Assembly (NCBI RefSeq): GCF_003289625.1
Contig: NZ_QMBN01000002.1
Coordinates: 952,610 to 1,016,609, forward strand
Source of the DNA: Microbacterium sp. SMR1
GTDB lineage: Bacteria > Actinomycetota > Actinomycetes > Actinomycetales > Microbacteriaceae
Reading direction: 5' to 3'
DNA: 64,000 nucleotides
Positions 1-64,000 of the stretch are shown here, in pieces. Below the pieces are notes generated by a model, which did no database searches, had not been told where the DNA came from, and worked only from the letters and a program-made list of their open reading frames with translations. The first letter of the stretch is position 1. The number at the start of each line of letters is the position of its first letter. The position numbers and the translations under genes were made by a program.

Positions 1-375
1 GCGGCATCCGCGGGATCCGCTCCGCAGCGCGACGGTGCGCGGTTCCTGCGTACGCTGCCGAGCGCCGACGCCCTCGAGTCGCTCGCCTACCGCTTCGCGA
101 TCATCGGCTTCATCTTCTGGACCTTCACCCTCATCGCCGGCTCGATCTGGGCCAACGACGCGTGGGGCCGGTACTGGGGCTTCGACACGAAGGAAGTGTG
201 GACCTTCGTCATCTGGGTGCTCTACGCCGGCTACATCCACGCTCGCGCGACGCGCGGTTGGCGCGGAAACCGCAGCGCGTGGCTGTCGATCGTCGGCTTC
301 TCAGCGGTGCTGTTCAACTTCATCATCGTCAACCAGTTCTTCAAGGGTCTGCACGCCTACAGCGGCCTGAGCTGA
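1..375 (+). CDS. ccsB: Cytochrome c biogenesis protein CcsB (ResC), 3' part
   Basis: This is the C-terminal 124 residues of a CcsB/ResC-type membrane protein of system II cytochrome c maturation, open at the window edge. CcsB works with ResB to handle heme at the outer face of the membrane and attach it to apocytochrome c. The visible part has the WWD-type heme-handling segment (WGRYWGFDTKEVWTFVIW, about residues 51-68 of the fragment) between hydrophobic helices. The end, with NQFFKGLHAYSG before the TGA, is typical of the family. It lies next to the menaquinone genes, which fits a respiratory neighbourhood. ResB and CcdA would be expected just outside the window. Confidence 0.93.
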   Translation, partial: AASAGSAPQRDGARFLRTLPSADALESLAYRFAIIGFIFWTFTLIAGSIWANDAWGRYWGFDTKEVWTFVIWVLYAGYIHARATRGWRGNRSAWLSIVGFSAVLFNFIIVNQFFKGLHAYSGLS

Positions 376-403
376 CCCCTCGTCGGGGTGCGGGGCGTCG
401 CCT

Positions 404-870
404 CGGTTGGCAGCCGGCGCCCATTCCCGTCGCTGGAAGGGGCGTGAACTGCCAAGTGGGAGTCGCCTGTGGTGCGCGGCGTCGGCTCGGTTGGCAGCAT
501 GTGCCCCTTCCCGTCGCGCGAGCGGGCGTGAACTGCCAATTGAACTTTGCCGGGGTCCGGGACGTCGGCTCGGTTGGCAGCGTGTGCCCATTCCCGTCGC
601 GGGAGGGCGCGCGACTGCCAGCTGGGAGTCGCCCGTGGTGCGCGGCGTCGCTTCGGTTGGCAGTAGCTGCCCGTTCTCGTCGCTGGAGGGGGCGTGAACT
701 GCCCACTCAACCTCGCCGTGGTGCGCGGCGTCGGCTCGGTTGGCAGCATGCGCCCCTTCCCGTCGCGCGTGGGGGCGTGGACTGCCAACTGGGAGTCGCC
801 CGGGGTGCGGGACGTCGGCTCGGTTGGCAGCGTGTGCCCATTCCTTTCGCTCGAAGGGGCGCGAACTGTC
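404..870. repeat. Six-copy tandem hairpin repeat, 83-84 bp period
   Basis: The motif CGGTTGGCAG starts at 404, 488, 571, 654, 737 and 821, a period of 83-84 bp. In most copies TTGGCAG is followed about 35 nt later by CTGCCAA, CTGCCAG or a variant, so the unit can fold as a roughly 49-nt hairpin. In copy 1 the arms are 407-413 and 449-455, and an inner GCCC-TTCC/GGAA-GGGC pairing extends the stem. Linkers of about 35 nt carry recurring GGGAGTCGCC and GGTGCGCGGCGTCGG words. The period is not a multiple of three and no reading frame here looks like a protein, so the stretch is read as non-coding. Its function is unknown. Confidence 0.85.
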
Positions 871-883
871 AACTCACTCGCTC

Positions 884-910
884 CGCCCCGCCTCAAGAGA
901 AGGCGGGGCG
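884..910. terminator. Perfect 10-bp stem, bidirectional terminator
   Basis: CGCCCCGCCT (884-893) pairs perfectly with AGGCGGGGCG (901-910) around a 7-nt loop. It lies 9 bp past the stop of the YhgE/Pip gene on the minus strand and after the repeat array downstream of ccsB, so it probably ends transcription from both sides. No clear U tract is present, as is common in high-GC actinobacteria. Confidence 0.75.
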
Positions 911-918
911 AACGCGTG

Positions 919-2970
919 TCAGACGGCGGCGGGGCGCAGCACCGCGCGCACCGAGGTCGTGCGCGCCCGGGCGGTGACGATGACCGTGACCACGAGTGAG
1001 ATCGCCGTCCACACGAGCAGCCCCGCAACCGCGGCTCCGGCACCTCCGGCCGAGGTGAGCACCGCGAGCAGGCCCTGGTAGGCGGATGCCGTCGGCAGCA
1101 GCCCCGCGATCTGCGACAGCACTCCGGGCACGGTCGAGACGACTCCCGTGGCCACCGCCAGCACGGCGACACCGGCCGCGACCCATCGGCCCGCTCCGCC
1201 GAGCAGCGCGACGAGGGCCTGGTTCACGGCGGCGAAGGCGACACCCGCCAGGGCGGAGAGTCCGGCGAACGCGGCCCACGTCCACGGGTCGTACGAGGCC
1301 GCGAGCTGCACGACCACCGCGACCAGGACGCCCTGCACGAGCCCGACCACCGCGGCGGGGGCGAAGGCCCACAGCGTCAGCAGGAACGACGGGCGACGTG
1401 AGGTCAGCGCGCCGCGGGGGACGGCCTGCAGCGCGACGAACGATCCGATCGCGCCGAGCCACAGGGCGAGGCCCGTGAGCAGCGGGATGGCCGAGGCGCC
1501 GAACAGGTCGGACCCGAGACCCTCCGCCTCGACGGGGGCGGCCACGACGCTCGCGAGGTCGGTCGCCTGCTGGTCGGTGTACGACGGCAGCGCCGCCGTC
1601 GCGGTGTCGAGGCCGTCGGCGAGGGTGCCCGTGCCGTCGGCGACGGTTCCGACGCCGGTGGCGAGGTCGGTCGCACCGCCGGCCAGTTCGCCGGCGCCGG
1701 ACGAGAGCTGTGAGGCGCCGTCGGCGGCCGATCCGGCACCTGCGGCGAGGGCCGAGGCGCCGGAGGCCAGCTGGCCGCCTCCGGCCGCGAGAGCGTCCGC
1801 ACCGTCGGCGAGCTCGGTCATGCCGTTCGCGAGCTGCGTCGCCGCACCGGCGGCCTGCTGCAGACCGGAGATCAGCTCGGGCGCAGAGGCCGCCAGTCCC
1901 GAGACCTGTCCGGCGATCTGACCGGACTGACCGATCACACCGGTGACCTCGGGCAGGGCGCTCTGCGTGCGCGCGGAGACGGTGCGAAGGGCGTCGCAGA
2001 CCTGCGCCGATCCGCCGTCGGCCTCGCAGCTCGCCGCGACGGCCGCGAGCTCGTCGGCGGCCTGCGTCACGCCGGTCGCGATGCGGTCGGAGTTCTCGGC
2101 GAGGTATTGCGCTCCGGCAACGGCCTCGGCGGGGATCTCGGGAACGCTCAGCCCGCTCAGCGACTGCGACAACTGGGTCGCGAACTCGTTGGTTCCGCCG
2201 GCGAGGGTGCGCGCGCCCTGCGCCCAGGTCGTCAGGCCCGTCTGGGTCGCCGCGGCCCCGTCGGAGAGCTGCGAGGCACCGGTCGCGAGCTGGCCGACCC
2301 CGTCCGAGAGGGTTCCCGCACCGCTGGCCAACTGGCCCGCACCGTCGGCGAGCTGCGTCGCGCCGTCGGCTGCCTGCCGCCCGCCGTCGGCGAGCTGTCG
2401 GGCGCCCGAGGCGGCATCTCCGAGCTGATCTCCCAGCGTCGTGAAGCCGAGGAACACGTTCTCGAGGTAGACCGTCGAGAGCTGCGAGCCCATGAGCGAG
2501 GTGGCCGCCTGTGTGATCTGCGCCGTGATGGCGTCGTCGACGACGAGGCTGTCCGGGGCGGTGTCGACCCGGATGGTGGCCTTCTCGGGCGTGCCGCCCG
2601 GGGCGGTCGAGGTGGCCGCGGCCGAGAAGCCGCTCGGGATCGTGACGACGGCGTCGTAGGTGCCGTCGGCGAGCCCGGCCCGGGCGTCCTCGTCGTTCGA
2701 GATGACCCAGTCCAGGTTGCTCGGGACCTCGTCCGACCCGGCGACCAGACCGGCGGTCAGCTGCCGGCCGAGGGGCGCGAGCTGACCGTTGACCTCGACC
2801 GCCTGGTCGTCGTTGACGATCGCCGCCCGCATGTTGTCGAGGCGCTCGACGGGGTTGTAGAGCGCCGCGACCAAGACGCCGCCGATGAGGACGGGCAGCA
2901 GGATGACGCCCACGATCGTGAGCCAGGTGACGGGCTTGCGCGAGCGGGCGCGCTCGATGAACAGGGTCAT
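919..2970 (-). CDS. YhgE/Pip family membrane protein
   Basis: 683 residues. The architecture is that of the YhgE/Pip family: one N-terminal membrane segment (about 15-37), a long extracytoplasmic region, and a C-terminal block of about five membrane segments (about 490-675) of ABC-2 type. The middle carries many short repeats of the form DGAxQLAxGA, typical of this family and predicted to form long helices. Its start overlaps the stop of the upstream MMPL gene by 4 nt (ATGA, 2967-2970), so the two are translationally coupled. The exact role of the family is not settled; export or envelope functions are proposed. The operon context suggests that it works with the MMPL protein under the TetR regulator at 5918. 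Confidence 0.88.
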   Translation of the reverse strand: MTLFIERARSRKPVTWLTIVGVILLPVLIGGVLVAALYNPVERLDNMRAAIVNDDQAVEVNGQLAPLGRQLTAGLVAGSDEVPSNLDWVISNDEDARAGLADGTYDAVVTIPSGFSAAATSTAPGGTPEKATIRVDTAPDSLVVDDAITAQITQAATSLMGSQLSTVYLENVFLGFTTLGDQLGDAASGARQLADGGRQAADGATQLADGAGQLASGAGTLSDGVGQLATGASQLSDGAAATQTGLTTWAQGARTLAGGTNEFATQLSQSLSGLSVPEIPAEAVAGAQYLAENSDRIATGVTQAADELAAVAASCEADGGSAQVCDALRTVSARTQSALPEVTGVIGQSGQIAGQVSGLAASAPELISGLQQAAGAATQLANGMTELADGADALAAGGGQLASGASALAAGAGSAADGASQLSSGAGELAGGATDLATGVGTVADGTGTLADGLDTATAALPSYTDQQATDLASVVAAPVEAEGLGSDLFGASAIPLLTGLALWLGAIGSFVALQAVPRGALTSRRPSFLLTLWAFAPAAVVGLVQGVLVAVVVQLAASYDPWTWAAFAGLSALAGVAFAAVNQALVALLGGAGRWVAAGVAVLAVATGVVSTVPGVLSQIAGLLPTASAYQGLLAVLTSAGGAGAAVAGLLVWTAISLVVTVIVTARARTTSVRAVLRPAAV

Positions 2971-5792
2971 GACGGGATCACCTCGGTGTTCGGGTGCGAC
3001 GGTTCGGACGCGGATGTCGCGGATGCACCGCCGTGCAGGGGGAGGGTGTGGGGCGCCGCGCGATGGGCCTCAGCGAGGATGTCGAGCACGCCGAGCTCGC
3101 GCCGGACGATCGCCACGACGGTGAGGGCACCGGCCCCCGCGTGGCGTTCGTCGAGGTCGGATGCCGCATCGCGGAGCACCGCGGCGGCCTGATCGCGGTC
3201 AGCGCCGGTGAGGGCGTCGAGTCCGTCGACCACGACGATCGTCGCTCCGCCCGAGGTGGCGCGACGCAGCTCGGCCACCGGGTCGGTCGTGTCGTCGAGC
3301 AGCGCGAGGCCGACGTGCGAGCGGACCCACGGCGCCCGCTCGGGCAGCAGGTGCCCGCCGACGCGGAGCAGCCCCCCGTCGACGCGGAGCCGCCCGGAGA
3401 CGGCGAGGGCGAAGGCGCGGCCGACGCGCGGATCGGGGTGGGAGACGACGAGCGACTCGCCGGGCTCGACCCGGAAGGTCGCGTCGGAGAAGACCGCCGC
3501 GTGGCCGTCGTCGTCGGCGTGGACGGCGACATCCTCTCCGACCAGGGCGGCGGAGGTGTTGCGCTCCGGCCACTCGCGCAGCGAGAGCTCGCGCTCGACG
3601 GCCTCGCCCTCGATGTCGAAGTGGGGGAGGACGCGGTCGAGCCAGCGCGGCATCCACCACGCCTTCTCGCCGAGCAGCGCCATGACGGCCGGCACGAGCG
3701 TCATGCGGATGAGGAATGCGTCGACGGCGATGCCGACGGCGAGCCCCAGTGCGATCGGCTTGATCGACGAGTCGCCCTCGGGGACGAACGCGGCGAAGAC
3801 GGCGAACATGATCACCGCCGCGGCCGTGACGACGCGCGCCGACGAGGTGAAACCGGAGCGGACAGCCCCGACGGCGGTGAGGCGATCCGCGCGGCCGCCC
3901 CGGTCGCGGCGGGCATGGACGTAGTCCTCGCGCATCCGCGAGACGAGGAAGACCTCGTAGTCCATCGCGAGGCCGAACAGGACGCCCATGAGGATGATCG
4001 GCATGAAGCTGATCACGGGCCCCTCGCGGGTGACGTGCAGCAGGTCGGCGAACCAGCCCCACTCGAAGACGGCGGCGACGACGCCGAAGGCGGCGAGCAC
4101 CGACAGCAGATATCCGAGCGCGGCCTTGATCGGCACCCAGATCGATCGGAACACGATCGTCAGCAGGATGAGCGAGAGCCCGACGACGAAGACACCGAAG
4201 GGCAGCAGGGCTTCGCCGAGCCGATCGGAGATGTCGATACCCACGGCGGTGAACCCGGTGACCTTGAGGTCGACACCGTACTCGTCGAGCAGGCGGTCGT
4301 GCTGTGCCCGCAACTCGCGCACAAGGTCGGCCGTCTCGGGGGAGTCGGGTGCGGTCTCGGGCACGATCTGCACGAGCCCGGTGTCGGCGGTCTCGTTGGG
4401 GGTGGCGAGCGCGACCTCCTTCACCCCGGGAATGGTGGCGATGTCATCGCCGATGTCCTGCATCAGGGTCAGCGGATCGTTCGAGGTGACGATTGTCCCG
4501 GTCATGATCAGCGGACCGTTCGCGCCGGGACCGAAGTGCTCGGCGGTGAGGTCGTACGCCTGCCGGGCCTCGCTCGAGGGCGGCTGCACCCCCGCGTTGG
4601 GGAGGGCAAGGGTCAGGCTCGCTGACGGGATCGCGACGACGCCGAGACCCGCGATGACCGCGATCGTGGTGACGAGCGGATGCCGCGTGACGCCGCGCAC
4701 CCAGCGCTCCGAGAACGATCGACGGGGCGCGGCCGGTCGCTTCCGCGACCGCTTTGCTCGGCGGGGCCAACCGACGACACGAGCTCCCGCGAAACCGAGG
4801 AGCGCGGGAGTGAGGGTGACGGCGACGACGACGGCGATCGCGACGGCAACGGCTGCAGCGATGCCCATCGTCGTGAGGAAGGGGATGCCGGCGAAGCTGA
4901 GCCCGATCAGTGCGATGAGCACCGTGATGCCCGCGAACGCGACGGACGATCCCGCGGTTCCGGTCGAACGAGCGGCGGACTCCTCCGGGTCCATGCCCGC
5001 ACGCACCTGGTCCTGATGTCGGGCGGCGATGAAGAGCGAGTAGTCGATGCCGACGGCGAGGCCGAGCATGACCGACAGCAGCGGGGTCGTCGACGACACC
5101 GAGGCGAACTGCGTCGCCACGAAGATCATCGCCGTCGCGAGCGCGACCCCGATGAGAGCGCTGACGAGCGGGAACCACGAGACGGCGAATGAGCGGAACG
5201 TGACGATGAGGACGAACAGTGCCACCAGCACACCGATCACCTCGACGATCGACAGCGCCGGGATCGAGGTCGAGAACAGGTCACCGCCCAGCGCGATCTG
5301 CGTGCCGTCGGGCAGGTCCGCCCGCATCCGGTCGGCCACCGAGGTGAGCGCGTCCTTCGTCTCTGCGCTGACCGAGGTCGCCTCGCCGTCGAACTGCACG
5401 CGGACGATCGCGGCCCGGTCGTCCTCCGAGACCAGGCCGGAGACCGTCTGGTCGAACGGATCGGTCACGGCGAGGACGTCATCACCCAGGTCGCCGAACG
5501 CGGTCACGGTGTCGGCGATCTCGTCGGCGAACGGCTCGTCGCGCACGCTGTCTCCCTCGGGGGCGACGACGACGAGCTGCGCGCTCGTGCCGCTCGCCTG
5601 GGGGAACGTGCGGTTCAGCAGCTCCAGCCCCTCCTGCGCCTCGGTCCCCGGGATCGAGAAGGAGTTGTCGGTGCCCTTGTTCAGCAGCGCCGCTCCGCCG
5701 CCGGCGATGACGAGGATCAGCAGCCACGAGACGAGGACCCGCCAGGGGTGACGGAACGACCAGCGTCCGAGGGTGAACAGGAGTGTGGACAC
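2967..5792 (-). CDS. MMPL family RND transporter with a C-terminal degenerate ABC-ATPase-like domain
   Basis: 941 residues. Residues 1 to about 735 form a standard MMPL/RND exporter with two repeats of an N-terminal helix, a soluble porter loop and a multi-helix bundle; DYSLF and MDYEVFLVSRMRED are the usual family motifs. Such proteins export lipids or drugs using the proton gradient. The last roughly 190 residues are extra for the family. They read like an ABC nucleotide-binding fold (FRVEPGESLVVS..., SGRLRVDGGLLRVGG, then a Walker-B-like IVVVDGLDALTG) but have no Walker A lysine and no LSGGQ signature. The start is GTG with GGAG upstream. It is the first gene of an operon with the YhgE/Pip gene and is divergent from a TetR gene. 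Confidence 0.92.
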   Translation of the reverse strand: MSTLLFTLGRWSFRHPWRVLVSWLLILVIAGGGAALLNKGTDNSFSIPGTEAQEGLELLNRTFPQASGTSAQLVVVAPEGDSVRDEPFADEIADTVTAFGDLGDDVLAVTDPFDQTVSGLVSEDDRAAIVRVQFDGEATSVSAETKDALTSVADRMRADLPDGTQIALGGDLFSTSIPALSIVEVIGVLVALFVLIVTFRSFAVSWFPLVSALIGVALATAMIFVATQFASVSSTTPLLSVMLGLAVGIDYSLFIAARHQDQVRAGMDPEESAARSTGTAGSSVAFAGITVLIALIGLSFAGIPFLTTMGIAAAVAVAIAVVVAVTLTPALLGFAGARVVGWPRRAKRSRKRPAAPRRSFSERWVRGVTRHPLVTTIAVIAGLGVVAIPSASLTLALPNAGVQPPSSEARQAYDLTAEHFGPGANGPLIMTGTIVTSNDPLTLMQDIGDDIATIPGVKEVALATPNETADTGLVQIVPETAPDSPETADLVRELRAQHDRLLDEYGVDLKVTGFTAVGIDISDRLGEALLPFGVFVVGLSLILLTIVFRSIWVPIKAALGYLLSVLAAFGVVAAVFEWGWFADLLHVTREGPVISFMPIILMGVLFGLAMDYEVFLVSRMREDYVHARRDRGGRADRLTAVGAVRSGFTSSARVVTAAAVIMFAVFAAFVPEGDSSIKPIALGLAVGIAVDAFLIRMTLVPAVMALLGEKAWWMPRWLDRVLPHFDIEGEAVERELSLREWPERNTSAALVGEDVAVHADDDGHAAVFSDATFRVEPGESLVVSHPDPRVGRAFALAVSGRLRVDGGLLRVGGHLLPERAPWVRSHVGLALLDDTTDPVAELRRATSGGATIVVVDGLDALTGADRDQAAAVLRDAASDLDERHAGAGALTVVAIVRRELGVLDILAEAHRAAPHTLPLHGGASATSASEPSHPNTEVIPS

Positions 5793-5828
5793 GGGCGCTC
5801 CAGGTCTGATCGATCGTCACGGTTGTTC

Positions 5829-5861
5829 GATACAGCGCTGTATCCGATACAGCAATGTATC
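5829..5861. promoter_or_regulatory. Tandem TetR operator palindromes
   Basis: A perfect 16-bp palindrome, GATACAGCGCTGTATC (5829-5844), is followed after one base by a near-perfect copy, GATACAGCAATGTATC (5846-5861). Their centres are 17 bp apart. They lie in the divergent intergenic region between the MMPL operon and the TetR gene. This is the expected layout for an autoregulating TetR repressor that also controls the transporter operon. Assignment to this regulator is an inference from position. Confidence 0.82.
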
Positions 5862-5917
5862 CTATGTTCATCACGCACTGGTCAGGCTGGACGATCGGTG
5901 TGAACGCGAGGAGCACC

Positions 5918-6535
5918 ATGGACGCCGAGGCACGCACAGCCACCCGCAGTCGCGAGAACACGCGCGCCCGGCTGCTCGATGCCGCCGCCGAGGTCTTCGC
6001 CGAGGTCGGTCTCGACGCGGCATCCGTCGAGGCCGTCTGCGACCGCGCCGGGTTCTCCCGCGGCGCCTTCTACTCGAACTTCGACTCCAAGGGCGAGCTC
6101 TTCCTCGCCCTGGTCGAGCGGTCCTCCAGCGAGAAGCTCGACCTGGTCGCCGACCGCGTCCGCACCCTCGATCGCACCGCGGCGCCCGATCCGTCCCTGC
6201 TCGTTCCCCAGATCGTCGACGTCTCGCTCGGGGGCATGGAGCCCCGGCTGGTGTCGGAGCTGCGCACGCAGGCACTTCGCGACGAACGGATGGCCGAGGC
6301 CTACCTTCGCCTGCAGGACGGCATCGTCGAGCGGGTGCGGGTGATCGTCGACGACATCCGGAAGGTCTACGAGCTGCGCTTCCGGCTGCCGATCACGGAG
6401 GTCGCGCAGCTCATGGTCGATCTCTCCGATGCAACGTGCGAGCGGGCGGCGGTCGAAGGGCTCGGCGAAGCGGAGACGACGCGGCTGCTGCACGAGCGCA
6501 TCGGGCAACTCGCGACCGCGCTCCTCGACGCCTGA
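5918..6535 (+). CDS. TetR/AcrR family transcriptional regulator
   Basis: 205 residues from the ATG at 5918, preceded by GCGAGGAG. The reading frame stays open further upstream to 5855, but that extension would run into the operator region and has no good ribosome binding site. The N-terminal helix-turn-helix is clear: TRARLLDAAAEVFAEVG, then VEAVCDRAGFSRGAFYSNFDSKGELF, about residues 13-60. The rest is an all-helical ligand-binding domain without a recognisable ligand signature. It is transcribed away from the MMPL-YhgE operon with two palindromes between them, so it is most likely their repressor. The inducer cannot be read from the sequence. Confidence 0.92.
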   Translation: MDAEARTATRSRENTRARLLDAAAEVFAEVGLDAASVEAVCDRAGFSRGAFYSNFDSKGELFLALVERSSSEKLDLVADRVRTLDRTAAPDPSLLVPQIVDVSLGGMEPRLVSELRTQALRDERMAEAYLRLQDGIVERVRVIVDDIRKVYELRFRLPITEVAQLMVDLSDATCERAAVEGLGEAETTRLLHERIGQLATALLDA

Positions 6536-6553
6536 GGCCCGAGCGACCTGCGC

Positions 6554-7555
6554 TCAGCGCGGCTGTGCGAGCACCGCGAGGCAGCGCTCGAGCCGCTCGC
6601 GCCACCACCGCTGCCGCTCCGCGGACGGGGCGAGCGCGGCGACGGCATCCCGGTCGACCGTGACCCGTCCGGTCGCGAGCTCACCCGAGAGCGGACGCAG
6701 GGCGGGGGTCGCGACATCGGCGGCGAACAGCGAGGCCGTTCCCAGGCCGCAGTCGAAGTCGAGCTCGGGAAGAGCGGCCGCGAGGGCGACCCCCATCGAC
6801 AGGCCGACGCTCGTGTCGAGGGCGCTCGAGACCACCGCGGGAAGTCCCGCCTCCGCGACGATCGCGAGCGCACGCCGGACGCCTCCGAGCGGCTGCGCCT
6901 TGATGACGAGCAGATCGGCGGCACCGGCTCGCGCCACCGCGAGCGGGTCGTCGGCCTTGCGGACGCTCTCATCGGCGGCGACGGGGATCCCCATGTAGTG
7001 CACGCGGCGGCGCAGCTCGGCGAGCTCCTCGACACTCGCGCACGGCTGCTCGACATACTCAAGATCGAACTCCGCCAGGGCGTGGAGCGCGTGCTCGGCC
7101 TCGTCGAGATTCCACGCGCCGTTCGCGTCGATCCGCACACGTCCTTCGGGGCCGAGCGCCTCGCGCACTGCCCGCACGCGGGCGACGTCGTCGGCGAGCA
7201 CCTGGCCGCGCTCCGCGACCTTGACCTTGACCGTGCGGCATCCGTCGTACCGCGAGAGCACCTCGGCGACGCGCTCGGCCGCGACGGCCGGCACGGTGGC
7301 GTTCACGGCGACACGGTTCCGGACGGGGGACGGGGCCGGTTCCCAGCCGAACTCGAGCGCGGCGGCCAGCCAGGTCGCGGCCTCGTCGTCGTCGTACTCG
7401 GTGAACGGCGAGAACTCCGTCCAGCCTTCCGGCCCCTCGAGCAGCAGCGCCTCTCGCACGTCGACGCCGCGGAAACGCGTCGTCAGCGGCAGCGCGACGA
7501 CGTGCGATCGGTCGAGCAGCTCGGCCAGGGAGGGGAGGGGCAGGGCGGGGTCCAC
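6554..7555 (-). CDS. menC: o-Succinylbenzoate synthase
   Basis: An enolase-superfamily dehydratase converting SHCHC to o-succinylbenzoate in menaquinone synthesis. Catalytic elements are visible: the KVKV lysine motif, then metal ligands in RIDANGAW, YVEQPC and ADES, and the second lysine in VIKAQPLGG. The C-terminal LPELDFDCGLGTASLF segment is typical of actinobacterial MenC. The GTG at 7555 is preferred (333 residues), because GGGAGGA lies 7 nt before it. The frame extends eight codons further to an ATG at 7579, but that ATG overlaps the -10 box of menB. Divergent from menB with a gap of about 35 bp. Confidence 0.93.
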   Translation of the reverse strand: MDPALPLPSLAELLDRSHVVALPLTTRFRGVDVREALLLEGPEGWTEFSPFTEYDDDEAATWLAAALEFGWEPAPSPVRNRVAVNATVPAVAAERVAEVLSRYDGCRTVKVKVAERGQVLADDVARVRAVREALGPEGRVRIDANGAWNLDEAEHALHALAEFDLEYVEQPCASVEELAELRRRVHYMGIPVAADESVRKADDPLAVARAGAADLLVIKAQPLGGVRRALAIVAEAGLPAVVSSALDTSVGLSMGVALAAALPELDFDCGLGTASLFAADVATPALRPLSGELATGRVTVDRDAVAALAPSAERQRWWRERLERCLAVLAQPR

Positions 7556-7578
7556 GCGTTCATCCTCCCACCGCGGCA

Positions 7579-7584
7579 TAGGCT
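7579..7584 (+). promoter_or_regulatory. Leaderless -10 box of menB (TAGGCT)
   Basis: TAGGCT lies 6 nt before the menB ATG, so transcription would begin at the start codon. No Shine-Dalgarno sequence is present. Confidence 0.6.
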
Positions 7585-7590
7585 GGCGGC

Positions 7591-8490
<900 letters not shown>

Positions 8491-8507
8491 GATGGCTCGC
8501 CTCTGAC

Positions 8508-9668
8508 ATGGCGGTCGACCTCGTCCCGGTTGCGTCGGAGCCCCGCGAGGTGCTCCGGGCCCTTCGGCAGACCCTCGACGGTGCCGGGCCGGCGCTCGCC
8601 CTCGGCGCGCCCGCCGGCACGAGCGCTCCGGCGCAGGCGCCGCCCGGAACCGTCGCCGTCGTCACGACGTCGGGGTCGACGGGGATGCCCAAGAGCGTCG
8701 TGCTCAGCCGTTCGGCCCTCATCGCCAGCGCCGCGTCGACCGCGGCCCGCATCGGCGAAGGGCGCTGGCTCCTCGCCCTGTCGCCCGGGTACGTGGCGGG
8801 GCTGCAGGTGATGGTGCGCAGCCTCCTCGCGGGGCACGAGCCGGCCGTCCTCGCGGGGTCGTTCTCGCCCGCCGCCTTCGCCGCGGTCACCGCGTCGATG
8901 CACTCGAGCGTCGGCGGGCAGCGCGCGGCGACGTTCACCTCGCTGGTACCGGCCCAGCTGGCCGATCTGCTCGACGCGGCCGAGACGGATTCCGCCGTCG
9001 CCGACGCCCTGCGGGCCTACGAGGCGATCCTGGTGGGCGGGCAGGCGCTCCCGGCGTCGCAGCGCGAGCGCGCCACGCGGTTGGGGGCGCGCATCGTGCG
9101 CACCTACGGCTCGACGGAGACCAGTGGCGGATGCGTCTACGACGGCGTCCCGCTCGACGGGGTGGGGGTGCGGATCGTGGCCGGCGAGGTGCAGCTCTCG
9201 GGCCCCATGCTCGCCGACGGCTACCTCGGCGAGCCCGACCGCACGGCGGCATCCTTCATCGTGGACGACGGTGTGCGCTGGTACCGCACCGGCGACGCGG
9301 GGGAGTTCGACGAGAACGTGCTGCGGGTGACCGGGCGCGTGGACAACGTCATCATCTCGGGTGGCGTCAACGTCTCGCTCGACCGCGTCGAGGCCGTCGT
9401 TCGGGAGCGACCCGGACTCGCGTCGGCCGTCGTCGTCGCGACGACCGACGAGCGATGGGGGCAGGCGTCCGCCGTCGTCGTCGAGATCGCGGCGCTCGCC
9501 GAGATCGGTGCCGACGAGTCGGCTCTGCTGTCTGAGATCCGGGACGCGGTCGGCGACCGGCTCGGCAAGCCGGCGCGCCCCGCACGGGTCGTCGCGGTCG
9601 AGCGCATGCCGGTGCTCGCGAGCGGAAAACCCGACCGTGCGGCGTTGCGTCGCATGCTCGCGATCTAG
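8508..9668 (+). CDS. menE: o-Succinylbenzoate-CoA ligase
   Basis: 386 residues, adenylate-forming (ANL) family. It activates o-succinylbenzoate to its CoA thioester, the substrate of MenB. The P-loop-like TSGSTGMPKSVVLS (about residues 56-69) and RTYGSTETSGG are the core nucleotide motifs. YRTGDAGEFDENVLRVTGRVDNVIISGG is the hinge region, and SGKPDRAALRR near the end carries the catalytic lysine. It is shorter than E. coli MenE but usual for actinobacteria. It probably shares an mRNA with menB, and menA follows after 11 bp. Confidence 0.95.
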   Translation: MAVDLVPVASEPREVLRALRQTLDGAGPALALGAPAGTSAPAQAPPGTVAVVTTSGSTGMPKSVVLSRSALIASAASTAARIGEGRWLLALSPGYVAGLQVMVRSLLAGHEPAVLAGSFSPAAFAAVTASMHSSVGGQRAATFTSLVPAQLADLLDAAETDSAVADALRAYEAILVGGQALPASQRERATRLGARIVRTYGSTETSGGCVYDGVPLDGVGVRIVAGEVQLSGPMLADGYLGEPDRTAASFIVDDGVRWYRTGDAGEFDENVLRVTGRVDNVIISGGVNVSLDRVEAVVRERPGLASAVVVATTDERWGQASAVVVEIAALAEIGADESALLSEIRDAVGDRLGKPARPARVVAVERMPVLASGKPDRAALRRMLAI

Positions 9669-9671
9669 GAT
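9666..9671 (+). promoter_or_regulatory. Possible leaderless -10 box of menA (TAGGAT)
   Basis: TAGGAT overlaps the TAG stop of menE and lies 8 nt before the menA GTG, slightly wider than the 6-nt spacing at other genes. It may give menA its own transcript. Confidence 0.4.
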
Positions 9672-9679
9672 GATCCCTC

Positions 9680-10648
9680 GTGGCTCGCTCGTCTCGCTCC
9701 CCGAAGTCGTCTCGTCCCGCGCCGCGCGGCGGTAACCCCGCCAAGCGCGGCCTCGTCTCGGCTCCGCCGCCGCGGAAGGCGACGGCTCGCGACTGGATCG
9801 GCGCGGCGCGGCTGCGCACCCTGCCGCTCGCGATCACCCCGGTTCTCATCGGCACGGGGGCGGCGATGCTCGTCGACCGCGACCTGCACTGGGTCATCGC
9901 GCTGTGCTGCCTCGTGGTCGCGGTCGCACTGCAGATCGGCGTCAACTACGCCAACGACTACAGTGACGGCATCCGGGGCACGGACGATGTGCGCGTGGGT
10001 CCCGCGCGACTCACCGGCGGCAAGCTGGCGAGGCCCCGAACGGTGCTCACCGTCGCCCTCGGGTTCTTCGGTCTCGCCGCCGTCGCCGGCATCGCGATCG
10101 TCGTGCGGACGGGGCACTGGTGGATGCTGCTGGTCGGGGCCGCCTGCGTCGTCGCGGCGTGGTTCTACACCGGTGGCAAGCGCCCGTACGGCTACGCGGG
10201 TCTCGGCGAGCTCTTCGTCTTCGTCTTCTTCGGCCTTGTCGCGACCGTCGGCACGACCTTCGTCCAGGCCGGATTCGTTCCCCAGGAGAGCTGGTTCGGC
10301 GCGGTGGGCGCTGGGCTCCTCGCGTGCGCCGTGCTCCTGGCGAACAACCTGCGCGACATCGACCAGGACCGCATCGCCGGCAAGCGCACCCTGACGGTCC
10401 TGATCGGCCGGACGGCGACCCGCATCGTCTTCACCCTGTTCGTCCTGGCGCCGTTCGCGATCGCCGTGCTGCTCGCCCTGGTCTATCCGATCGCCTGGCT
10501 GAGCCTCTTCGCGCTGCTGCCGGCTCTGTCGGCGATCCTCATCGTCTGGACGTACCGCCAGCCGCGTGAACTGGTCGTCGCCCTCGCGCTGACCTCCTTG
10601 ACGTCCGTCGCGTACGGCGCGTTCCTGTTCTGGGCCTTCGTCGGCTGA
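9680..10648 (+). CDS. menA: 1,4-Dihydroxy-2-naphthoate polyprenyltransferase
   Basis: 322 residues, UbiA superfamily. It joins the polyprenyl chain to dihydroxynaphthoate in the membrane, giving demethylmenaquinone. A basic, serine-rich N-terminus of about 35 residues precedes eight to nine membrane segments. The first Asp-rich motif is visible as NYANDYSDGIRGTDD (about residues 92-106), and the second as NNLRDIDQDRIAGKRTL (about 222-238). The start is GTG. The prenyl donor probably comes from the polyprenyl diphosphate synthase at 15950. Confidence 0.95.
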   Translation: MARSSRSPKSSRPAPRGGNPAKRGLVSAPPPRKATARDWIGAARLRTLPLAITPVLIGTGAAMLVDRDLHWVIALCCLVVAVALQIGVNYANDYSDGIRGTDDVRVGPARLTGGKLARPRTVLTVALGFFGLAAVAGIAIVVRTGHWWMLLVGAACVVAAWFYTGGKRPYGYAGLGELFVFVFFGLVATVGTTFVQAGFVPQESWFGAVGAGLLACAVLLANNLRDIDQDRIAGKRTLTVLIGRTATRIVFTLFVLAPFAIAVLLALVYPIAWLSLFALLPALSAILIVWTYRQPRELVVALALTSLTSVAYGAFLFWAFVG

Positions 10649-10666
10649 GGCCCGGAAGACCTGAGG

Positions 10667-10927
10667 TCAGGACGCGGCGTCTTCGGCCTCGGCGTCGGTC
10701 TGGGCGCCGGAGCGGCGGCGCGTGCGTCGTTCGGCGAGGCCCGAGGCGACATCGTCGAGCGGTCGGCGCAGGAAGATCATCGACAGGCTCAAGCCGATGA
10801 GGGCGGCGAAGATCGCTGAGAGCCAGTAATACTCGCGCATGATGGGGAACAGCATCATGATGCCGAACGGGACCAGGAAGGCGAGGAGCCGCAGCACCGA
10901 GTAGACGACGGCCGAGCGGGCATTCAT
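10667..10927 (-). CDS. DUF4229 family small membrane protein
   Basis: 86 residues with two membrane segments (about 8-27 and 34-52) and an acidic/arginine-rich tail. It matches the DUF4229 pattern of small actinobacterial proteins that often sit next to menaquinone genes; the function is unknown. A TAGAAT box lies exactly 6 nt before its ATG on the minus strand, so it is probably leaderless. It is convergent with menA and divergent from the next gene. Confidence 0.8.
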   Translation of the reverse strand: MNARSAVVYSVLRLLAFLVPFGIMMLFPIMREYYWLSAIFAALIGLSLSMIFLRRPLDDVASGLAERRTRRRSGAQTDAEAEDAAS

Positions 10928-10933
10928 CCGGCC

Positions 10934-10939
10934 ATTCTA
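10934..10939 (-). promoter_or_regulatory. Leaderless -10 box (TAGAAT) of the DUF4229 gene
   Basis: ATTCTA on the plus strand is TAGAAT on the minus strand, 6 nt before the ATG that ends at 10927. Confidence 0.55.
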
Positions 10940-10968
10940 CGTCCGGGCCGAGGGGGTCGCCGGACGCC

Positions 10969-10974
10969 TAGGAT
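10969..10974 (+). promoter_or_regulatory. Leaderless -10 box (TAGGAT) of the PLDc_N gene
   Basis: TAGGAT lies 6 nt before the ATG at 10981. Confidence 0.55.
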
Positions 10975-10980
10975 GGGGGG

Positions 10981-11385
10981 ATGGCGCGGCTCCTGCTCAT
11001 CGGTGTGCTGCTGGCACTCGCCTTCTGGGTGTACAGCATCGTCGACTGCGCGCTGCAGGACGCGACCCGTCACCGCGGCGTCAGCAAGCCGGTCTGGATC
11101 CTCATCGTGGTCCTGCTGCCCGTGCTGGGCGGCATCCTCTGGTTCGTCGTCGGACGCGCGCGCCGCACGAGCGCTCCCGTCCGCCGCGCCCCGGACGACG
11201 ACCCCGACTTCCTCGGCAGCCTCGGGTCGGTGCGAGACCAGGACGAGCGCATCCGCCGTCTTGAGGAGGAGCTCGCGGCCCTCGACGCCGAGGCCGACGA
11301 CCCTCGCGACGTTCCGCCGGCTTCCTCGTCGTCGAGCGATGACGACGCCGAAGGTCCGGCCGGCTCACGCGGCCCGCGCGCCTGA
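10981..11385 (+). CDS. PLDc_N domain membrane protein
   Basis: 134 residues. The first roughly 60 residues match the PLD-nuclease N-terminal domain: two membrane segments linked by a loop with YSIVDCALQD, followed by VWILIVVLLPVLGGILWFVVGR. There is no phospholipase HKD catalytic domain, so it is a stand-alone version of this membrane module. The tail is polar and acidic with an EELAALDAEADD helix and a serine run. menD starts 1 nt after its stop, so the two are likely cotranscribed. The role is unknown. Confidence 0.85.
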   Translation: MARLLLIGVLLALAFWVYSIVDCALQDATRHRGVSKPVWILIVVLLPVLGGILWFVVGRARRTSAPVRRAPDDDPDFLGSLGSVRDQDERIRRLEEELAALDAEADDPRDVPPASSSSSDDDAEGPAGSRGPRA

Positions 11386-11386
11386 G

Positions 11387-13198
11387 ATGAGCGGCGCCGA
11401 ACACGCTCCGACGCCGGCGGATCGGGCGCCGGCGACCGACGCCGCCGCTGCACTGCTCGGTGCTCTCGTCGCCGGGGGAGTGCGCCACGTGGTCCTGAGC
11501 CCGGGATCGCGCTCCCAGGCGCTCGCGCTCGTGGCGGCGGAATTGGAGCGGCGGGGCCTCATCCGTCTGCACGTCCGCATCGACGAGCGGGTCGCCGGGT
11601 TCACCGCGCTCGGCATCGGACGTGACACCCGGATGCCGGCGGCTGTCGTATGCACGTCGGGAACGGCGGTCGCCAACCTGATGCCTGCCGTTCTCGAGGC
11701 GCACCACTCCGGCGTGCCGATGCTGCTGCTGACCGCCGACCGGCCGCCGGAGCTGCGCGGCATCGGGGCCAATCAGGCGACGCATCAGCCCGGGATGTTC
11801 TCGCGCTTCGTCCGGCTCGAGGTCGACGCCGTGACGCCGCAGGACATCGACGACGCCCCCACCGCAGCGCAGTCGGCGGAGATCGCCGTCCTGGCTGCCG
11901 ACGCGCTCACCGCGGCGCTCGGCGACCGGTCGCGGCCGGCCGGCCCCGTGCACCTGAACCTGCCGTATCGGAACCCGTTGTCGGGCGCGATCCCGCCGTG
12001 GCTCATCGACGCGGACGCCGAGCTGGCGCCCGCCCCGGCCGCCCGCGGCGCCGAGCCGTGCGAAACAGTCGACGCCACAGTGTCGGGCGCGCACTATCAG
12101 GGCGGCGGGGGGATCGGCCAAGCCGAACCCCCGATTCCCCTCGAGCCGGTGGAGCTCACCCGCGGGCCGAACACGCTCGTCGTCGCGGGCGCGGATGCCG
12201 GTCCGGCGGCGGAGGATCTCGCTCACGCGGGAGGCTGGCCGCTCGTCGCCGAGATCGTCAGCGGTGCGCGGTTCGGGCGCAACCTCGTCCACGGTTACCG
12301 TGCGGTGCTCTCCCGCCCCGATCTCGCCGACGCCGTGGAACGGGTCGTCGTGTTCGGGCACCCGACGCTCAGCCGCGAGGTGGCCGCGTTGCTTTCGCGA
12401 CCGGAGGTCGAGGTCTGGGCCGTGCGCGGCCCGGGAGAGGACCTCAATCTCAACGGAACGACGACAGCGGTCGCCGCGGTGTCCGTTCCGCCCGGAGAGG
12501 CGGACCGGGCCTGGCTCGGCGCCTGGATGCGCGCATCGCGTGAGGAGGCCGTCGACCTGAGCCCCGCGGCGCCCGATGTCGACGGGCTCGCGTCGGCGGT
12601 GCCGCAGGAGCGACTCGGTGCGATCTCGGCGGAGATGGCCGTTCTCAAGGCTCCGCTCGACCGTGAGTCGCTCGTCGACGCCGTCTGGCGGGCGAGCTGG
12701 CCGCACGATCGTCTGCTGTTCGCCTCGTCGAGGCTCGTTCGCGTGGCCGACACGGTGCTCGGTGGCAAGAAAGTGCCCGTGCACGCCAATCGGGGGCTCG
12801 CGGGCATCGACGGCATCGTCGCCACCGGAATGGGTATCGCGGTCGCGAGCCAGGACGACGCACGGGCGGGCGTGACCCGCGTGCTCACCGGCGACCTGTC
12901 TCTGCTGCACGACGTCGGCGCGCTGCTGCTTCCCGGCACCGAGGACGAACCCCGGATCCAGGTCATCGTCGGCAACGACGGCGGGGGCACCATCTTCGAC
13001 GGGCTCGAGGTCGCCGGCACCGCACCGCCGGAGGCCGCCGACCGAGTGCTCTTCACGCCGCATGAGGCGCGGCTCGAGCAGCTCGCGCTCGCCTACGGGT
13101 GGGAGTACCGCCGTGTGACGACGCGCTCCGCGCTCGACCAGGTGCTCACCTCGCCGGTCGGCGGACGTCAGCTCATCGAGGTCCCGCTCGCCCGCTGA
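11387..13198 (+). CDS. menD: SEPHCHC synthase (MenD)
   Basis: 603 residues, thiamine-diphosphate enzyme. It joins isochorismate and 2-oxoglutarate in the first committed step of menaquinone synthesis. The start is the ATG at 11387, immediately after the stop of the preceding gene; the frame is open upstream but overlaps that gene. VLSPGSRSQALAL and VRIDERVAGFTALG supply the N-terminal TPP-activating region, and CTSGTAVANLMPAVLEAHHS is family-specific. The C-terminal GDLSLLHDVGAL...VIVGNDGGGTIF block binds the diphosphate and metal. Its substrate is made by MenF, encoded convergently next to it. Confidence 0.96.
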   Translation: MSGAEHAPTPADRAPATDAAAALLGALVAGGVRHVVLSPGSRSQALALVAAELERRGLIRLHVRIDERVAGFTALGIGRDTRMPAAVVCTSGTAVANLMPAVLEAHHSGVPMLLLTADRPPELRGIGANQATHQPGMFSRFVRLEVDAVTPQDIDDAPTAAQSAEIAVLAADALTAALGDRSRPAGPVHLNLPYRNPLSGAIPPWLIDADAELAPAPAARGAEPCETVDATVSGAHYQGGGGIGQAEPPIPLEPVELTRGPNTLVVAGADAGPAAEDLAHAGGWPLVAEIVSGARFGRNLVHGYRAVLSRPDLADAVERVVVFGHPTLSREVAALLSRPEVEVWAVRGPGEDLNLNGTTTAVAAVSVPPGEADRAWLGAWMRASREEAVDLSPAAPDVDGLASAVPQERLGAISAEMAVLKAPLDRESLVDAVWRASWPHDRLLFASSRLVRVADTVLGGKKVPVHANRGLAGIDGIVATGMGIAVASQDDARAGVTRVLTGDLSLLHDVGALLLPGTEDEPRIQVIVGNDGGGTIFDGLEVAGTAPPEAADRVLFTPHEARLEQLALAYGWEYRRVTTRSALDQVLTSPVGGRQLIEVPLAR

Positions 13199-13232
13199 GT
13201 CGCTCCGCCCGGTGTGCGGCCCGTGCGCCCGC

Positions 13233-14525
13233 TCAGGCCAGCGCGTCGATGATCGGCCGGAACTTCACGCGCGTCTCGAGCATCTCCGACTCGGGGTCGC
13301 TCGCGCCCACGATGCCCGCACCGGCGTAGGCGGTGAAGGGCATCGAGGCGCCGCCGTCGGCGCGGTCGCCGGGACGGAACTGCGCGCACCGCAGCGCGAT
13401 GGCCCACTCGCCGTCGCCGTGCGCGTCGATCCATCCGACGGGTCCCGCGTACCGTCCCCGGCTGAAGGGCTCGAGGCGGCGGATCTCGTCGAGTGCGTTC
13501 GGGGTCGGTGTGCCGGCGACCGCCGCGGTGGGGTGCAGCACGGCGACGAGGTCGAGGGCGGAGGCATCCCCGGCGAGCTCGCCCTCGACGTCGGTCGCCA
13601 GGTGCCAGACGTTCGGCAGCTTGAGCATGAACGGCTGCTCGCCGGCGACGAGCGACGAGGTCGACGGGCGGAGTGCGTCGAGCACGCTGCGCACCGCATA
13701 GCCGTGCTCGTCGAGGTCCTTCGTGCTGGTGGCGAGGGACAGTGATGCCGACGTGTCGGCGTCGGCGTCGGCCCCCCGTGCGATCGTTCCGGCGAGGACG
13801 CGCGCGGTGACGGTGCCGCCCGACACCGTCACGAGAGTCTCGGGGCTTGCACCGATCAGACCGTCGACCGCGAACGCCCACGTGTCCGGGTACGCCGACG
13901 ACAGTGCGCGCACGAGGCGCCGGAGATCGGCATCCGCGGGAACGGTGCCGGCGAGATCACGCGCCAGGACGACCTTCTGCAGGTCGCCGTGGAGGATCGC
14001 GTCGACGCCCGCGCGCACGATCTCCTGGTAGCCGTCGGGTGTCAGCGCTCCGGGGCCGGTCGTCGCCGACCAGTGCGGGCCGAAGCCGGTCGCGACGGGG
14101 AGGGCGGCATCCGGGTCGGAGCCGTCGGCGGTGATCGCGGTCACCCAGGCGCGTGACCCGCGGCGACCCACGACGAATCGAGGCACCGCGAAGTGCAGCG
14201 GCGGTGTCGTGGCGTCGGCGCGGTCGTCGGGGCGGGGATCGAACGGCAGAGCGCCGAACGCGAGGAGTCCCGATCCGGGCAATCCGACCGGATCGTCGAT
14301 CTCGGCGGCGGCGACCGTTCTGCGCCACCAGTCGGCGGCTTCGCGTGGACCGGGGTTCGCGTCGGCTGAGTCGAAGGCCGCGGCAGTGCCGCGCGCCACG
14401 AGGATGTCGCCGCGTCGCGACCACACCGTCGGGTGCTGCGGGTCGGCGAACACCAGCAGCTCGTCGGGTGCCTCGATCTCGCGAGTGACCACGCGCAGCC
14501 GGGCGGCGGGCGCAGAATCGTTCAC
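13233..14525 (-). CDS. menF: Isochorismate synthase
   Basis: 430 residues, chorismate-binding family, converting chorismate to isochorismate for MenD. The C-terminal core shows KVVLARDLAGT, AFAVDGLIGASPETLV and LHPTAAVAGTPTPNALDEIRRLEPFSRGRYAGPVGW, with metal-binding glutamates in the last third. No salicylate- or anthranilate-type partner is encoded nearby. The context makes a menaquinone role much more likely than a siderophore role. The start is GTG with TAGGCT on the minus strand exactly 6 nt upstream. Confidence 0.94.
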   Translation of the reverse strand: MNDSAPAARLRVVTREIEAPDELLVFADPQHPTVWSRRGDILVARGTAAAFDSADANPGPREAADWWRRTVAAAEIDDPVGLPGSGLLAFGALPFDPRPDDRADATTPPLHFAVPRFVVGRRGSRAWVTAITADGSDPDAALPVATGFGPHWSATTGPGALTPDGYQEIVRAGVDAILHGDLQKVVLARDLAGTVPADADLRRLVRALSSAYPDTWAFAVDGLIGASPETLVTVSGGTVTARVLAGTIARGADADADTSASLSLATSTKDLDEHGYAVRSVLDALRPSTSSLVAGEQPFMLKLPNVWHLATDVEGELAGDASALDLVAVLHPTAAVAGTPTPNALDEIRRLEPFSRGRYAGPVGWIDAHGDGEWAIALRCAQFRPGDRADGGASMPFTAYAGAGIVGASDPESEMLETRVKFRPIIDALA

Positions 14526-14531
14526 TCGACC

Positions 14532-14541
14532 AGCCTAGACT
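14532..14541. promoter_or_regulatory. Overlapping divergent -10 boxes of menF and the DUF402 gene
   Basis: The minus-strand TAGGCT (14532-14537) lies 6 nt before the menF GTG. The plus-strand TAGACT (14536-14541) lies 6 nt before the GTG at 14548. The two boxes share the central TA base pairs, so both promoters cannot be occupied at once. Confidence 0.6.
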
Positions 14542-14547
14542 CGGCGC

Positions 14548-15093
14548 GTGATGCTCCGCCCCGTGCCGGGAACCCCGGTGACCTTCCGCTGGCGCAAGTG
14601 GAACGGCGGAACCCACTGGGTGCACGCCTGCACCTACCTCGGCAGCGACGAGCACGGCGACTGGTTCGGCCAGCGCCCCGGCGACCGCAGCAACCGGCCC
14701 GGACGCGACTTCGTCGCGACGCATCCGTGCGTGATGCTCCTGCCTCCGGTCGGCGAGTGGGTGCTGACGATGAACGCGCCGCCGCATCCCACCCGCGTGT
14801 ACATCGACATCGCCTGGGACGCCCGGTGGGACGAGGGCGGCGAGCCCACGGCGATCGACATGGACCTGGATGTCGTCGACTCCGCCACCCGCGGCATCTG
14901 GATCGACGACCGCGACGAGTGGGACGAGCATCGCGTCGCCTACGGGTACCCGCGGGAGATCGTCGCCGAGCTCGAGGCCCTCGCCGTCGACCTCGAGGCG
15001 GCCGTCACCGCGCACCGACCGCCCTTCGACGCCCCCACGGCCGCCCATTGGCTCGGCATCCTGGCATCCCTCCCCGCCCCCGCCGCCCCCTGA
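14548..15093 (+). CDS. DUF402 domain protein
   Basis: 181 residues; starts with GTG immediately followed by ATG, and the GTG fits the 6-nt leaderless spacing. The second half, DMDLDVVDSATRGIWIDDRDEWDEHRVAYGYP, is the DUF402 hallmark: acidic residues that in characterised relatives bind metal and act on nucleoside or phosphate esters (FomD, Ntdp). The substrate here cannot be read from the sequence. It lies between menF and menG and is conserved in neighbourhood rather than obviously part of the pathway. Confidence 0.85.
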   Translation: MMLRPVPGTPVTFRWRKWNGGTHWVHACTYLGSDEHGDWFGQRPGDRSNRPGRDFVATHPCVMLLPPVGEWVLTMNAPPHPTRVYIDIAWDARWDEGGEPTAIDMDLDVVDSATRGIWIDDRDEWDEHRVAYGYPREIVAELEALAVDLEAAVTAHRPPFDAPTAAHWLGILASLPAPAAP

Positions 15094-15151
15094 CTCCCGT
15101 CCGCCCGCCGGGGGACCTCGCGGGGCGGGGCTGAGCGGGCACGGCCGCGCC

Positions 15152-15157
15152 TAGACT
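15152..15157 (+). promoter_or_regulatory. Leaderless -10 box of menG (TAGACT)
   Basis: TAGACT lies 6 nt before the GTG at 15164. Confidence 0.6.
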
Positions 15158-15163
15158 CGGAGC

Positions 15164-15901
15164 GTGACCAGCGAGCCCAACCGCGCCGACCTCGGCAAGG
15201 ACCCGTCGCGTGTGAGCGGCATGTTCGACCAGGTGGCCGGCGCCTACGACCGCACCAACGACGTCCTGAGCCTCGGCCAGGACCGCCTCTGGCGCATCGC
15301 GGCCACCCGCGCGATCGACCCGAAGCCGGGGGAGCGCATCCTCGACCTCGCCGCGGGAACGGGTGCGAGCTCGGTGTCGCTCGCCCGCAGCGGTGCCGAG
15401 GTCGTCGCCGCGGACTTCTCGCCCGGCATGATCGCCGAGGGCGTCCGCCGGTACGGAGCGCAGGCGCCGGGCGGCGGCATCCCGAATCTGTCGTTCGTCG
15501 AGGCGGATGCCACGAACCTGCCCTTCGAGGATGCCGAGTTCGACGTCGTCACGATCTCGTTCGGACTCCGCAACGTCAACGAGCCGAAGAAGGCGCTCGC
15601 CGAGATGCTGCGCGTCACCAAGCCCGGCGGCCGCCTGCTCATCAGTGAGTTCTCGCAACCGCCCTCCCGGGCGTTCGCTGGGCTCTACCGCTTCTACAAC
15701 GACCGGGTGCTGCCGCTGGTCGCGCGCGCGGTGAGCTCCAACGCCGAGGCCTACGACTACCTCAACGAGTCGATCCGCGATTGGCCCGACCAGCGCACCC
15801 TCGCCGGGTGGATCCGCGAGGCCGGCTGGGACGAGGTCGCGCACCGCGATCTGTCCTTCGGCATCGTGGCGCTCCACCGCGCTGTCAAGCCCGCGGTCTG
15901 A
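15164..15901 (+). CDS. menG: Demethylmenaquinone methyltransferase
   Basis: 245 residues, class I SAM-dependent methyltransferase of the UbiE/MenG family, performing the last step to menaquinone. SAM motif I is [16 protein letters not shown] (about residues 59-74). The UbiE signatures are [24 protein letters not shown] near the start and [27 protein letters not shown] near the end. The start is GTG with a leaderless -10 box. The polyprenyl diphosphate synthase gene follows after about 48 bp with its own -10 box. Confidence 0.96.
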
Positions 15902-15937
15902 ACCGGCTCGCGCGGATCGGCGCGGTCGCCCGGCCGG

Positions 15938-15943
15938 TAGGCT
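15938..15943 (+). promoter_or_regulatory. Leaderless -10 box (TAGGCT) of the prenyl synthase gene
   Basis: TAGGCT lies 6 nt before the GTG at 15950. Confidence 0.6.
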
Positions 15944-15949
15944 GGAGAG

Positions 15950-17005
15950 GTGACATCGAGCCCATCCGCGCCGCGGCTGGCGAAGCACCTCGGGATGACC
16001 GAGCGCATCTTCGCCGGACCCCGCACCCGCAAGCTGCTCGCGACCGTCGAAGCCGGGCTCGAGCGCGTCGAGTCGCGCCTCGGCGATGAGCTCACCGTCA
16101 GCGACGCGCTCGTCGACGCCAAGACCCGATACCTCTACGAAGCCGGCGGCAAACGGTTGCGGCCCATGCTGGCTCTGCTCACCGCGCAGCTCGGCGACGG
16201 TGCGACCGAGGACGTCATCGCCGGCGCTGCGGCGCTCGAGCTGACCCACCTCGGATCGCTGTACCACGACGATGTCATGGACGGTGCCGACAAGCGACGC
16301 GGCGTCCCCAGCGCACACGAGGTGTGGGGGAACAACGTCGCGATCCTCACCGGCGACCTGCTCTTCTCGCGGGCGAGCCAGCTGATGGCGCGCATCGGCG
16401 AGCGAGCCATCCGCGTGCAGGCAGACACCTTCGAGCGCCTGGTGCTCGGTCAGATGCACGAGACCATCGGCGCTCAGCCCGGCGATGATCCTGTCGAGTT
16501 CTACATCCAGGTGCTCGCCGACAAGACCGGCTCGCTCATCGCCGCTGCGGCGCAGGTGGGCGTGCTCTTCTCCGGCGGACCGGAGGAGCTGGCCGAGCCG
16601 CTGCTCGCGTTCGGCGAGAAGGCCGGCGTCGCCTTCCAGCTGCTCGATGACGTCATCGACCTCTCCGCCGACCCCGAGGCCACGGGCAAGGTTCCCGGAA
16701 CCGACCTGCGTGCCGGGGTGCCGACGATGCCCTACCTGTTGCTGACCCGCGCCGACGACGAAGCCTCGCGTCAGCTCGCCGCCACGATCGACCGTGGCGT
16801 GGCCGAGATCGCCGAGGGCGCCGACCCCGCGATCCTCGACGAGCCGCTCGCCCGGCTGCGCGATCACGCCGTCACGGCCGAGACGCGCCGGCTCGCCGAG
16901 AAGTGGGCCGATGACGCCGTCGCGGCCCTCGCGCCGCTTCCCTCCGGCGCCGTGCGCGACGCACTGACCCGGTTCGCCGAGGTCGTCGTCGACCGCGCCA
17001 GCTGA
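15950..17005 (+). CDS. Polyprenyl (probably hepta/octaprenyl) diphosphate synthase
   Basis: 351 residues, trans-isoprenyl diphosphate synthase family. It extends allylic diphosphates with isopentenyl diphosphate to make the menaquinone side chain. AGGKRLRPML binds substrate. The first Asp-rich motif is LYHDDVMDGADKRRG and the second is FQLLDDVIDLSADPEATGK. The residues before the first motif (LGSLYHDD) are small, which usually permits long chains, but the exact length cannot be told from sequence alone. The location after menG supports the quinone role. Confidence 0.94.
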   Translation: MTSSPSAPRLAKHLGMTERIFAGPRTRKLLATVEAGLERVESRLGDELTVSDALVDAKTRYLYEAGGKRLRPMLALLTAQLGDGATEDVIAGAAALELTHLGSLYHDDVMDGADKRRGVPSAHEVWGNNVAILTGDLLFSRASQLMARIGERAIRVQADTFERLVLGQMHETIGAQPGDDPVEFYIQVLADKTGSLIAAAAQVGVLFSGGPEELAEPLLAFGEKAGVAFQLLDDVIDLSADPEATGKVPGTDLRAGVPTMPYLLLTRADDEASRQLAATIDRGVAEIAEGADPAILDEPLARLRDHAVTAETRRLAEKWADDAVAALAPLPSGAVRDALTRFAEVVVDRAS

Positions 17006-17058
17006 CACAGACCCCCGCTGCGCCCGCGCTCGGGTGCCACCAGGAACGAGGAACACCC

Positions 17059-18444
17059 ATGACCAAGCTGAGGCTGGCCATCGTCGGAGCCGGGCCCGCC
17101 GGTATCTACGCCGCGGATCTGCTGCTGAAGGCCGAGCGCAAGTTCGACGTCTCGATCGACCTGTTCGATCACCTGCCCGCCCCCTACGGGCTCGTCCGCT
17201 ACGGAGTCGCGCCCGATCACCCCCGCATCAAGGGCATCATCAACGCCCTCCGCGACGTGATCGACAGCGGCGACATCCGCCTGTTCGGCAACGTGCGCTT
17301 CGGCGAGGACATCACGCTCGATGACCTGAAGCACCATTACAACGCCGTCATCTTCGCCACGGGCGCGGTGCGCGATGCGGCGCTCGACATCCCCGGCATC
17401 GACGCCGACGGCTCGTACGGCGCGGCCGACTTCGTCAGCTGGTACGACGGCCACCCCGACTTCCCGCGCGAATGGCCGCTGGATGCCGCATCCGTGGGCG
17501 TCATCGGCAACGGAAACGTCGCGCTCGACGTGGCTCGTCTGCTCGCCAAGCATGCCGACGACCTTCTGGTCACGGAGATCCCCGACAACGTCTACCAGGG
17601 ACTCCGCTCGTCGGCCGTGACCGACGTCCACATCTTCGGCCGCCGTGGACCCGCGCAGGTCAAGTTCACGCCCCTCGAGCTGCGCGAGCTCGGCGATCTG
17701 CGCGACGTCGACCTCGTGGTCTACGACGAGGACTTCGACTACGACGAGGCCTCGAAGGCGGCGATCGCGTCGAACAAGCAGGTGATGGTCATCGACCGCG
17801 TGCTGCAGTCGTGGCGTCAGCGCCCGGGCGTCAACGGCGCCGGGGGAGAGGCCTCGCGTCGCCTGCACCTGCACTTCTACGCCAAGCCGGTCGAGGTCAA
17901 GAAGGATGCGGCGGGTCGCGTCGCCGCCCTCGTCTACGAGCGGACCCGCCCCGACGGTCAGGGCGGGGTCGAGGGAACTGGCGAGATGCGCGAGGTCGCA
18001 CTCCAGGGGCTCTACCGCGCGGTCGGGTACTTCGGGTCGCCCCTGCCGGACGTGCCGTTCGACGCCACGCACGGCGTCATCCCGAACCACGAGGGTCAGG
18101 TGCTCCACGAGGACTCGAACGAGCGCGTGCCGGGCGTGTACGCGACGGGGTGGATCAAACGTGGACCCGTCGGCCTGATCGGTCACACGAAGTCCGACGC
18201 GATGGAGACCGTGCGCCATGTCATCAACGATCAGGGGTCGTGGTGGCAGCCGGTCGACCCGTCCGAGCAGGGCGTCCTCGATCTGCTGACCGAGCGCGGC
18301 GTCGCCTGGACCGACCTCGACGGGTGGCACCGTCTCGACGAGCACGAGATCGCTCTCGGCGCCCCTGCCGAGCGCGCACGTGTGAAGGTCGTCGACCGCG
18401 ACGACATGGTCGCCATCTCGCGCGGCGAAGAGGCCGGGCGATGA
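17059..18444 (+). CDS. Ferredoxin/adrenodoxin-type NADP+ reductase (FprA-like)
   Basis: 461 residues. The FAD site is at the N-terminus (AIVGAGPAGIYAADLLL), and the NADP site begins at about residue 150 (VGVIGNGNVALDVARLL). PYGLVRYGVAPDHPRIKG and GWIKRGPVGLIGHTKSDA are the signatures of the adrenodoxin-reductase family (M. tuberculosis FprA). It transfers electrons from NADPH to ferredoxin, for example for P450s or biosynthetic enzymes. There is no fused ferredoxin domain. The ATG at 17059 has an upstream AACGAGGAAC ribosome binding site. It overlaps the next gene by 4 nt. Confidence 0.93.
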   Translation: MTKLRLAIVGAGPAGIYAADLLLKAERKFDVSIDLFDHLPAPYGLVRYGVAPDHPRIKGIINALRDVIDSGDIRLFGNVRFGEDITLDDLKHHYNAVIFATGAVRDAALDIPGIDADGSYGAADFVSWYDGHPDFPREWPLDAASVGVIGNGNVALDVARLLAKHADDLLVTEIPDNVYQGLRSSAVTDVHIFGRRGPAQVKFTPLELRELGDLRDVDLVVYDEDFDYDEASKAAIASNKQVMVIDRVLQSWRQRPGVNGAGGEASRRLHLHFYAKPVEVKKDAAGRVAALVYERTRPDGQGGVEGTGEMREVALQGLYRAVGYFGSPLPDVPFDATHGVIPNHEGQVLHEDSNERVPGVYATGWIKRGPVGLIGHTKSDAMETVRHVINDQGSWWQPVDPSEQGVLDLLTERGVAWTDLDGWHRLDEHEIALGAPAERARVKVVDRDDMVAISRGEEAGR

Positions 18445-18806
18445 CCTTCCGCAGCAAGGAGACGCTCGACTCGTGGATCGAGGAGTTCCGGCAGTTCGGA
18501 TACTCCCTCGCCGTGAAGGTCATCCCGCAGGACGGCAGTCTCGGCCGCGACACGGGGCTCGTCGCGATCAACATGATGAACGCGCAGACCGTGACGTACA
18601 TCGAGCCGGACGTGCCGGGCGGAAACACCTGGCGCATCACGTTCGAGGCGCGCGAGACCGAACTGCGGCTCGGAGCCGGCGCCGCGCTCGCCCTGTCGAC
18701 CGAGCTCGCGATGGTGTCGACCCTCTGCGCGTTCCTCGAGACGAAATCGCACGCGTTCGCGGGCGACGACCCCGCTGAGATCGTGAGCCCGGTCGCCGAG
18801 AACTGA
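18441..18806 (+). CDS. Conserved hypothetical protein coupled to FprA
   Basis: 121 residues, not recognised. Its ATG overlaps the stop of the reductase gene (ATGA), indicating translational coupling. It has no signal peptide, membrane segment, cysteine cluster or obvious cofactor motif; it looks like a small soluble alpha/beta protein (YSLAVKVIPQDGS, NTWRITFEARETEL). The coupling suggests a function together with the reductase, but none can be assigned. Confidence 0.75.
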   Translation: MTFRSKETLDSWIEEFRQFGYSLAVKVIPQDGSLGRDTGLVAINMMNAQTVTYIEPDVPGGNTWRITFEARETELRLGAGAALALSTELAMVSTLCAFLETKSHAFAGDDPAEIVSPVAEN

Positions 18807-18842
18807 CCGGCATCCTCGTCCGCCCGGCGTACTACAGCGCGT

Positions 18843-18858
18843 CGGGTTGGGCAACCCG
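18843..18858. promoter_or_regulatory. Palindrome upstream of the sugar importer
   Basis: CGGGTTG, GG, CAACCCG: perfect 7-bp arms about 90 bp before the binding-protein start. It could be a repressor operator for the importer or a weak terminator for the preceding pair of genes. No U tract follows, so an operator is slightly favoured. Confidence 0.4.
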
Positions 18859-18947
18859 TGGTCGCTGCATTCCTCCGACGCCATGATGGGGGAACGCCCG
18901 GTGCCGTGAGCGCGCTGGGTCGCGACGATACGGAACGAGGAGGCCCG

Positions 18948-20210
18948 ATGCGCACGACCCGGGTCCTGGCAGCCGCATCGGTGGTCGCGCTCGCAGCGAC
19001 GCTCGGCGCCTGCGCCCCCGATGACGGTGTGCCCACGCTCACCTGGTACATCAACCCCGACGACGGCGGGCAGGCGCGGATCGCCGCCGCCTGCACGGAT
19101 GCCGCTGACGGCGCGTATCGCATCGAGACGTCGCTGCTGCCGCGTGATGCGGCGTCGCAGCGCGAGCAGCTCGCCCGGCGTCTGGCAGCCGGCGACACCT
19201 CGCTCGACATCATGAGCCTCGACCCGCCGTTCATCCCGGAGCTCGCCGAGCCCGGCTTCCTCGACGACGTTCCGGGAGAACTGCAGAACACCGACGGCAT
19301 CGTCCAGGGCGCGGTCGACTCCGCGAGCTGGGGCGGCGAGCTGGTGACCGTTCCCTTCTGGGCCAACACGCAGCTGCTCTGGTATCGGCAGTCGGTCGTC
19401 GAGGCGGCGGGCCTCGACATGTCGCAGCCGGTCACCTGGGACGACATCATCGCCGTCGCCGAGGAGCAGGATCTGCGGCTCGGCGTTCAGGGCGCGCTGG
19501 CCGAGTCGCTGACCGTCTGGATCAACGCCCTCGTCGCGTCGGCCGGCGGCGAAATCCTGAAGAACCCCGAGGCGCCCGCTGACGAGCTCGAGCTCGGGCT
19601 CGACAGCGACGCGGGACGAGCCGCGGCGGAGATCATCCACCGCATCGGGGCCGACGGGCTCGGCGGGCCGGGTCTCCCGACCGCCGACGAGAACGCCAAC
19701 ATGAACCTGTTCCAGGGCGAGCAGGGGTCCTTCATGGTGAACTGGCCGTTCGTGTGGCCGGCGATGACCGGCGCCGACCCCGCCATCGCCGATGACCTCG
19801 GCTGGGCGGTCTATCCGCGTGTCGATGCCGACAAGCCCGCCGCACCTCCCGTGGGCGGCATCAACCTCGGCGTCGGCGCCTTCAGCAAGAACCCCGACCT
19901 CGCCTGGCAGGCCGTCGAGTGCATCGTCCAGCCCGAGAACCAGTCGCAGTACTTCGTCACCGACGGCAACCCGCCGTCCAACGCCGCCGCCTACGACGAC
20001 CCTCGCGTGCAGGAGGAGTTCCCGATGGCCGACACCATCCGCGAGTCGCTCGACCTCGGTGTGCCGCGTCCGCAGACGCCGTACTACAACGAGATCTCCA
20101 TCGGGCTCCAGCGCACATGGCACCCGCCGGCAGCCGTGAACCCCGACACCACCCCGAGAACGTCGAGCGAGTTCATCCTCGCCGTCCTGCGAGGGGAGCG
20201 TCTGCTGTGA
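18948..20210 (+). CDS. Sugar ABC transporter substrate-binding lipoprotein (LpqY-like)
   Basis: 420 residues, start ATG at 18948 behind ACGAGGAGG. The N-terminus is a lipoprotein signal (TRVLAAASVVALAATLGAC) with a lipobox LGAC. The mature part is a cluster-B periplasmic-type binding protein (SLDPPFIPELAEPGFL, VPFWANTQLLWYRQSVVEAAGL, QGEQGSFMVNWPFVWP), close in pattern to LpqY of the mycobacterial trehalose importer. The ligand is probably trehalose or another alpha-glucoside; this is inferred from family resemblance. It is first in a four-gene operon and overlaps the next gene by 4 nt. Confidence 0.9.
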   Translation: MRTTRVLAAASVVALAATLGACAPDDGVPTLTWYINPDDGGQARIAAACTDAADGAYRIETSLLPRDAASQREQLARRLAAGDTSLDIMSLDPPFIPELAEPGFLDDVPGELQNTDGIVQGAVDSASWGGELVTVPFWANTQLLWYRQSVVEAAGLDMSQPVTWDDIIAVAEEQDLRLGVQGALAESLTVWINALVASAGGEILKNPEAPADELELGLDSDAGRAAAEIIHRIGADGLGGPGLPTADENANMNLFQGEQGSFMVNWPFVWPAMTGADPAIADDLGWAVYPRVDADKPAAPPVGGINLGVGAFSKNPDLAWQAVECIVQPENQSQYFVTDGNPPSNAAAYDDPRVQEEFPMADTIRESLDLGVPRPQTPYYNEISIGLQRTWHPPAAVNPDTTPRTSSEFILAVLRGERLL

Positions 20211-21142
20211 GCACGCGGGAGAGCGCGTCGCCGCGGCCGCACCGCTCGGCCCGGGCGCGTGCGGAGGGACGACTGGGCTGGATGCTGGCCGGACCGGCAT
20301 TCGTCATCATGCTGCTGGTCACGATGTACCCGATCGGGCAGGCCCTGTTCGATTCGCTGTTCAGCCTGCGACTCACCGCCCCCGATGAGCGGTCGTTCGT
20401 CCTCTTCGAGAACTACAGGGTGGTGCTCAGCGACCCCGCGTTCTGGCGGTCGATGGGGGTCACCCTCTTCATCACGGTCGTGACCGTGCTGTTCGAGCTC
20501 ATCCTCGGCTTCCTCCTCGCGCTGGTGATGCACCGGGCGATCAAGAAGCTCCGCGGGCTCGCGCGGACCGCGATCCTCGTGCCGTACGGCATCATCACCG
20601 TCGTCGCGGCCTTCGCCTGGTTCTATGCGTTCGACATCAACTCGGGCGGGTACGTCAACAACTGGCTCAGCTGGATCCCGGGGTTCGACCCCGAGCTCAA
20701 CTGGTTCGCCGAGCAGGGCACCTCCCTCGTGGTGATCATCTTCTCCGAGGTGTGGAAGACGACGCCGTTCATCTCGCTGCTGCTGCTGTCGGGCCTCGCG
20801 CAGGTGCCCGGCGATCTGGAGGAGGCCGCGAAGGTCGACGGGGCCACCGGGTGGGAGGTCATGCGTCGCGTCATCCTGCCGAACATGAAGGCCGCGATCA
20901 TGGTCGCCGTGCTCTTCCGCACGCTCGAGGCGTTCCGCATCTTCGACAACATCTACATCATGACCGGTGGCGCCAATGACACCGAGGCGCTGTCGCTGCT
21001 CGCGTACAACACGTCGATCGGGCGCCTCGAGATCGGGCTCGGCTCGGCGATCTCGGTGCTGCTGTTCCTCAGCGTCCTGATCATCGCCGCGATCTTCATC
21101 AAGGGCTTCAAAGTCGACCTGGCGACGGGACGGAACTCCTGA
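20207..21142 (+). CDS. Sugar ABC transporter permease (SugA/MalF-like)
   Basis: 311 residues from a GTG overlapping the previous stop (GTGA). The frame is open further upstream but only inside the neighbour. It has six membrane segments and the EAA loop that contacts the ATPase, seen as EEAAKVDGATGWEVMRRVILPNMK. GPAFVIMLLVTMYPIGQALFDSLFS is the typical first helix of MalF-type permeases. It overlaps the next permease by 1 nt (TGATG), so the two are expected to be made together as a heterodimer. Confidence 0.93.
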   Translation: MSTRESASPRPHRSARARAEGRLGWMLAGPAFVIMLLVTMYPIGQALFDSLFSLRLTAPDERSFVLFENYRVVLSDPAFWRSMGVTLFITVVTVLFELILGFLLALVMHRAIKKLRGLARTAILVPYGIITVVAAFAWFYAFDINSGGYVNNWLSWIPGFDPELNWFAEQGTSLVVIIFSEVWKTTPFISLLLLSGLAQVPGDLEEAAKVDGATGWEVMRRVILPNMKAAIMVAVLFRTLEAFRIFDNIYIMTGGANDTEALSLLAYNTSIGRLEIGLGSAISVLLFLSVLIIAAIFIKGFKVDLATGRNS

Positions 21143-21990
21143 TGCGCACGCTCACCTGGCCGCAGCGGATCGGATGGGCCGCGATCATCATCGCGGTGCT
21201 CGTGTGGTCGCTCTTCCCCGTCTTCTCGATCCTTATGACGTCGTTCAAGACGCCGTCGGGTCTGTTCTCGGGAACCCTGCTCCCGCAGGAATGGACGCTC
21301 GAGAACTACACCGAGATCCTCGCCCCCGGCGGCGGCGCGCAGGATCTGTTCCTTCCGGCGCTGCGCAACTCCGTCGGCATCTCGCTCATCGCCACCTTCG
21401 TCGCGGTCGTTCTCGCCACGCTGTGCGCCTACGCGATCGCGCGACTCGAGTTCCGCGGCAAGCGCATCATCCTCGTCACCGCGCTCGCGGTGTCGGTCTT
21501 CCCGATCGTCTCGATCGTGACGCCGCTGTTCAACCTGTGGCGGGTCATCGGCCTCTACGACACCTGGTTGGGGCTCATCATCCCGTACCTCTCGCTGACG
21601 CTGCCGATCGCTATCTGGACGCTCGCGGCCTTCTTCCGCCAGATCCCCTGGGAGCTCGAGCAGGCGGCGCAGGTCGACGGCGCGACGCCGTTCGAGGCCT
21701 TCCGCAAGACGGTCGTCCCGCTCGCGGCGCCCGGAGTGTTCACGACGGCGATCATCGCGTTCTTCATCGCGTGGAACGACTTCGTCTACGGCATCTCGCT
21801 CACTTCGACGAGTGCGGCGCGCCCCGTGCCCGCCGCTCTGTCGTTCTTCACCGGAGCGTCGCAGTTCGAGCAGCCCACGGGCGCGATCTCGGCGGCCGCC
21901 ATCATCGTGACGATCCCGATCGTGGTGGTCGTCGTCATCTTCCAGCGCCGGATCGTCTCCGGCCTCACGCAGGGCGCGGTCAAGGGATGA
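21142..21990 (+). CDS. Sugar ABC transporter permease (SugB/MalG-like)
   Basis: 282 residues. It is the second transmembrane subunit, MalG type, with six membrane segments and the EAA loop LEQAAQVDGATPFEAFRKTVVPLAAPG. The late HxW-type segment AFFIAWNDFVYGISL is characteristic. It pairs with the preceding permease. The ATPase gene follows after 46 bp. Confidence 0.93.
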   Translation: MRTLTWPQRIGWAAIIIAVLVWSLFPVFSILMTSFKTPSGLFSGTLLPQEWTLENYTEILAPGGGAQDLFLPALRNSVGISLIATFVAVVLATLCAYAIARLEFRGKRIILVTALAVSVFPIVSIVTPLFNLWRVIGLYDTWLGLIIPYLSLTLPIAIWTLAAFFRQIPWELEQAAQVDGATPFEAFRKTVVPLAAPGVFTTAIIAFFIAWNDFVYGISLTSTSAARPVPAALSFFTGASQFEQPTGAISAAAIIVTIPIVVVVVIFQRRIVSGLTQGAVKG

Positions 21991-22036
21991 CCTCCAGCAT
22001 CCCCGCCGCCGCCGCGTCTACCTCGAAGGGAACGTC

Positions 22037-23332
22037 ATGGCCTCCATCACGCTGAAGAACATCGTGAAGACGTACGACGACGGCTTCACGGCGGTCAAGG
22101 GCGTCGACCTCGACATCGCCGACGGCGAGTTCGTGATCCTCGTCGGACCCTCCGGGTGCGGCAAGTCGACGCTCCTGCGGATGATCGTGGGCCTCGAAGA
22201 CATCACAAGCGGCGAGATGCTCATCGACGGCGACCTCGTCAACGACAAGGCGCCGAAGGATCGTGACCTGGCGATGGTGTTCCAGAACTACGCGCTCTAC
22301 CCGCACCTCACGGTGTACGAGAACATCGCCTTCCCGATGCGATTGAAGTCGAGCAACGTGCCCGACGACGAGATCGACGAGCGCGTGCGCCGGGCCTCGA
22401 GCCTTCTCGAGCTCGACGAGCACCTCGAGCGCAAGCCGGCGAACCTCTCGGGTGGCCAGCGTCAGCGCGTGGCGATGGGCCGCGCGATCGTCCGCAACGC
22501 TCGGGCGTTCCTGTTCGACGAGCCGCTGTCGAACCTCGACGCCAAGCTGCGCGGGCAGATGCGCACCGAGATCGCCCGGCTGCAGCGTTCGCTGGGAACG
22601 ACGACCGTCTACGTCACCCACGATCAGACCGAGGCCATGACGCTCGGCGACCGGGTGGCGGTGCTCCGCCGCGGCGAGCTGCAGCAGGTGGCCAGCCCTC
22701 GCGGGCTGTACGAGCAGCCGGTGAACCTCTTCGTCGCCGGCTTCATCGGGTCACCGCCGATGAACTTCCTGCACGGCACGGTCGAGGGCGACACCCTCAA
22801 GCTGCCGATGTTCGACGTTCCGCTCGATGACCGGCTGCGCCGCGCGATCGGAGAGCGCGAGCTCGTCATCGTCGGCGTGCGCCCCGACGCATTCGAGGAT
22901 GCCGAGACCTCCGACCGTCCGCTCGAGGGTGGTGTGCGCGCCGAGGTCGATGTCGAGATGACCGAGTGGCTCGGCGAGGTGCTGTACGCCTACATCCCGT
23001 TCGAGGTCGAGGAATCGGTCCGCGAGAAGCTCGCCGAGCTCGACCGCGATCTCGACGGAGAGGGGCTCCGCACGGAGCTCGTCGTGGCGCTCGACTCGCT
23101 CAGCAACATCCGCGCGGGGGATCCGGCGACACTGTGGTTCTCGCCCGACTCGCTGCACGTGTTCGACCCCGAGACGGGAGAGAACCTCACGCGCGACGAG
23201 GAGAGGGCAGCGAAGCTCGAGGACGATGCCCGCGAGCAGCGCAAGCGCGCGCTCCAGCGTGCCCAGGAGCGCGAAGCCCGTCGCACCGGCTCCGGTGCGG
23301 GCTCGGGCTCGCAGCAGAGTTCCGCCGCCTGA
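22037..23332 (+). CDS. Sugar ABC transporter ATPase (UgpC/MsmK/SugC-like)
   Basis: 431 residues. Walker A is GPSGCGKSTLL (about residues 36-46), the signature is LSGGQRQRVAMGRA, and Walker B is AFLFDEPLSNLD, followed by the switch histidine in YVTHDQ. After residue 240 comes a TOBE/OB-type regulatory domain (FIGSPPMNFLHGTVEG...), as in MalK and SugC. The last 45 or so residues are unusual: a charged helix rich in E, R, A and Q (EERAAKLEDDAREQRKRALQ) ending in a Gly/Ser tail. It powers the importer encoded just upstream and might also serve other sugar permeases. Confidence 0.93.
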   Translation: MASITLKNIVKTYDDGFTAVKGVDLDIADGEFVILVGPSGCGKSTLLRMIVGLEDITSGEMLIDGDLVNDKAPKDRDLAMVFQNYALYPHLTVYENIAFPMRLKSSNVPDDEIDERVRRASSLLELDEHLERKPANLSGGQRQRVAMGRAIVRNARAFLFDEPLSNLDAKLRGQMRTEIARLQRSLGTTTVYVTHDQTEAMTLGDRVAVLRRGELQQVASPRGLYEQPVNLFVAGFIGSPPMNFLHGTVEGDTLKLPMFDVPLDDRLRRAIGERELVIVGVRPDAFEDAETSDRPLEGGVRAEVDVEMTEWLGEVLYAYIPFEVEESVREKLAELDRDLDGEGLRTELVVALDSLSNIRAGDPATLWFSPDSLHVFDPETGENLTRDEERAAKLEDDAREQRKRALQRAQEREARRTGSGAGSGSQQSSAA

Positions 23333-23360
23333 CGCCCTGCGCCCGCGGATGTCCACGACC

Positions 23361-23366
23361 TAGGGT
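23361..23366 (+). promoter_or_regulatory. Leaderless -10 box (TAGGGT) of the hydrolase gene
   Basis: TAGGGT lies 6 nt before the ATG at 23373. Confidence 0.55.
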
Positions 23367-23372
23367 GGGGGC

Positions 23373-24350
23373 ATGCGGGCGGATGAGGTGACGTGGGGTC
23401 CCGACCTGCTGGGTCCCGGCTTCGAGCAGGCGACGCTTCCGCTGGGGTCGGATGACGAGGGCGACGTTGTCGCGACACTCGTGCGGGCGATGCCGCATCC
23501 GGGGCTCCGCCTCTTCGGCGCGTGGCGCGACATCGACGTGCTGTACGTCCACGGCTGGTCGGACTACTTCTTCCAGACCGACCTCGCCCGCCTGTTCACC
23601 GACCGTGGCGCGCGGTTCCACGCGCTCGACCTGCGGAAGTACGGGCGCAGCATCCGTCCCGGACAGGCGCGCGGGTACGTCACGTCGCTCGATGTCTACG
23701 ACGACGACATCGAGGCGGCGCTCGCCGCGATGGACACCGAGCGTCAGGGCCGGCGGCTCGTGCTCCTCGGGCACAGCACCGGCGGACTGACGCTCACCCT
23801 CTGGGCGGCGCGCCACCCGGGGCGAGCCGCCGCCGTGGTGCTGAACAGCCCGTGGCTGGAGCTGCAGCTCGGCCCCCTCGGGCGGCAGGCGGTCGCGCCG
23901 CTCGTCGAGGTGCGGGCGCGCTTCGACCCGCGTGGTGCCCACCCCGCCGTCGATCTCGGGTTCTACACGCGGGCCCAGCGCGAGGTGGGCAGCCTGCCCG
24001 ACGCGCCCGACGGCTGGCGCCCCGAACGGGGCTTCCCGACGCATCCCGCATGGCTCGCCGCCGTCATCGCCGGGCATGCGCGCGTCGCCGCCGGCGTGGA
24101 TGTCGGCGCACCGGCCCTCGTTCTGCTCTCGGCGCGGTCGACGTCGCCGCTGCGCTGGAACGACACGATGACCTCGACCGACTCGGTCCTCGTCGTCGAC
24201 GACATCGCACGCGCGGCCACCCGCATCGCCGCCACCGTCACGATCGCCCGCATCGACGGTGCCCTGCACGACGTCTTCCTCTCGGCTGCGCCCGCACGCG
24301 CCGAGGCCGCTGACCGACTCGTGTCGTTCGTCAGCGGCCTCGACCGGTGA
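23373..24350 (+). CDS. Alpha/beta hydrolase, serine active site
   Basis: 325 residues. The nucleophile elbow is VLLGHSTGGLTLTLWAARHPG (Ser at about residue 133), preceded by the oxyanion strand VLYVHGWSDYFFQT. A late histidine in DGALHDVFLSA (about 293) completes a plausible triad. The pattern resembles monoacylglycerol-lipase or lysophospholipase-like hydrolases (hydrolase_4 type). No signal peptide is present, so it acts in the cytoplasm. The substrate is not predictable. Leaderless promoter. Confidence 0.85.
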   Translation: MRADEVTWGPDLLGPGFEQATLPLGSDDEGDVVATLVRAMPHPGLRLFGAWRDIDVLYVHGWSDYFFQTDLARLFTDRGARFHALDLRKYGRSIRPGQARGYVTSLDVYDDDIEAALAAMDTERQGRRLVLLGHSTGGLTLTLWAARHPGRAAAVVLNSPWLELQLGPLGRQAVAPLVEVRARFDPRGAHPAVDLGFYTRAQREVGSLPDAPDGWRPERGFPTHPAWLAAVIAGHARVAAGVDVGAPALVLLSARSTSPLRWNDTMTSTDSVLVVDDIARAATRIAATVTIARIDGALHDVFLSAAPARAEAADRLVSFVSGLDR

Positions 24351-24358
24351 TTGCTCAG

Positions 24359-24374
24359 CCCGCGATGATGCGGG
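24359..24374. terminator. Weak hairpin between convergent genes
   Basis: CCCGC and GCGGG pair around GATGAT in the 30-bp gap between the hydrolase and the YajQ gene. The stem is short and has no T tract. Confidence 0.3.
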
Positions 24375-24380
24375 GGAGCG

Positions 24381-24869
24381 TCAGCGGTAGTTGACGAACT
24401 GGAGGTCGACGTCGAGGTCGGCGGCCTTCAGCATCCGCTGCACTTCCTGCAGGTCGTCGCGCGACTTCGACTGCACGCGCAGTTCATCGCCCTGGATCTG
24501 CGACTTGACCGACTTCGGGCCCTCGTCGCGGATCATCTTGCTGATCTTCTTGGCATCCTCCGACGAGATGCCCTCCTTCAGCGTCGAGACGATGCGGTAC
24601 TCGCGACCGGAAGCGGTGGGCTCGCCCGAGTCGAGGCTCTTGAGCGAGATGCCCCGCTTGATGAGCTTCGTCTGGAAGACGTCGAGCACGGCCTTGGCGC
24701 GCTCTTCGGAGTTCGCCTTGATGAGGATCGACTCGCCCGACCACTCGATGGAGGCATCGGTGCCCTTGAAGTCGTAGCGCTGCTCGACCTCCTTGCGGGC
24801 CTGGTTCAGCGCGTTGTCGGCCTCCTGGCGATCGATCTTGCTGACGATGTCGAACGAGGAATCTGCCAT
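24381..24869 (-). CDS. YajQ family nucleotide-binding protein
   Basis: 162 residues, full length for the YajQ/UPF0234 family. Conserved features are [32 protein letters not shown] at the start and [20 protein letters not shown] near the end. Members fold as two ferredoxin-like domains; some bind cyclic di-GMP and some bind RNA or tRNA. Which applies here is unknown. TAGAGT lies 6 nt before the start on the minus strand. Confidence 0.95.
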
Positions 24870-24875
24870 GCCGCT

Positions 24876-24881
24876 ACTCTA
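24876..24881 (-). promoter_or_regulatory. Leaderless -10 box (TAGAGT) of yajQ
   Basis: Minus-strand TAGAGT lies 6 nt before the ATG that begins at 24869. Confidence 0.55.
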
Positions 24882-24912
24882 GCCGCGCCCGTGGCCGCGC
24901 GCCGGGGGAGGC

Positions 24913-24918
24913 TAGGCT
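24913..24918 (+). promoter_or_regulatory. Leaderless -10 box (TAGGCT)
   Basis: TAGGCT lies 6 nt before the ATG at 24925. Confidence 0.55.
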
Positions 24919-24924
24919 CGCGCC

Positions 24925-25251
24925 ATGACGAGTGAGCCCGCTAACCGGCCCTGGAGCCGCCGCGGCCGCGGGTGGGGAATCGCCGCGACGATCTTCGCGG
25001 GCATCGGCATCCTCCCGGTCGCTGTCGTGGTCGTCCTCGGGTACACGGTGGATCCGCTCTGGGGATGGATGCTGTTCGTCGCCCTGCCGATCTCGATCGC
25101 GGCGGGAGCTCTCGGCGGCGTGCTCGGCATCATCGGGCTGATCGCGGCGCGCGGCGACCGAGGAGGATACGGGTGGCCCGTGGTCGGGCTGGTCCTCGGC
25201 TGGGGGCAGGTGCTGCTGGGGACCGGATTCCTGAACGGCTGGTTCATCTGA
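24925..25251 (+). CDS. Small membrane protein, DUF4190-like
   Basis: 108 residues with three membrane segments (about 20-40, 47-73 and 83-105) and a short basic N-terminus (RRGRG). The glycine-rich helices (GALGGVLGIIGLIAARGDRGGYGWPVVGLVLG) resemble DUF4190-type proteins. No functional residues are evident. Leaderless promoter on the plus strand; divergent from yajQ. Confidence 0.75.
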   Translation: MTSEPANRPWSRRGRGWGIAATIFAGIGILPVAVVVVLGYTVDPLWGWMLFVALPISIAAGALGGVLGIIGLIAARGDRGGYGWPVVGLVLGWGQVLLGTGFLNGWFI

Positions 25252-25374
25252 CGCCGAGGGCGTCTGTCACGACTAGCAGATCCGGCGCGGAAAAGCAGGT
25301 GTACGAGCCTCTTCGCGCATGCCAATAGCATCGTCTCGAACCGGCGGTGCTCGCGGCCGGGGCGAGGGGGACGC

Positions 25375-26520
25375 GTGAACGACGTGCCGGACTCTGTTCC
25401 GACCGTGCCGGCCGGCTGGCATCCCGATCCATCGGGACAGCAGCAGCTCAGGTATTGGGACGGCCAGCGATGGACCGATCACGTCTCGCCCTACCCCGTG
25501 GCGGAGCAGTCGGCGTCGGATGCCGCGCCGGCGGCGGCCCCCGCTGCCGCGCCCGGTCCCGCGCCCAAGAACCCCGGGCAGAAGGTGATGACGCGCGCGA
25601 CCTGGATCGTGCTGGCGGCCACACTCCTCATCGTCGGCGGCGCAGCCGGATTCGTCGGTTGGACCGTCGTCTCGGCCAACGCAGCAGCGACGTCGGAGGC
25701 GCCGGATGTCGTCGACGGCTTCCTCGCCGCCGCCACAGCCGACGAGCCCGGCTGGACGGAGTACGCCTCGCCCGGGTACATCGCGATCTCGGGGTCGGCG
25801 ACGCCTCTGTTCGGCGATGCGCGTGCCGCGGAGGTGCTCGACCTCTCTATCGAGTACGACCGGCGCGGCATTTTCTATGGAACCAACGGCGCCGCCGGCT
25901 ACGAGTCGCCCAGCGGCGCGGACACCGCCAAAGCACTGGTCGATGTGACCTACACCTTCACCGTCGACGGCACGCCGCAGACGGCGACCTCGACCCGCGA
26001 GATCTGGCTGACCCGGCCCTACTACTACGGTGACGATGTGCCCTCCGGCGCTCGCCAGGGGGAGACTCCGACGGCCATCGGTCCCTGGCGGGTGACGGGC
26101 GCCGCTTCGGCGTCGTCGTACGACGGAGCGGTCGTCGCGACGACGAGCTTCGAGCCCGCCCGTATCGATCAGGCCTGTTACACCTCCGACGTCGTGCTGT
26201 CGCAGATGTCCGAGATCGCGCGCACCGAGGGCGTGCTGGCCGCGGTCTGCCTGAGCGGCGGAACCTCGACCTCCTTCGACGACGGCATCGACATCGACGC
26301 CCTCGCCGCCGGGTTCCCCGTCGTCGGCCAGGCTGCGCCGCTGACCGATTTGATGGGGTGGCACAACGATCCCAACACTCCGGCACCCCTCGAGCAGTAC
26401 CTGATCTCTTCGGGCGGGACCGACTACGTCTTCGTTCTCGCCTCGACCGGCGTCGGCGGCGAGCTGACGACCGACTCCGAGCGCCGCATCATCCTCATCT
26501 CGAAGGCGGAGACCCGATGA
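25375..26520 (+). CDS. DUF2510 domain membrane protein
   Basis: 381 residues, GTG start behind GGGCGAGGGGGA. Residues about 13-38 (GWHPDPSGQQQLRYWDGQRWTDHV) form the DUF2510 motif, a short Trp-rich cytoplasmic module of actinobacteria. An Ala/Pro linker, one membrane helix (about 74-96) and a large extracytoplasmic domain follow. The outer domain is not recognised. It contains two cysteines (QACYTSD and AAVCLSGG) that could form a disulfide. The gene overlaps the next one by 4 nt; the two proteins share the single-helix-plus-outer-domain design. Confidence 0.82.
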   Translation: MNDVPDSVPTVPAGWHPDPSGQQQLRYWDGQRWTDHVSPYPVAEQSASDAAPAAAPAAAPGPAPKNPGQKVMTRATWIVLAATLLIVGGAAGFVGWTVVSANAAATSEAPDVVDGFLAAATADEPGWTEYASPGYIAISGSATPLFGDARAAEVLDLSIEYDRRGIFYGTNGAAGYESPSGADTAKALVDVTYTFTVDGTPQTATSTREIWLTRPYYYGDDVPSGARQGETPTAIGPWRVTGAASASSYDGAVVATTSFEPARIDQACYTSDVVLSQMSEIARTEGVLAAVCLSGGTSTSFDDGIDIDALAAGFPVVGQAAPLTDLMGWHNDPNTPAPLEQYLISSGGTDYVFVLASTGVGGELTTDSERRIILISKAETR

Positions 26521-27899
26521 CCGACACGACTGAAGCGCAGCCCGTGGCATCACCGCAGCCGAAGCCTCGCAACCGCGCGGCGCGCACGATGCAGATCGTC
26601 ATCGCCTCCCTCGGCATCGGTGCGCTGCTGATGACCGTCGCCGCGGGCGTCGTGCTGTGGCCGCGGACGCCCGAGGCCGGGCCGACGGCCGATGTTCCGG
26701 TCGCGTGGGCTCCGTGGGCCGACAACGACCTGGCGACTCCCACCAGCGCCACGTTCGCCGAGATGAACGCCGCGATGCGCGACAAGGATCGCGAGCGGTT
26801 CCTCGCTCACGCTACGGGTGACGCGGCGACGCAGCTCGCGCTGTGGTGGGACAACTCGAGCAAGATCGGGTGGGATGTCGCGGCGATCGCGCCGTCGGAC
26901 CTCGACGTCGACGAGACCGGCACCATTGAGGTCATCCTCGGCGCTCAGTATGCGTTCGCGGCGCAGCCGCAGCGAGGCGACGGTGACAGCGACGCCGGCC
27001 TCGACCTCATTCAGGGCTTCGCCTACACCGTGACCTTCGAGCCCGGTACCGTCCCCAGCCGGTCGTTCGACCGGTACGAGGAGACGGAACCGCCCGAGCC
27101 CGCTACGATCACGTCCATCGTCCCCGCGCGCGAGCCGAACCCGTGGGACGAAGGCGAGATCTACGTCACCAAGCGCGACCACGTCGTCCTTTTCGGTATG
27201 AGCGACGAGGCTGAGCTAGTCGATCAGAACGCGGATGCTGCCGAGCGGTCGGCCGTCATTGCGCTGGACACGATCCGCGCCCTCGGCGGCGAGCCGACGC
27301 AGGACGGCTTCGTGTCCGCGATCACCGACGACGATGACCGCTTCCAGCGCTGGCAGTACGGCAAGGGCACGCCGTGGGACATGGATGTCGCCGGTTACGC
27401 GCGTCCGACTCTCCGACCGCAGATCGCGCAGCGCTTCCTCGACCCCGTGATCGCGACGGGATCCGACACCTCCGGAACGCTCATCGTGATGGGCCCGGGC
27501 AGCGCGTCGGGTCGCGAGCAGGTGTTCGTCCACGAGTTCGCACACGGCCTTCACTACGCAGCGGCGCCCGGGTCGTTCATCGCACCGCCCGTGGCGGTCC
27601 ACGAGGGATTCGCCCGCTTCGTCGAATGGAAATCGGGGCTCGCCGATCCCGGGTACCTCCGGCCTGAGGTGAAGGCCGCCGTCGCCGCGCAGGGGATGGG
27701 TGCCTTCACCGACGAGGCGCTGCGCAGCAAGGACGCGAACCTCGCGTACGACGCCGCGGGCTCGTTCTACGCCTACGCCGATGCCTATGACGGGTCGGCC
27801 TGGACGATGGCAGTGGATTCGGTCCTCGGCGGCGGATTCTTCGTCGACAGCACCGAATTCACCGAGGCCGACTGGCAGGCGTGGGTCGCGTCGCAGTGA
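26517..27899 (+). CDS. Membrane-anchored zinc metallopeptidase-like protein
   Basis: 460 residues from an ATG overlapping the previous stop. One membrane helix (about 27-48) leaves a large outer domain. VFVHEFAHGLHYA has the HExxH zinc motif, and VHEGFARFVEW about 20 residues later supplies a glutamate in the gluzincin arrangement, so it looks like an active peptidase of the M1/MA-like group. The region before (about 60-250) resembles a small ligand-binding or NTF2-like domain. It is coupled to the DUF2510 protein, suggesting a joint envelope function. The substrate is unknown. Confidence 0.75.
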   Translation: MTDTTEAQPVASPQPKPRNRAARTMQIVIASLGIGALLMTVAAGVVLWPRTPEAGPTADVPVAWAPWADNDLATPTSATFAEMNAAMRDKDRERFLAHATGDAATQLALWWDNSSKIGWDVAAIAPSDLDVDETGTIEVILGAQYAFAAQPQRGDGDSDAGLDLIQGFAYTVTFEPGTVPSRSFDRYEETEPPEPATITSIVPAREPNPWDEGEIYVTKRDHVVLFGMSDEAELVDQNADAAERSAVIALDTIRALGGEPTQDGFVSAITDDDDRFQRWQYGKGTPWDMDVAGYARPTLRPQIAQRFLDPVIATGSDTSGTLIVMGPGSASGREQVFVHEFAHGLHYAAAPGSFIAPPVAVHEGFARFVEWKSGLADPGYLRPEVKAAVAAQGMGAFTDEALRSKDANLAYDAAGSFYAYADAYDGSAWTMAVDSVLGGGFFVDSTEFTEADWQAWVASQ

Positions 27900-27947
27900 C
27901 CGCGGGAGGGCGTCCGTGCACGCGGCCCGCGGATGCCGTGCGCTTCG

Positions 27948-27953
27948 TAGGCT
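27948..27953 (+). promoter_or_regulatory. Leaderless -10 box (TAGGCT) of the FBP gene
   Basis: TAGGCT lies 7 nt before the GTG at 27961. Confidence 0.5.
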
Positions 27954-27960
27954 GGAACGC

Positions 27961-28452
27961 GTGCAAGCTCTGACCGAAGACCAAGTCCGCGCTTCGTTCG
28001 TCAACGCGACGGCCGACGACCGCCGGATCATGGCGATGCCGATCGACTTCATGCTGCTCGACTGGGACCACCTCGACTTCCTCGCTTGGCGGGATCCGAA
28101 CTCGCGCGAGCGGGGATACGTCATCACGCAGCGCGAGGGCGCCCCGGTCGGAGTCGTGCTGCGTGCAGCATCCGGAAGCTCGCGTGCGCGCTCCGCGCTC
28201 TGCAACCTCTGCCACACCATGCAGCCCGGCGACCAGGTCACCCTCTTCAGCGCGCGCAAGGCCGGACCGGCCGGCGATGCCGGCGACACCATCGGCACGT
28301 ACATCTGCGCCGACCTCGGATGTCACGACAACGTGCGGATCGCGGGGCCGCTCGCGCCCAGCGAGATCCGCGCGAGCGTCGATCGCCGGATTGACGGCAC
28401 GCGCCACCGCACCGAGGCCTTCGTCGAACGGGTCATCGGCGGCGACGACTGA
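27961..28452 (+). CDS. FBP-domain zinc protein (EF-G-binding type treble clef)
   Basis: 163 residues from a GTG with a leaderless -10 box; no upstream start fits as well. It matches the FBP C-terminal domain family, related to the EF-G-binding fusidic-acid resistance proteins FusB/FusC. The treble-clef zinc ligands are visible as SALCNLCH (about residues 80-87) and YICADLGCHD (about 117-126). FusB proteins release EF-G stalled on ribosomes. Stand-alone actinobacterial members are mostly uncharacterised, so a ribosome-related role is an inference. Confidence 0.85.
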   Translation: MQALTEDQVRASFVNATADDRRIMAMPIDFMLLDWDHLDFLAWRDPNSRERGYVITQREGAPVGVVLRAASGSSRARSALCNLCHTMQPGDQVTLFSARKAGPAGDAGDTIGTYICADLGCHDNVRIAGPLAPSEIRASVDRRIDGTRHRTEAFVERVIGGDD

Positions 28453-28545
28453 CGGCCCTCGCCGTGGTTCGGAGCACGCGGTCACAGGGGGTAATATGGG
28501 TTCTCGCGCCTCCGGTCGACTGCACAAGCCGGGCGGGTGCGCACT

Positions 28546-28627
28546 GGCGAGTTACCCAAGCGGCCAAAGGGATCTGACTGTAAATCAGACTGCATTGCAT
28601 TCGGGGGTTCGAATCCCTCACTCGCCA
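28546..28627 (+). tRNA. tRNA-Tyr (GUA)
   Basis: An 82-nt class II tRNA with a long variable arm. The acceptor GGCGAGT pairs with ACTCGCC. The anticodon stem CTGACT/AATCAG frames a GTA anticodon, and GGTTCGAATC is the T arm. The 3' CCA is not encoded. TAATAT at about 28494-28499 may be the -10 box. Confidence 0.96.
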
Positions 28628-28634
28628 CATCGAG

Positions 28635-28661
28635 AAGGGCCCCCGCTGAGCGGGGGCCCTT
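28635..28661 (+). terminator. Strong intrinsic terminator after tRNA-Tyr
   Basis: A perfect 12-bp stem (28635-28646 with 28650-28661) and a TGA loop are followed by TTCGTTTTT. It ends the tRNA transcript and may also stop the lanthipeptide mRNA arriving from the other strand. Confidence 0.92.
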
Positions 28662-28695
28662 TCGTTTTTCGCTGCGGGGCGCGCGATCGGCGGAA

Positions 28696-28812
28696 TCAGC
28701 AGGCCGTCGACACGGTGCTCCGGCACAGACCGATGCTTACTGTGCTGCCTACGACAGTGCGATGTTCGTCTTCGCTCTTCTCGAGCGTCTGCAATGCCAG
28801 GATGAAACCCAT
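28696..28812 (-). CDS. lanA: Class III lanthipeptide precursor (SapB/AmfS-like LanA)
   Basis: 38 residues. The ATG at 28812 follows a near-perfect ribosome binding site (GGGAGGTGA), just after the lanKC stop. The leader begins MGFILALQTLEKSEDE. ILxLQxLE is the class III leader motif recognised by LanKC enzymes. The core ends in GSTVSIGLC and RSTVSTAC, that is two Ser-x-x-Ser-x(2-3)-Cys units (S23/S26/C30 and S32/S35/C38), the hallmark for lanthionine or labionin rings. The layout closely resembles the SapB and AmfS precursors of Streptomyces. The leader cleavage site lies somewhere between residues 16 and 22 and cannot be fixed here. Confidence 0.9.
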   Translation of the reverse strand: MGFILALQTLEKSEDEHRTVVGSTVSIGLCRSTVSTAC

Positions 28813-28825
28813 TTGTTCACCTCCC

Positions 28826-31417
28826 TCATCCTCTCGCCGCCGGAGAACCGGCGGGCACGAGCACCGGGGGGAGGAAGGGCAGAACCGGCTGGTCACTGTT
28901 CGAAGCCGGAGGCGACGCGGAGGCGAGCGCGAGCAGCACGCCCGCGGCGCCGGTCGCAAGATCGCACGACGCGCGCAGCATCCCGTCGCCCACGAAACGC
29001 GCGCCGACCGGCGCGTCGAGGGCGTGCAGCGTCATTCGCCCGAGGTGATGGTCGCGCGCGCGGACCGTGTCTGCGCTCGCGTGTCCGGTCGCCTCCAGAG
29101 AATGAAGGAAGAGGGCCAATCCGGCTCGGCCGGCGAAGAGTCCCGCCTGGACGACGAAGGGCGCCGACGCCGCGCGGATGATGCCGTGCAGCGTGACACG
29201 CAGCTCGTCATCGGCAGGCTCATGCGCCAGGTACCGTGCGAGCACGAGGCCGACGCCGGCCGACCCGTGCGCGAGGTAGGGAAGCATGCGCCATCCCTGG
29301 TCGACCTGCACCGAGCCGTCCGCGTCGCGGCGCAACGTGCGGAGGTCGACGTCGAGCGCCCGGCGGGCGATCTCGAGGAAGCGGCGCTCTCCGGTGAGCT
29401 CGAACACCCGGAGAGCCAGAAGAGCTGTCCCGCTCGCGCCGCCCATCAGGCCGCCGTGCCGTCGTGACGGCACGGGCGACGGTGCTCCCGACGGCGCGGC
29501 GTGACCGAGCAGCCCCCAGCGTTCGCGGAGGATTTCGATGATCGCGGTCGCCCGCTCGATGTTGCGCTCGGAATCGGGCTCGTCGAGCAGAGCGATGCCG
29601 ATCCCCGGAAGACCCGTCGCGAGGTCGGAGCCGAGTGACCCGACGGCGTCGTCGTGCAGGTACTCGTCGAGTGCCGTCGCCTCGTCGGCGAAGCCGAGGC
29701 GCCGGCAGGCCCAGAGCGCACCGGCCGCGCCGTCCATCAGCCCGAGGCGTGCCTGCCCGGGACGCAGCTGCGCGATCGAGCGCGACACCCACGATCGCAA
29801 CTCCGACGGAAGGGCGACCCCCGCGGCATCCAGCGCAACGGCGACCCCCAGTGCGCCGTGACCGAGGGAGAACGCAGGCTGCCCGAACTGGCGGGGATCG
29901 CCCGGCCACAGCCGGTCGGTCCGCTCGGGCGTCGCGTCGGCCACGAGCTGCTCGGCGACACGCTCGATCGATACGACGGGTGCAGGATGCCGCGCCGCAC
30001 AGTCGGCGGGCCGAAGCCGGGCGGTCATCCGCTCGCACCATTCGCGGGGCAGATCGAAGACCGCCGCGGCCTCGGTGACGAGGGCATCCGCCTTGGCCGG
30101 CTGCAGCGCCAGCGGGCTCGTCATCGGAAGGAAGACGTAGAGCTCGATGCACGCCAGAGCGTGTGCATCGCGCCGCACGGGGTCCGGCTCGTCCGGGAGG
30201 GAGAATCCCGCTGCGCCGAGGACGGCGGGCATGCGAGAGCCGACGGGAAGCGACATCTCCAGGTCGAGGAGGCTCACCGACCCGTCGGCGTCGACCATGA
30301 CGTTCGCCGGATGCAGGTCGCCGTGGGTGACGCCCGCGGCGTGCAGCCGGGTGACTTCCCTCCGCAGCGCGTCGAGCACCTGCAGCATCCGATCGCGGTA
30401 CGCGCGGCGCTCCGCTGGCGTTGAGGCGGCGGCGGTGAGCGGGCTGGTCGTCGCGACCAGCCGATCGAGGGGCTGGCCCGGAACCCGTTCCAGGGCGACG
30501 AAGCGGTGGCCGTGCGCCTCGAAGGCGGCCCTGACCGCCGGGACGCGGACCCTCCCGGCGAGAGCGCGGAGGGTGCGTTCCTCGTCGCGGAGCCGCCCGA
30601 CGGCGTCGCGCCCGTCGGGCGTCCAGCCAGCGAACGGGCGAGCCTCCTTCACGATGACCTCTGCGCCGTCGAGAGCCCCGGTGTAGACGCCGCCGGCGTT
30701 GGAGTAGTGCAGGGCACCGGTGATCTCCGGGAAACCGGGCGGCGGCTCGTGCCCGAGCGCGTCGAGTTGCCGCTGGAGAAAGGGCGGCAGTTCGATCCAG
30801 GGTGGGATGTGGAACCCCGCCGTCCGCTGGTCGGGTACCCACTTTCCCGTCCGCAGATCCTGTATGGCGGGCAGGGCATCACCGTCGACGAGGACTTCGT
30901 GGTCGGTGAAGGCACCGTACCGCACGAAGAGCGGGCCAGCGTTCCAGCGCAGGTCCGAAAGGACATACGGGCCGGGCTCGCCGCCGAGCACCTCGTCGAG
31001 CGAGACGAGGCAGTGCTCGAGGCTCCGCTCGGAAGGCGGATAGAGCGTGATGAACTTACCCGCGCCCGCGCGGTCGGCATCCTTGGCGAGCACGGCCGCG
31101 AGGGCGCGTTCGTCTCGCAGGTGCTTGAAGGCGATGGTGTGGCGGTGGCAGTACCTCGAGGCGATGTCCAGCACGGTGCCTGCCGCATCGGGAAGCGCGG
31201 TGATATGCACCTTCCATCCCTGTTCGGGCAGACGATGCGCGGGCGGCAGCCACACCGACCACGGGCCCCGTCGGCTGTGCCGCCAGCCCTGCGACGTGAG
31301 GGTCGTCGGCGCGTACACAGCGGTATTCCCGTCGGCCTCGGCGCTCGCGTCATCCGTGCCGGGCACGTCGTAGAACACCCGATCCCGTGTCGCGAAGCGC
31401 CCGAAAATCAGTTCCAT
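28826..31417 (-). CDS. lanKC: Class III lanthionine synthetase LanKC
   Basis: 863 residues. It has the three-part class III design. The N-terminal phosphoSer/Thr lyase region spans about residues 1-220. A protein-kinase-like domain spans about 230-500 (EVIVKEARPF lysine, HAAGVTHGDLHPANVMVDADGSVSLLDLE catalytic loop). A LanC-like cyclase spans about 520-850 with its AHGSAGVGLVLARYL, QAGLFAGRAGLALFL and ATGAAGVLLAL helices. The Cys-Cys-His zinc ligands of class I, II and IV cyclases are not seen, which supports class III. It should dehydrate and cyclise the 38-residue precursor encoded 13 nt downstream. RBS GGGGGAAG. No transporter or protease gene is adjacent. Confidence 0.95.
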   Translation of the reverse strand: MELIFGRFATRDRVFYDVPGTDDASAEADGNTAVYAPTTLTSQGWRHSRRGPWSVWLPPAHRLPEQGWKVHITALPDAAGTVLDIASRYCHRHTIAFKHLRDERALAAVLAKDADRAGAGKFITLYPPSERSLEHCLVSLDEVLGGEPGPYVLSDLRWNAGPLFVRYGAFTDHEVLVDGDALPAIQDLRTGKWVPDQRTAGFHIPPWIELPPFLQRQLDALGHEPPPGFPEITGALHYSNAGGVYTGALDGAEVIVKEARPFAGWTPDGRDAVGRLRDEERTLRALAGRVRVPAVRAAFEAHGHRFVALERVPGQPLDRLVATTSPLTAAASTPAERRAYRDRMLQVLDALRREVTRLHAAGVTHGDLHPANVMVDADGSVSLLDLEMSLPVGSRMPAVLGAAGFSLPDEPDPVRRDAHALACIELYVFLPMTSPLALQPAKADALVTEAAAVFDLPREWCERMTARLRPADCAARHPAPVVSIERVAEQLVADATPERTDRLWPGDPRQFGQPAFSLGHGALGVAVALDAAGVALPSELRSWVSRSIAQLRPGQARLGLMDGAAGALWACRRLGFADEATALDEYLHDDAVGSLGSDLATGLPGIGIALLDEPDSERNIERATAIIEILRERWGLLGHAAPSGAPSPVPSRRHGGLMGGASGTALLALRVFELTGERRFLEIARRALDVDLRTLRRDADGSVQVDQGWRMLPYLAHGSAGVGLVLARYLAHEPADDELRVTLHGIIRAASAPFVVQAGLFAGRAGLALFLHSLEATGHASADTVRARDHHLGRMTLHALDAPVGARFVGDGMLRASCDLATGAAGVLLALASASPPASNSDQPVLPFLPPVLVPAGSPAARG

Positions 31418-31580
31418 CTGCTTCCCCCATGGCCCGGAACGGCGGGCTCAGGGTCATCATCCGTCCGCTCGAGCGGCGCCGCCTGCGCGGCTGCCGGCAC
31501 AAAGGCGCCCTGAGCTGCCGGTGGTGCCGCGTCGCAGCCGTTCACGGACACCGAGGCGGCGCGCAAATAGGTCCTAAAAA

Positions 31581-31598
31581 TTCATCCGAATGGATGAA
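31581..31598. promoter_or_regulatory. Palindrome between lanKC and the RamR-like gene
   Basis: TTCATCC-GAAT-GGATGAA lies in the 322-bp divergent region 31418-31739, in a locally AT-rich stretch. A related copy at 34824-34841 shares the extended GGATGAAGTAATC, and a perfect shorter form occurs at 49301-49316. It is a candidate regulator-binding site. The remainder of the intergenic region shows only the two ribosome binding sites and no convincing further gene. Confidence 0.5.
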
Positions 31599-31739
31599 GT
31601 AATCGCGATTGTTGAGAATACCCGCGGCACGGAGGTGCGAAGGACTAAAGACCTGAAACTGTTCGAAAAGCCGGGCGCCCCCTAGGCGCGCCCTGGCGCA
31701 GGTGTTTGACTGAGGCCACCCGGGAGAGGCACGGAGGCT

Positions 31740-32435
31740 ATGAATGACGAAGCGGAGACGCCGTCCGAGCCGATTGATGGGGCCCTCGACGTCGAAGACG
31801 AAGTACGGGTCCTCCTCATCAATCGACGGGACGTCGTCCGACGGGGCTTGAGAGCGGTCATCGAGGATTCGGATGACGTCGTCGTGGTGGGCGATGCGGC
31901 GCGACTCGACGACACGGGACGAATGATCGACCGGACCGAACTGGATGTCGCCATCCTCGATGCGACGGAACCGACCGCGCGCATCGTCGACACAGTCGAC
32001 ACGATCCGGCGTGTGCAGGCGAACGTTCCCGTGGTCGTGCACGGACGCACCGACGCCGGGGAAGCGAAGCGCATCGCGTGGGCGGCTGGGGCCGATGGCT
32101 ACCTTCTCGATGACGCCCGCGGGAAGGACGTCCTGCAGCTGGTGCGGCGGATCGCGCGCGGGGATGGTTCCCATGGACTGCAGGCGGTCGCGACCTCGGG
32201 CCCGCCGGCCGACGAACCGGCCGCGCCTGATCTCACCCTGCGTGAGCGGCAGGTCCTTCGTTTCATCGCCGCCGGAATGACGAACCGGCAGATCGGCCTC
32301 CGGCTCGGCCTGGCGGAGAAGACCATCAAGAATTACGTCTCGGGACTGCTCGCCAAGTTGCATCTGGAAAGTCGCACGCAGGCTGCCGTGTATCGCGTCA
32401 TTCACGACGAAAGCACGCGCAGCGGCCCTTTATGA
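31740..32435 (+). CDS. LuxR/NarL-type atypical response regulator (RamR/AmfR-like)
   Basis: 231 residues, RBS GGAGGC before the ATG. The C-terminal GerE/LuxR helix-turn-helix is standard (LTLRERQVLRFIAAGMTNRQIGLRLGLAEKTIKNYVSGLLAKL, about residues 165-207). The receiver-like N-terminal half keeps an Asp at the phosphorylation position (AILDATEP, D74). It lacks the usual acidic pair (VLLINRRD) and the conserved lysine (GYLLDDARG). No kinase gene is adjacent. Orphan, atypical NarL regulators called RamR/AmfR activate SapB-type lanthipeptide genes in Streptomyces. Divergence from lanKC suggests the same job here (inference). Confidence 0.88.
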   Translation: MNDEAETPSEPIDGALDVEDEVRVLLINRRDVVRRGLRAVIEDSDDVVVVGDAARLDDTGRMIDRTELDVAILDATEPTARIVDTVDTIRRVQANVPVVVHGRTDAGEAKRIAWAAGADGYLLDDARGKDVLQLVRRIARGDGSHGLQAVATSGPPADEPAAPDLTLRERQVLRFIAAGMTNRQIGLRLGLAEKTIKNYVSGLLAKLHLESRTQAAVYRVIHDESTRSGPL

Positions 32436-32631
32436 GCGAGATGGTCCTTTCGACGTCGAAGGTCGAAGGGACGAATGGCACTGCCGACCTCGCTCGGTCG
32501 TGGTCGAGGGTGACCATACGCATCCCCGTGAAAGGGAGCGTCTGCACCCCGCCCCGGAGAGAGGGAGACGCCATGACCGGCATGAGACAGGAAGCCTCGC
32601 ATCACTCGTCGACGGAAAAGCAGGTCGCGCC

Positions 32632-34737
32632 ATGACGGCGCGTTCAGTCGTCGCGTCTCGCGGCGATCGGCTCGGCGCGAGCAGCCGTGGCGTCATCGCT
32701 GCACTGGGAGCTCTCGTCGTCGCGGCGCTCGTGATGTTCCCGCTCGGTCCCGCCGCGCATGCGCGCATCGATGATGCGACGCCCATCGGTGATGGTCAGA
32801 TCGGCCCCAACACCGAGATCCAGATCACGAGCCTCGGCCCGGGGGCGACGCTTCCCGGTCTCGAACCTCCCTCGCCCGTCACCCAAGACCCGCAGGCGCC
32901 GTATCCGACGAGCAACCCCGAGGGATACGCGTCGGTCTCGACGTTCGCCGGCACGATCGTCGCGTCGAGCGTCTCGGACCCGTCGCTGACAGCTGAGATG
33001 TACTGCATCAATCTGCGCGTCTCGACCTACGTGGGGATCGGATACGAGTCCGGCAGTTGGGAGGAGTCGAACGTGCCCAACATCGGGTACGTCACCTACA
33101 TCCTCAACAACTTCTATCCCACCGTTCCGGAACCGGCGGGTCTGTCGGCGAACCAGCAGGCTGCCGCCGTGCAGTCGGCGATCTGGTACTTCACCGATGG
33201 CTATGTGCTCAGCACCACGGCGAGTTCCACGGTGCGCGAGGCCACGGCGGCGATCGTCGCGGCAGCTCAGGCCGCCGGTCCCGTCGTGGAGCCGCCCGCG
33301 CCTGAAGTGAGCATCACGCCGGAGTCCGACACGGTCGGAGCGACATCGAGTGCCGGGCCTTACACGGTCACCGCCGAGGGAGCGACCGACGTCACCGTCT
33401 CCGTTCCCGGCGGGTACGCCATGTTCACGGATGAGGCGGGCATGGAGCCCCTGGCAAACCCCGCGACCGTCCCATCGGGCACCGACATCTGGGTGAGAGT
33501 CCCCGACGGATCACCGGGAGAAGCGGTGATCAACGCGCGCGCGACGGTGACCGTCCAGCGCGGACAGGTCTACCTGTACGACGGCAACACCCCGGACCTC
33601 GCCGACGCGCAGCGGCTCATCCTCGCAGACACCGCCGAACTCGACGCGGTCGACTCTGCGGTGGCGGAGTTCCTCGCCGTGGGCTCGCTGACGGTCAGCA
33701 AGGCGTTCGCCGGTGAGGCGCTCGGGTTGCAGGGCGACATCCAGCTGGCGATCGACTGCGGCGAGGGCTACGCCTATACCGCCGACATCCCCGCCGGTAC
33801 CGCGTCGACGCAGACCTTCACGTACTCGGGCATCCCAGTGGGCACGACCTGCACCGTGACCGAACCGGTCACGGGCGCGAACACGGCCGTCGACGTCTCG
33901 ACGGATGCCGGCCAGGACGCTGAGATCACGTCGGAGGGTGCGGCCGTCACCATCACCAACACGGTGACCTATCTGCCGGGAGAGCTGCGAGTCGTCAAGA
34001 ACATCGACGGCGACGCGGCGGGGCAACAGGGTGCCATCTCGCTGCGCATCGTGTGCGGAGACGTCCTCGACGAGACGTTCGAGATCCCCGCGGGTGCTGC
34101 CGCGGGGGAGTACGAGCAGCTCTTCACCGACATCCCCGCGGGTACCGAGTGCACCGTCACGGAGCTGGAATCGGGCGCAACGGCGCAGGTCGACGTCACG
34201 ACCGGCGCCCCGGTCACGGTGGCGATCGAGCCGGGCGCGACGGTCGATGCCGCCCTGGCCAACGACGTCGTGTATCTGCCCGGTTCGTTGCGGGTCGTGA
34301 AGACGATCACGGGTGGTGGCGCCGGCTTGCAGGGCGACATCGAGCTCACCGTCCGTTGCGATGACGGGGCCGTGCTCGATGAGACGTTCACGATCCCCGC
34401 GAGGAGTGCAGCGGGCGACTACGAGCAGGTGTACACCGACCTGCCCGCCGGTTCGGACTGCGTCGTCACGGAGACGAAGGCGGGAACGACCGCGCTGGTC
34501 CAGGTAGCCACCGCCGACCCGGTCACGGTAGAGATCCCACCGGGCGACACCGTCGACGCGGCCCTCGTGAACGACGTCCGCGGCGGCAAGCCGGTGGTCC
34601 CGGGTCACAGCGCCCTGCCCGCCACCGGTGGCAGCGAACCGCACCTGGCCCTCATGCTCGGACTGGGCAGCATGATGGTCGGTCTGCTCCTGCTGGCGGG
34701 AGGCTTGCGGGTCCACCGTCAGCGCGCGATCCGCTGA
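32632..34737 (+). CDS. Sortase-anchored thioester-domain surface protein
   Basis: 701 residues. The ATG at 32632 is chosen because a signal peptide follows (GVIAALGALVVAALVMFPLGPAAHA). The frame is open upstream but codes implausible residues. A TQXA-type thioester domain covers about residues 95-215: Cys125 in MYCINL and Gln181 in AVQSAIWYFTDG can form the internal thioester used by Gram-positive adhesins for covalent binding. Three DUF5979-like beta repeats follow (each with LRVVK/LTVSK, a CGDG-like segment and AGTxCTVTE). The end has LPATGG, a hydrophobic helix and a basic tail for sortase. Unusual as a neighbour of a lanthipeptide cassette. Confidence 0.9.
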   Translation: MTARSVVASRGDRLGASSRGVIAALGALVVAALVMFPLGPAAHARIDDATPIGDGQIGPNTEIQITSLGPGATLPGLEPPSPVTQDPQAPYPTSNPEGYASVSTFAGTIVASSVSDPSLTAEMYCINLRVSTYVGIGYESGSWEESNVPNIGYVTYILNNFYPTVPEPAGLSANQQAAAVQSAIWYFTDGYVLSTTASSTVREATAAIVAAAQAAGPVVEPPAPEVSITPESDTVGATSSAGPYTVTAEGATDVTVSVPGGYAMFTDEAGMEPLANPATVPSGTDIWVRVPDGSPGEAVINARATVTVQRGQVYLYDGNTPDLADAQRLILADTAELDAVDSAVAEFLAVGSLTVSKAFAGEALGLQGDIQLAIDCGEGYAYTADIPAGTASTQTFTYSGIPVGTTCTVTEPVTGANTAVDVSTDAGQDAEITSEGAAVTITNTVTYLPGELRVVKNIDGDAAGQQGAISLRIVCGDVLDETFEIPAGAAAGEYEQLFTDIPAGTECTVTELESGATAQVDVTTGAPVTVAIEPGATVDAALANDVVYLPGSLRVVKTITGGGAGLQGDIELTVRCDDGAVLDETFTIPARSAAGDYEQVYTDLPAGSDCVVTETKAGTTALVQVATADPVTVEIPPGDTVDAALVNDVRGGKPVVPGHSALPATGGSEPHLALMLGLGSMMVGLLLLAGGLRVHRQRAIR

Positions 34738-34744
34738 GCCTGAT

Positions 34745-34788
34745 ACGACCGTCCCCCTCCCGCTCGTCAGCGGGAGGGGGACGGTCGT
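34745..34788. terminator. Very strong hairpin terminator (20-bp perfect stem)
   Basis: 34745-34764 pairs perfectly with 34769-34788 around a CGTC loop, 8 nt after the surface-protein stop. It may also serve the convergent response-regulator gene ending at 34848. Confidence 0.85.
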
Positions 34789-34823
34789 GCGGTCGGTTGT
34801 GCGGTGAAAACCCGTGTCGAAGT

Positions 34824-34841
34824 TTCACCCGGATGGATGAA
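34824..34841. promoter_or_regulatory. Second copy of the TTCAYCC palindrome
   Basis: TTCACCC-GGAT-GGATGAA has one mismatch in the arms and is followed by GTAATC, as at 31581. It ends 7 bp before the stop codon of the response-regulator gene. The function is unknown. Confidence 0.45.
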
Positions 34842-34847
34842 GTAATC

Positions 34848-35516
34848 TCACACCCGGTTGCGCGCGCCCCACAGTGCGAGCTGGGTGCGGTCGGCGAGAT
34901 CGAGCTTCTTGAGTGCGGAATGCAGCTGCGATCGCACGGTGTGAACCGACACCTGCAGCGTCTCGGCGATGCCCTCGTTGCTCGTGACTCCGCCGGCGAG
35001 CACGGAGATCACGCGGCGCTCGGCCGAGGTCAGCAGAGCGCTTGCTTCGGGGTCTTCGGGAGCGCCGCCGCGGCGCACGAACTCTCGGATCAGCGGCGCC
35101 GTCACTCGCGACGACACGAGTGCCTCGCCCCGCGCTGCGGCGTAGATCGCGCCGACGAGCTGGTCCGAGTCGTGGCTTTTCAGCAGGTATCCGACGGCGC
35201 CCGAATCGAGTGCCTCACTGACGTAGCCGTCGACGGCGAAGCTCGTCATGACGATGACGGCGATGGGGGAGCGACCGTCGTCGGGACGAGCGAGCAGGCG
35301 CGTGGCGGACAACCCGGACATCTGGGGCATCTGGATGTCCATGAGCACGACGTCGGCGCGTTCGGCCCGTGCGACGTGAACGGCGTCGACGCCGTTCGAG
35401 ACCTCGCCGACGACCTGGATGCCGGGAGCGCCTTCGAGCTGAAGCCGCAGCCCCCGGCGCACGGCGCGATTGTCGTCGGCGATCAGAACGCGGATGCGCT
35501 CGGCCCCACGATTCAT
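34848..35516 (-). CDS. NarL/LuxR family response regulator
   Basis: 222 residues from the ATG at 35516, preceded by AAGGAGAACGGT. The receiver is canonical: the acidic pair in VLIADDNRAVRRGL, the phosphorylated Asp in VVLMDIQMP and Lys in GYLLKSHD. The C-terminal LuxR helix-turn-helix is LTSAERRVISVLAGGVTSNEGIAETLQVSVHTVRSQLHSALKKL. It starts 13 bp after the stop of the kinase gene upstream and is certainly its partner. The signal and targets are unknown; the nearby membrane and surface proteins are candidates. Confidence 0.94.
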   Translation of the reverse strand: MNRGAERIRVLIADDNRAVRRGLRLQLEGAPGIQVVGEVSNGVDAVHVARAERADVVLMDIQMPQMSGLSATRLLARPDDGRSPIAVIVMTSFAVDGYVSEALDSGAVGYLLKSHDSDQLVGAIYAAARGEALVSSRVTAPLIREFVRRGGAPEDPEASALLTSAERRVISVLAGGVTSNEGIAETLQVSVHTVRSQLHSALKKLDLADRTQLALWGARNRV

Positions 35517-35529
35517 ACCGTTCTCCTTG

Positions 35530-36810
35530 TCAGGCGATCGGGTCGATCGGGATCGCGATCCGCACATCCCATCCGCCGGTCGGCGTCGGCCCTGCGAACA
35601 GTGTGCCGCGCAACAGTTCGACGCGCTCGCGCATCCCGCGCAGGCCCCAGCCGAGATCGAGGCCCGGCACGGGCATCGAATCAGTGCCGGGTGCTTGGTT
35701 GACGACCCGGGCGCGGAGCTCCTCGTCGGTCACGGTCACCGAGATGGTGACCGGCGCTCCGGGGGCGTGTTTCGCCGCGTTCGTCAGTGCCTCCTGGAGA
35801 ACGCGGTAGGCGGTGGTCGAGACGACGGCGGGCAGATCGGACACGGCTCCGTCGAGGTCGAATGAGACCGGCATGCCGCGTTGCGACCAGAACTCCACGA
35901 GCTCACCGGCGCGACGCAGGTCGCGGGTCGTCTCGGCGGGACCAGCTGCGTCGGCGGCGTGCAGATCGCTCAGCGCACCCGCCAGGCTCGCGGCAGCGAA
36001 TCGGCCCTCGTTGCGCACCTCGCCGACCAGACGGATGGCTTCGTCGGGGCGTGCCGGTGCGAGGGAGATGGCGGCGTCGGCCAGCGTCACGAGCCCGGCG
36101 AGGTGCTGGCCGGCGACATCGTGCAGCTCTTGCGCGATGCGGGCGCGCTCGCGTTCACGCGCGTCGTTGACCCGCGCATCGTGTTCTTGGCGCGCGAGCT
36201 CGGCCTGCTCGCGAGCAAGGTTCACCTGACGAACCTGGGCGCCCCACCAGATCCCCAGGGCGGTCGCTCCGAGGGCCGGCGCGGTGAAGCGGAAGAACTC
36301 GTTCGCCATGAAGCTCAGGGCGGTACCGACATCGCCCGAGTAGAAAACGGCCCAGGTGAAGAGCCCGCCCATTCCGGCGACCACGACGCCGAGCAGGCAC
36401 ACGACGGCCGAACCGGCCGAGACCCGGCGGGCCAGAAGGAACTGCGCGAGTGCCACGACGAGATACGTGCCGATGAGCCAGTTCGGTATGTCGAAGGCGC
36501 CGAGGAGGAGGAGGTAGACGGCCACGGTTGCGAAGACCGCGATGCGGGGCCACCGATCGCTCAGGAGGACAGCCGAGGCTTGGGCCACGCATGCCAGGGC
36601 GAGGATGACGCACAGCAGCGATATCGATATGTCGAAGGGCCAATCGACGGGGCCAGCCATCATCGCGGTGATCGGCGTCGCGAGCACCTGAACGGTCGTG
36701 CTCACCGAGACGATCGCGACCAGGATCAGCGCCGCGCGACGCGTGCGGAAGAAGGTGCGCGTCGCGGATGCGTCGAGCTCAAGGCCAGGCTCTCGGGGTG
36801 GGTTCACCAC
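35530..36810 (-). CDS. Sensor histidine kinase (HisKA_3, NarX/DesK type)
   Basis: 426 residues with a tandem GTG start and GAGAGGATT upstream. About six membrane segments (residues about 25-200) are followed by a dimerisation helix with the phospho-accepting His (RERARIAQELHDVAGQHLAGLV). The ATPase domain has an N box (LQEALTNAAKHAPG) and a G box (GLDLGWGLRGMRERVELLRG). There is no extracellular sensor domain, so it probably senses membrane or envelope state. It forms an operon with the response regulator at 34848 and is divergent from the membrane protein at 36887. Confidence 0.93.
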   Translation of the reverse strand: MVNPPREPGLELDASATRTFFRTRRAALILVAIVSVSTTVQVLATPITAMMAGPVDWPFDISISLLCVILALACVAQASAVLLSDRWPRIAVFATVAVYLLLLGAFDIPNWLIGTYLVVALAQFLLARRVSAGSAVVCLLGVVVAGMGGLFTWAVFYSGDVGTALSFMANEFFRFTAPALGATALGIWWGAQVRQVNLAREQAELARQEHDARVNDARERERARIAQELHDVAGQHLAGLVTLADAAISLAPARPDEAIRLVGEVRNEGRFAAASLAGALSDLHAADAAGPAETTRDLRRAGELVEFWSQRGMPVSFDLDGAVSDLPAVVSTTAYRVLQEALTNAAKHAPGAPVTISVTVTDEELRARVVNQAPGTDSMPVPGLDLGWGLRGMRERVELLRGTLFAGPTPTGGWDVRIAIPIDPIA

Positions 36811-36886
36811 AGAATCCTCTCAGCCCCGCACGGAACGCTCGTGCATGCCAGGATGTGAGGTGTCAGCGCGGAAGGAAACCCTGTCG

Positions 36887-37789
36887 ATGAGCAAGCCCAT
36901 CACATCTCCGGAATCGAACAAGCTGCTGCGAGCCGCGATCTGGGTCGCCATCGGTGCGCTCATCGCGGCGGCTATCGTCTGCGTCGTCTGGGTGCTGATC
37001 GGGTCGGGCACCGGAATCGTCGCCCGCGCGTTCATGACCGTGCTGCTGCTCGCCGGCTTCGCAGGCATCGCCATCCTCGAGTCGCACCTCGCAGGTCGTC
37101 GCCCCGCGTGGTTCGCTCTGACGAGCATGGGCACCTGGGTCGTGGCGCTGCTCGTGGGCGCCGTCATGATCTGGCTTCCATCCCCGACCGAGAGCTTCGG
37201 CTGGGGGTACGAGCGGTTCATGCGGTTCCTCCTGGTGTTGCTCATCCTGCAGCTGGCGCTGCTGCACCTGCGACTCTTCACCAAGGCCTACCTGCGCAAC
37301 CCCACGACCTTCCTGTCGATCGTCACCTATGTGACGATCGCCTTCCTCGGCATCGTGGCCGTCATGCTCATCGTGCCGTTGGTCGGAGGGGAGTGGTTCG
37401 ACTTCCTGCCGATCTACTGGCGGGTCGTGGTCGCACTGACGATCCTCGCCGCCGTGGGCACGGCCCTCGTGCCCCTCGTGAACGCGCTACTGATGCCTCG
37501 CGCTCCTCAACCGGCTGCCCCGGCATGGCCGACCTACGCCGATGGCCGGACGCCTCTCCCCGTCCTCGCCGACGGATCGCCCGACTGGCAGGCGTACTAC
37601 ACGGGGCGCCCCACCTACCCGCAGGGTTACGCTCCGGCGCAGCCGGCGCCGCAGGCCCCCGCGCCGGGGCAGCAGTCCGCCCCCGCACAGCAGGTGGCCC
37701 CGGCGCAGCAGGCGGCCCACGCCGAGCCCGGGTACGGGGACTATCCGCCGCCTCCGCCGCTGCCCGACCAGCCCATCGCCCCGCGCTGA
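36887..37789 (+). CDS. Six-helix membrane protein with Pro/Gln/Ala-rich tail
   Basis: 300 residues; ATG at 36887 behind GGAAGGAAACC, the only start with a good RBS. About six membrane helices occupy residues 12-200. The tail (about 205-300) is rich in Pro, Ala and Gln with repeats such as APAQQVAPAQQAA and ends in PPPPPLPDQP. It matches no family known to me. Divergence from a kinase-regulator pair with about 76 bp between them makes it a likely target or partner of that system. Confidence 0.75.
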   Translation: MSKPITSPESNKLLRAAIWVAIGALIAAAIVCVVWVLIGSGTGIVARAFMTVLLLAGFAGIAILESHLAGRRPAWFALTSMGTWVVALLVGAVMIWLPSPTESFGWGYERFMRFLLVLLILQLALLHLRLFTKAYLRNPTTFLSIVTYVTIAFLGIVAVMLIVPLVGGEWFDFLPIYWRVVVALTILAAVGTALVPLVNALLMPRAPQPAAPAWPTYADGRTPLPVLADGSPDWQAYYTGRPTYPQGYAPAQPAPQAPAPGQQSAPAQQVAPAQQAAHAEPGYGDYPPPPPLPDQPIAPR

Positions 37790-37808
37790 GGCTTTCCGCG
37801 GCCGCACG

Positions 37809-38999
37809 TCAGGCGATGGGGAGGGCTGCCGTCACCACCCATTCGCGCCCCTCACGCCGGGAGTCGAAACCTCCACCGAGGAGGGCCGCCCTCTCACGCA
37901 TGCGGATACTGCCGTAGCCACTCGAGGGGAGCGGGGTGAGGGCTCGCCGTCGGCCGAGGGTGCTGCGAACGTGCAACCTGACGACCTCGTCGACGATGTC
38001 TACAGAGACGGAGACCGGTCCCGGGGCCGCGTGCTTCAGGATGTTCGTCACGCTCTCGCGCAGCATGCGAGCCACCGTCGTGTCGATGATCTGAGGCAGT
38101 TCGTCAGCGCCATCCGCCACGGACATCGAATACGGGAATCCAGCTCGCATCAGATCGCGCTCGGCCTCGTGTAGCGCGACGCACAGCGACTCCGGGGTCG
38201 ACGTATCGGCACGCTCGTTCTGCACGCGTGAAACGAGTCGATGCAGATCGCGTAGTGCCCGTCGTGCGGCGTCGCGGATGGTGACCTGCGATTCGTGCAG
38301 CGAGACGGTCCCGGCCTCGAGCGACATGAGCTCGGACTGCATCACGATCACCGTGAGATCCCTCGACACGACATCGTGGAGTTCGTCAGCGATGAGAAGC
38401 CGTTCCGACTGACGCACCTCCTGCTCGATGATCATCTGCCGGGCGAGTTCCTCGCGAAGGCGCTGCTCGCGGCTCCGAGCGAACCGGAGCAGGAGCCCGA
38501 TCCCCCCGGAGACCGTCGCGAGCAGCAGGTAGATCACGATGGTCGACAGCTGGTCGGACGCCGCCGAGAAGACCGCTGCGGCGACGGAGACGAGGAGGAG
38601 CCCGACGTACGCGGCGAGCAGGCGGGTTCCGGCGGTGCGCGCCGCGAACCCCGTCGCCACCGCGAGCGCGAGAAGCATCTCGGTCGAGGATCCGACCAGC
38701 AGAGACAACCCCATCGACGCGGCGAGGGCGATGATCGTCGCCGGTGGGCTGATGACGAATCCCGCGAACAGCGCTGTGACGACGACCTCGAACGTGGCTT
38801 GCAGCGCGTCGTCGCCGCCCCGGGTGATGGCAAGCAGGATTCCGGTGACGACGGCCACGACCACGATGGAGAGAATCGCCCGACGTTCGATCCCTGTGAG
38901 GGCCGGCACCGACGGAATAGCGCCGCGCGATTGCCGCGTCGGCAGGAGTGCGCGTTCTGCCATGCGGTCCATCATGGTCGACCGGCCGACGTAACTCAC
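37809..38999 (-). CDS. Sensor histidine kinase of the bacteriocin locus
   Basis: 396 residues from a GTG at 38999. ATGs at residues 9, 10 and 13 are alternatives, as none has a clear RBS. About six membrane segments precede a HisKA_3 helix with RLLIADELHDVVSRDLTVIV and an ATPase domain (MLRESVTNILKHAAPG; GYGSIRMRERAALLGG). It is last in a minus-strand operon PadR-HAAS-small peptide-kinase, with the response regulator at 40141 transcribed divergently. The gene preceding it encodes a 24-residue peptide, so peptide sensing is plausible. Confidence 0.9.
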   Translation of the reverse strand: MSYVGRSTMMDRMAERALLPTRQSRGAIPSVPALTGIERRAILSIVVVAVVTGILLAITRGGDDALQATFEVVVTALFAGFVISPPATIIALAASMGLSLLVGSSTEMLLALAVATGFAARTAGTRLLAAYVGLLLVSVAAAVFSAASDQLSTIVIYLLLATVSGGIGLLLRFARSREQRLREELARQMIIEQEVRQSERLLIADELHDVVSRDLTVIVMQSELMSLEAGTVSLHESQVTIRDAARRALRDLHRLVSRVQNERADTSTPESLCVALHEAERDLMRAGFPYSMSVADGADELPQIIDTTVARMLRESVTNILKHAAPGPVSVSVDIVDEVVRLHVRSTLGRRRALTPLPSSGYGSIRMRERAALLGGGFDSRREGREWVVTAALPIA

Positions 39000-39027
39000 G
39001 GATGTCGGTCGGCGCCGAACGCTGGCA

Positions 39028-39102
39028 TCACTTACACAGTCCGAGCATTTCGCAGATCGTCGTCCACAGGCTGGCGGTGGGCAGGATGGTGAAGATGCGC
39101 AT
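39028..39102 (-). CDS. 24-residue Cys-containing peptide (possible pheromone or bacteriocin)
   Basis: A very short reading frame from the ATG at 39102 to a TGA, with GAAGGA 7-8 nt upstream. The peptide begins MRIFTILPTA and ends ICEMLGLCK, hydrophobic with two cysteines five residues apart. It lies 28 bp before the histidine kinase gene and 41 bp after the HAAS gene, all on one strand, so the four would be cotranscribed. Position and composition suggest a signalling peptide for the kinase or a small antimicrobial. It matches no family known to me, and coding is supported only by the RBS and operon spacing. Confidence 0.55.
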   Translation of the reverse strand: MRIFTILPTASLWTTICEMLGLCK

Positions 39103-39143
39103 GGGTCGTTCCTTCGTGTTGATGGGGTGGGCGGATCGAGTAG

Positions 39144-39656
39144 TCACAGAAGCGCGGCAAGCGCCAGGATCAAGCCTGCGAAGCCGACGAAGGTCCAAGG
39201 CAGGAGCAGGAGCAGCGTGGACGCCCGGGACCATTGCGCTTCGGTGTGCAGATCGAGCTCGTCTCGGAGCGCTGCGGCGATGGCGCGCCGGGTAAGAGAG
39301 ACGGACAGCATCACCAGGGCGATGAGGAGGCCGACGCCTCCGGCGATCGACCACGGCGACGCCGAGGCATCGCCGTCCATCCACCGCACCGACGCGATCA
39401 CGAAGACGATGAACGTCGCGATGGCCGCGAAGAGGGAGAGGATCGTCGTCCTCGACGGCAGATCCTCGGAGCCGGGCGCCGCGAGCGTAGCCGCATAAGC
39501 CACCGGGTCGCCGAAGGCATCCTCGGCGGCGTCGTCGTCGCCGTCTCGGAGATGCACCCGCACCGTTTCGACCTCCTCCCGAATGCGTTCGTCGGGTACG
39601 TCGCGGCGCTCGAGCTCGGTGCTGAAGAGTGAGATCCAGCGTTCGTTCGTGGTCAT
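39144..39656 (-). CDS. HAAS-domain membrane protein, PadR partner
   Basis: 170 residues from the ATG at 39656, overlapping the PadR stop (ATGA). Residues 1-60 form the HAAS helical domain (WISLFSTELERRDVPDERIREEVETVRVHLRDGDDDAAEDAFGDP), a short all-helical module typically coupled to PadR repressors. Four membrane segments follow (about 70-168). Such pairs are thought to convey envelope signals. The frame stays open upstream into padR but the ATG at 39656 is clearly the start. Confidence 0.85.
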   Translation of the reverse strand: MTTNERWISLFSTELERRDVPDERIREEVETVRVHLRDGDDDAAEDAFGDPVAYAATLAAPGSEDLPSRTTILSLFAAIATFIVFVIASVRWMDGDASASPWSIAGGVGLLIALVMLSVSLTRRAIAAALRDELDLHTEAQWSRASTLLLLLPWTFVGFAGLILALAALL

Positions 39657-40027
39657 CGGCGAGTCCCTTCGAGGGTGATGAATGTGTTGACGGTGGTGAC
39701 GAAGCGCTGCCACTCTTCGGACAGCCGGACGAGTTCCGCTTGACCATGAGGAGTCAATGCGAAGTACTTGCGGCCAGGGCCGCCGTCGCCTGGTCGCCAT
39801 TGCGTGGTGACGAGGCCCGCGGATTCACAGCGAGCCAGCAAGGGGTACAGGGTCCCGCCCTTGACCGCCCCGAATCCAGATCGGGCGAGAGTCGCGCTGA
39901 TCGCGTACCCGTACGACGCGCCGTCCTGGAGCGAACGCATCACCAGGAGGGGGAGGAGGCCCCGCATCCATTCGCTGTTCCAGGTTGAGGCGTGATGCGA
40001 CGCGTTGCTGCCGTCGATTGCGTCCAT
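39653..40027 (-). CDS. PadR family transcriptional regulator
   Basis: 124 residues from the ATG at 40027. Upstream codons up to 40063 are open but would cover the operator palindrome. The winged helix is recognisable: EWMRGLLPLLVMRSLQDGASYGYAI, then GTLYPLLARCESAGLVTTQWRPGDGGPGRKYFALTPHG. It is a short (PadR-s2) type. It heads the operon with the HAAS protein, small peptide and kinase. A matched inverted repeat directly abutting its start codon indicates autoregulation. Confidence 0.92.
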   Translation of the reverse strand: MDAIDGSNASHHASTWNSEWMRGLLPLLVMRSLQDGASYGYAISATLARSGFGAVKGGTLYPLLARCESAGLVTTQWRPGDGGPGRKYFALTPHGQAELVRLSEEWQRFVTTVNTFITLEGTRR

Positions 40028-40052
40028 GACTAGATCGCAACACGACCTAGTC
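40028..40052. promoter_or_regulatory. PadR operator (25-bp inverted repeat)
   Basis: GACTAGATCG, 5 nt, CGACCTAGTC: 10-bp arms with one mismatch, directly upstream of the padR ATG. Binding would block its own promoter. It is 88 bp from the divergent response-regulator start. Confidence 0.7.
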
Positions 40053-40128
40053 CCACGGGCCATCTACTTCTGTCCAGAGGCGTCTCGACTTTCGTCTTGG
40101 TTGCCCCGGGCTGTCGGAGCCGTTGGTA

Positions 40129-40134
40129 TAGCCT
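40129..40134 (+). promoter_or_regulatory. Leaderless -10 box (TAGCCT)
   Basis: TAGCCT lies 6 nt before the GTG at 40141. Confidence 0.5.
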
Positions 40135-40140
40135 CCCGGT

Positions 40141-40800
40141 GTGGGGGAGATCCGAGTGGTGATCGTCGATGACGATTCGCTGGTCCGACGCGCGCTGGGG
40201 GCCTACATCACAGCTGCGGACGGTATGCGCGTGGTCGGTGAGGCGGAAGACGGCGACGTTGCCGCCGATGTGGTGGTCCGCTCCGCGGCCGACGTCGCAC
40301 TCGTGGATCTGCGCATGCCCCATGTCGGAGGTTTGGAAGCCACCATCGCGATCTTGTCGTCGAGCCCCGCCACCAAAGTGATCGGTATCACGACGATGGC
40401 GACGGCCGAAGCGGTCATTCCGGTCCTGAGAGCAGGAGCTGCCGGTTACCTGGTGAAGGATTCGTCCCCCGACGAGATCACCGACGCTATTCGAGCCGTG
40501 CACCGCGGGACCGGAGCGCTGTCGCCGGCGGTCAGCGGCCAGCTGATCCGAGCCCTGCAGACAGCTGAAACCGGTGCATTGCGACTGCCTACCGAGTCGG
40601 AGAAACTATCGGCGCGCGAGGCCGAGATCGTGCGATATCTGGCAGCGGGCCAGTCCAACGGCGAGATCGCCCGTTCGATGCACGTATCCGAAGGAACCGT
40701 CAAAGCCCACTTGAGCAACATCATGCTGAAGTGGAACGCCCGCGACCGGGTGCAGGTGCTCATCACGGCGGCGCGGTTCGGACTCGTCAGCTTCCGGTAG
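40141..40800 (+). CDS. NarL/LuxR family response regulator of the bacteriocin locus
   Basis: 219 residues, GTG start with a leaderless -10 box. The receiver is canonical (VVIVDDDSLVRRAL; VALVDLRMP; GYLVKDSS). The LuxR-type helix-turn-helix is LSAREAEIVRYLAAGQSNGEIARSMHVSEGTVKAHLSNIMLKW. Its kinase partner is probably the one at 37809, separated from it by the PadR module. It is directly upstream of the bacteriocin precursor and export genes, which are its likely targets. Confidence 0.93.
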   Translation: MGEIRVVIVDDDSLVRRALGAYITAADGMRVVGEAEDGDVAADVVVRSAADVALVDLRMPHVGGLEATIAILSSSPATKVIGITTMATAEAVIPVLRAGAAGYLVKDSSPDEITDAIRAVHRGTGALSPAVSGQLIRALQTAETGALRLPTESEKLSAREAEIVRYLAAGQSNGEIARSMHVSEGTVKAHLSNIMLKWNARDRVQVLITAARFGLVSFR

Positions 40801-40811
40801 AGCGACTTCCT

Positions 40812-40877
40812 GCCGAAACTGGCCGAAAGACGACACAGGTATCGCCTTGAGGCCGACGCGCTGATGTCCGTGTCGTC
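40812..40877. promoter_or_regulatory. Candidate control region of the bacteriocin operon
   Basis: Two direct repeats GCCGAAA (40812-40818 and 40822-40828) are spaced exactly 10 bp, one helical turn. Next to them is an inverted repeat GACGACAC (40829-40836) / GTGTCGTC (40870-40877). They lie in the 154-bp gap between the regulator and the precursor. Response-regulator binding is plausible but unproven. Confidence 0.4.
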
Positions 40878-40954
40878 ATTAGCTTCGCTGTCACATCCAT
40901 CGACCAGACCCGCACCCGGCGGGCCAGGGGATGCCAGTGAAGGAGAAGCGGTAC

Positions 40955-41263
40955 ATGAGTGCAACCACGGCGGGCGTCGTCCGCGAGCAGCAATCCACCT
41001 CGATCGTGAAGCTGGCCGCCATCGGCGTGGCTCTCGCCGTTGCGATCACCGGCCTGATCGTGACGGGCTTCAGCCCCATGTGGATCGCCGGTTCGCTCGG
41101 CATCAGTGCGGCAGCCGCCACGCAGATCGTCGCCGCCATCAAGGCGGGTAAGAACGCGTTCACGATCATCGCGGCGGTCGCCGGGGCAGGCGTCGCATCC
41201 GCGTTGACCGCGACCATCGTGTGGCTCGTCTTCAACTGGGCCGTCGAGCCGGCCGTCGCCTGA
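40955..41263 (+). CDS. Probable circular bacteriocin precursor (uberolysin/carnocyclin-like)
   Basis: 102 residues, ATG behind AAGGAG. The C-terminal roughly 60 residues follow the pattern of head-to-tail cyclised bacteriocins: GISAAAATQIVAAIKAG, then AFTIIAAVAGAG and a hydrophobic helix, comparable to carnocyclin A and uberolysin (GI...A..VV..I..G....II). Mature circular bacteriocins have about 58-70 residues, so cleavage somewhere around residues 41-45 (MWIAG) would fit. The leader of about 42 residues is long and itself contains a hydrophobic helix. The following genes (SpoIIM/DUF95 protein and ABC transporters) are the usual partners of this class. The mature peptide would be nearly neutral rather than strongly basic. 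Confidence 0.75.
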   Translation: MSATTAGVVREQQSTSIVKLAAIGVALAVAITGLIVTGFSPMWIAGSLGISAAAATQIVAAIKAGKNAFTIIAAVAGAGVASALTATIVWLVFNWAVEPAVA

Positions 41264-41275
41264 GCGACGCTCGTC

Positions 41276-41304
41276 GGGGCCGGCGGGCTGAGCGCGTCGG
41301 CCCC
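41276..41304 (+). terminator. Attenuator-like hairpin after the precursor gene
   Basis: GGGGCCG (41276-41282) pairs with CGGCCCC (41298-41304) in the gap between the precursor and the next gene, without a T tract. Such hairpins commonly let most transcripts stop after a peptide gene. Confidence 0.45.
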
Positions 41305-41338
41305 TATCACTCCATTCCTCTCGACCGAAAGCGGACAC

Positions 41339-41848
41339 ATGTCGATCACGCCGTACGCTGCACCCGTTCGTCCCCGGACGCTCGTGCTGGCCTTCTGGCT
41401 GCTCCTGGCTTCGGCCTGCCTCACTGTCGCCTCGAGTGCTACAGCGGCTCTCGCCGTCTTCTCGCCCGATGGCGAGGCAGCGCTGCGTGCGAGCCTGCAG
41501 GCGACGCCGGGCGCGGACGTCGGTGAACTGGACACCGACACACTCGTCGCGGTCTCTCAGACGACAGCCGTGGCCATTCAGGCCTTCCTCGCTCTGGTCT
41601 CCGTCGTCATCGTGCTCTGGATCGCGTTCTCGCTCCGCGCCGGTCGCCGTTACATACGCGTCGTTCTGACGATCCTCGCCGGTCTGCAGGTGATCGCCGC
41701 TGCAGCGGCGCCGACGGCCGTCGCGCTCATCAGTCTCGTCGTCGTTCTCGCTGCCGTCGTGCTCACGTGGTTGCCCGCGTCGAGCGGATACCTCGCAGCT
41801 CGCACGGCGGCGCGCCGTGCTGCGCCCGAAACCGTCATGGTCGGATGA
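41339..41848 (+). CDS. Four-helix membrane protein of the bacteriocin operon
   Basis: 169 residues. Four membrane segments are visible (about 17-40, 74-97, 103-120 and 123-146) with an acidic outer loop between the first two (GADVGELDTDTLV). It matches no family known to me. Circular bacteriocin operons always carry extra small membrane proteins for immunity, maturation or export. Its position between the precursor and the SpoIIM gene fits such a role. It overlaps the next gene by 4 nt. Confidence 0.72.
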   Translation: MSITPYAAPVRPRTLVLAFWLLLASACLTVASSATAALAVFSPDGEAALRASLQATPGADVGELDTDTLVAVSQTTAVAIQAFLALVSVVIVLWIAFSLRAGRRYIRVVLTILAGLQVIAAAAAPTAVALISLVVVLAAVVLTWLPASSGYLAARTAARRAAPETVMVG

Positions 41849-42447
41849 CGGCGACGCTCTCTCCCCGCTCTCGCTGGATGTCGCCGCCTGACGCTCGCGT
41901 CTCGGGCCTCGTCGCGGTGCTGATCCTGGCGATCGTCGGCGGTGGAGCTCTCGGCGGAGCGCTGGCTGTCTCCGGAGCCACCGTCCCGGGAGACCCGGGC
42001 GAGCGTGCCGGGCTTTCCGGGACGGACGGGTTCGGCGAGGTGTTCCTGGCCGTCGTGACTCTGAACGCTCCCGTCGCCGCTTCGCTCGCTGCCGGGGCCG
42101 TGACCGCCGGCACCTTCACCGCGGGGTCGGGCCTGCTGCTCGGTGTCTATCTCGGGGCGACGGTGACGGCCGCAGCCAACACCGTCGGCACCGGAGCGCT
42201 GCTCGGCTCGGTCGCCGCCTACATCGGCATCGAGATGCTCGGTCTCCTGACGGCTGCGGTCGCCGGTTTCCTCCCGATCGCGACTGCGCTGGCTGGACGA
42301 CGCACCCTCACAGGAAGTCCGTTCCGGCGATATACGTCCGCGCTCGCCCCCGCGGGAGTCCTCATGCTCGTCGCCCTCGGCCTCGTGGTGGTCGGGGCGT
42401 TGATCGAGGCCGCGGTCATCACCGGCGCGTTCGGCGGCGACGGATGA
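41845..42447 (+). CDS. SpoIIM/DUF95-like membrane protein (bacteriocin maturation)
   Basis: 200 residues from an ATG overlapping the previous stop; the frame is open upstream only inside the neighbour. Four to five membrane helices are arranged as in DUF95/SpoIIM proteins: a first helix, the conserved N in VTLNAPVAA before a glycine-rich helix pair, then GIEMLGLLTAAVAGF in place of the usual HGxxE segment. DUF95 proteins occur in all known circular bacteriocin operons (for example AS-48C) and are required for production. The assignment rests on the pattern and the context. Confidence 0.75.
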   Translation: MTATLSPRSRWMSPPDARVSGLVAVLILAIVGGGALGGALAVSGATVPGDPGERAGLSGTDGFGEVFLAVVTLNAPVAASLAAGAVTAGTFTAGSGLLLGVYLGATVTAAANTVGTGALLGSVAAYIGIEMLGLLTAAVAGFLPIATALAGRRTLTGSPFRRYTSALAPAGVLMLVALGLVVVGALIEAAVITGAFGGDG

Positions 42448-42460
42448 GCCGGAGGGAAGC

Positions 42461-43387
42461 ATGATCGAGGTCTCCGACGCGCACAAGCGCTACGGCTCGA
42501 CGGTCGCGCTCACCGCCGTCGATCTCACGGCCGAACCGGGGCAGGTGACCGCCGTGATCGGCCCCAACGGCGCTGGGAAGTCGACGCTCTTCCGCGCTGT
42601 CCTGGGGCTCGAGACCCTCGACGCGGGCTCGGCGCTGGTGGACGGGCTGCCCTACTCCCGTGCGCGGACACCTCTGCGTGCCGTCGGAGCCGCTGTTGAT
42701 CCATCCGCGTTCCACCCCGCGCGGCGGGTCGTCGACGAAGTCCTGATCGCGGCAGTCTCACAAGGACTTCCAAGACGGCGCGTCGAAGCGGTGCTCCACG
42801 AAGTGGGGCTGTGGCCGGTGCGTCACCGACGTGTGCGGGCCCTGTCTCTCGGAATGCGCCAGCGGCTGAGCCTGGCTGTGGCCTTGATCGGACGTCCGCG
42901 CAGTCTGATCCTCGACGAGCCGCTCAACGGTCTCGACGTCGATGGCATCCATTGGATGCGCGGTCTTCTGCGCGAGGCCTCCGACGGCGGGTGCGCTGTT
43001 CTGATTTCCTCGCACATACTCTCCGAACTGGAGCGGGTCGCCGACCGCATCCACGTGCTCGCCAGCGGTCGGATGATCTCGTCCGCCGACGTCGCGGCAT
43101 CGGCAGAACGCTCTCGGCACGTTGTCGTGGTGAGCGACGATCCCGGCGCGCTGCGGAGTCTGCTGGTGACGCAAGCCACCGACATCGTCCGCGAGGGACG
43201 TGCTCTTCTCGTCTGGGGTATGACCGTCCGAGCCGTCGCTGAGGTGGCGTTCCGGCATCGGTTCTTCGTCGAATCACTCGCGGAATCCCACGACTCGCTC
43301 GAGAGCGACTACGTCCGTCTGCTTGCCGAAGCGGCACCGCTCGACCCCGTGCTGAAAGAGCCTCCGCGCTCGGACGGGCCGTCATGA
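42461..43387 (+). CDS. ABC transporter ATPase (BcrA/CcmA type)
   Basis: 308 residues. Walker A is GPNGAGKSTLF (about residues 35-45), the signature is LSLGMRQRLSLAVAL, Walker B is SLILDEPLNGLD and the switch is LISSHILSELE. The C-terminal extension of about 90 residues is usual for drug- and bacteriocin-export ATPases. It is probably paired with the permease that overlaps its stop (ATGA). Its role in the operon is self-protection and/or export of the bacteriocin. Confidence 0.93.
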   Translation: MIEVSDAHKRYGSTVALTAVDLTAEPGQVTAVIGPNGAGKSTLFRAVLGLETLDAGSALVDGLPYSRARTPLRAVGAAVDPSAFHPARRVVDEVLIAAVSQGLPRRRVEAVLHEVGLWPVRHRRVRALSLGMRQRLSLAVALIGRPRSLILDEPLNGLDVDGIHWMRGLLREASDGGCAVLISSHILSELERVADRIHVLASGRMISSADVAASAERSRHVVVVSDDPGALRSLLVTQATDIVREGRALLVWGMTVRAVAEVAFRHRFFVESLAESHDSLESDYVRLLAEAAPLDPVLKEPPRSDGPS

Positions 43388-44241
43388 CGGGATCGGTGAA
43401 GTCCGCGCTGATGAGTGAGCGCGCCCGGCGGGCGCAGCGTATGAGGGATGTGGTCCGCGCGGAGTTTCTCAAGGCGCGGAGCCTGCGGGTCCAGCCGTTG
43501 CTCTGGACGGCCGGGGTGCTCGGCGCTCTCGTGGGTACAGCCGCCGCTCTCCTCTTCGCGAGCATCCTCGGTTCCATCGACGCCGATCTGCCTCCGGGCG
43601 AGGTCGCTCGGCTGGTCGAGCGTGCCCCCGTTGCCGGTGCCGGGACTGCTGCGCTGCTCTGGGGATTCGCCGCGATCCACCTCACGGCGAACGAGCGCGC
43701 GACGGGACGCGAGCGCTTGACGGACATCGAGGTGCCGTCGCGGGGGCGGACGTTCGTCGCGCGACTCGCGGTCGTCATCATGGGGGCCGGGGTCCTCGCG
43801 GCGTGCACCTCTGCGCTCGCCGGAGCGGCGACGGCTTCGTATGTTCTCGCGAGCGGCGGCACGCCGCAGGTCGCGGTGCGCGACATCGTCGGGTGGGCGG
43901 TCGTGGCACTGGCGACGAGCCTGTGCGTGGCGTGGGCGGCGTGCCTGGGGCTCGCGATTCGCAACGGCGTCGTCGCCGCCGCCACCCATCTCACCGTGTT
44001 CGTCATCCTCCCCGCGGTGCTCGGATCTGTGGCCGCCACGTCACGGCACGAGGGCTACGCCTGGGCTGCGTCGATGATGCCGGCTGGGCGGCTGGGTTTC
44101 GTGGTCGATGCATCCGGCGCGGATGAGGTTCTGCCTCTCATCAGCGCATGCGGGGTTCTTCTGGTGTGGCTCGCGGGCGCGACCACGGTCGCCTGGTTGC
44201 GCTGGCGTGTGCCGGCGGTTCGGAGCGAGGTGCGCCGGTGA
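43384..44241 (+). CDS. ABC-2 type permease
   Basis: 285 residues, ATG overlapping the ATPase stop. Six membrane segments follow the pattern of ABC-2 export permeases: N-terminal amphipathic VVRAEFLKARSLRVQPLLW, then a large loop with ERAPVAGAGTAALLWGF. It is likely the partner of the ATPase at 42461. It overlaps the next gene by 4 nt (GTGA). Confidence 0.85.
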   Translation: MTGSVKSALMSERARRAQRMRDVVRAEFLKARSLRVQPLLWTAGVLGALVGTAAALLFASILGSIDADLPPGEVARLVERAPVAGAGTAALLWGFAAIHLTANERATGRERLTDIEVPSRGRTFVARLAVVIMGAGVLAACTSALAGAATASYVLASGGTPQVAVRDIVGWAVVALATSLCVAWAACLGLAIRNGVVAAATHLTVFVILPAVLGSVAATSRHEGYAWAASMMPAGRLGFVVDASGADEVLPLISACGVLLVWLAGATTVAWLRWRVPAVRSEVRR

Positions 44242-45806
44242 TCGTGGATCTGCGGCACGCGTGGATCGTCGCTGCCGCACTGACGACGCGTCGCCTGCGC
44301 CGGTTCGCGCCGATTCCGCTACTCGCGCCGCGAACGGCCGTCACAGCCTCGATCATCGGCGTCGGTCTCGCGGTCGGTGTCGGCGTCTGGGCGGGGTACG
44401 TGCTGCGCTTGATCGGGGTGCCGTCGCAGACAGCGGCCGGCGTCGTGATCCTCATCGGGCTCGTCTTCGGCATCGGGACGGGATCGGTCTGGGGGGAGGT
44501 CCGCCCGGCGCTCATCGAGCACCGCAGCTGGCAGGTCTTCGCCGACCGGGGAGTCTCGCCCCGCGCCTACCTGTTCGGACGGCACCTGCTCGGACGCCTC
44601 GTCCGCCTCGTCGCCATCACGGTCGGCATGCTCGTGGCGCTGCGGCTGCTCGACGAGTCAGCGAGCTCGATCGGTGCGTGGACATGGGCAGCGGCGGCGC
44701 TCGCGGGCGCGGGATCGGCGTCGTGCGGCATGGGTTTCGCCCTGCTGCGACTGCCTCTCGCTCGGCGCAGTACAGCTGTTACGACGGCGTGGGCTCTCAC
44801 CGCGCTCGCGGTCGTCACTGTCGCGGTCGCCTGGGTGGTGACATGGGTGAGCCGAGCCTTCGGCGCGCTGCCGAGCGCGCCACTCGACGCATTCGAGGTG
44901 CCAGCCCCGACCGGCCTGACGACGAGTTTGGGCCTGTGCTGCCTCGCTGCTGCCGTCGCCGCCGGGGCAGCGGCCCGACAGGTGCGGACGCTTCAGTGGG
45001 CGGAGATCATGCCTCGAGCAGATCGCATCGGCGGTGGTGGGACTCGGCGGACGGGACGCTCGTCGGGAGGGCGACGATTCGCCGAACTGGCCCTGCTCGA
45101 CATCCGCCGCGCGCTTCGGTCGTTCGAATGGCGCGTGAGGCCGAGTCTGTTCACACTTCTCGCGATGCTCCTCGCCGTCGTCTCACTGGGGGCGCTCGGC
45201 GGGTGGATCTGGGCGCATCCGATCCAGGAGCTCTCTGCTCAACCGGTGGGTGCGACGGTGGTCGGCGGCATCTGCGCGGGGTACGGGTTCGTGGTCTTCT
45301 CATCGCTCGCTCCCTTGGTCTCGCTCGACTCCGACCGCCGGGCGGTCGTGCTGATGCGCACCTTTCCCGGGGGCGTCCGCTCGCTCGCCGTCACGCGAGC
45401 CGCCAGCGGCAGCATGATCACGGCGATAGCCGGGGCGGCATTCATCGGCGTACTCGCCGGCCTGACTCCGATTCAGGCGCATGCCGTCGGCACCGCCGGG
45501 GTCGCGTGCGCGGCGGTGTCCGTCGTGGCGCCCACGCTTGCCTGCGCTGTGTCGCTGAGGTACCCCCAGACCGATTGGAAGGAAGCGAGCGAGCTCGGTC
45601 AGCGGGGCTGGATGCGAGCTGCCGCGACTTACGCGGTCGGCATCGCGATCGCCGCCGCTCTGTCGATCGGGTCCGCCGTTCCTTGGACGCACGCGTCCGC
45701 AACCCTGGCCGTCGTCGCCCTCGTCGTCGGGTCCCCCGTGGCCGCAGCTGCCGCGACAGCGCTGCTTCCCACAGTGATCGGAGCACACCATCGTCCTCAT
45801 CGTTGA
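44238..45806 (+). CDS. Large ABC exporter permease-like membrane protein
   Basis: 522 residues from the GTG at 44238, overlapping the preceding stop. About ten to twelve membrane segments form two similar halves, each starting with a cytoplasmic helix ahead of the first segment (EVRPALIEHRSWQVFADRGVSPRAYLFG; ELALLDIRRALRSFEWRVRPSLF). It is not assigned to a named family, but the layout and context fit a fused ABC-2 type permease pair. The ATPase at 45790 is its probable partner. Confidence 0.78.
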   Translation: MIVDLRHAWIVAAALTTRRLRRFAPIPLLAPRTAVTASIIGVGLAVGVGVWAGYVLRLIGVPSQTAAGVVILIGLVFGIGTGSVWGEVRPALIEHRSWQVFADRGVSPRAYLFGRHLLGRLVRLVAITVGMLVALRLLDESASSIGAWTWAAAALAGAGSASCGMGFALLRLPLARRSTAVTTAWALTALAVVTVAVAWVVTWVSRAFGALPSAPLDAFEVPAPTGLTTSLGLCCLAAAVAAGAAARQVRTLQWAEIMPRADRIGGGGTRRTGRSSGGRRFAELALLDIRRALRSFEWRVRPSLFTLLAMLLAVVSLGALGGWIWAHPIQELSAQPVGATVVGGICAGYGFVVFSSLAPLVSLDSDRRAVVLMRTFPGGVRSLAVTRAASGSMITAIAGAAFIGVLAGLTPIQAHAVGTAGVACAAVSVVAPTLACAVSLRYPQTDWKEASELGQRGWMRAAATYAVGIAIAAALSIGSAVPWTHASATLAVVALVVGSPVAAAAATALLPTVIGAHHRPHR

Positions 45807-46431
45807 TGCTGAGATCGGCTACAGCCGCACTGTCGTGCTCCACCGGGCGCGGTTCGAGGTTGCGCCTGGCGAGGTGATGCTCGTCCGCGGTCCTAACGGC
45901 GCCGGCAAGTCGACGCTCCTGTCCACCATCGCGGGCGTGCGGAGGCCACTCCGTGGGTCGACGACGGTCGGAGGTGCGCAAGCCGCCGCGTCGGCGGCGA
46001 AGAAGGACATCGGCTACGTGACGGACCCGCCCCACCTCTTCGAAGAGCTCACGCCGGGAGAGCATCTCGAACTGGCGAGGTCGCTCTGGGCCGCGGCGAA
46101 GATCGGGACAGGCGGGGCAGAGCTGAGCGGTCGCATCCTCGACGGGACGCCGGACTTGCCGGCTGCCATGCTGTCTCTCGGTCAGCGCAAAAGGGTCGGC
46201 ATCGCGCTCGCGCTTCTCCACGCACCCACGTTGTGGGTTCTCGACGAACCCTTCAACGGGCTCGACGCATCCAGCGTCTCGGTGCTCCGAGAGCTGCTGA
46301 CCGGTCATCTCGCTCAGGGCGGTGCGGTGGTGTGCGCCACGCATGATGAGGAGGCGCTGCGGGCGGTCGAACCCCGAGTCCTCGACCTGGGTGATCCGGC
46401 TTCGAGGCTGGCTTCCGGCACGACCCCGTAG
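45790..46431 (+). CDS. ABC transporter ATPase, start codon uncertain
   Basis: A short ATPase with Walker A GPNGAGKSTLLS, signature-like LSLGQRKRVGIALAL and Walker B LWVLDEPFNGLD. The first ATG/GTG/TTG in frame is GTG 45835 (198 residues), but that would cut off the A-loop strand IVDAEIGYSRTVVLHRARFEV, whose Tyr normally stacks on ATP. The frame is closed by a TGA at 45775. GGAG stands 6 nt before an ATC at 45790, so initiation at this rare ATC (213 residues) is proposed; GTG 45835 is the conservative alternative. It ends the bacteriocin transport genes and overlaps the upstream permease gene. Confidence 0.85.
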   Translation: MVLIVDAEIGYSRTVVLHRARFEVAPGEVMLVRGPNGAGKSTLLSTIAGVRRPLRGSTTVGGAQAAASAAKKDIGYVTDPPHLFEELTPGEHLELARSLWAAAKIGTGGAELSGRILDGTPDLPAAMLSLGQRKRVGIALALLHAPTLWVLDEPFNGLDASSVSVLRELLTGHLAQGGAVVCATHDEEALRAVEPRVLDLGDPASRLASGTTP

Positions 46432-46434
46432 CGT
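46429..46434 (+). promoter_or_regulatory. Leaderless -10 box (TAGCGT)
   Basis: TAGCGT, overlapping the ATPase stop, lies 6 nt before the ATG at 46441. Confidence 0.5.
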
Positions 46435-46440
46435 GGAGGC

Positions 46441-47238
46441 ATGGTGGATGCCCGAGCGCTCGAAGACCTGGCCGTCGACATCGCCCGCGAGGCGGGTGCG
46501 CTCGCGCGCCGACGCCGCGGCGAAGGAGTCGCGATCGCCGCGACGAAGTCGGCGCTCGCCGACATCGTCACCGAAGCAGACCGCGAGGTCGAGCTCCTCA
46601 TCCGCGATCGCATCGCACAGGCGCGCCCCGATGACGGCTTCCTCGGCGAGGAGTCCGGCGCCGAGCGCGGCGCCAGCGGGCTGACCTGGGTCGTGGACCC
46701 CATCGACGGAACGGTCAACTACGCCTACGGCATCCCGCATTACGCCGTGAGCATCGCGGTCGTCGACGGTGAACCCGATCCGCAGCGATGGGAGGCGGTC
46801 GCGGCGGCGGTCTTCTCTCCGGCCGTCGACGAGATGTTCCGGGCGACCGCAGGCGGGGGAGCGTGGCTCGGGGATGCGCGCCTGGCGGTGTCCGAGCCGT
46901 CGGATGCCGGTGCCCTCCTGGCGACGGGTTTCGGCTACGACCCGGCGACGCACGCGGGCGACCTCGCGCGACTCGGGCGGATCATGCCGGTCGCTCGTGA
47001 CATCCGCCGAGCCGGCGCCGCGTCGCTCGATCTCGCCTACGTCGCGGCGGGGCGTCTCGACGGCTATGTCGAGCGCGGACTGCAGCCGTGGGACCACGCC
47101 GCCGGGGCGCTTCTCGTGGCCGAGGCCGGCGGCGTCGTCACCGGTATGCCCGGCGAGCGGCCCGGCCGCACCATGACGATCGCCGCGTCGTCGTCGCTCC
47201 ACAGTCGGCTGACCGAACGGGTTTTCCACGAAAGCTGA
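46441..47238 (+). CDS. Inositol monophosphatase family protein
   Basis: 265 residues, full length for the family. Metal-binding motifs are all present: EADREVE, GEESGAE, WVVDPIDGTVNYAYGIP and WDHAAGALLVAEAGG. These Mg-dependent enzymes hydrolyse inositol phosphate, histidinol phosphate or related sugar phosphates. Which applies here is not decided by the sequence. It marks the return to core-type genes after the bacteriocin region. Confidence 0.93.
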   Translation: MVDARALEDLAVDIAREAGALARRRRGEGVAIAATKSALADIVTEADREVELLIRDRIAQARPDDGFLGEESGAERGASGLTWVVDPIDGTVNYAYGIPHYAVSIAVVDGEPDPQRWEAVAAAVFSPAVDEMFRATAGGGAWLGDARLAVSEPSDAGALLATGFGYDPATHAGDLARLGRIMPVARDIRRAGAASLDLAYVAAGRLDGYVERGLQPWDHAAGALLVAEAGGVVTGMPGERPGRTMTIAASSSLHSRLTERVFHES

Positions 47239-47374
47239 CGCGTGGATCGCGTTCCCAGCTGTAAGACGTTAGTGTTTACCCGTTCGTTATCTTCGGAACC
47301 CGAGCCGAGGGATCGAACGCAACCCGGACTGTTCCGCTGCGCACGAGCGCGCGCTGTTTTCGAGAGCCTGCGAT

Positions 47375-48721
47375 TTGACTTCTGAGACCACTCCCACTGA
47401 GGCCGCGTCCTCGCGACCCTCGGCAGGGGAAGCCTCGGCGGGACTCACGCGGGCTGCCGGTCTCACCCGGGCACAGTGGCGGCGGCTGGCAGCTGAAGCC
47501 GAGCTCGCCGCGAAGGTCGCCGCCGTTCCGGCCGATGACGTCGCAACGATCGACGAGGCACCGCAGACGCCGGACGTCGAAGCCGTCGATTCGCCGGCCG
47601 CCGCGACCAGCGAGACCGTAGCCGACGAGATGGTCCTCACCGTCGTGGACGGCGACGCTTACGCGGGACCGAATTTCGTCGCGCCTTCCCGCCGTCGTCG
47701 CACCCGCCCGGCCGCGGAGCACGGTGCCGCGCAGGGCGAGTCGTTCGGCCCGGCCGCGGTCGACTCCGAGACGCCGGATGCCGACGACGCGCGCTCGCAC
47801 AGCGACGCGCACGCGAGCGACGAGACGCGCGAGCCGTCCGACGCGCACGACGTCGACGAGTTCGAGTTCGCCGCGCGGCTGTTCTCCTTCACTGCGCAGA
47901 CCCCGGTGCAGGTGGGCGAGGAGTCCATCGCCGAGCACCAGCAGCGCACCCGCGAGGTCACGGTCGCGCGTCCGGGTCGCCTGCGTCGCGTGGGCAAGCG
48001 AATTGCTGCGGCATCCGTCTCGATGAGCGCCGTCGCCGCCGTCGGTCTCCTGGCCGTCGGCCTGACGAGCCCTGCGGCCGCCGTCTTCGCCTCGGGCGAC
48101 ACGGGTCGCGACATCACGGCCGAGGCGCCCCGGACATCCGCGTCGATCGAGCCTGAAGAGATCCAGGCGTACGTCTCGTCTCCGAACACGGGCGTCACCT
48201 TCGATCGCAGCGACACCTTCGATGTGACGTCCGTCTCGGAGATCGCGGCCGACTCGGGTGTGACCAACTTCGCCGGTACGTGGGTCAACGACCCCAACGC
48301 CGCGATCCAGTGGCCGTTCCCGGTCGGGGTTCCGATCTCGGCGCAGTTCGGCTCGGTCTCGTACCTGTCCGAGTTCTCCCGCCCGCATCGCGGTGTCGAC
48401 CTGACGCCGGGGGCCGGGGCGGAGATCCACGCCGTCGCGGGCGGAACCGTGCGCATCGCGACCGAGGCAGGCGGCGACTACGGCGTGACCGTCGTCATCG
48501 ACCACAACATCGACGGTGAGCTCGTCTCGACGCGCTACGGCCACATGCAGTACGGCTCGCTGCGGGTGAAGGTCGGAGACACGATCGAGCCCGGCGAGAT
48601 CATCGGACAGGTCGGCAGCACCGGCAAGTCGACCGGCGCGCACCTGCACCTCGAGGTGCTCCTCGGCGGGACGACGCAGATCGACCCGATCGCCTGGCTC
48701 GAAGAGCACACGAAGCGCTGA
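47375..48721 (+). CDS. M23 family peptidoglycan endopeptidase
   Basis: 448 residues from a TTG at 47375. A long disordered, acidic cytoplasmic N-terminus (about 1-195) ends in a basic stretch (RLRRVGKRI). One membrane helix (about 210-232) follows, and then an outer region with a C-terminal LytM/M23 domain (about 325-445). Zinc and catalytic residues are seen in HRGVDLTPG and GAHLHLEV. It probably cleaves peptidoglycan cross-bridges. The long cytoplasmic tail is unusual and could link it to the division or elongation machinery. The 136-bp gap upstream holds no recognisable riboswitch. Confidence 0.88.
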   Translation: MTSETTPTEAASSRPSAGEASAGLTRAAGLTRAQWRRLAAEAELAAKVAAVPADDVATIDEAPQTPDVEAVDSPAAATSETVADEMVLTVVDGDAYAGPNFVAPSRRRRTRPAAEHGAAQGESFGPAAVDSETPDADDARSHSDAHASDETREPSDAHDVDEFEFAARLFSFTAQTPVQVGEESIAEHQQRTREVTVARPGRLRRVGKRIAAASVSMSAVAAVGLLAVGLTSPAAAVFASGDTGRDITAEAPRTSASIEPEEIQAYVSSPNTGVTFDRSDTFDVTSVSEIAADSGVTNFAGTWVNDPNAAIQWPFPVGVPISAQFGSVSYLSEFSRPHRGVDLTPGAGAEIHAVAGGTVRIATEAGGDYGVTVVIDHNIDGELVSTRYGHMQYGSLRVKVGDTIEPGEIIGQVGSTGKSTGAHLHLEVLLGGTTQIDPIAWLEEHTKR

Positions 48722-48784
48722 CCTGATTCGAAGTGAGGCCGCCGAGATGGTATCCTCTTCTAGTTGCCCGCTTGCGGGTAGCAC

Positions 48785-48856
48785 GCCCCGATAGCTCAGT
48801 GGCAGAGCACTTCCATGGTAAGGAAGGGGTCGTCAGTTCAATCCTGACTCGGGGCT
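48785..48856 (+). tRNA. tRNA-Thr (GGU)
   Basis: 72 nt. The acceptor GCCCCGA pairs with TCGGGGC. The anticodon stem CTTCC/GGAAG holds loop ATGGTAA, giving anticodon GGT; T arm GTTCAATC. CCA is not encoded. A TATCCT -10 box is at about 48770. Confidence 0.95.
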
Positions 48857-48879
48857 CGCAGCATCCTCGGATGCGATGC

Positions 48880-48953
48880 GGCAGGGTAGCTCAGTTGGTG
48901 AGAGCGCACGACTCATAATCGTGAGGTCGCGGGTTCAAGCCCCGCTCCTGCTA
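48880..48953 (+). tRNA. tRNA-Met (CAU), elongator type
   Basis: 74 nt. The acceptor GGCAGGG pairs with TCCTGCT through two G-U pairs. The anticodon stem CACGA/TCGTG holds CTCATAA. The G1-U72 pair and lack of the three G-C pairs of initiators point to the elongator. It is cotranscribed with tRNA-Thr. Confidence 0.93.
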
Positions 48954-48959
48954 CAGATG

Positions 48960-48986
48960 AAAACCCCCGGACGCACCGGGGGTTTT
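48960..48986 (+). terminator. Intrinsic terminator of the tRNA pair
   Basis: AAAACCCCCGG / CCGGGGGTTTT, a perfect 11-bp stem with a 5-nt loop, directly after tRNA-Met. Confidence 0.9.
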
Positions 48987-49036
48987 GTCGTATTCGGCAA
49001 CGGCAACCGCGCGCGAAAGTCCGCGGGAACGAGAAG

Positions 49037-49067
49037 GCGCCCGGGACCCCTCCAGAGTCCCGGGCGC
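49037..49067. terminator. Second hairpin in the 48.99-49.48 kb gap
   Basis: GCGCCCGGGAC (49037-49047) pairs perfectly with GTCCCGGGCGC (49057-49067). The remaining gap to 49478 holds the palindrome at 49301 and no convincing gene. Confidence 0.6.
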
Positions 49068-49300
49068 AGGTCGGACGCGAGACGAGGACCTAACTCGCGG
49101 CCGAGGGATCGAGCAGGCCCGCCCTGCTCCCCATCAGCGCTGGATCGCACCCGACGTCACGATCATGCCTCGCGTGGCAGGATGTCGTGGCGCGCCCGCT
49201 ATCCGCCCGCGTCGCGGAAAAATGGCCGGTGAAGCAGGATAACCGGGTCGCAACGACCTCGTGTGCGAGCTACGTATGGGCTGAAGTTCCGCGCAGGATT

Positions 49301-49316
49301 TCATCCGATCGGATGA
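49301..49316. promoter_or_regulatory. Perfect 16-bp palindrome TCATCCGATCGGATGA
   Basis: It resembles the two TTCAYCC...GGATGAA elements at 31581 and 34824 but lies downstream of the P450 gene. The function is unknown. Confidence 0.4.
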
Positions 49317-49478
49317 CGTGGCGCCGCGCGTCCCGCAGAAACCAGAACGCCCCGTCATCGGAGGATGCGGGGCGTCCCACGATCCGGGGGGAAGATCGTC
49401 GACGTCATCGACGCTAGGGCCTCCCCGCCGGTCCGTCGAGTCGGCCTTTCGGGGGACACGTCGTCTGCAGGTGACGCG

Positions 49479-50798
49479 TCAGCGCCGGTGGAACGGGCAG
49501 CCGCCGCCGGTGCCCGTCGCCCGCACGCGCCCGCCCGACGCCGGCTTGGTGGGCAACCGGCGCATGTTCACGTCGAGACCGGAGTCGAGGATAGTGACAT
49601 CCGGGTGGCTCATCGCCGTGATCGCCGTCGCGAGTCCGGCGATCGCGAGCTTCTCGCCAGGGCAGCGGTGGCCCGTCGCGACATCGGCACCGCCGTGGGG
49701 GATGAACGCGGGGAGAGCCTCGTAGTCGTCGACGCCGACGAAACGCTCGGGCGCGAACGAGTCGGCACGCTCCCATGAGTTCTCATCGAGGTTGGTGCCG
49801 AGGATGTCGAGGACGACGCGGCCACCCGCCGCGACGCTCTGGCCGTCGAGTTCGATATCGGCGACCGCACGCGCGGGGAGCATGGGGACGAACGGGGCCG
49901 TGCGCCGGATCTCCTGCGCGAACGCCACGGCGAGAGGCCCGCCGTCGAGCGTCTCGCGCTCGGCCGCCTCCGCGCCGATGCGATCGCGCCACTCCGGACG
50001 GTCGTGGAGCTCCTTCGCGGCGAACGCCACGAAGCGTGCGACCGCGATCATCGGACGCATGCTGTTCTGCAGTTCGATGCCGGCCAGGCGGGCGGACAGC
50101 AGGACACCTGCGCGGTCCCGGTGCCAGGCCCATGCATGCAGGGCCGTTCCGGGCTCGGGCTCGAGGTCGCCGTCGCGCACCGCCTCGATGAGGTGCTGGG
50201 TGTGCCGGTCTGACCAGCGGCGATTGATCCAGGCGAGGAGGTACTCGGGGGAGTAGGGGACGCCGAAGCCATCGACGATCTGGGCGAGACGAGCCGCCCA
50301 CCGCGTCTTTGCCGCAGGCGTTCCCGGGAGTCCTGCCCACCGCATGACGGCGCGGCCGAAGGCGCCCACCGCCGCGTCGTAGGCGGAACGCTCCCCGCCG
50401 GCGAACCAGTCGTCGAGCTCGCCCTGCCATTCGGCAGCCAGAAGCGGACGCAGACGCTCGACCTGCTCGTCCTCGTAGGCGACGTCGAGGAAGGTCGCCT
50501 TGCGGTGCCGGTGGTCCTCGCCGTCGAGGCTGTGAACCGAACCATGCCCGAACAGGGTCTCTTGCACGATTCCCGGCATCGCCCCGTGGCGCCGGACCCG
50601 CTTCTCGTCGTAGAACACCTCGACGCCCTCCGCGCCGCGGACGAAGACGGTCGGGTCGCCGAGCAGGCCCATCGGAGCCGAGCGCGCTCCAGCCCGTAGG
50701 CGACCCCAGATGCGGTCGCCGAATCGGTACCCACGCAGCAGGAGCTGAGGGGAGTCGTCGGTCAGCGTGCGTGCAGCGGCGGCGATCGAAGACATCAT
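49479..50798 (-). CDS. Cytochrome P450, CYP152-like fatty acid peroxygenase
   Basis: 439 residues from the ATG at 50798 behind GTGGAG; a second ATG follows at once. The frame is open far upstream, but that is antisense to other genes. The heme thiolate is Cys379 in HGGADVATGHRCPGEKLAIAGL. MPGIVQETLFGHGSVHSLDGEDHRHRK and QEIRRTAPFVPMLPARAV match the CYP152 group (P450 BSbeta, SPalpha), which lacks the usual acid-alcohol pair. CYP152 enzymes use hydrogen peroxide to hydroxylate or decarboxylate fatty acids. Being soluble and self-sufficient with peroxide, it need not use the reductase at 17059. Confidence 0.88.
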   Translation of the reverse strand: MMSSIAAAARTLTDDSPQLLLRGYRFGDRIWGRLRAGARSAPMGLLGDPTVFVRGAEGVEVFYDEKRVRRHGAMPGIVQETLFGHGSVHSLDGEDHRHRKATFLDVAYEDEQVERLRPLLAAEWQGELDDWFAGGERSAYDAAVGAFGRAVMRWAGLPGTPAAKTRWAARLAQIVDGFGVPYSPEYLLAWINRRWSDRHTQHLIEAVRDGDLEPEPGTALHAWAWHRDRAGVLLSARLAGIELQNSMRPMIAVARFVAFAAKELHDRPEWRDRIGAEAAERETLDGGPLAVAFAQEIRRTAPFVPMLPARAVADIELDGQSVAAGGRVVLDILGTNLDENSWERADSFAPERFVGVDDYEALPAFIPHGGADVATGHRCPGEKLAIAGLATAITAMSHPDVTILDSGLDVNMRRLPTKPASGGRVRATGTGGGCPFHRR

Positions 50799-50860
50799 GT
50801 CTCCACGCTCACACGTCGGGTCCGATGAGCCGAGGGGGAGGCGGATCGGACCGCCGTGTG

Positions 50861-51781
50861 CTAGCCCGCGGCTCCGGACTCGAGGCGCCGCGCGGCGCGC
50901 CGCAGCACGGCCGACTCGATCAGCAGTACGCCGCCCACCGCCGCCGCGCCGAGCACCACCAGGAGGAGCGCCGGCAGCGCGTCGGGCCCGGGGGCCTGGA
51001 CGGCGCCGCCCTCCTGCCAGGGCCACAGCGCCCGGAGCGAGCCGATCATGAGACCCGTCATCGTCGCGAGCATGATGCGCCGACGGTGGATGAGCAGCCA
51101 CTGCAGCACCGAGACGAACATGCCGAGACCGATCATGGCGCCGAGGATGAAGACGCCGAGATAGAGGAAATCGCGCTCGTTGACGGCGGCCAGCGTCGGC
51201 GCGTACATCCCGACGGCCAGGAGGATGAACGAGCCCGAGACTCCGGGCAGCACCAGGGCACACACGGCGAACGCCGCCGCGAGTGCGACGACCGGCAGGG
51301 GAGGCTCGAGGGGGTCGACCTGGGGGAGGCTCGTGAGGGCGAAGCCGGCGACCGCGCCGACAACGGCGACCGCGTACTCGCGCATTCGCCACCGGCCGCC
51401 GACCATGCGGATCGGCACGACGAGCGACGCGAGGATGAGCCCGGCGAACAAGGCGCGTGAGGCGACGGGCTCGGCCTCGATGATCGGGGCGAGGACCGCG
51501 GATGCGACGAGGACGGCGGTGATCATGCCGACGCCGACCGGGAGCACGACGGACCAGCGCACGGCGGCCAACTCGGCACGAGCGCGCGTCATCCCGCGGC
51601 CTCGAACGCCGTCCGCGACACCACGGGCGACCCCGCGGGCGAGGTGGCCGGCCGACTCGATGAGCGTCTCGTAGACGCCGATGATGAGCGCGACGGTGCC
51701 GCCGCTGACTCCGGGAATGATCTCGACGGTTCCGATGAGAGCGCCGCGTCCGGCATCCAGCAGCATTCGGGCGACGGGCAT
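50861..51781 (-). CDS. DUF368 protein, PopT-type polyprenyl-phosphate transporter
   Basis: 306 residues, eight to nine membrane segments. The DUF368 signatures are GALIGTVEIIPGVSGGTVALIIGVYE at the start and CALVLPGVSGSFILLAVGMY in the second half, two re-entrant-like repeats. Family members (PopT) recycle undecaprenyl phosphate across the membrane for cell-wall synthesis. The P450 gene follows downstream on the same strand after 62 bp. Confidence 0.92.
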   Translation of the reverse strand: MPVARMLLDAGRGALIGTVEIIPGVSGGTVALIIGVYETLIESAGHLARGVARGVADGVRGRGMTRARAELAAVRWSVVLPVGVGMITAVLVASAVLAPIIEAEPVASRALFAGLILASLVVPIRMVGGRWRMREYAVAVVGAVAGFALTSLPQVDPLEPPLPVVALAAAFAVCALVLPGVSGSFILLAVGMYAPTLAAVNERDFLYLGVFILGAMIGLGMFVSVLQWLLIHRRRIMLATMTGLMIGSLRALWPWQEGGAVQAPGPDALPALLLVVLGAAAVGGVLLIESAVLRRAARRLESGAAG

Positions 51782-51923
51782 GGGTGACCTCCGGGAAGAG
51801 CGATGACGGAGCGTGCCAGCCTACCGACGGCACCTGAGCGATCGAGGGGTGCGCGCGTTACCGCGCACTCCGGTCCGGTGCAAGTGGCTCGACGGATTCG
51901 CCGCCCCGCCGCATCGTGGAGGC

Positions 51924-52283
51924 ATGTCCAACGCATTCAACGACGACCTCGCCCGCCCCGCCGCAGCCGAGGATGCCGGCATCCAGCCGCTGCGCGACGG
52001 CGATGCGACCAGCGTGGCCGACCCCGACCTCGACCCGGCCCAGCGCGAGTGGGACCGCACCGACGCGATCGACGAGGCGCTCGACTCCGGCGTCGACCCC
52101 GCCGAGCTCGATGTCGCGACCGCGACCAGCGACGACCCGGCGCACATCCCGTCTGACGAAGACGAGATCCCCGCAGAGGACCTGCCCACGGGATACGCCC
52201 AGCCGGAGACCCAGGGAGACGACCCGGTCATCGCCGAACTCGGCGAGGACGGCGAGGGTGACATCAACGACGAGGGCATGTGA
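51924..52283 (+). CDS. DUF5709-like acidic protein
   Basis: 119 residues, strongly acidic, no membrane segment. It resembles DUF5709 of actinobacteria (DDLARPAAAEDAGIQP, DLDPAQREWDRTDAIDEALDSGVDP). The ATG has GGAGG upstream. It overlaps the GH15 gene by 4 nt (GTGA), so the two are coupled. The function is unknown; it is probably intrinsically disordered. Confidence 0.78.
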   Translation: MSNAFNDDLARPAAAEDAGIQPLRDGDATSVADPDLDPAQREWDRTDAIDEALDSGVDPAELDVATATSDDPAHIPSDEDEIPAEDLPTGYAQPETQGDDPVIAELGEDGEGDINDEGM

Positions 52284-54070
52284 CCGCGGGGATCGAGTCG
52301 TACGCGCCGATCGGTGACGGCCGCACCGTCGCGCTGATCGGTCTCGACGGCAGCGTCGATTGGCTGCCGCTGCCCGATCTGACCTCGACGCCCGTCTTCG
52401 CGCGCCTGCTCGATCGCGAGACGGGCGGATGTCTCGAGCTCGCGCCCACGGAGGATTTCGAGACCACCCGTCGGTACGTGCCCGACACCAATGTTCTCGA
52501 GACGACGTTCACAACGGCTCGCGGGTCCGTGAGAGTCACCGACGCCATGGTGTCGGGAGTCGCCGGGCGGATGCCGTGGGCGGAGCTGGCTCGCCGCATC
52601 GACGGGCTCGAGGGCACCGTGCCGATGGCCTGGCGCATCCATCCCGGCACCTCGCTGCGTACGGCGTCGCCCTGGATCGAGCGCACCCAGCACGGCGACG
52701 TCATCCGCAGCGGCAAGACCGCTCTCGTCGTCGTGGGGTTCGAGCACGGGCCCGAGGCTCCCGATCCCGACGGCACGAGCGGCCCCCGCCTGACCGGCTC
52801 GTTCACCGCCTCGAAGGGTTCGCGTCACCTCATCGCGCTCGCCGCGACGCACGACGAGCCCCTGCACCTTCCCGACCCCCGTAACGTCGACGTCGGCATC
52901 GACCGGACGATCGACAGCTGGCGGCATTGGTCCGAGGTCTTCTCGTACGAAGGCCCCTGGGAGGAACGCATCCAGCGCAGCGCGCTCGCCCTCAAGCTGC
53001 TCATCTTCAGTCCCACCGGCGCGATCGCCGCTGCCGCCACCACGTCGCTGCCCGAGAATCCCGAGGGCGGCAAGAACTGGGATTACCGCTACGCCTGGGT
53101 GCGCGACCTCGCCTACACCGCTCACGCGCTCGTGCGCTTCGGTCTCCGCGAGGAGACGCACGCGGCACTGTCATGGATGCTGCGCACCATCCGCGAGCAC
53201 GGGCCCGAGCTGCACGTCATGTACACCTTGGGCGGCGAACTCGTGCCCGATGCTCAGGACTACCCCGTGCCCGGCTGGGGAGGCGTCGGTCCGGTCGTCA
53301 CGGGCAATCCCGCGCGCGAGCAGCTTCAGCTCGGCGTCTACGGCGACCTCATGGCGATCTGCCGGACGTACGTCGATGCGGGGAACGTCCTGGACATCGG
53401 TACGGGGCGGATGCTGGCGGGCGTCGCCGACCGCACCTGCGACCTGTGGCGCAATCCCGACTCGGGAATGTGGGAGCTGCCGGAGGAACGGCACTACACC
53501 TCCTCGAAGATGGGATGCTGGAAAGCCCTCGACGACGCCGTCGCGCTCGCCGAGAGCGGCGCGATCCCCGGGAGCGCCGAGCGGTGGAAGGCCGAGCGCG
53601 AGCGCATCCGGCTCTGGATCGACGAGAACTGCTGGTCCGAGGCGAAGTCGGCCTACGCCTTCTATGCGGGTTCGGACGAGCTCGACGCCTCCGTGCTGCT
53701 GCACGCGCCCACCGGCTTCGACCGCGGCGAGCGGATGTCGTCGACGATCGACGCCCTCACCGACGAACTGGGCGCCGGCCCGCTGCTGTACCGCTACAGC
53801 GGGGTGTCGGCGGAGGAGAAGACGTTCGTCGCCTGCGCGTTCTGGCGCGCCGAGGCGCTGGCGTGCGTCGGCAGGCATGACGAGGCGCTCGACCTCGTCG
53901 ACCAGCTCGTCGCCCTCGCGAACGACGTCGGCATCTACGCCGAGATGATCGACGCCGACGACGGCACCGCCTGGGGCAACACCCCGCAGGCCCTCAGCCA
54001 CCTCGCGTTCATCGCGACGGTACTCACCATCCGCGACGTCGTCCCCGAGGAGGCCCTCCGTGGCAGATGA
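52280..54070 (+). CDS. Glycoside hydrolase family 15 (glucoamylase/trehalase-like)
   Basis: 596 residues, GTG start overlapping the previous stop. An N-terminal beta-sandwich (about 1-230; GDGRTVALIGLDGSVDWLPLPDL) precedes an (alpha/alpha)6 barrel with NWDYRYAWVRDLAYTAHALVRFG and the late YRYSGVSAEEKTFVACAFWRAEALAC. The family hydrolyses alpha-glucosides. In actinobacteria, cytoplasmic members such as this (no signal peptide) are often trehalases. It overlaps the following SMP-30 gene, suggesting a small sugar operon. Confidence 0.92.
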   Translation: MTAGIESYAPIGDGRTVALIGLDGSVDWLPLPDLTSTPVFARLLDRETGGCLELAPTEDFETTRRYVPDTNVLETTFTTARGSVRVTDAMVSGVAGRMPWAELARRIDGLEGTVPMAWRIHPGTSLRTASPWIERTQHGDVIRSGKTALVVVGFEHGPEAPDPDGTSGPRLTGSFTASKGSRHLIALAATHDEPLHLPDPRNVDVGIDRTIDSWRHWSEVFSYEGPWEERIQRSALALKLLIFSPTGAIAAAATTSLPENPEGGKNWDYRYAWVRDLAYTAHALVRFGLREETHAALSWMLRTIREHGPELHVMYTLGGELVPDAQDYPVPGWGGVGPVVTGNPAREQLQLGVYGDLMAICRTYVDAGNVLDIGTGRMLAGVADRTCDLWRNPDSGMWELPEERHYTSSKMGCWKALDDAVALAESGAIPGSAERWKAERERIRLWIDENCWSEAKSAYAFYAGSDELDASVLLHAPTGFDRGERMSSTIDALTDELGAGPLLYRYSGVSAEEKTFVACAFWRAEALACVGRHDEALDLVDQLVALANDVGIYAEMIDADDGTAWGNTPQALSHLAFIATVLTIRDVVPEEALRGR

Positions 54071-54944
54071 GATCGGAGTGTTCCGCGACACTCGTGCCGT
54101 GCTCGTCGAGAGCATCTGGTGGGACGACCGCACCGACGAGGTCGTGTGGGTCGACATCACCGCAGGGCTGCTGCATCGCGGCCCGCTCGACGGGGCGGTC
54201 GACGGCAGCGACGACCGGGTCGTCGAGCTGCCCCCGCCGCTGTCGGCGGTGCAGCCGGCCGCCGGAGGCGGCTACATCGCGGCGCTGAAGGACCGCGTCG
54301 TCCTTCTCGACGCGGACGGCCGTATCGAGCGCGACCTCGCCGCGCTGCGTCACCGCCACGACGGCATGCGGCTGAACGAGGGCAAGGTCGACCCGTTCGG
54401 CCGCTTCATCGTCGGCGCCATGGAGCTCACGACTGACGACCCCGATGCGGCGGTATGGTCGGTTGACCCGGACGGCGACGTGCGGGTGCTCGGCGGTGGC
54501 TACGGAATCGCGAACGGTATGGAGTGGTCCGACGACGGGCGCACGATGTACATCACCGACACCGCGACCTCGACCGTCTACCGCGCGTCCTACGGTCCCG
54601 CCGGCGAGCTCGGAGAGCTCGAGCCCTACCTCGTCGGCCGGTCGAGTGACGGGCTGGTACTGGCGACCGACGGCTCGTTCGTCAACGGGCTCTATGGCGA
54701 GGGCATGGTGGCGCGCTGGAGCGCCGACGGAGACCTCGTCGAGGAGATCACGATGCCCGTGCCCAACATCACCTCCGTCGCGTTCGCCGGGCCCGATCTC
54801 GACGTCCTCCTCGTCGGATCGGCGCGCGAGAACCTCACCGAGGAGCAGCTGCAGCGGCATCCTCTCTCGGGCGGCATCCTCCGCCTCGAACCCGGCGCGA
54901 CCGGCCGCCCCATCCACACGTTCGGGTCTGCGTCGATCGCCTGA
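54060..54944 (+). CDS. SMP-30/gluconolactonase family protein
   Basis: 294 residues, GTG start inside the last codons of the GH15 gene. It is a six-bladed propeller of the SMP-30 type: first-blade VESIWWDDRTDEVVWVDITAG with the metal-binding Glu, RLNEGKVDPFGRFIVGAME, NGMEWSDDGRTMYITDT with the catalytic Asp region, and SSDGLVLATDGSFVNGLY. It probably hydrolyses sugar lactones, which would fit downstream of a sugar dehydrogenase or glycosidase. Confidence 0.9.
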   Translation: MADEIGVFRDTRAVLVESIWWDDRTDEVVWVDITAGLLHRGPLDGAVDGSDDRVVELPPPLSAVQPAAGGGYIAALKDRVVLLDADGRIERDLAALRHRHDGMRLNEGKVDPFGRFIVGAMELTTDDPDAAVWSVDPDGDVRVLGGGYGIANGMEWSDDGRTMYITDTATSTVYRASYGPAGELGELEPYLVGRSSDGLVLATDGSFVNGLYGEGMVARWSADGDLVEEITMPVPNITSVAFAGPDLDVLLVGSARENLTEEQLQRHPLSGGILRLEPGATGRPIHTFGSASIA

Positions 54945-54997
54945 TCGACGGACCCGAGTGACGACCACCCCCAGGAAGACCGATGGAAGGAGACACC

Positions 54998-55894
54998 ATG
55001 TCCCGTGACCAGTACACCTTCGTCAACCCCGCCGAGCTGTACGCGGACATCGAGCCCGAGAAGCAGCACATGGACGAGCCGGGCCTCGACGCCGACCTCA
55101 CGCCGAAGGCCGATCTCGGCGAGGAGAGCTACCGCGGCAGCGGCCGCCTGACCGGGCGCAAGGCGCTCATCACGGGCGGCGACTCGGGAATCGGCGCCGC
55201 TACCGCGATCGCCTTCGCGCGCGAGGGTGCCGACGTGGCCATCTCGTACCTCCCCGAGGAGGAAGAGGACGCGCAGCGCATCGCGGGCATCCTGAAGGAT
55301 GCGGGTGTGACGGTGGCGCAGCTTCCCGGCGACCTGCGCGACCCGGAGTACTGCCGCTCGCTCGTCGCCGACACGGTCTCGGCGCTCGGCGGCATCGACA
55401 TCCTCGTCAACAACGGCGGCAAGCAGATCTTCCAGTACGAGCTGGCCGATCTGACCGACGAGCAGTTCGACGACACCTTCAAGACCAACGTCTACGCGAT
55501 GTTCTGGATCACCAAGGCCGCGCTGCCGCACCTGCCGGCAGGTGCCTCGATCATCAACACCACGTCGATCCAGGCCTACTCGCCGTCCGAGACGCTCGTG
55601 GACTACGCCTCGACGAAGGCGACGATCAACACGTTCACCAAGGCGCTCGCCCAGCAGCTCGCGCCGAAGGGCATCCGCGTCAACGCCGTGGCGCCGGGGC
55701 CGATCTGGACGCCGCTCCAGCCGAGCGACGGCCAGCCGCAGGAGAAGATCGACAGCTTCGGCGAGGAGACCCCGCTGGGACGTATGGGTCAGCCGGCGGA
55801 GCTCGCGCCCGCCTACGTGTTCCTCGCGTCAGCGGAGTCGAGCTACGTCGCGGGGGAGACCCTGAACGTCAACGGCGGAATGCCCACGCCCTGA
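54998..55894 (+). CDS. SDR family oxidoreductase
   Basis: 298 residues; ATG at 54998 behind GAAGGAGA. After an N-terminal extension of about 45 residues typical of the YhdF/GsfE-like SDRs, the Rossmann motif TGGDSGIGAATAIAFA binds NAD(P). NNGG and the catalytic Ser-Tyr-Lys (NTTSIQAY...VDYASTKATI) follow, and GPIWTPLQPS closes the active site. The substrate is unknown. Related proteins are stress-induced. Confidence 0.94.
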   Translation: MSRDQYTFVNPAELYADIEPEKQHMDEPGLDADLTPKADLGEESYRGSGRLTGRKALITGGDSGIGAATAIAFAREGADVAISYLPEEEEDAQRIAGILKDAGVTVAQLPGDLRDPEYCRSLVADTVSALGGIDILVNNGGKQIFQYELADLTDEQFDDTFKTNVYAMFWITKAALPHLPAGASIINTTSIQAYSPSETLVDYASTKATINTFTKALAQQLAPKGIRVNAVAPGPIWTPLQPSDGQPQEKIDSFGEETPLGRMGQPAELAPAYVFLASAESSYVAGETLNVNGGMPTP

Positions 55895-55960
55895 CGTCAT
55901 CGCTGACGAGTGCGCCGGTGGCCGCGGCTGCCGGCGCACTTTTCCAGCGTATTGATTGCG

Positions 55961-55975
55961 CACAACCTAGTTGTG
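55961..55975. promoter_or_regulatory. OhrR operator
   Basis: CACAAC-CTA-GTTGTG (extended to TTGCGCACAAC / GTTGTGTACA) lies just upstream of the ohrR start at 55988. It resembles known OhrR boxes and overlaps the probable -10 region. Confidence 0.65.
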
Positions 55976-55987
55976 TACAGTGCATAT

Positions 55988-56482
55988 ATGGAACCGACGC
56001 AGCACATGGTCTGCTTCTCGCTCTACGCCGCGTCGCGGGCGACGACGAAGGCGTACGCGGCTCTCCTCGAGCCGCACGGGCTGACCTACCCGCAGTACCT
56101 CGTGCTCGTGCTGCTGTGGAACCGCGACGGCCGCAGCGTCAGCGACCTGGGCCAGGCGCTCGACCTCGATTCCGGCACGCTGTCGCCACTGCTGCGCCGG
56201 ATGACGCGCGACGGCCTGGTGGAACGGGGTCGCGACAGTGTCGACGAGCGCGTCGTGACCGTGTCGCTCACCCCCCGAGGCCGCGAACTGCGCTCGGAGC
56301 TCGCCCACGTGCCCGCCTGCATCGCGCAGGGGATGGGCGTCACCGTCGACGGTGCCCGGCAGCTGATCGCCGCCCTCACCGAGTTGGCGGACGGGATGCG
56401 CGACACCGCCACCGATCTGCGCGCGGATACCCGCGCGACGAAGACCACCCCCGAAAAGGAAATGAAGGAGGAGCACGCATGA
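55988..56482 (+). CDS. ohrR: MarR-type organic peroxide sensor OhrR
   Basis: 164 residues from the ATG at 55988; no Shine-Dalgarno. The redox-sensing Cys sits near the N-terminus (MVCFSLYAASRA), followed by the Tyr-containing helix and a winged helix (SVSDLGQALDLDSGTLSPLLRRMTRDGLVERGRDSVDERVV). Peroxide oxidation of this Cys releases the repressor from DNA. It overlaps ohr by 4 nt and is preceded by an operator-like palindrome, the standard one-operon arrangement. Confidence 0.95.
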   Translation: MEPTQHMVCFSLYAASRATTKAYAALLEPHGLTYPQYLVLVLLWNRDGRSVSDLGQALDLDSGTLSPLLRRMTRDGLVERGRDSVDERVVTVSLTPRGRELRSELAHVPACIAQGMGVTVDGARQLIAALTELADGMRDTATDLRADTRATKTTPEKEMKEEHA

Positions 56483-56901
56483 GCGCTCTCTACACCGCCG
56501 AAGCACTCTCGACGGGCGCCGGCCGCAACGGGCACGTCCGCACCACGGACGGCCGGGTCGACCTCGAGATGGCCATTCCGAAGGAGATGGGCGGTTCGGG
56601 CAACGGCTCGAACCCCGAGCAGCTCTTCGCCGCCGGCTACGCCGCCTGCTTCCACTCCGCCCTGCAGATGGTGGCGCGCTCCAAGAAGATCGACGTGACC
56701 GACTCGGCCGTCGGCGGCCAGGTGCAGATCCACCCCACGGATGCCGGCGGGTTCTCGCTCTCGGTCGTCCTCGAGGTCGTGCTGCCCGGCGTCGAGCGCG
56801 AGGTCGCCCAGGAGCTCGCGGACGCCGCGCACCAGGTGTGCCCGTACTCGAACGCGACCCGCGGCAACATCCCCGTCGAGATCACGGTCTCGGAGGACTG
56901 A
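56479..56901 (+). CDS. ohr: Organic hydroperoxide resistance peroxidase Ohr
   Basis: 140 residues, ATG overlapping the ohrR stop. The two reactive cysteines are in AAGYAACFHSAL and HQVCPYSNATRGN. The enzyme reduces fatty-acid and other organic hydroperoxides with lipoylated proteins as donors. It is expressed under OhrR control. Confidence 0.97.
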   Translation: MSALYTAEALSTGAGRNGHVRTTDGRVDLEMAIPKEMGGSGNGSNPEQLFAAGYAACFHSALQMVARSKKIDVTDSAVGGQVQIHPTDAGGFSLSVVLEVVLPGVEREVAQELADAAHQVCPYSNATRGNIPVEITVSED

Positions 56902-56925
56902 TCCCCGCGTCCCCGCGTCGCGCGC

Positions 56926-57621
56926 TCAGATGCGCACGACGCGGGGACGGTGCCGCACCTCGCGGTGCAGGCGCTCCATCTTCGCGTCGAGCTCGGCCGC
57001 CGTCTCGGCGGCATCCTTCAGCTCCGCGGTCAGCTCCGCCGGCACGTTTGCGGCGAACTTGTAATAGATCTTGTGCTCGAGGCTCGCCCAGAAGTCCATC
57101 GCAATGGTGCGGAACTGCACCTCGACGGGCACGGTGATGCGTCCGGTCGAGAGGAAGACGGGCACCTCCACGATCGCGTGCAGGCTCTTGTAGCCGTTGG
57201 GCTTGGGTTCAGCGATGTAGTCCTTGACGGTCCGGACCTCGATGTCGTCCTGGGCCGTGAGCAGGTCGAACAGGCGATAGGCGTCCTGCGTGAAGCTGCA
57301 GGTGACGCGGACGCCGGCGATGTCGGTGATGTGCTCGCGGATCGACGCGAACTCGGGTTCGACCCCCTTCCGGACGACCTTCTCCACGATGCCGTCGGGT
57401 GACTTCAGTCGGCTCGAGAGGTGCTCGATGGGGTTGTAGTCGTGCAGCTGCTGGAACTCGTCGCGCAGGATCTGCAGCTTCGTCTCGATCTCCTGCATGC
57501 CGAAGCGGTACTCCAGGAGGAACTGCTGGAACTCGTCGCGCAGGCTCCGGAGCTCCTGCGGCGTGAAGTTCTGGAGGCCGTCGGTGATCGAGAGCGGGGG
57601 CACGGAGCTGCCGGTCGTCAT
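56926..57621 (-). CDS. Small alarmone synthetase (RelA/SpoT domain)
   Basis: 231 residues from the ATG at 57621. The frame is open to 57726, but TACCGT 7 nt before this ATG fits a leaderless start. Only a ppGpp synthetase domain is present: IEHLSSRLKSPDGIVEKV with the ATP-binding Arg/Lys, IAGVRVTCSFTQDAYRLFDLL, PKPNGYKSLHAIVEVP and the EVQFRTIAMDFWASLEHKI region. There is no hydrolase, TGS or ACT domain. It makes (p)ppGpp or related alarmones in stress. Confidence 0.92.
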   Translation of the reverse strand: MTTGSSVPPLSITDGLQNFTPQELRSLRDEFQQFLLEYRFGMQEIETKLQILRDEFQQLHDYNPIEHLSSRLKSPDGIVEKVVRKGVEPEFASIREHITDIAGVRVTCSFTQDAYRLFDLLTAQDDIEVRTVKDYIAEPKPNGYKSLHAIVEVPVFLSTGRITVPVEVQFRTIAMDFWASLEHKIYYKFAANVPAELTAELKDAAETAAELDAKMERLHREVRHRPRVVRI

Positions 57622-57734
57622 GGCACCGACGGTACCGAGCCGGCATCGGCGGCGGCTGTGAGGATCCACGGTCGTTCGCGTGTCGGAGCCCGGCGCTACC
57701 ATGAACCGTCCGGTCGACTCGCTCAAGGAGACCC

Positions 57735-59462
57735 ATGCTCGGCAAGCTCCTGTTCCGCTATCTGCGCACCTATCGGTGGCTGCTCCTGGGCGTGCTGGTG
57801 TTCCAGTTCGGCTCGGCGATGGCCTCGCTCTATCTGCCTCGACTGAACGCGGACATCATCGACAACGGCGTCGCCCGAGGCGACACCGCCTACATCTGGT
57901 CGCGCGGGGCCATCATGCTGGTCATCGCGCTCGGGCAGATCGTCGCGTCGGTCATCGCGACGCTGTGCGCCGCCCGTGCCGCGATGGCCGCGGGACGCGA
58001 CATCCGACGCGACGTCTTCGAGAAGGTCAGCGGCTTCTCCGAGCGCGAGGTGTCGCGCTTCGGCCCGGGCACGCTCATCACCCGCAACACGAACGACGTG
58101 CAGCAGGTGCAGATGCTCGCGATGATGGGCGCCACGATGCTCGTCACAGCTCCGATGCTCGCGATCGGCGGCGTCATCATGGCGCTGCAGCAGGATGTCG
58201 GGCTCAGTTGGCTGATCGGGGTCGCTGTGCCGCTCCTGCTCGTGGTCGCCGGGCTCATCATCGGCCGCATGGTGCCGCTGTTCCGCCAGTTCCAGACCAG
58301 GCTCGACAACGTCAACCGCATCATGCGCGAGCAGCTGACCGGCGTCCGGGTCGTGCGGGCGTTCGTCCGCGAGCGCATCGAAGAGCAGCGATTCCGCGGT
58401 GCCAACACCGACATCATGATCGTCGGGCGCAAGGTCGGGTCGCTGTTCGTGCTGATGTTCCCGCTGGCGATGCTGGTGCTCAACGTCACGGTCGTCGGCG
58501 TGATCTGGTTCGGCGGCATCCAGGTCGATCAGGGCAACGTGCAGATCGGCACGCTGTTCGCGTTCATGCAGTACGTCGGCCAGATCCTGATGGGCGTGCT
58601 CATGGCGACGTTCATGACGATCATGATCCCGCGCGCCGCGGTCTCCGCCGACCGGATCGGCGAGGTGCTCTCCTCTCAGGATGCGCTCGAGCGTCCCGCC
58701 TCGCCCGTGCGGGAGTTCCCCGAGCCGGGCGCCATCGTGTTCGACGACGTCGCGTTCACTTACCCGGGCGCCGAGACGCCGGTGCTGCAGGGCATCTCGT
58801 TCCGCGCGGATCCCGGCGAGACGGTCGCCGTCGTCGGTTCGACGGGGTCGGGCAAGACCACGCTCGTCTCGCTCATACCCCGGCTGTTCGACGTCACCGG
58901 GGGATCGGTGACGGTCGCCGGCGTCGACGTGCGCGAGGCCGACCTCGACCTGCTCTGGAGCGGCATCGGCTACGTCCCTCAGCGCGCGTTCCTGTTCACC
59001 GGCACGGTCGCGTCGAACCTCCGGTTCGGGCGGGAGGACGCGACCGACGACGAACTGTGGAAGGCACTCGAGATCGCGCAGGGGCGCGACTTCATCGCGG
59101 AGATGGAGGGAGGCCTCGAAGCGCGCATCGCGCAAGGCGGCACCAATGTCTCGGGAGGGCAACGCCAGCGGCTCGCCATCGCACGAGCGATCGTGCGGCG
59201 CCCCGACGTCCTGGTCTTCGACGACTCGTTCTCCGCGCTCGACCTCACCACGGACGCGCGACTGCGCGAAGCGCTGTGGCGCGAACTGCCGGAGGTTACG
59301 AAGATCGTCGTCGCACAGCGGATCTCCACGGTGACCGGTGCCGACCGCATCCTCGTGCTCGACGACGGCCGGATGGCGGGTCTCGGTACGCACGAAGAAC
59401 TCCTCGAGTCCAACGAGACGTATCGCGAGATCGTCGAATCGCAGCTGGGAGTGGACGCATGA
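57735..59462 (+). CDS. Heterodimeric ABC exporter subunit 1
   Basis: 575 residues, ATG behind CAAGGAGACCC. Six membrane helices form the exporter fold (about 15-320), then an ATPase with Walker A GSTGSGKTTLVSL, a normal signature NVSGGQRQRLAIARAI and Walker B LVFDDSFSALD. The catalytic glutamate is replaced by Asp, so its ATP site is degenerate, as in BmrC/TM287-type subunits. It overlaps the partner gene by 4 nt. Probably a multidrug or lipid exporter. Confidence 0.94.
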   Translation: MLGKLLFRYLRTYRWLLLGVLVFQFGSAMASLYLPRLNADIIDNGVARGDTAYIWSRGAIMLVIALGQIVASVIATLCAARAAMAAGRDIRRDVFEKVSGFSEREVSRFGPGTLITRNTNDVQQVQMLAMMGATMLVTAPMLAIGGVIMALQQDVGLSWLIGVAVPLLLVVAGLIIGRMVPLFRQFQTRLDNVNRIMREQLTGVRVVRAFVRERIEEQRFRGANTDIMIVGRKVGSLFVLMFPLAMLVLNVTVVGVIWFGGIQVDQGNVQIGTLFAFMQYVGQILMGVLMATFMTIMIPRAAVSADRIGEVLSSQDALERPASPVREFPEPGAIVFDDVAFTYPGAETPVLQGISFRADPGETVAVVGSTGSGKTTLVSLIPRLFDVTGGSVTVAGVDVREADLDLLWSGIGYVPQRAFLFTGTVASNLRFGREDATDDELWKALEIAQGRDFIAEMEGGLEARIAQGGTNVSGGQRQRLAIARAIVRRPDVLVFDDSFSALDLTTDARLREALWRELPEVTKIVVAQRISTVTGADRILVLDDGRMAGLGTHEELLESNETYREIVESQLGVDA

Positions 59463-61516
59463 GCGCCGAGAACCTCACCGACGAGGAGCGCGCCGAGCTC
59501 GAGCTCGCGGAACAGGCTCGTCAGAACTCCGGCAGCTGGGACAGTGTCGCTCCCGGCAAGGCGGCGAAGTTCGGGCCGAGCTTCCTGCGGATGATCGGTC
59601 TGCTGCGCCCCTATGCCCTCGTGTTCGGTCTCATGACGGTTCTCGGTGCCGTCGGCGTGGTTCTCGCCGTCCTCGCCCCGCGCGTGCTCGGCGATGCCAC
59701 CAACCTCATCTTCGAGGGCGTCGTCTCCGCGAACCTCGGCTCGCAATTCCCCCCGGGTACGAGCCAGGAGGACGTCGTCGCGGCGCTCAACGCCGCGGGG
59801 CAGACGGACGTCGCCAACATCGTCGGGGCGATGCAGAACTTCCAGGTGGGCGCGGGCGTCGACTTCGACCGGCTGAAGTGGGTGGTCGTCACCGTCCTCG
59901 CGATCTACGTCGGCTCCGCCGTGCTGACCTGGCTGCAGGGCTTCGTGATCAACATCATCATGGTGCGGACGATGTGGCGACTGCGCGAGTCGGTCGAGGC
60001 GAAGATCAACCGGCTGCCGCTGTCGTACTTCGACCGGGTCCAGCGCGGCGAGCTGATCTCGCGGGTCACGAACGACATCGACAACATCACGCAGACGATG
60101 CAGCAGTCTCTCTCGACTGCGCTCACGAGCGTGCTGACGGTGGTCGGCGTGCTGTTCATGATGTTCTCGATCTCGTGGCAGCTGGCGCTCGTGGCGCTCG
60201 TCTCGCTGCCGCTCATGGCCGTGATCTTCGGTGTCATCGGGCCGCGGTCGCAGAAGGCCTTCGCGGTGCAGTGGCGCAAGGTCGGCCGCTTGAACGCTCG
60301 TGTCGAGGAGTCGTTCTCGGGGCACGCCCTCGTCCGCGTGTACGGTCGCGAGCGAGACGCCCGCGAGAAGTTCGAGGCCGAGAACGACGAGCTCTTCGAA
60401 GCAGCCTTCAAGGCGCAGTTCCTCTCGGGCCTCATCATGCCGGGCATGACCTTCATCGGGAACCTCACGTACGTCGGCATCGCGGTCCTCGGCGGTCTGA
60501 TGGTCGCCTCGGGCCAGCTGCGACTCGGCGACGTGCAGGCGTTCATCCAGTACTCGCAGCAGTTCACCCAGCCGCTGTCGGAGCTCGGCGGCATGGCCGC
60601 CGTCGTGCAGTCGGGCACGGCTTCCGCTGAGCGGGTGTTCGAGCTCCTCGACGAGGACGAGCAGGACCCCGACGCTCCCGATGTCGAGCCGGCGCGCGGA
60701 GGCCGCGGCGTGATCGAGTTCGAGCATGTCCGCTTCGCCTACTCTCCCGAGAAGCCCCTCATCACCGACCTGACCTTTCGCGTCGAGCCTGGCCAGACGG
60801 TCGCCATCGTCGGTCCGACCGGGGCCGGCAAGACCACGCTCGTCAATCTCCTCATGCGTTTCTACGAGCTCGACGGCGGCCGTATCCTCCTCGACGGTCA
60901 GGACATCTCCGAGCTGTCCCGAGACGACGTGCGCTCGCGCACCGGGATGGTGCTGCAAGACCCCTGGCTCTTCGCCGGCACGATCCGCGACAACATCCGC
61001 TACGGCCGCGAGAGCGCGACCGACGACGAGATCGTCGAGGCGGCGATCGCGACGCGTGTCGACCGCTTCGTGCATTCGCTGCCCGACGGGTACGACACCG
61101 TCCTCGACGAGGATGCCGCGAACGTCTCGGCCGGCGAGAAGCAGCTCATCACGATCGCGCGCGCGTTCGTGGCGCAGCCCGCGGTGCTCATCCTCGACGA
61201 GGCGACGAGCTCCGTCGACACGCGAACCGAGCTGCTGCTGCAGCAGGCCATGTCGGCGCTGCGCGAGGGGCGGACCTCCTTCGTCATCGCGCATCGGCTG
61301 TCGACGATTCGCGATGCCGACCTCATCCTCGTGATGGAGCACGGCGACATCGTCGAGAAGGGCTCGCACGACGAGCTGATCGCGGCTCGGGGCGCCTACT
61401 GGCGTCTGTACCAATCGCAGTTCGAGCAGGCGGCGACGGAGCAGCCGGATTCGGTCGCCGAGCTCGGCGGAGCCGAGGATGCCGCGGGCGGCCGGCCGGT
61501 CTCGGCCGATCGGTAG
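59459..61516 (+). CDS. Heterodimeric ABC exporter subunit 2
   Basis: 685 residues from an ATG overlapping subunit 1; the frame is open for nearly 1.8 kb upstream only as a shadow. The transmembrane domain has an extra outer loop (about residues 80-140). The ATPase has Walker A GPTGAGKTTLVNL, Walker B VLILDEATSSVD with the catalytic Glu, and an unusual signature NVSAGEKQLITIARAF. The consensus Glu here combines with the consensus signature of subunit 1 to give one competent ATP site, as expected of a heterodimer. An acidic tail ends the protein. Confidence 0.94.
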   Translation: MSAENLTDEERAELELAEQARQNSGSWDSVAPGKAAKFGPSFLRMIGLLRPYALVFGLMTVLGAVGVVLAVLAPRVLGDATNLIFEGVVSANLGSQFPPGTSQEDVVAALNAAGQTDVANIVGAMQNFQVGAGVDFDRLKWVVVTVLAIYVGSAVLTWLQGFVINIIMVRTMWRLRESVEAKINRLPLSYFDRVQRGELISRVTNDIDNITQTMQQSLSTALTSVLTVVGVLFMMFSISWQLALVALVSLPLMAVIFGVIGPRSQKAFAVQWRKVGRLNARVEESFSGHALVRVYGRERDAREKFEAENDELFEAAFKAQFLSGLIMPGMTFIGNLTYVGIAVLGGLMVASGQLRLGDVQAFIQYSQQFTQPLSELGGMAAVVQSGTASAERVFELLDEDEQDPDAPDVEPARGGRGVIEFEHVRFAYSPEKPLITDLTFRVEPGQTVAIVGPTGAGKTTLVNLLMRFYELDGGRILLDGQDISELSRDDVRSRTGMVLQDPWLFAGTIRDNIRYGRESATDDEIVEAAIATRVDRFVHSLPDGYDTVLDEDAANVSAGEKQLITIARAFVAQPAVLILDEATSSVDTRTELLLQQAMSALREGRTSFVIAHRLSTIRDADLILVMEHGDIVEKGSHDELIAARGAYWRLYQSQFEQAATEQPDSVAELGGAEDAAGGRPVSADR

Positions 61517-61559
61517 TCTGAACGAGGCGGATCTGCGCCCGACGCGAGAGAAGGCAGAG

Positions 61560-62405
61560 TTGAGCGGTTCGACGCCTCCGGGCTGGTACGACGACGGGCA
61601 CGGCGCACTGCGATGGTGGGACGGCTCGCGGTGGACCGAGCACACGCACGCCCCCGTCGAGCCCGAGCCGGAGGCCGAGTCTCAGCCCGAAGAACCGCCG
61701 GCCGTGACGGAGGCCTCCCTCGCCGAGAGCCAGCACGGGGTCGCGGCATCCGACACGGCGTCGCCGACCGACGCGCTGCCGCCGATCCCGCCGTCGCCGG
61801 GAGGGTTCGCGCCGGTGTATCCCGGCGCGCATCCGTCGATCGCGACAGCGGCCGTGACCGGCGCCGTCGGCGAAACCGACGCAGCGCCTGCCCGCCGTTC
61901 CCGGCTCTGGATCGTCTTCGTCGCGCTCGGCGTCGTCCTCGTCGGGCTCGTCGTCCTCGCCGCCGTGTTCATTCCGCGCTTCATCGTGGGGATCCTGGAT
62001 CCGAGCAGCGATCGCCCCGGTGCGACTGCGGTCCAGGGGGCCGATCTGCGGGCGGCCGAAGACATCGTCGACGCGTACGACGACGCATGGGACGAGATGG
62101 ACTGCGCGGCCTACCAGGCCATCCTGACTCCCGAGTTCCTCGCGAGCGGCGGACTGTCCGACTGCGCGGACTTCGCCCAGGCGGCCCGCGAGTTCAACAA
62201 CTCGGTCGAGGACTACGAGGTGAGCTTCATCTCGACGACCCGAGAAGGAGACACCATCTACGTCGAAACCGTCGAGACCTTCACGCAGACGGCGGACGCC
62301 GCCGGTGCTCCACTCGAGAACCCCGTTCCCGCGAGCTTCTCAGCGCTTTACACGCTCGTTCCGGGTGGCTCCGGCTGGCTCATCGACGATTACGTCGAGC
62401 AGTGA
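61560..62405 (+). CDS. DUF2510 domain membrane protein
   Basis: 281 residues from a TTG behind GAGAAGG. The frame is open upstream into the exporter gene without a better start. N-terminal DUF2510 motif: PPGWYDDGHGALRWWDGSRWTEHTH (about 5-30). A Glu/Pro-rich linker, one membrane helix (about 118-143) and an outer domain follow. The outer domain resembles a lumazine/NTF2-like cone (EDIVDAYDDAWDEMDCAAYQAILTPEFLAS) with two cysteines. Same design as the gene at 25375. It overlaps the next gene. Confidence 0.82.
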   Translation: MSGSTPPGWYDDGHGALRWWDGSRWTEHTHAPVEPEPEAESQPEEPPAVTEASLAESQHGVAASDTASPTDALPPIPPSPGGFAPVYPGAHPSIATAAVTGAVGETDAAPARRSRLWIVFVALGVVLVGLVVLAAVFIPRFIVGILDPSSDRPGATAVQGADLRAAEDIVDAYDDAWDEMDCAAYQAILTPEFLASGGLSDCADFAQAAREFNNSVEDYEVSFISTTREGDTIYVETVETFTQTADAAGAPLENPVPASFSALYTLVPGGSGWLIDDYVEQ

Positions 62406-63241
62406 TGGTCGAGCGTGGTGCGCGCCGGAGCGCGCGGTTCTATCTGGCGTGTGCCGGGGTCGGGCTCGCGGCCGGCCTGTTGTCGGGACTGTTCGGCGTC
62501 GGCGGCGGAACGGTCATCGTCCCGCTCCTGGTGCTGCTGCTCGGATTCGATCAGCGGCTGGCTGCCGGAACCTCCCTCGCCGCGATCGTCCCCACGGCCT
62601 CGGTCGGCGTCATCTCCTACGCCCTCACCGGATCCGTCGCCTGGGTCCCGGCCATCATCCTCGCCGCGGGTGCCGTGATCGGCGCACAGATCGGCAGCTG
62701 GCTGCTGGCCAAGATCCCGCAGAACGCGCTGCGGTGGGGCTTCGTCGGGTTCCTCGTCGTGGTCATCGTGATGCTCTTCATCGTGGTGCCCTCGCGTGAC
62801 GCGGTACTCGAGCTGAACTGGGGCGTCGGTATCGGGCTCGCCGGGCTCGGGCTTTTCACGGGGATCATGGCCGGCCTGCTCGGTGTGGGCGGGGGCGTGA
62901 TCGTCGTTCCGGCGCTGATGTTCCTCTTCGGCACGAGCGACCTCATCGCGAAGGGCACCTCGCTCCTGATGATGATCCCGACCGCGATCTCGGGAACCGT
63001 CGGCAACGCTCGGCGACGCAACGTCGACCTCGTCGCGGCCCTCGTCGTCGGGCTCGCCGCGTGTACAACCACGGCGCTGGGGGCGTGGATCGCGACGCTG
63101 CTGAACCCGCTGACGGCCAACATCCTCTTCGCCGCGTTCCTCACCTTCATCGCGTCTCAGATGGCGATCCGCGCCGTGAAGGCGCACCGGGCGGCACGCG
63201 CGACGAAGCGGGCCGCGCAGCCGTCGGGGGGCCACCGGTAG
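62405..63241 (+). CDS. TauE/SafE family sulfite/anion exporter
   Basis: 278 residues from the ATG at 62405; an adjacent GTG at 62402 overlaps the previous stop and is equally possible. Eight membrane helices are arranged in two repeats, each with the family's glycine motif: LSGLFGVGGGTVIVPLLVLLLGF and MAGLLGVGGGVIVVPALMFLFG. TauE/SafE proteins export sulfite, sulfoacetate or related organosulfur anions. The substrate here is unknown. Confidence 0.92.
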   Translation: MVERGARRSARFYLACAGVGLAAGLLSGLFGVGGGTVIVPLLVLLLGFDQRLAAGTSLAAIVPTASVGVISYALTGSVAWVPAIILAAGAVIGAQIGSWLLAKIPQNALRWGFVGFLVVVIVMLFIVVPSRDAVLELNWGVGIGLAGLGLFTGIMAGLLGVGGGVIVVPALMFLFGTSDLIAKGTSLLMMIPTAISGTVGNARRRNVDLVAALVVGLAACTTTALGAWIATLLNPLTANILFAAFLTFIASQMAIRAVKAHRAARATKRAAQPSGGHR

Positions 63242-63244
63242 AAT
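63239..63244 (+). promoter_or_regulatory. Leaderless -10 box (TAGAAT)
   Basis: TAGAAT, overlapping the exporter stop, lies 6 nt before the GTG at 63251. Confidence 0.55.
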
Positions 63245-63250
63245 CGGACG

Positions 63251-63700
63251 GTGTCCGTGAACCCCGATCTGGTCGACCGCGCCTTCGCGCCGACCGCCCC
63301 GTACCTCGTGGGTCGCGAAAAGGTGCGCGAGTTCGCCCGCGCCGTCTTCGCGACCGATCCGCAGCACACCGACCCCGAAGCGGCACGTGCGCTGGGTCAC
63401 GCCGACGTGGTCGCTCCGCCGACTTTCGCCATGGTGATCCAGGACCTCACGCTGCAGCAGCTCCTGGGCGAGCCCGACTCGGGCATCGCCCTCGAGCGGA
63501 CGGTGCACGCCGAGCAGCGGTTCCGCTACACGCGCCCGATCGTCGCGGGCGATGAGCTCACCGCGCAGCTCACCGTCACCGGCATCCGTGCCTTCGGCAA
63601 GGGGGCGATGGTGACGAGCGAGGCGGATATCCGCGACGTCGCCGGTGACCACGTCGTGACCGCCGTCTCCGTGCTGCTGGTCGGGGGAGAGGACGCATGA
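63251..63700 (+). CDS. MaoC-like dehydratase subunit (HadA-type FAS1 dehydratase domain)
   Basis: 149 residues, leaderless GTG start. It has a hot-dog fold with VAPPTFAMVIQDL and QRFRYTRPIVAGDELTAQLTVTGI, typical of the non-catalytic HadA/HadC-type partner with the N-terminal MaoC dehydratase fold. It overlaps the next gene by 4 nt (ATGA). Together they should form a 3-hydroxyacyl dehydratase, for fatty acid or related chain elongation. In Microbacteriaceae this pair often precedes murB. Confidence 0.9.
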   Translation: MSVNPDLVDRAFAPTAPYLVGREKVREFARAVFATDPQHTDPEAARALGHADVVAPPTFAMVIQDLTLQQLLGEPDSGIALERTVHAEQRFRYTRPIVAGDELTAQLTVTGIRAFGKGAMVTSEADIRDVAGDHVVTAVSVLLVGGEDA

Positions 63701-64000
63701 GCGATCTGACTGTCGGGTCCGTCGTCGCCGAACGCACCGTCGAGCTCACGCGCGAGTCGCTCGTACGGTATGCCGGGGCATCGGGCGACTTCAATCCCAT
63801 CCACTACCGCGACGACGTCGCGGCACGCGTCGGCCTGCCCGGTGTGCTCGCCCACGGAATGCTGACGATGGGGCTGGCCGTCGAGACGATCGTGGAGTGG
63901 CTCGGCGACAGCGGCCGCATCGTCGAGTACGGCGTGCGTTTCACCCGCCCTGTCGTCGTCGATGCTGAGACCGGCGCGACTCTCACCGTCGTCGCGAAGG
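63697..64000 (+). CDS. MaoC family dehydratase subunit (HadB-type), 3' truncated
   Basis: 101 codons to the window end, so it is incomplete. The catalytic hydratase-2 motif is present: YAGASGDFNPIHYRDDVAARVGLPGVLAHGMLTMG, with Asp and His as the active pair. It is the catalytic partner of the preceding subunit, whose stop it overlaps. The remaining 35-40 residues lie outside the window. Confidence 0.92.
   Translation, partial: MSDLTVGSVVAERTVELTRESLVRYAGASGDFNPIHYRDDVAARVGLPGVLAHGMLTMGLAVETIVEWLGDSGRIVEYGVRFTRPVVVDAETGATLTVVAK

Follow-up and report, generated by a model that had tools for sequence, protein, structure and literature searches.

The window, the whole 64,000-nucleotide stretch of DNA that was analysed, appears to hold a four-gene class III lanthipeptide cassette composed of a sensor kinase (HK), a NarL-type response regulator (RR2), the synthetase LanKC and the precursor LanA, in which HK-RR2 probably switches on lanKC-lanA through an inverted repeat (dyad) upstream of lanKC, judging by sequence comparison. 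The cassette is a distinct version of a known system; genes for a SapB-related peptide occur with a sensor and regulator of their own and lack the usual exporters next to them. The features named in the preliminary description are all present at the coordinates it gave and its listed genes are real; it omitted HK and RR2, which span 34848-36810 on the strand of LanKC, as well as the surface-protein gene. The layout is given in the table, where the RR2 start is the ATG behind AAGGAG (a longer ORF extends to 35567). The block 28667-34822 is missing as a single unit, leaving an empty site, in two relatives. A 67-aa ORF between RR1 and the surface-protein gene was rejected as a gene, as its frame is not open in the two closest relatives.

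Features of the cassette and its surroundings, in window coordinates
Feature	Position	Strand	Description
tRNA-Tyr (gta)	28546..28628	+	edge of variable block
terminator-like hairpin	28634..28662	.	between lanA and tRNA-Tyr
lanA	28696..28812	-	38-aa SapB/AmfS-family (RamS) lanthipeptide precursor; profile models, Ser/Cys conservation
lanKC	28826..31417	-	class III lanthionine synthetase (lyase, kinase, LanC-like cyclase), 863 aa; profile models, tree
perfect dyad TTCATCC-N4-GGATGAA	31581..31598	.	181 bp upstream of lanKC start; candidate RR2 operator or RNA hairpin
RR1	31740..32435	+	NarL-type regulator, 231 aa, degenerate receiver
surface-protein gene	32632..34737	+	TED/TQXA thioester-domain, DUF5979 repeats, LPATG anchor, 701 aa
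dyad copy 2	34824..34841	.	1 mismatch; just past RR2 stop codon
RR2	34848..35516	-	NarL-type response regulator, canonical receiver (D/D/D/T/K), GerE DNA-binding domain
HK	35530..36810	-	HisKA_3 sensor kinase, N-terminal half hydrophobic

LanKC scores 838.7 bits against the class III model NF038151 in a profile search (cut-off 575, residues 7-832) and 314.6 bits against the class IV model NF038150, below its cut-off of 650, which sustains the class III assignment of the preliminary description. The N-terminal RamC-type lyase is recognized by RamC_N (PF25816; 217.8 bits, cut-off 27), the Pfam Pkinase model falls just below its cut-off (29.6 against 31.7), and phmmer matches include LanKC structures such as 9ugq, 8w7l and 8sao. 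Residues D367, N372 and D385 are invariant across 23 rows; beyond residue 500 the only cysteines are 571 and 818, with none in two stretches read by eye as putative LanC motifs, and LanKC is the sole LanC-like (PF05147) match in the genome. In a quick tree made without L063 and L065, the cassette enzymes form one clade (SH-aLRT 99, 23 of 57 rows) adjoining the RamC/AmfT-type enzymes, a placement on which the preliminary description had made its classification depend. The enzyme is under purifying selection, with dN 0.17 against dS 0.76 and 0.64 relative to the two closest relatives. A contig scan returned one relative matched across most of the query, Actinoplanes couchii, and the best 20 of 44 plasmid matches are LanKCs at 30-40% identity; the cassette lineage has so far been seen within one bacterial family only, most likely Microbacteriaceae.

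LanA is a 38 aa peptide (MGFILALQTLEKSEDEHRTVVGSTVSIGLCRSTVSTAC) whose gene starts 13 nt past the lanKC stop codon behind the ribosome-binding site GGAGGTGA, in the order LanKC then LanA originally claimed. The leader contains ILALQTLE; the core features two units, S23-TV-S26-IGL-C30 and S32-TV-S35-TA-C38, and ends in a C-terminal Cys. The RamS model PF19402 (29.3, cut-off 24.3) and the SapB_AmfS model NF033212 (29.2, cut-off 25) both place the precursor in the SapB/AmfS family, as had been proposed, and each matches 16 of 17 precursors at E 0.01. This set of 17 leaves out L038 and L041 (identical to rows used), L042 (one residue different), L054 (lanA in the LanKC reading frame), L065 (truncated LanKC) and L110 (another genus). 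Within it S23, S26 and C38 are invariant and C30, S32 and S35 at least 90% conserved, so that all four Ser and both Cys hold up under the comparison of orthologues that the preliminary description had suggested.

The sensor kinase and NarL-type response regulator are linked to LanKC-LanA in all 21 full-length cassettes, which come from the same genus; the pair lies immediately upstream in 17, farther upstream with RR1 and the surface-protein gene in between in three, and downstream in one (L043). RR2 keeps all five receiver residues in each of the 20 cassettes tabulated (without L053, which is likewise absent from the comparison of RR2-lanKC gaps), and HK, which has a multi-pass hydrophobic N-terminus, is likely its partner. 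The receiver table as a whole does not count the misaligned L186 row. HK and LanKC distances correlate at r 0.82 over 21 loci, and no gene family besides HK and RR occurs in more than seven of the LanKC neighbourhoods compared. At L111, from another genus, the regulator is present and neither kinase nor precursor was found.

Across the kinase tree (made without L047) LanKC appears or disappears at least 10 times, with the two-component pair persisting through these gains and losses of the peptide genes. Among 53 HK genomes, 28 have no LanKC match (two of these on weak HK matches), and a pair so often retained where LanKC is missing probably has other regulatory targets as well. Cassettes lie beside tRNA-Tyr in the window, L037, L038 and L055 (the last in the other orientation), and tRNA-Leu (cag) is found within 8 kb of seven LanKC loci (L039, L042, L043, L050, L053, L054, L056). 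The same tRNA genes also occur near some HK-RR loci without LanKC. A mobile-element reading of the tRNA edge was considered and set aside.

The dyad TTCATCC-N4-GGATGAA was sought within 500 bp upstream of lanKC at up to three mismatches, and is present 180-280 bp upstream in 16 of 22 loci, or 13 of 19 once the three closest to the window are removed; 200 dinucleotide shuffles gave a mean of 0.26 and a maximum of two loci out of 22, and none of 10 non-cassette LanKC loci has it. Four of the six loci that miss it have a best site with 4-5 mismatches in a similar place. It also occurs close to HK-RR2 in 13 of the 20 loci that lack an intact LanKC (a set with no shuffle control), and at up to two mismatches in none of nine surface-protein loci, five of which were chosen for an already-listed RR1-type match near by and so are not a blind sample. 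Genome-wide, six sites occur at up to one mismatch (none for the reversed control pattern): two in this locus and, as read by eye, one within the gene of an ABC transporter, one at or in a coding region, one approximately 160 bp past a gene end, and one 25 bp past an acyltransferase-like stop and approximately 260 bp before the next start; no clear regulon emerges in the genome itself. It is possible, if somewhat unlikely, that the dyad is instead a weak terminator or attenuator of the HK-RR2 transcript; its hairpin (-8.4 kcal/mol) has a T-run behind it, and the dyad is often found immediately at the stop codon of RR2, including loci without LanKC (after RR2 at up to three mismatches in eight of the 20 without intact LanKC). 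In the window and two relatives, however, the dyad (0, 0 and 1 mismatches) stays at lanKC with RR2 3.4-3.7 kb away, and in five of the 20 LanKC-less loci it precedes HK instead.

In the preferred reading, with the dyad as operator, HK would sense an envelope or environmental signal and phosphorylate RR2, which would bind the candidate site approximately 180-280 bp upstream of lanKC and turn on lanKC-lanA. The ILALQTLE leader helix would be bound by LanKC, which would phosphorylate and eliminate the core Ser residues, and perhaps Thr; the dehydro residues and two Cys would then be joined into two rings, predicted to be lanthionine or labionin. The leader may be trimmed by a housekeeping M1-type peptidase, two of which are encoded elsewhere in the genome, and the peptide may be released by an unlinked ABC exporter, the closest exporters being 27-34% identical to a ram-type one; both assignments are guesses.

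The ram locus of S. coelicolor (SapB) and the amf locus of S. griseus (AmfS) resemble the cassette in having a RamC/AmfT-type LanKC with a RamS-family precursor directly downstream, two S-x2-S-x2-3-C units, and NarL-type regulators near by; the cassette differs in that its LanKC falls in a separate clade and its predicted rings are made of small residues with few Leu. An ABC exporter pair directly follows the precursor in three Streptomyces records, whereas in the window tRNA-Tyr follows lanA and none of the ABC families turns up repeatedly across the 21 cassettes; isolated ABC-ATPase matches do occur at 3-10 kb from LanKC in six of 20 relatives. The preliminary view that the locus mirrors ram/amf is thus not borne out, as the two exporters are missing beside lanA and the constant regulator is a two-component pair rather than an orphan RamR. 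Durhapeptin from Streptomyces durhamensis likewise has a SapB/AmfS-family precursor with two SXXSXXXC motifs and a LanKC that groups with RamC and AmfT; the dur cluster differs in carrying transporter genes and a response regulator, and labionin is supported there (available text of PMC13380574). Class III lanthipeptides have already been published in non-filamentous Brevibacterium and Corynebacterium casei; these clusters share LanKC and a precursor with two Ser/Ser(Thr)/Cys motifs, and differ in having ABC components, often a prolyl oligopeptidase, and in some cases a location on a 96-kb island (available text of PMC5719810). The preliminary description asked what such a peptide does in an apparently unicellular host; given the published cases in non-filamentous actinobacteria (PMC5719810 and PMC10604976, in their available text), its presence here is in itself no surprise.

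Microvionin has antibacterial activity, lipolanthines need decarboxylase and acyl-chain genes, and labyrinthopeptin-type cores end in Cys. An antibacterial or lipolanthine-like nature of the peptide, with competitors as its target, is an unlikely reading, which draws on the patchy gain and loss expected of warfare genes, on the terminal Cys of LanA, by analogy with labyrinthopeptin-type cores, and on the precedent of the lipolanthine microvionin as a product of M. arborescens (available text of PMC10604976). Lipolanthines further share with the cassette a class III LanKC, probably the same genus, and leader proteases encoded outside the cluster (available text of PMC10885120). They differ in that no constant decarboxylase or acyl-chain partner is seen here, in a comparison of neighbourhoods rather than a search by family; since only HK and RR recur widely in those neighbourhoods, LanKC has no constant companion gene for immunity, export or decarboxylation there, and in the tree it is not near the lipolanthine-looking L058.

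It is rather improbable that the modified peptide is the ligand of HK, making the cassette an autoinducing peptide signalling system, even with modifying enzyme, peptide, multi-pass membrane kinase and regulator linked in 21 of 21 cassettes and with gains and losses of LanKC-LanA beside a constant HK-RR, as for senders and receivers. Coevolution tests give no support; once kinase and LanKC distances are accounted for, core and sensor distances show a partial correlation of r 0.11 (permutation p 0.15; 19 loci, without L047 and L054), and sensor-to-kinase divergence is the same whatever the LanKC presence (median ratios 1.39, 1.38 and 1.38). Furthermore, L039 and L041 have identical precursors and sensors that are 29% apart. 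A lanthipeptide signalling or public-good system, in which the sender LanKC-LanA is repeatedly lost and the receiver HK-RR2 is kept under selection, is considered quite doubtful; if true, responder-only species remain in the same genus.

RR1, with receiver residues N/R/D/G/D, was regarded in the preliminary description as the RamR counterpart; only three of 21 cassettes, those of the window species and its two closest relatives, have RR1 and the thioester/LPATG surface-protein gene in the stretch from RR2 to lanKC, whereas the kinase and canonical regulator are linked to LanKC in every one, and no orphan RamR-type regulator dedicated to the cluster was found among them. In at least five of 20 genomes, a lower bound, an RR1-type gene (P0004 match at E 1e-40 or better, window's trio removed) has a surface-protein gene of this type no more than 1.2 kb away and is not near LanKC. 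On this linkage RR1 was set aside as the main LanKC regulator; it is more likely the partner of the surface-protein gene, with which it looks like a separate module, and may still act on lanKC as well. The pairing is itself loose: of the five RR1-type genes, L202 and L203 carry receivers that are canonical or nearly so, and G174 (53%), the nearest relative of RR1 beyond the trio, is separated from its surface protein. It is distinctly improbable that the locus is of the ram/amf kind, with RR1 in the role of RamR and a SapB-like surfactant as product, even though RR1 is an orphan diverging from lanKC across a common intergenic region that holds the dyad, LanA passes the RamS model, and degenerate receivers occur in 10 of 12 regulators near class-wide LanKC loci (five being H/D/D/A/K); against those 12, RR1 and RR2 are each the better match for six at 27-31% identity, neither being closer, and the few Leu in the predicted LanA rings and the absence of an ABC pair behind lanA argue against this reading. 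The genome does encode a chaplin-repeat protein with a sortase-type anchor; chaplin repeats, however, are not enriched with LanKC (they occur in eight of 20 further genomes that have it and in 29 of 48 that lack it), and co-occurrence was rejected.

The cassette shows that SapB/AmfS-family precursors also occur outside the ram/amf arrangement; this genus has them in a small unit that goes with a sensor kinase, carries a conserved candidate operator and lacks an adjacent exporter pair. Since closely related species differ in having or lacking the peptide genes at one chromosomal site, the role of the peptide can be tested directly, and the kinase gives a way into the question of when such peptides are produced.

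A HisKA_3-type sensor kinase (HK) and a NarL-type response regulator (RR2) are linked to the class III synthetase LanKC and its precursor LanA in all 21 full-length cassettes whose neighbourhoods were read (the window and L037-L056); LanKC-like matches occur in 30 of the 295 genomes of the genus searched. The kinase-regulator pair lies directly upstream in 17 cassettes, upstream beyond an insertion in three (the window, L037 and L038, hereafter the trio), and downstream of LanA in one (L043). No other gene family was found in more than seven of the compared neighbourhoods. ABC exporters in particular do not recur as a constant partner across the 21; scattered ABC-ATPase matches lie 3-10 kb from LanKC in 6 of 20 relatives. 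The five key receiver residues of RR2 are D, D, D, T and K, the same in all 20 cassette regulators tabulated (that of L053 was not recovered).

Features of the cassette and its insertion in the window
Feature	Position	Strand	Remark
lanA	28696-28812	minus	start 13 nt past lanKC; encodes MGFILALQTLEKSEDEHRTVVGSTVSIGLCRSTVSTAC
lanKC	28826-31417	minus	class III by curated models
dyad, 0 mismatches	31581-31598		181 bp before lanKC
RR1	31740-32435	diverges from lanKC	regulator named in the preliminary description
surface protein	32632-34737		
dyad, 1 mismatch	34824-34841		just past RR2 stop codon
RR2	34848-35516	LanKC strand	response regulator of the cassette
HK	35530-36810	LanKC strand	sensor kinase of the cassette

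The preliminary description had taken RR1, a second NarL-type regulator, for a RamR counterpart; this assignment is unsupported, as among the cassettes RR1 stands beside LanKC in the trio only while the kinase and regulator pair is linked to it in 21 of 21. The genes for RR1 and a surface protein sit between RR2 and lanKC on the strand opposite to lanKC, an insertion that among the 21 cassettes is limited to the window and the two relatives nearest to it (G216, G221). The 701-aa surface protein combines a PF08341 thioester domain, DUF5979 repeats and an LPATG anchor. At E 1e-10, 40 of 295 genomes have a match to proteins of this type, many of the weak matches covering the DUF5979 part alone; at E 1e-40 the number is 23, with 20 of them outside the trio. 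In at least five of those 20 genomes the surface-protein gene has an RR1-type gene (38-45% identical) no more than 1.2 kb away, and LanKC is absent from the stretches read around these genes. A tight pairing of RR1 with the surface protein is nevertheless doubtful, because regulators like RR1 are widespread (matches at E 1e-20 in 168 of 295 genomes), the closest relative of RR1 outside the trio (G174, 53%) does not adjoin its surface protein, and receivers are canonical or near-canonical in two of the five RR1-type genes near surface proteins. The RR1 receiver is degenerate, with N, R, D, G and D at the five key positions; degenerate receivers are also seen in 10 of the 12 regulators found close to LanKC loci across the class, which explains the earlier impression of RR1. 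RR1 is the better match for six of these 12 regulators and RR2 for the other six (27-31% identity).

An inverted repeat, TTCATCC-N4-GGATGAA, is a likely RR2 site. Counting the 21 cassettes and L065, whose LanKC is truncated, 16 of 22 loci carry this dyad at up to three mismatches in the 500 bp before lanKC, as do 13 of 19 once the trio is removed; in 200 dinucleotide shuffles the count averaged 0.26 and peaked at 2 of 22. The dyad was found at none of 10 other LanKC loci and, at up to two mismatches, at none of nine surface-protein loci. Both arms are altered together at some sites (L039, L052, L053). The rival reading is that the dyad acts as a hairpin instead of an RR2 site. Among 20 HK-RR loci lacking an intact LanKC, the dyad at up to three mismatches lies near the RR2 stop in eight and before HK in five, counts that carry no shuffle control. 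A further copy with one mismatch (49300-49317) lies about 160 bp past the end, at 49479, of a gene that by eye resembles a P450 peroxygenase.

The call of LanKC as a class III synthetase was right: the curated class III model gives it 838.7 bits (cut-off 575), that for class IV 314.6 (cut-off 650). The nearest solved structures are LanKC enzymes, and LanKC is the only LanC-like match in its own genome. The lanA gene is preceded by a good ribosome-binding site, and its product lies above the cut-offs of both RamS (PF19402) and SapB/AmfS (NF033212). Across 17 precursors of the genus, each encoded directly downstream of its own LanKC, there is no variation at L5, L7, Q8, S23, S26 and C38, and conservation reaches 90% or more at C30, S32 and S35; both the RamS and the SapB/AmfS model pick up 16 of these precursors (E 0.01). 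The reading therefore stands on both points by which it was to be judged, conservation in orthologues and placement of LanKC away from class IV or non-lanthipeptide kinases. The G+C content is 58% for lanA, compared with 72% for lanKC and 70% for the window. A partial second copy of the lanA core lies about 1.4 kb past the intact gene and adjoins tRNA-Tyr in L037 (12575-12661); in L054 (8790-11477) lanA is in frame as the LanKC C-terminus, which may be a natural fusion of the two or result from a frameshift or from a sequencing error in a draft genome.

Among 57 LanKCs placed in a quick tree, 23 cassette enzymes (two from other genera of the family) form one side of a branch with SH-aLRT 99, inside a group of 45 (97) that also includes enzymes with SapB-like or AmfS-like precursors. 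At E 1e-35, HK has matches in 53 of 295 genomes, of which 28 show no LanKC match at all; the 20 HK-RR loci read without an intact LanKC are those of 18 of these 28 genomes, a second copy in G084, and the locus of G170, which has LanKC remnants. LanKC presence switches 11 times on a tree of 42 kinases, half with and half without an intact LanKC (21 each), at least 10 of the switches falling on starred branches; the shuffled mean is about 14. Repeated loss is considered likelier than repeated gain, though not proved, because distances for LanKC track those for HK (r 0.82, 21 loci), LanKC is truncated in L065 and a remnant persists in L189. In G207 and G059 no more than 31 and 56 bp separate the HK-RR2 side from that of tRNA-Tyr, the entire block 28667-34822 being missing; between these LanKC-less genomes both genes are under purifying selection (RR2 dN 0.09, dS 0.66; HK dN 0.21, dS 0.76). 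It looks as if tRNA-flanked hot spots are used repeatedly by cassettes and HK-RR loci. The divergent cassettes of L055 (5989-11238) and the window (28546-36810) adjoin the same tRNA-Tyr gene in opposite orientations, and other HK-RR loci lie near tRNA-Leu (cag). The protein encoded at 26511-27899 has a metallopeptidase-like motif, HEFAH, and exceeds the cut-off of no Pfam family; a relative lies near the L055 cassette as well.

The likeness to the ram/amf locus proposed earlier is partial: lanKC followed by a SapB/AmfS-family precursor is shared, whereas a constant ABC exporter is lacking and the constant regulator is the kinase with RR2. Three named Streptomyces records have the order lanKC, SapB/AmfS precursor, ABC, ABC, with a response regulator on the opposite strand in two; the same genes are described for SapB (PMC4255298). 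That survey also reports a ramS-like gene in Kribbella flavida, a simpler actinomycete, and ramR restricted, within its sample, to streptomycetes; RamR is classed as an orphan regulator (PMC9739842). Class III clusters have been described in non-filamentous actinobacteria (PMC5719810), and compilations list 2,377 class III clusters (PMC7268733) and more than 4,000 SapB/AmfS-family sequences (PMC13380574). A search of titles and abstract openings, covering few subscription journals, showed no description of a kinase-regulator-LanKC-LanA unit without an exporter, from which absence from print is not claimed. After the LanKC of L058 (8687-11522), also of this genus, come two short precursors with the endings SSVSYNCG and SSASWNCGG, which recall lipolanthines.

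The chemistry of LanKC is taken from its family membership: a LELQL-like motif for leader helix binding, kinase-lyase dehydration and metal-independent cyclisation (PMC10604976). Synthetases grouped with RamC/AmfT are reported to give lanthionine, labionin or mixed rings, with sequence a poor predictor (PMC13380574). The protease is usually missing from actinobacterial class III clusters (PMC7268733), and M1 enzymes encoded elsewhere can act as leader proteases (PMC10885120); the genome encodes two M1 peptidases. Its three best matches to a ram-type ABC exporter share only 27-34% identity with it. Two of these three are encoded by tandem genes within the window (57789-61378; 27-30% identity) and are possibly an unlinked exporter.

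Small residues (Ser, Thr, Ala, Gly) make up most of the predicted rings, where Ile, Val or Leu appears only now and then; the rings of SapB-type cores are rich in Leu, although overall hydropathy overlaps. Tests of the peptide as a ligand of HK gave no support, and the suggested link to aerial growth is likewise unsupported. A 474-aa protein of the genome (G000:C2:120931-121887; L217:3348-4772) carries six chaplin-like repeats, five of which score above the PF03777 cut-off, and at its C-terminus a sortase-type anchor, LAKTG; of the 68 other genomes of the genus that were searched, 37 contain chaplin-repeat matches, which are not enriched with LanKC (8 of 20 LanKC genomes versus 29 of 48 others). 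The cassette is read as directing two-component-controlled production of a predicted secreted two-ring peptide, whose role outside the cell may with comparable likelihood be surface-active, antagonistic or signalling.
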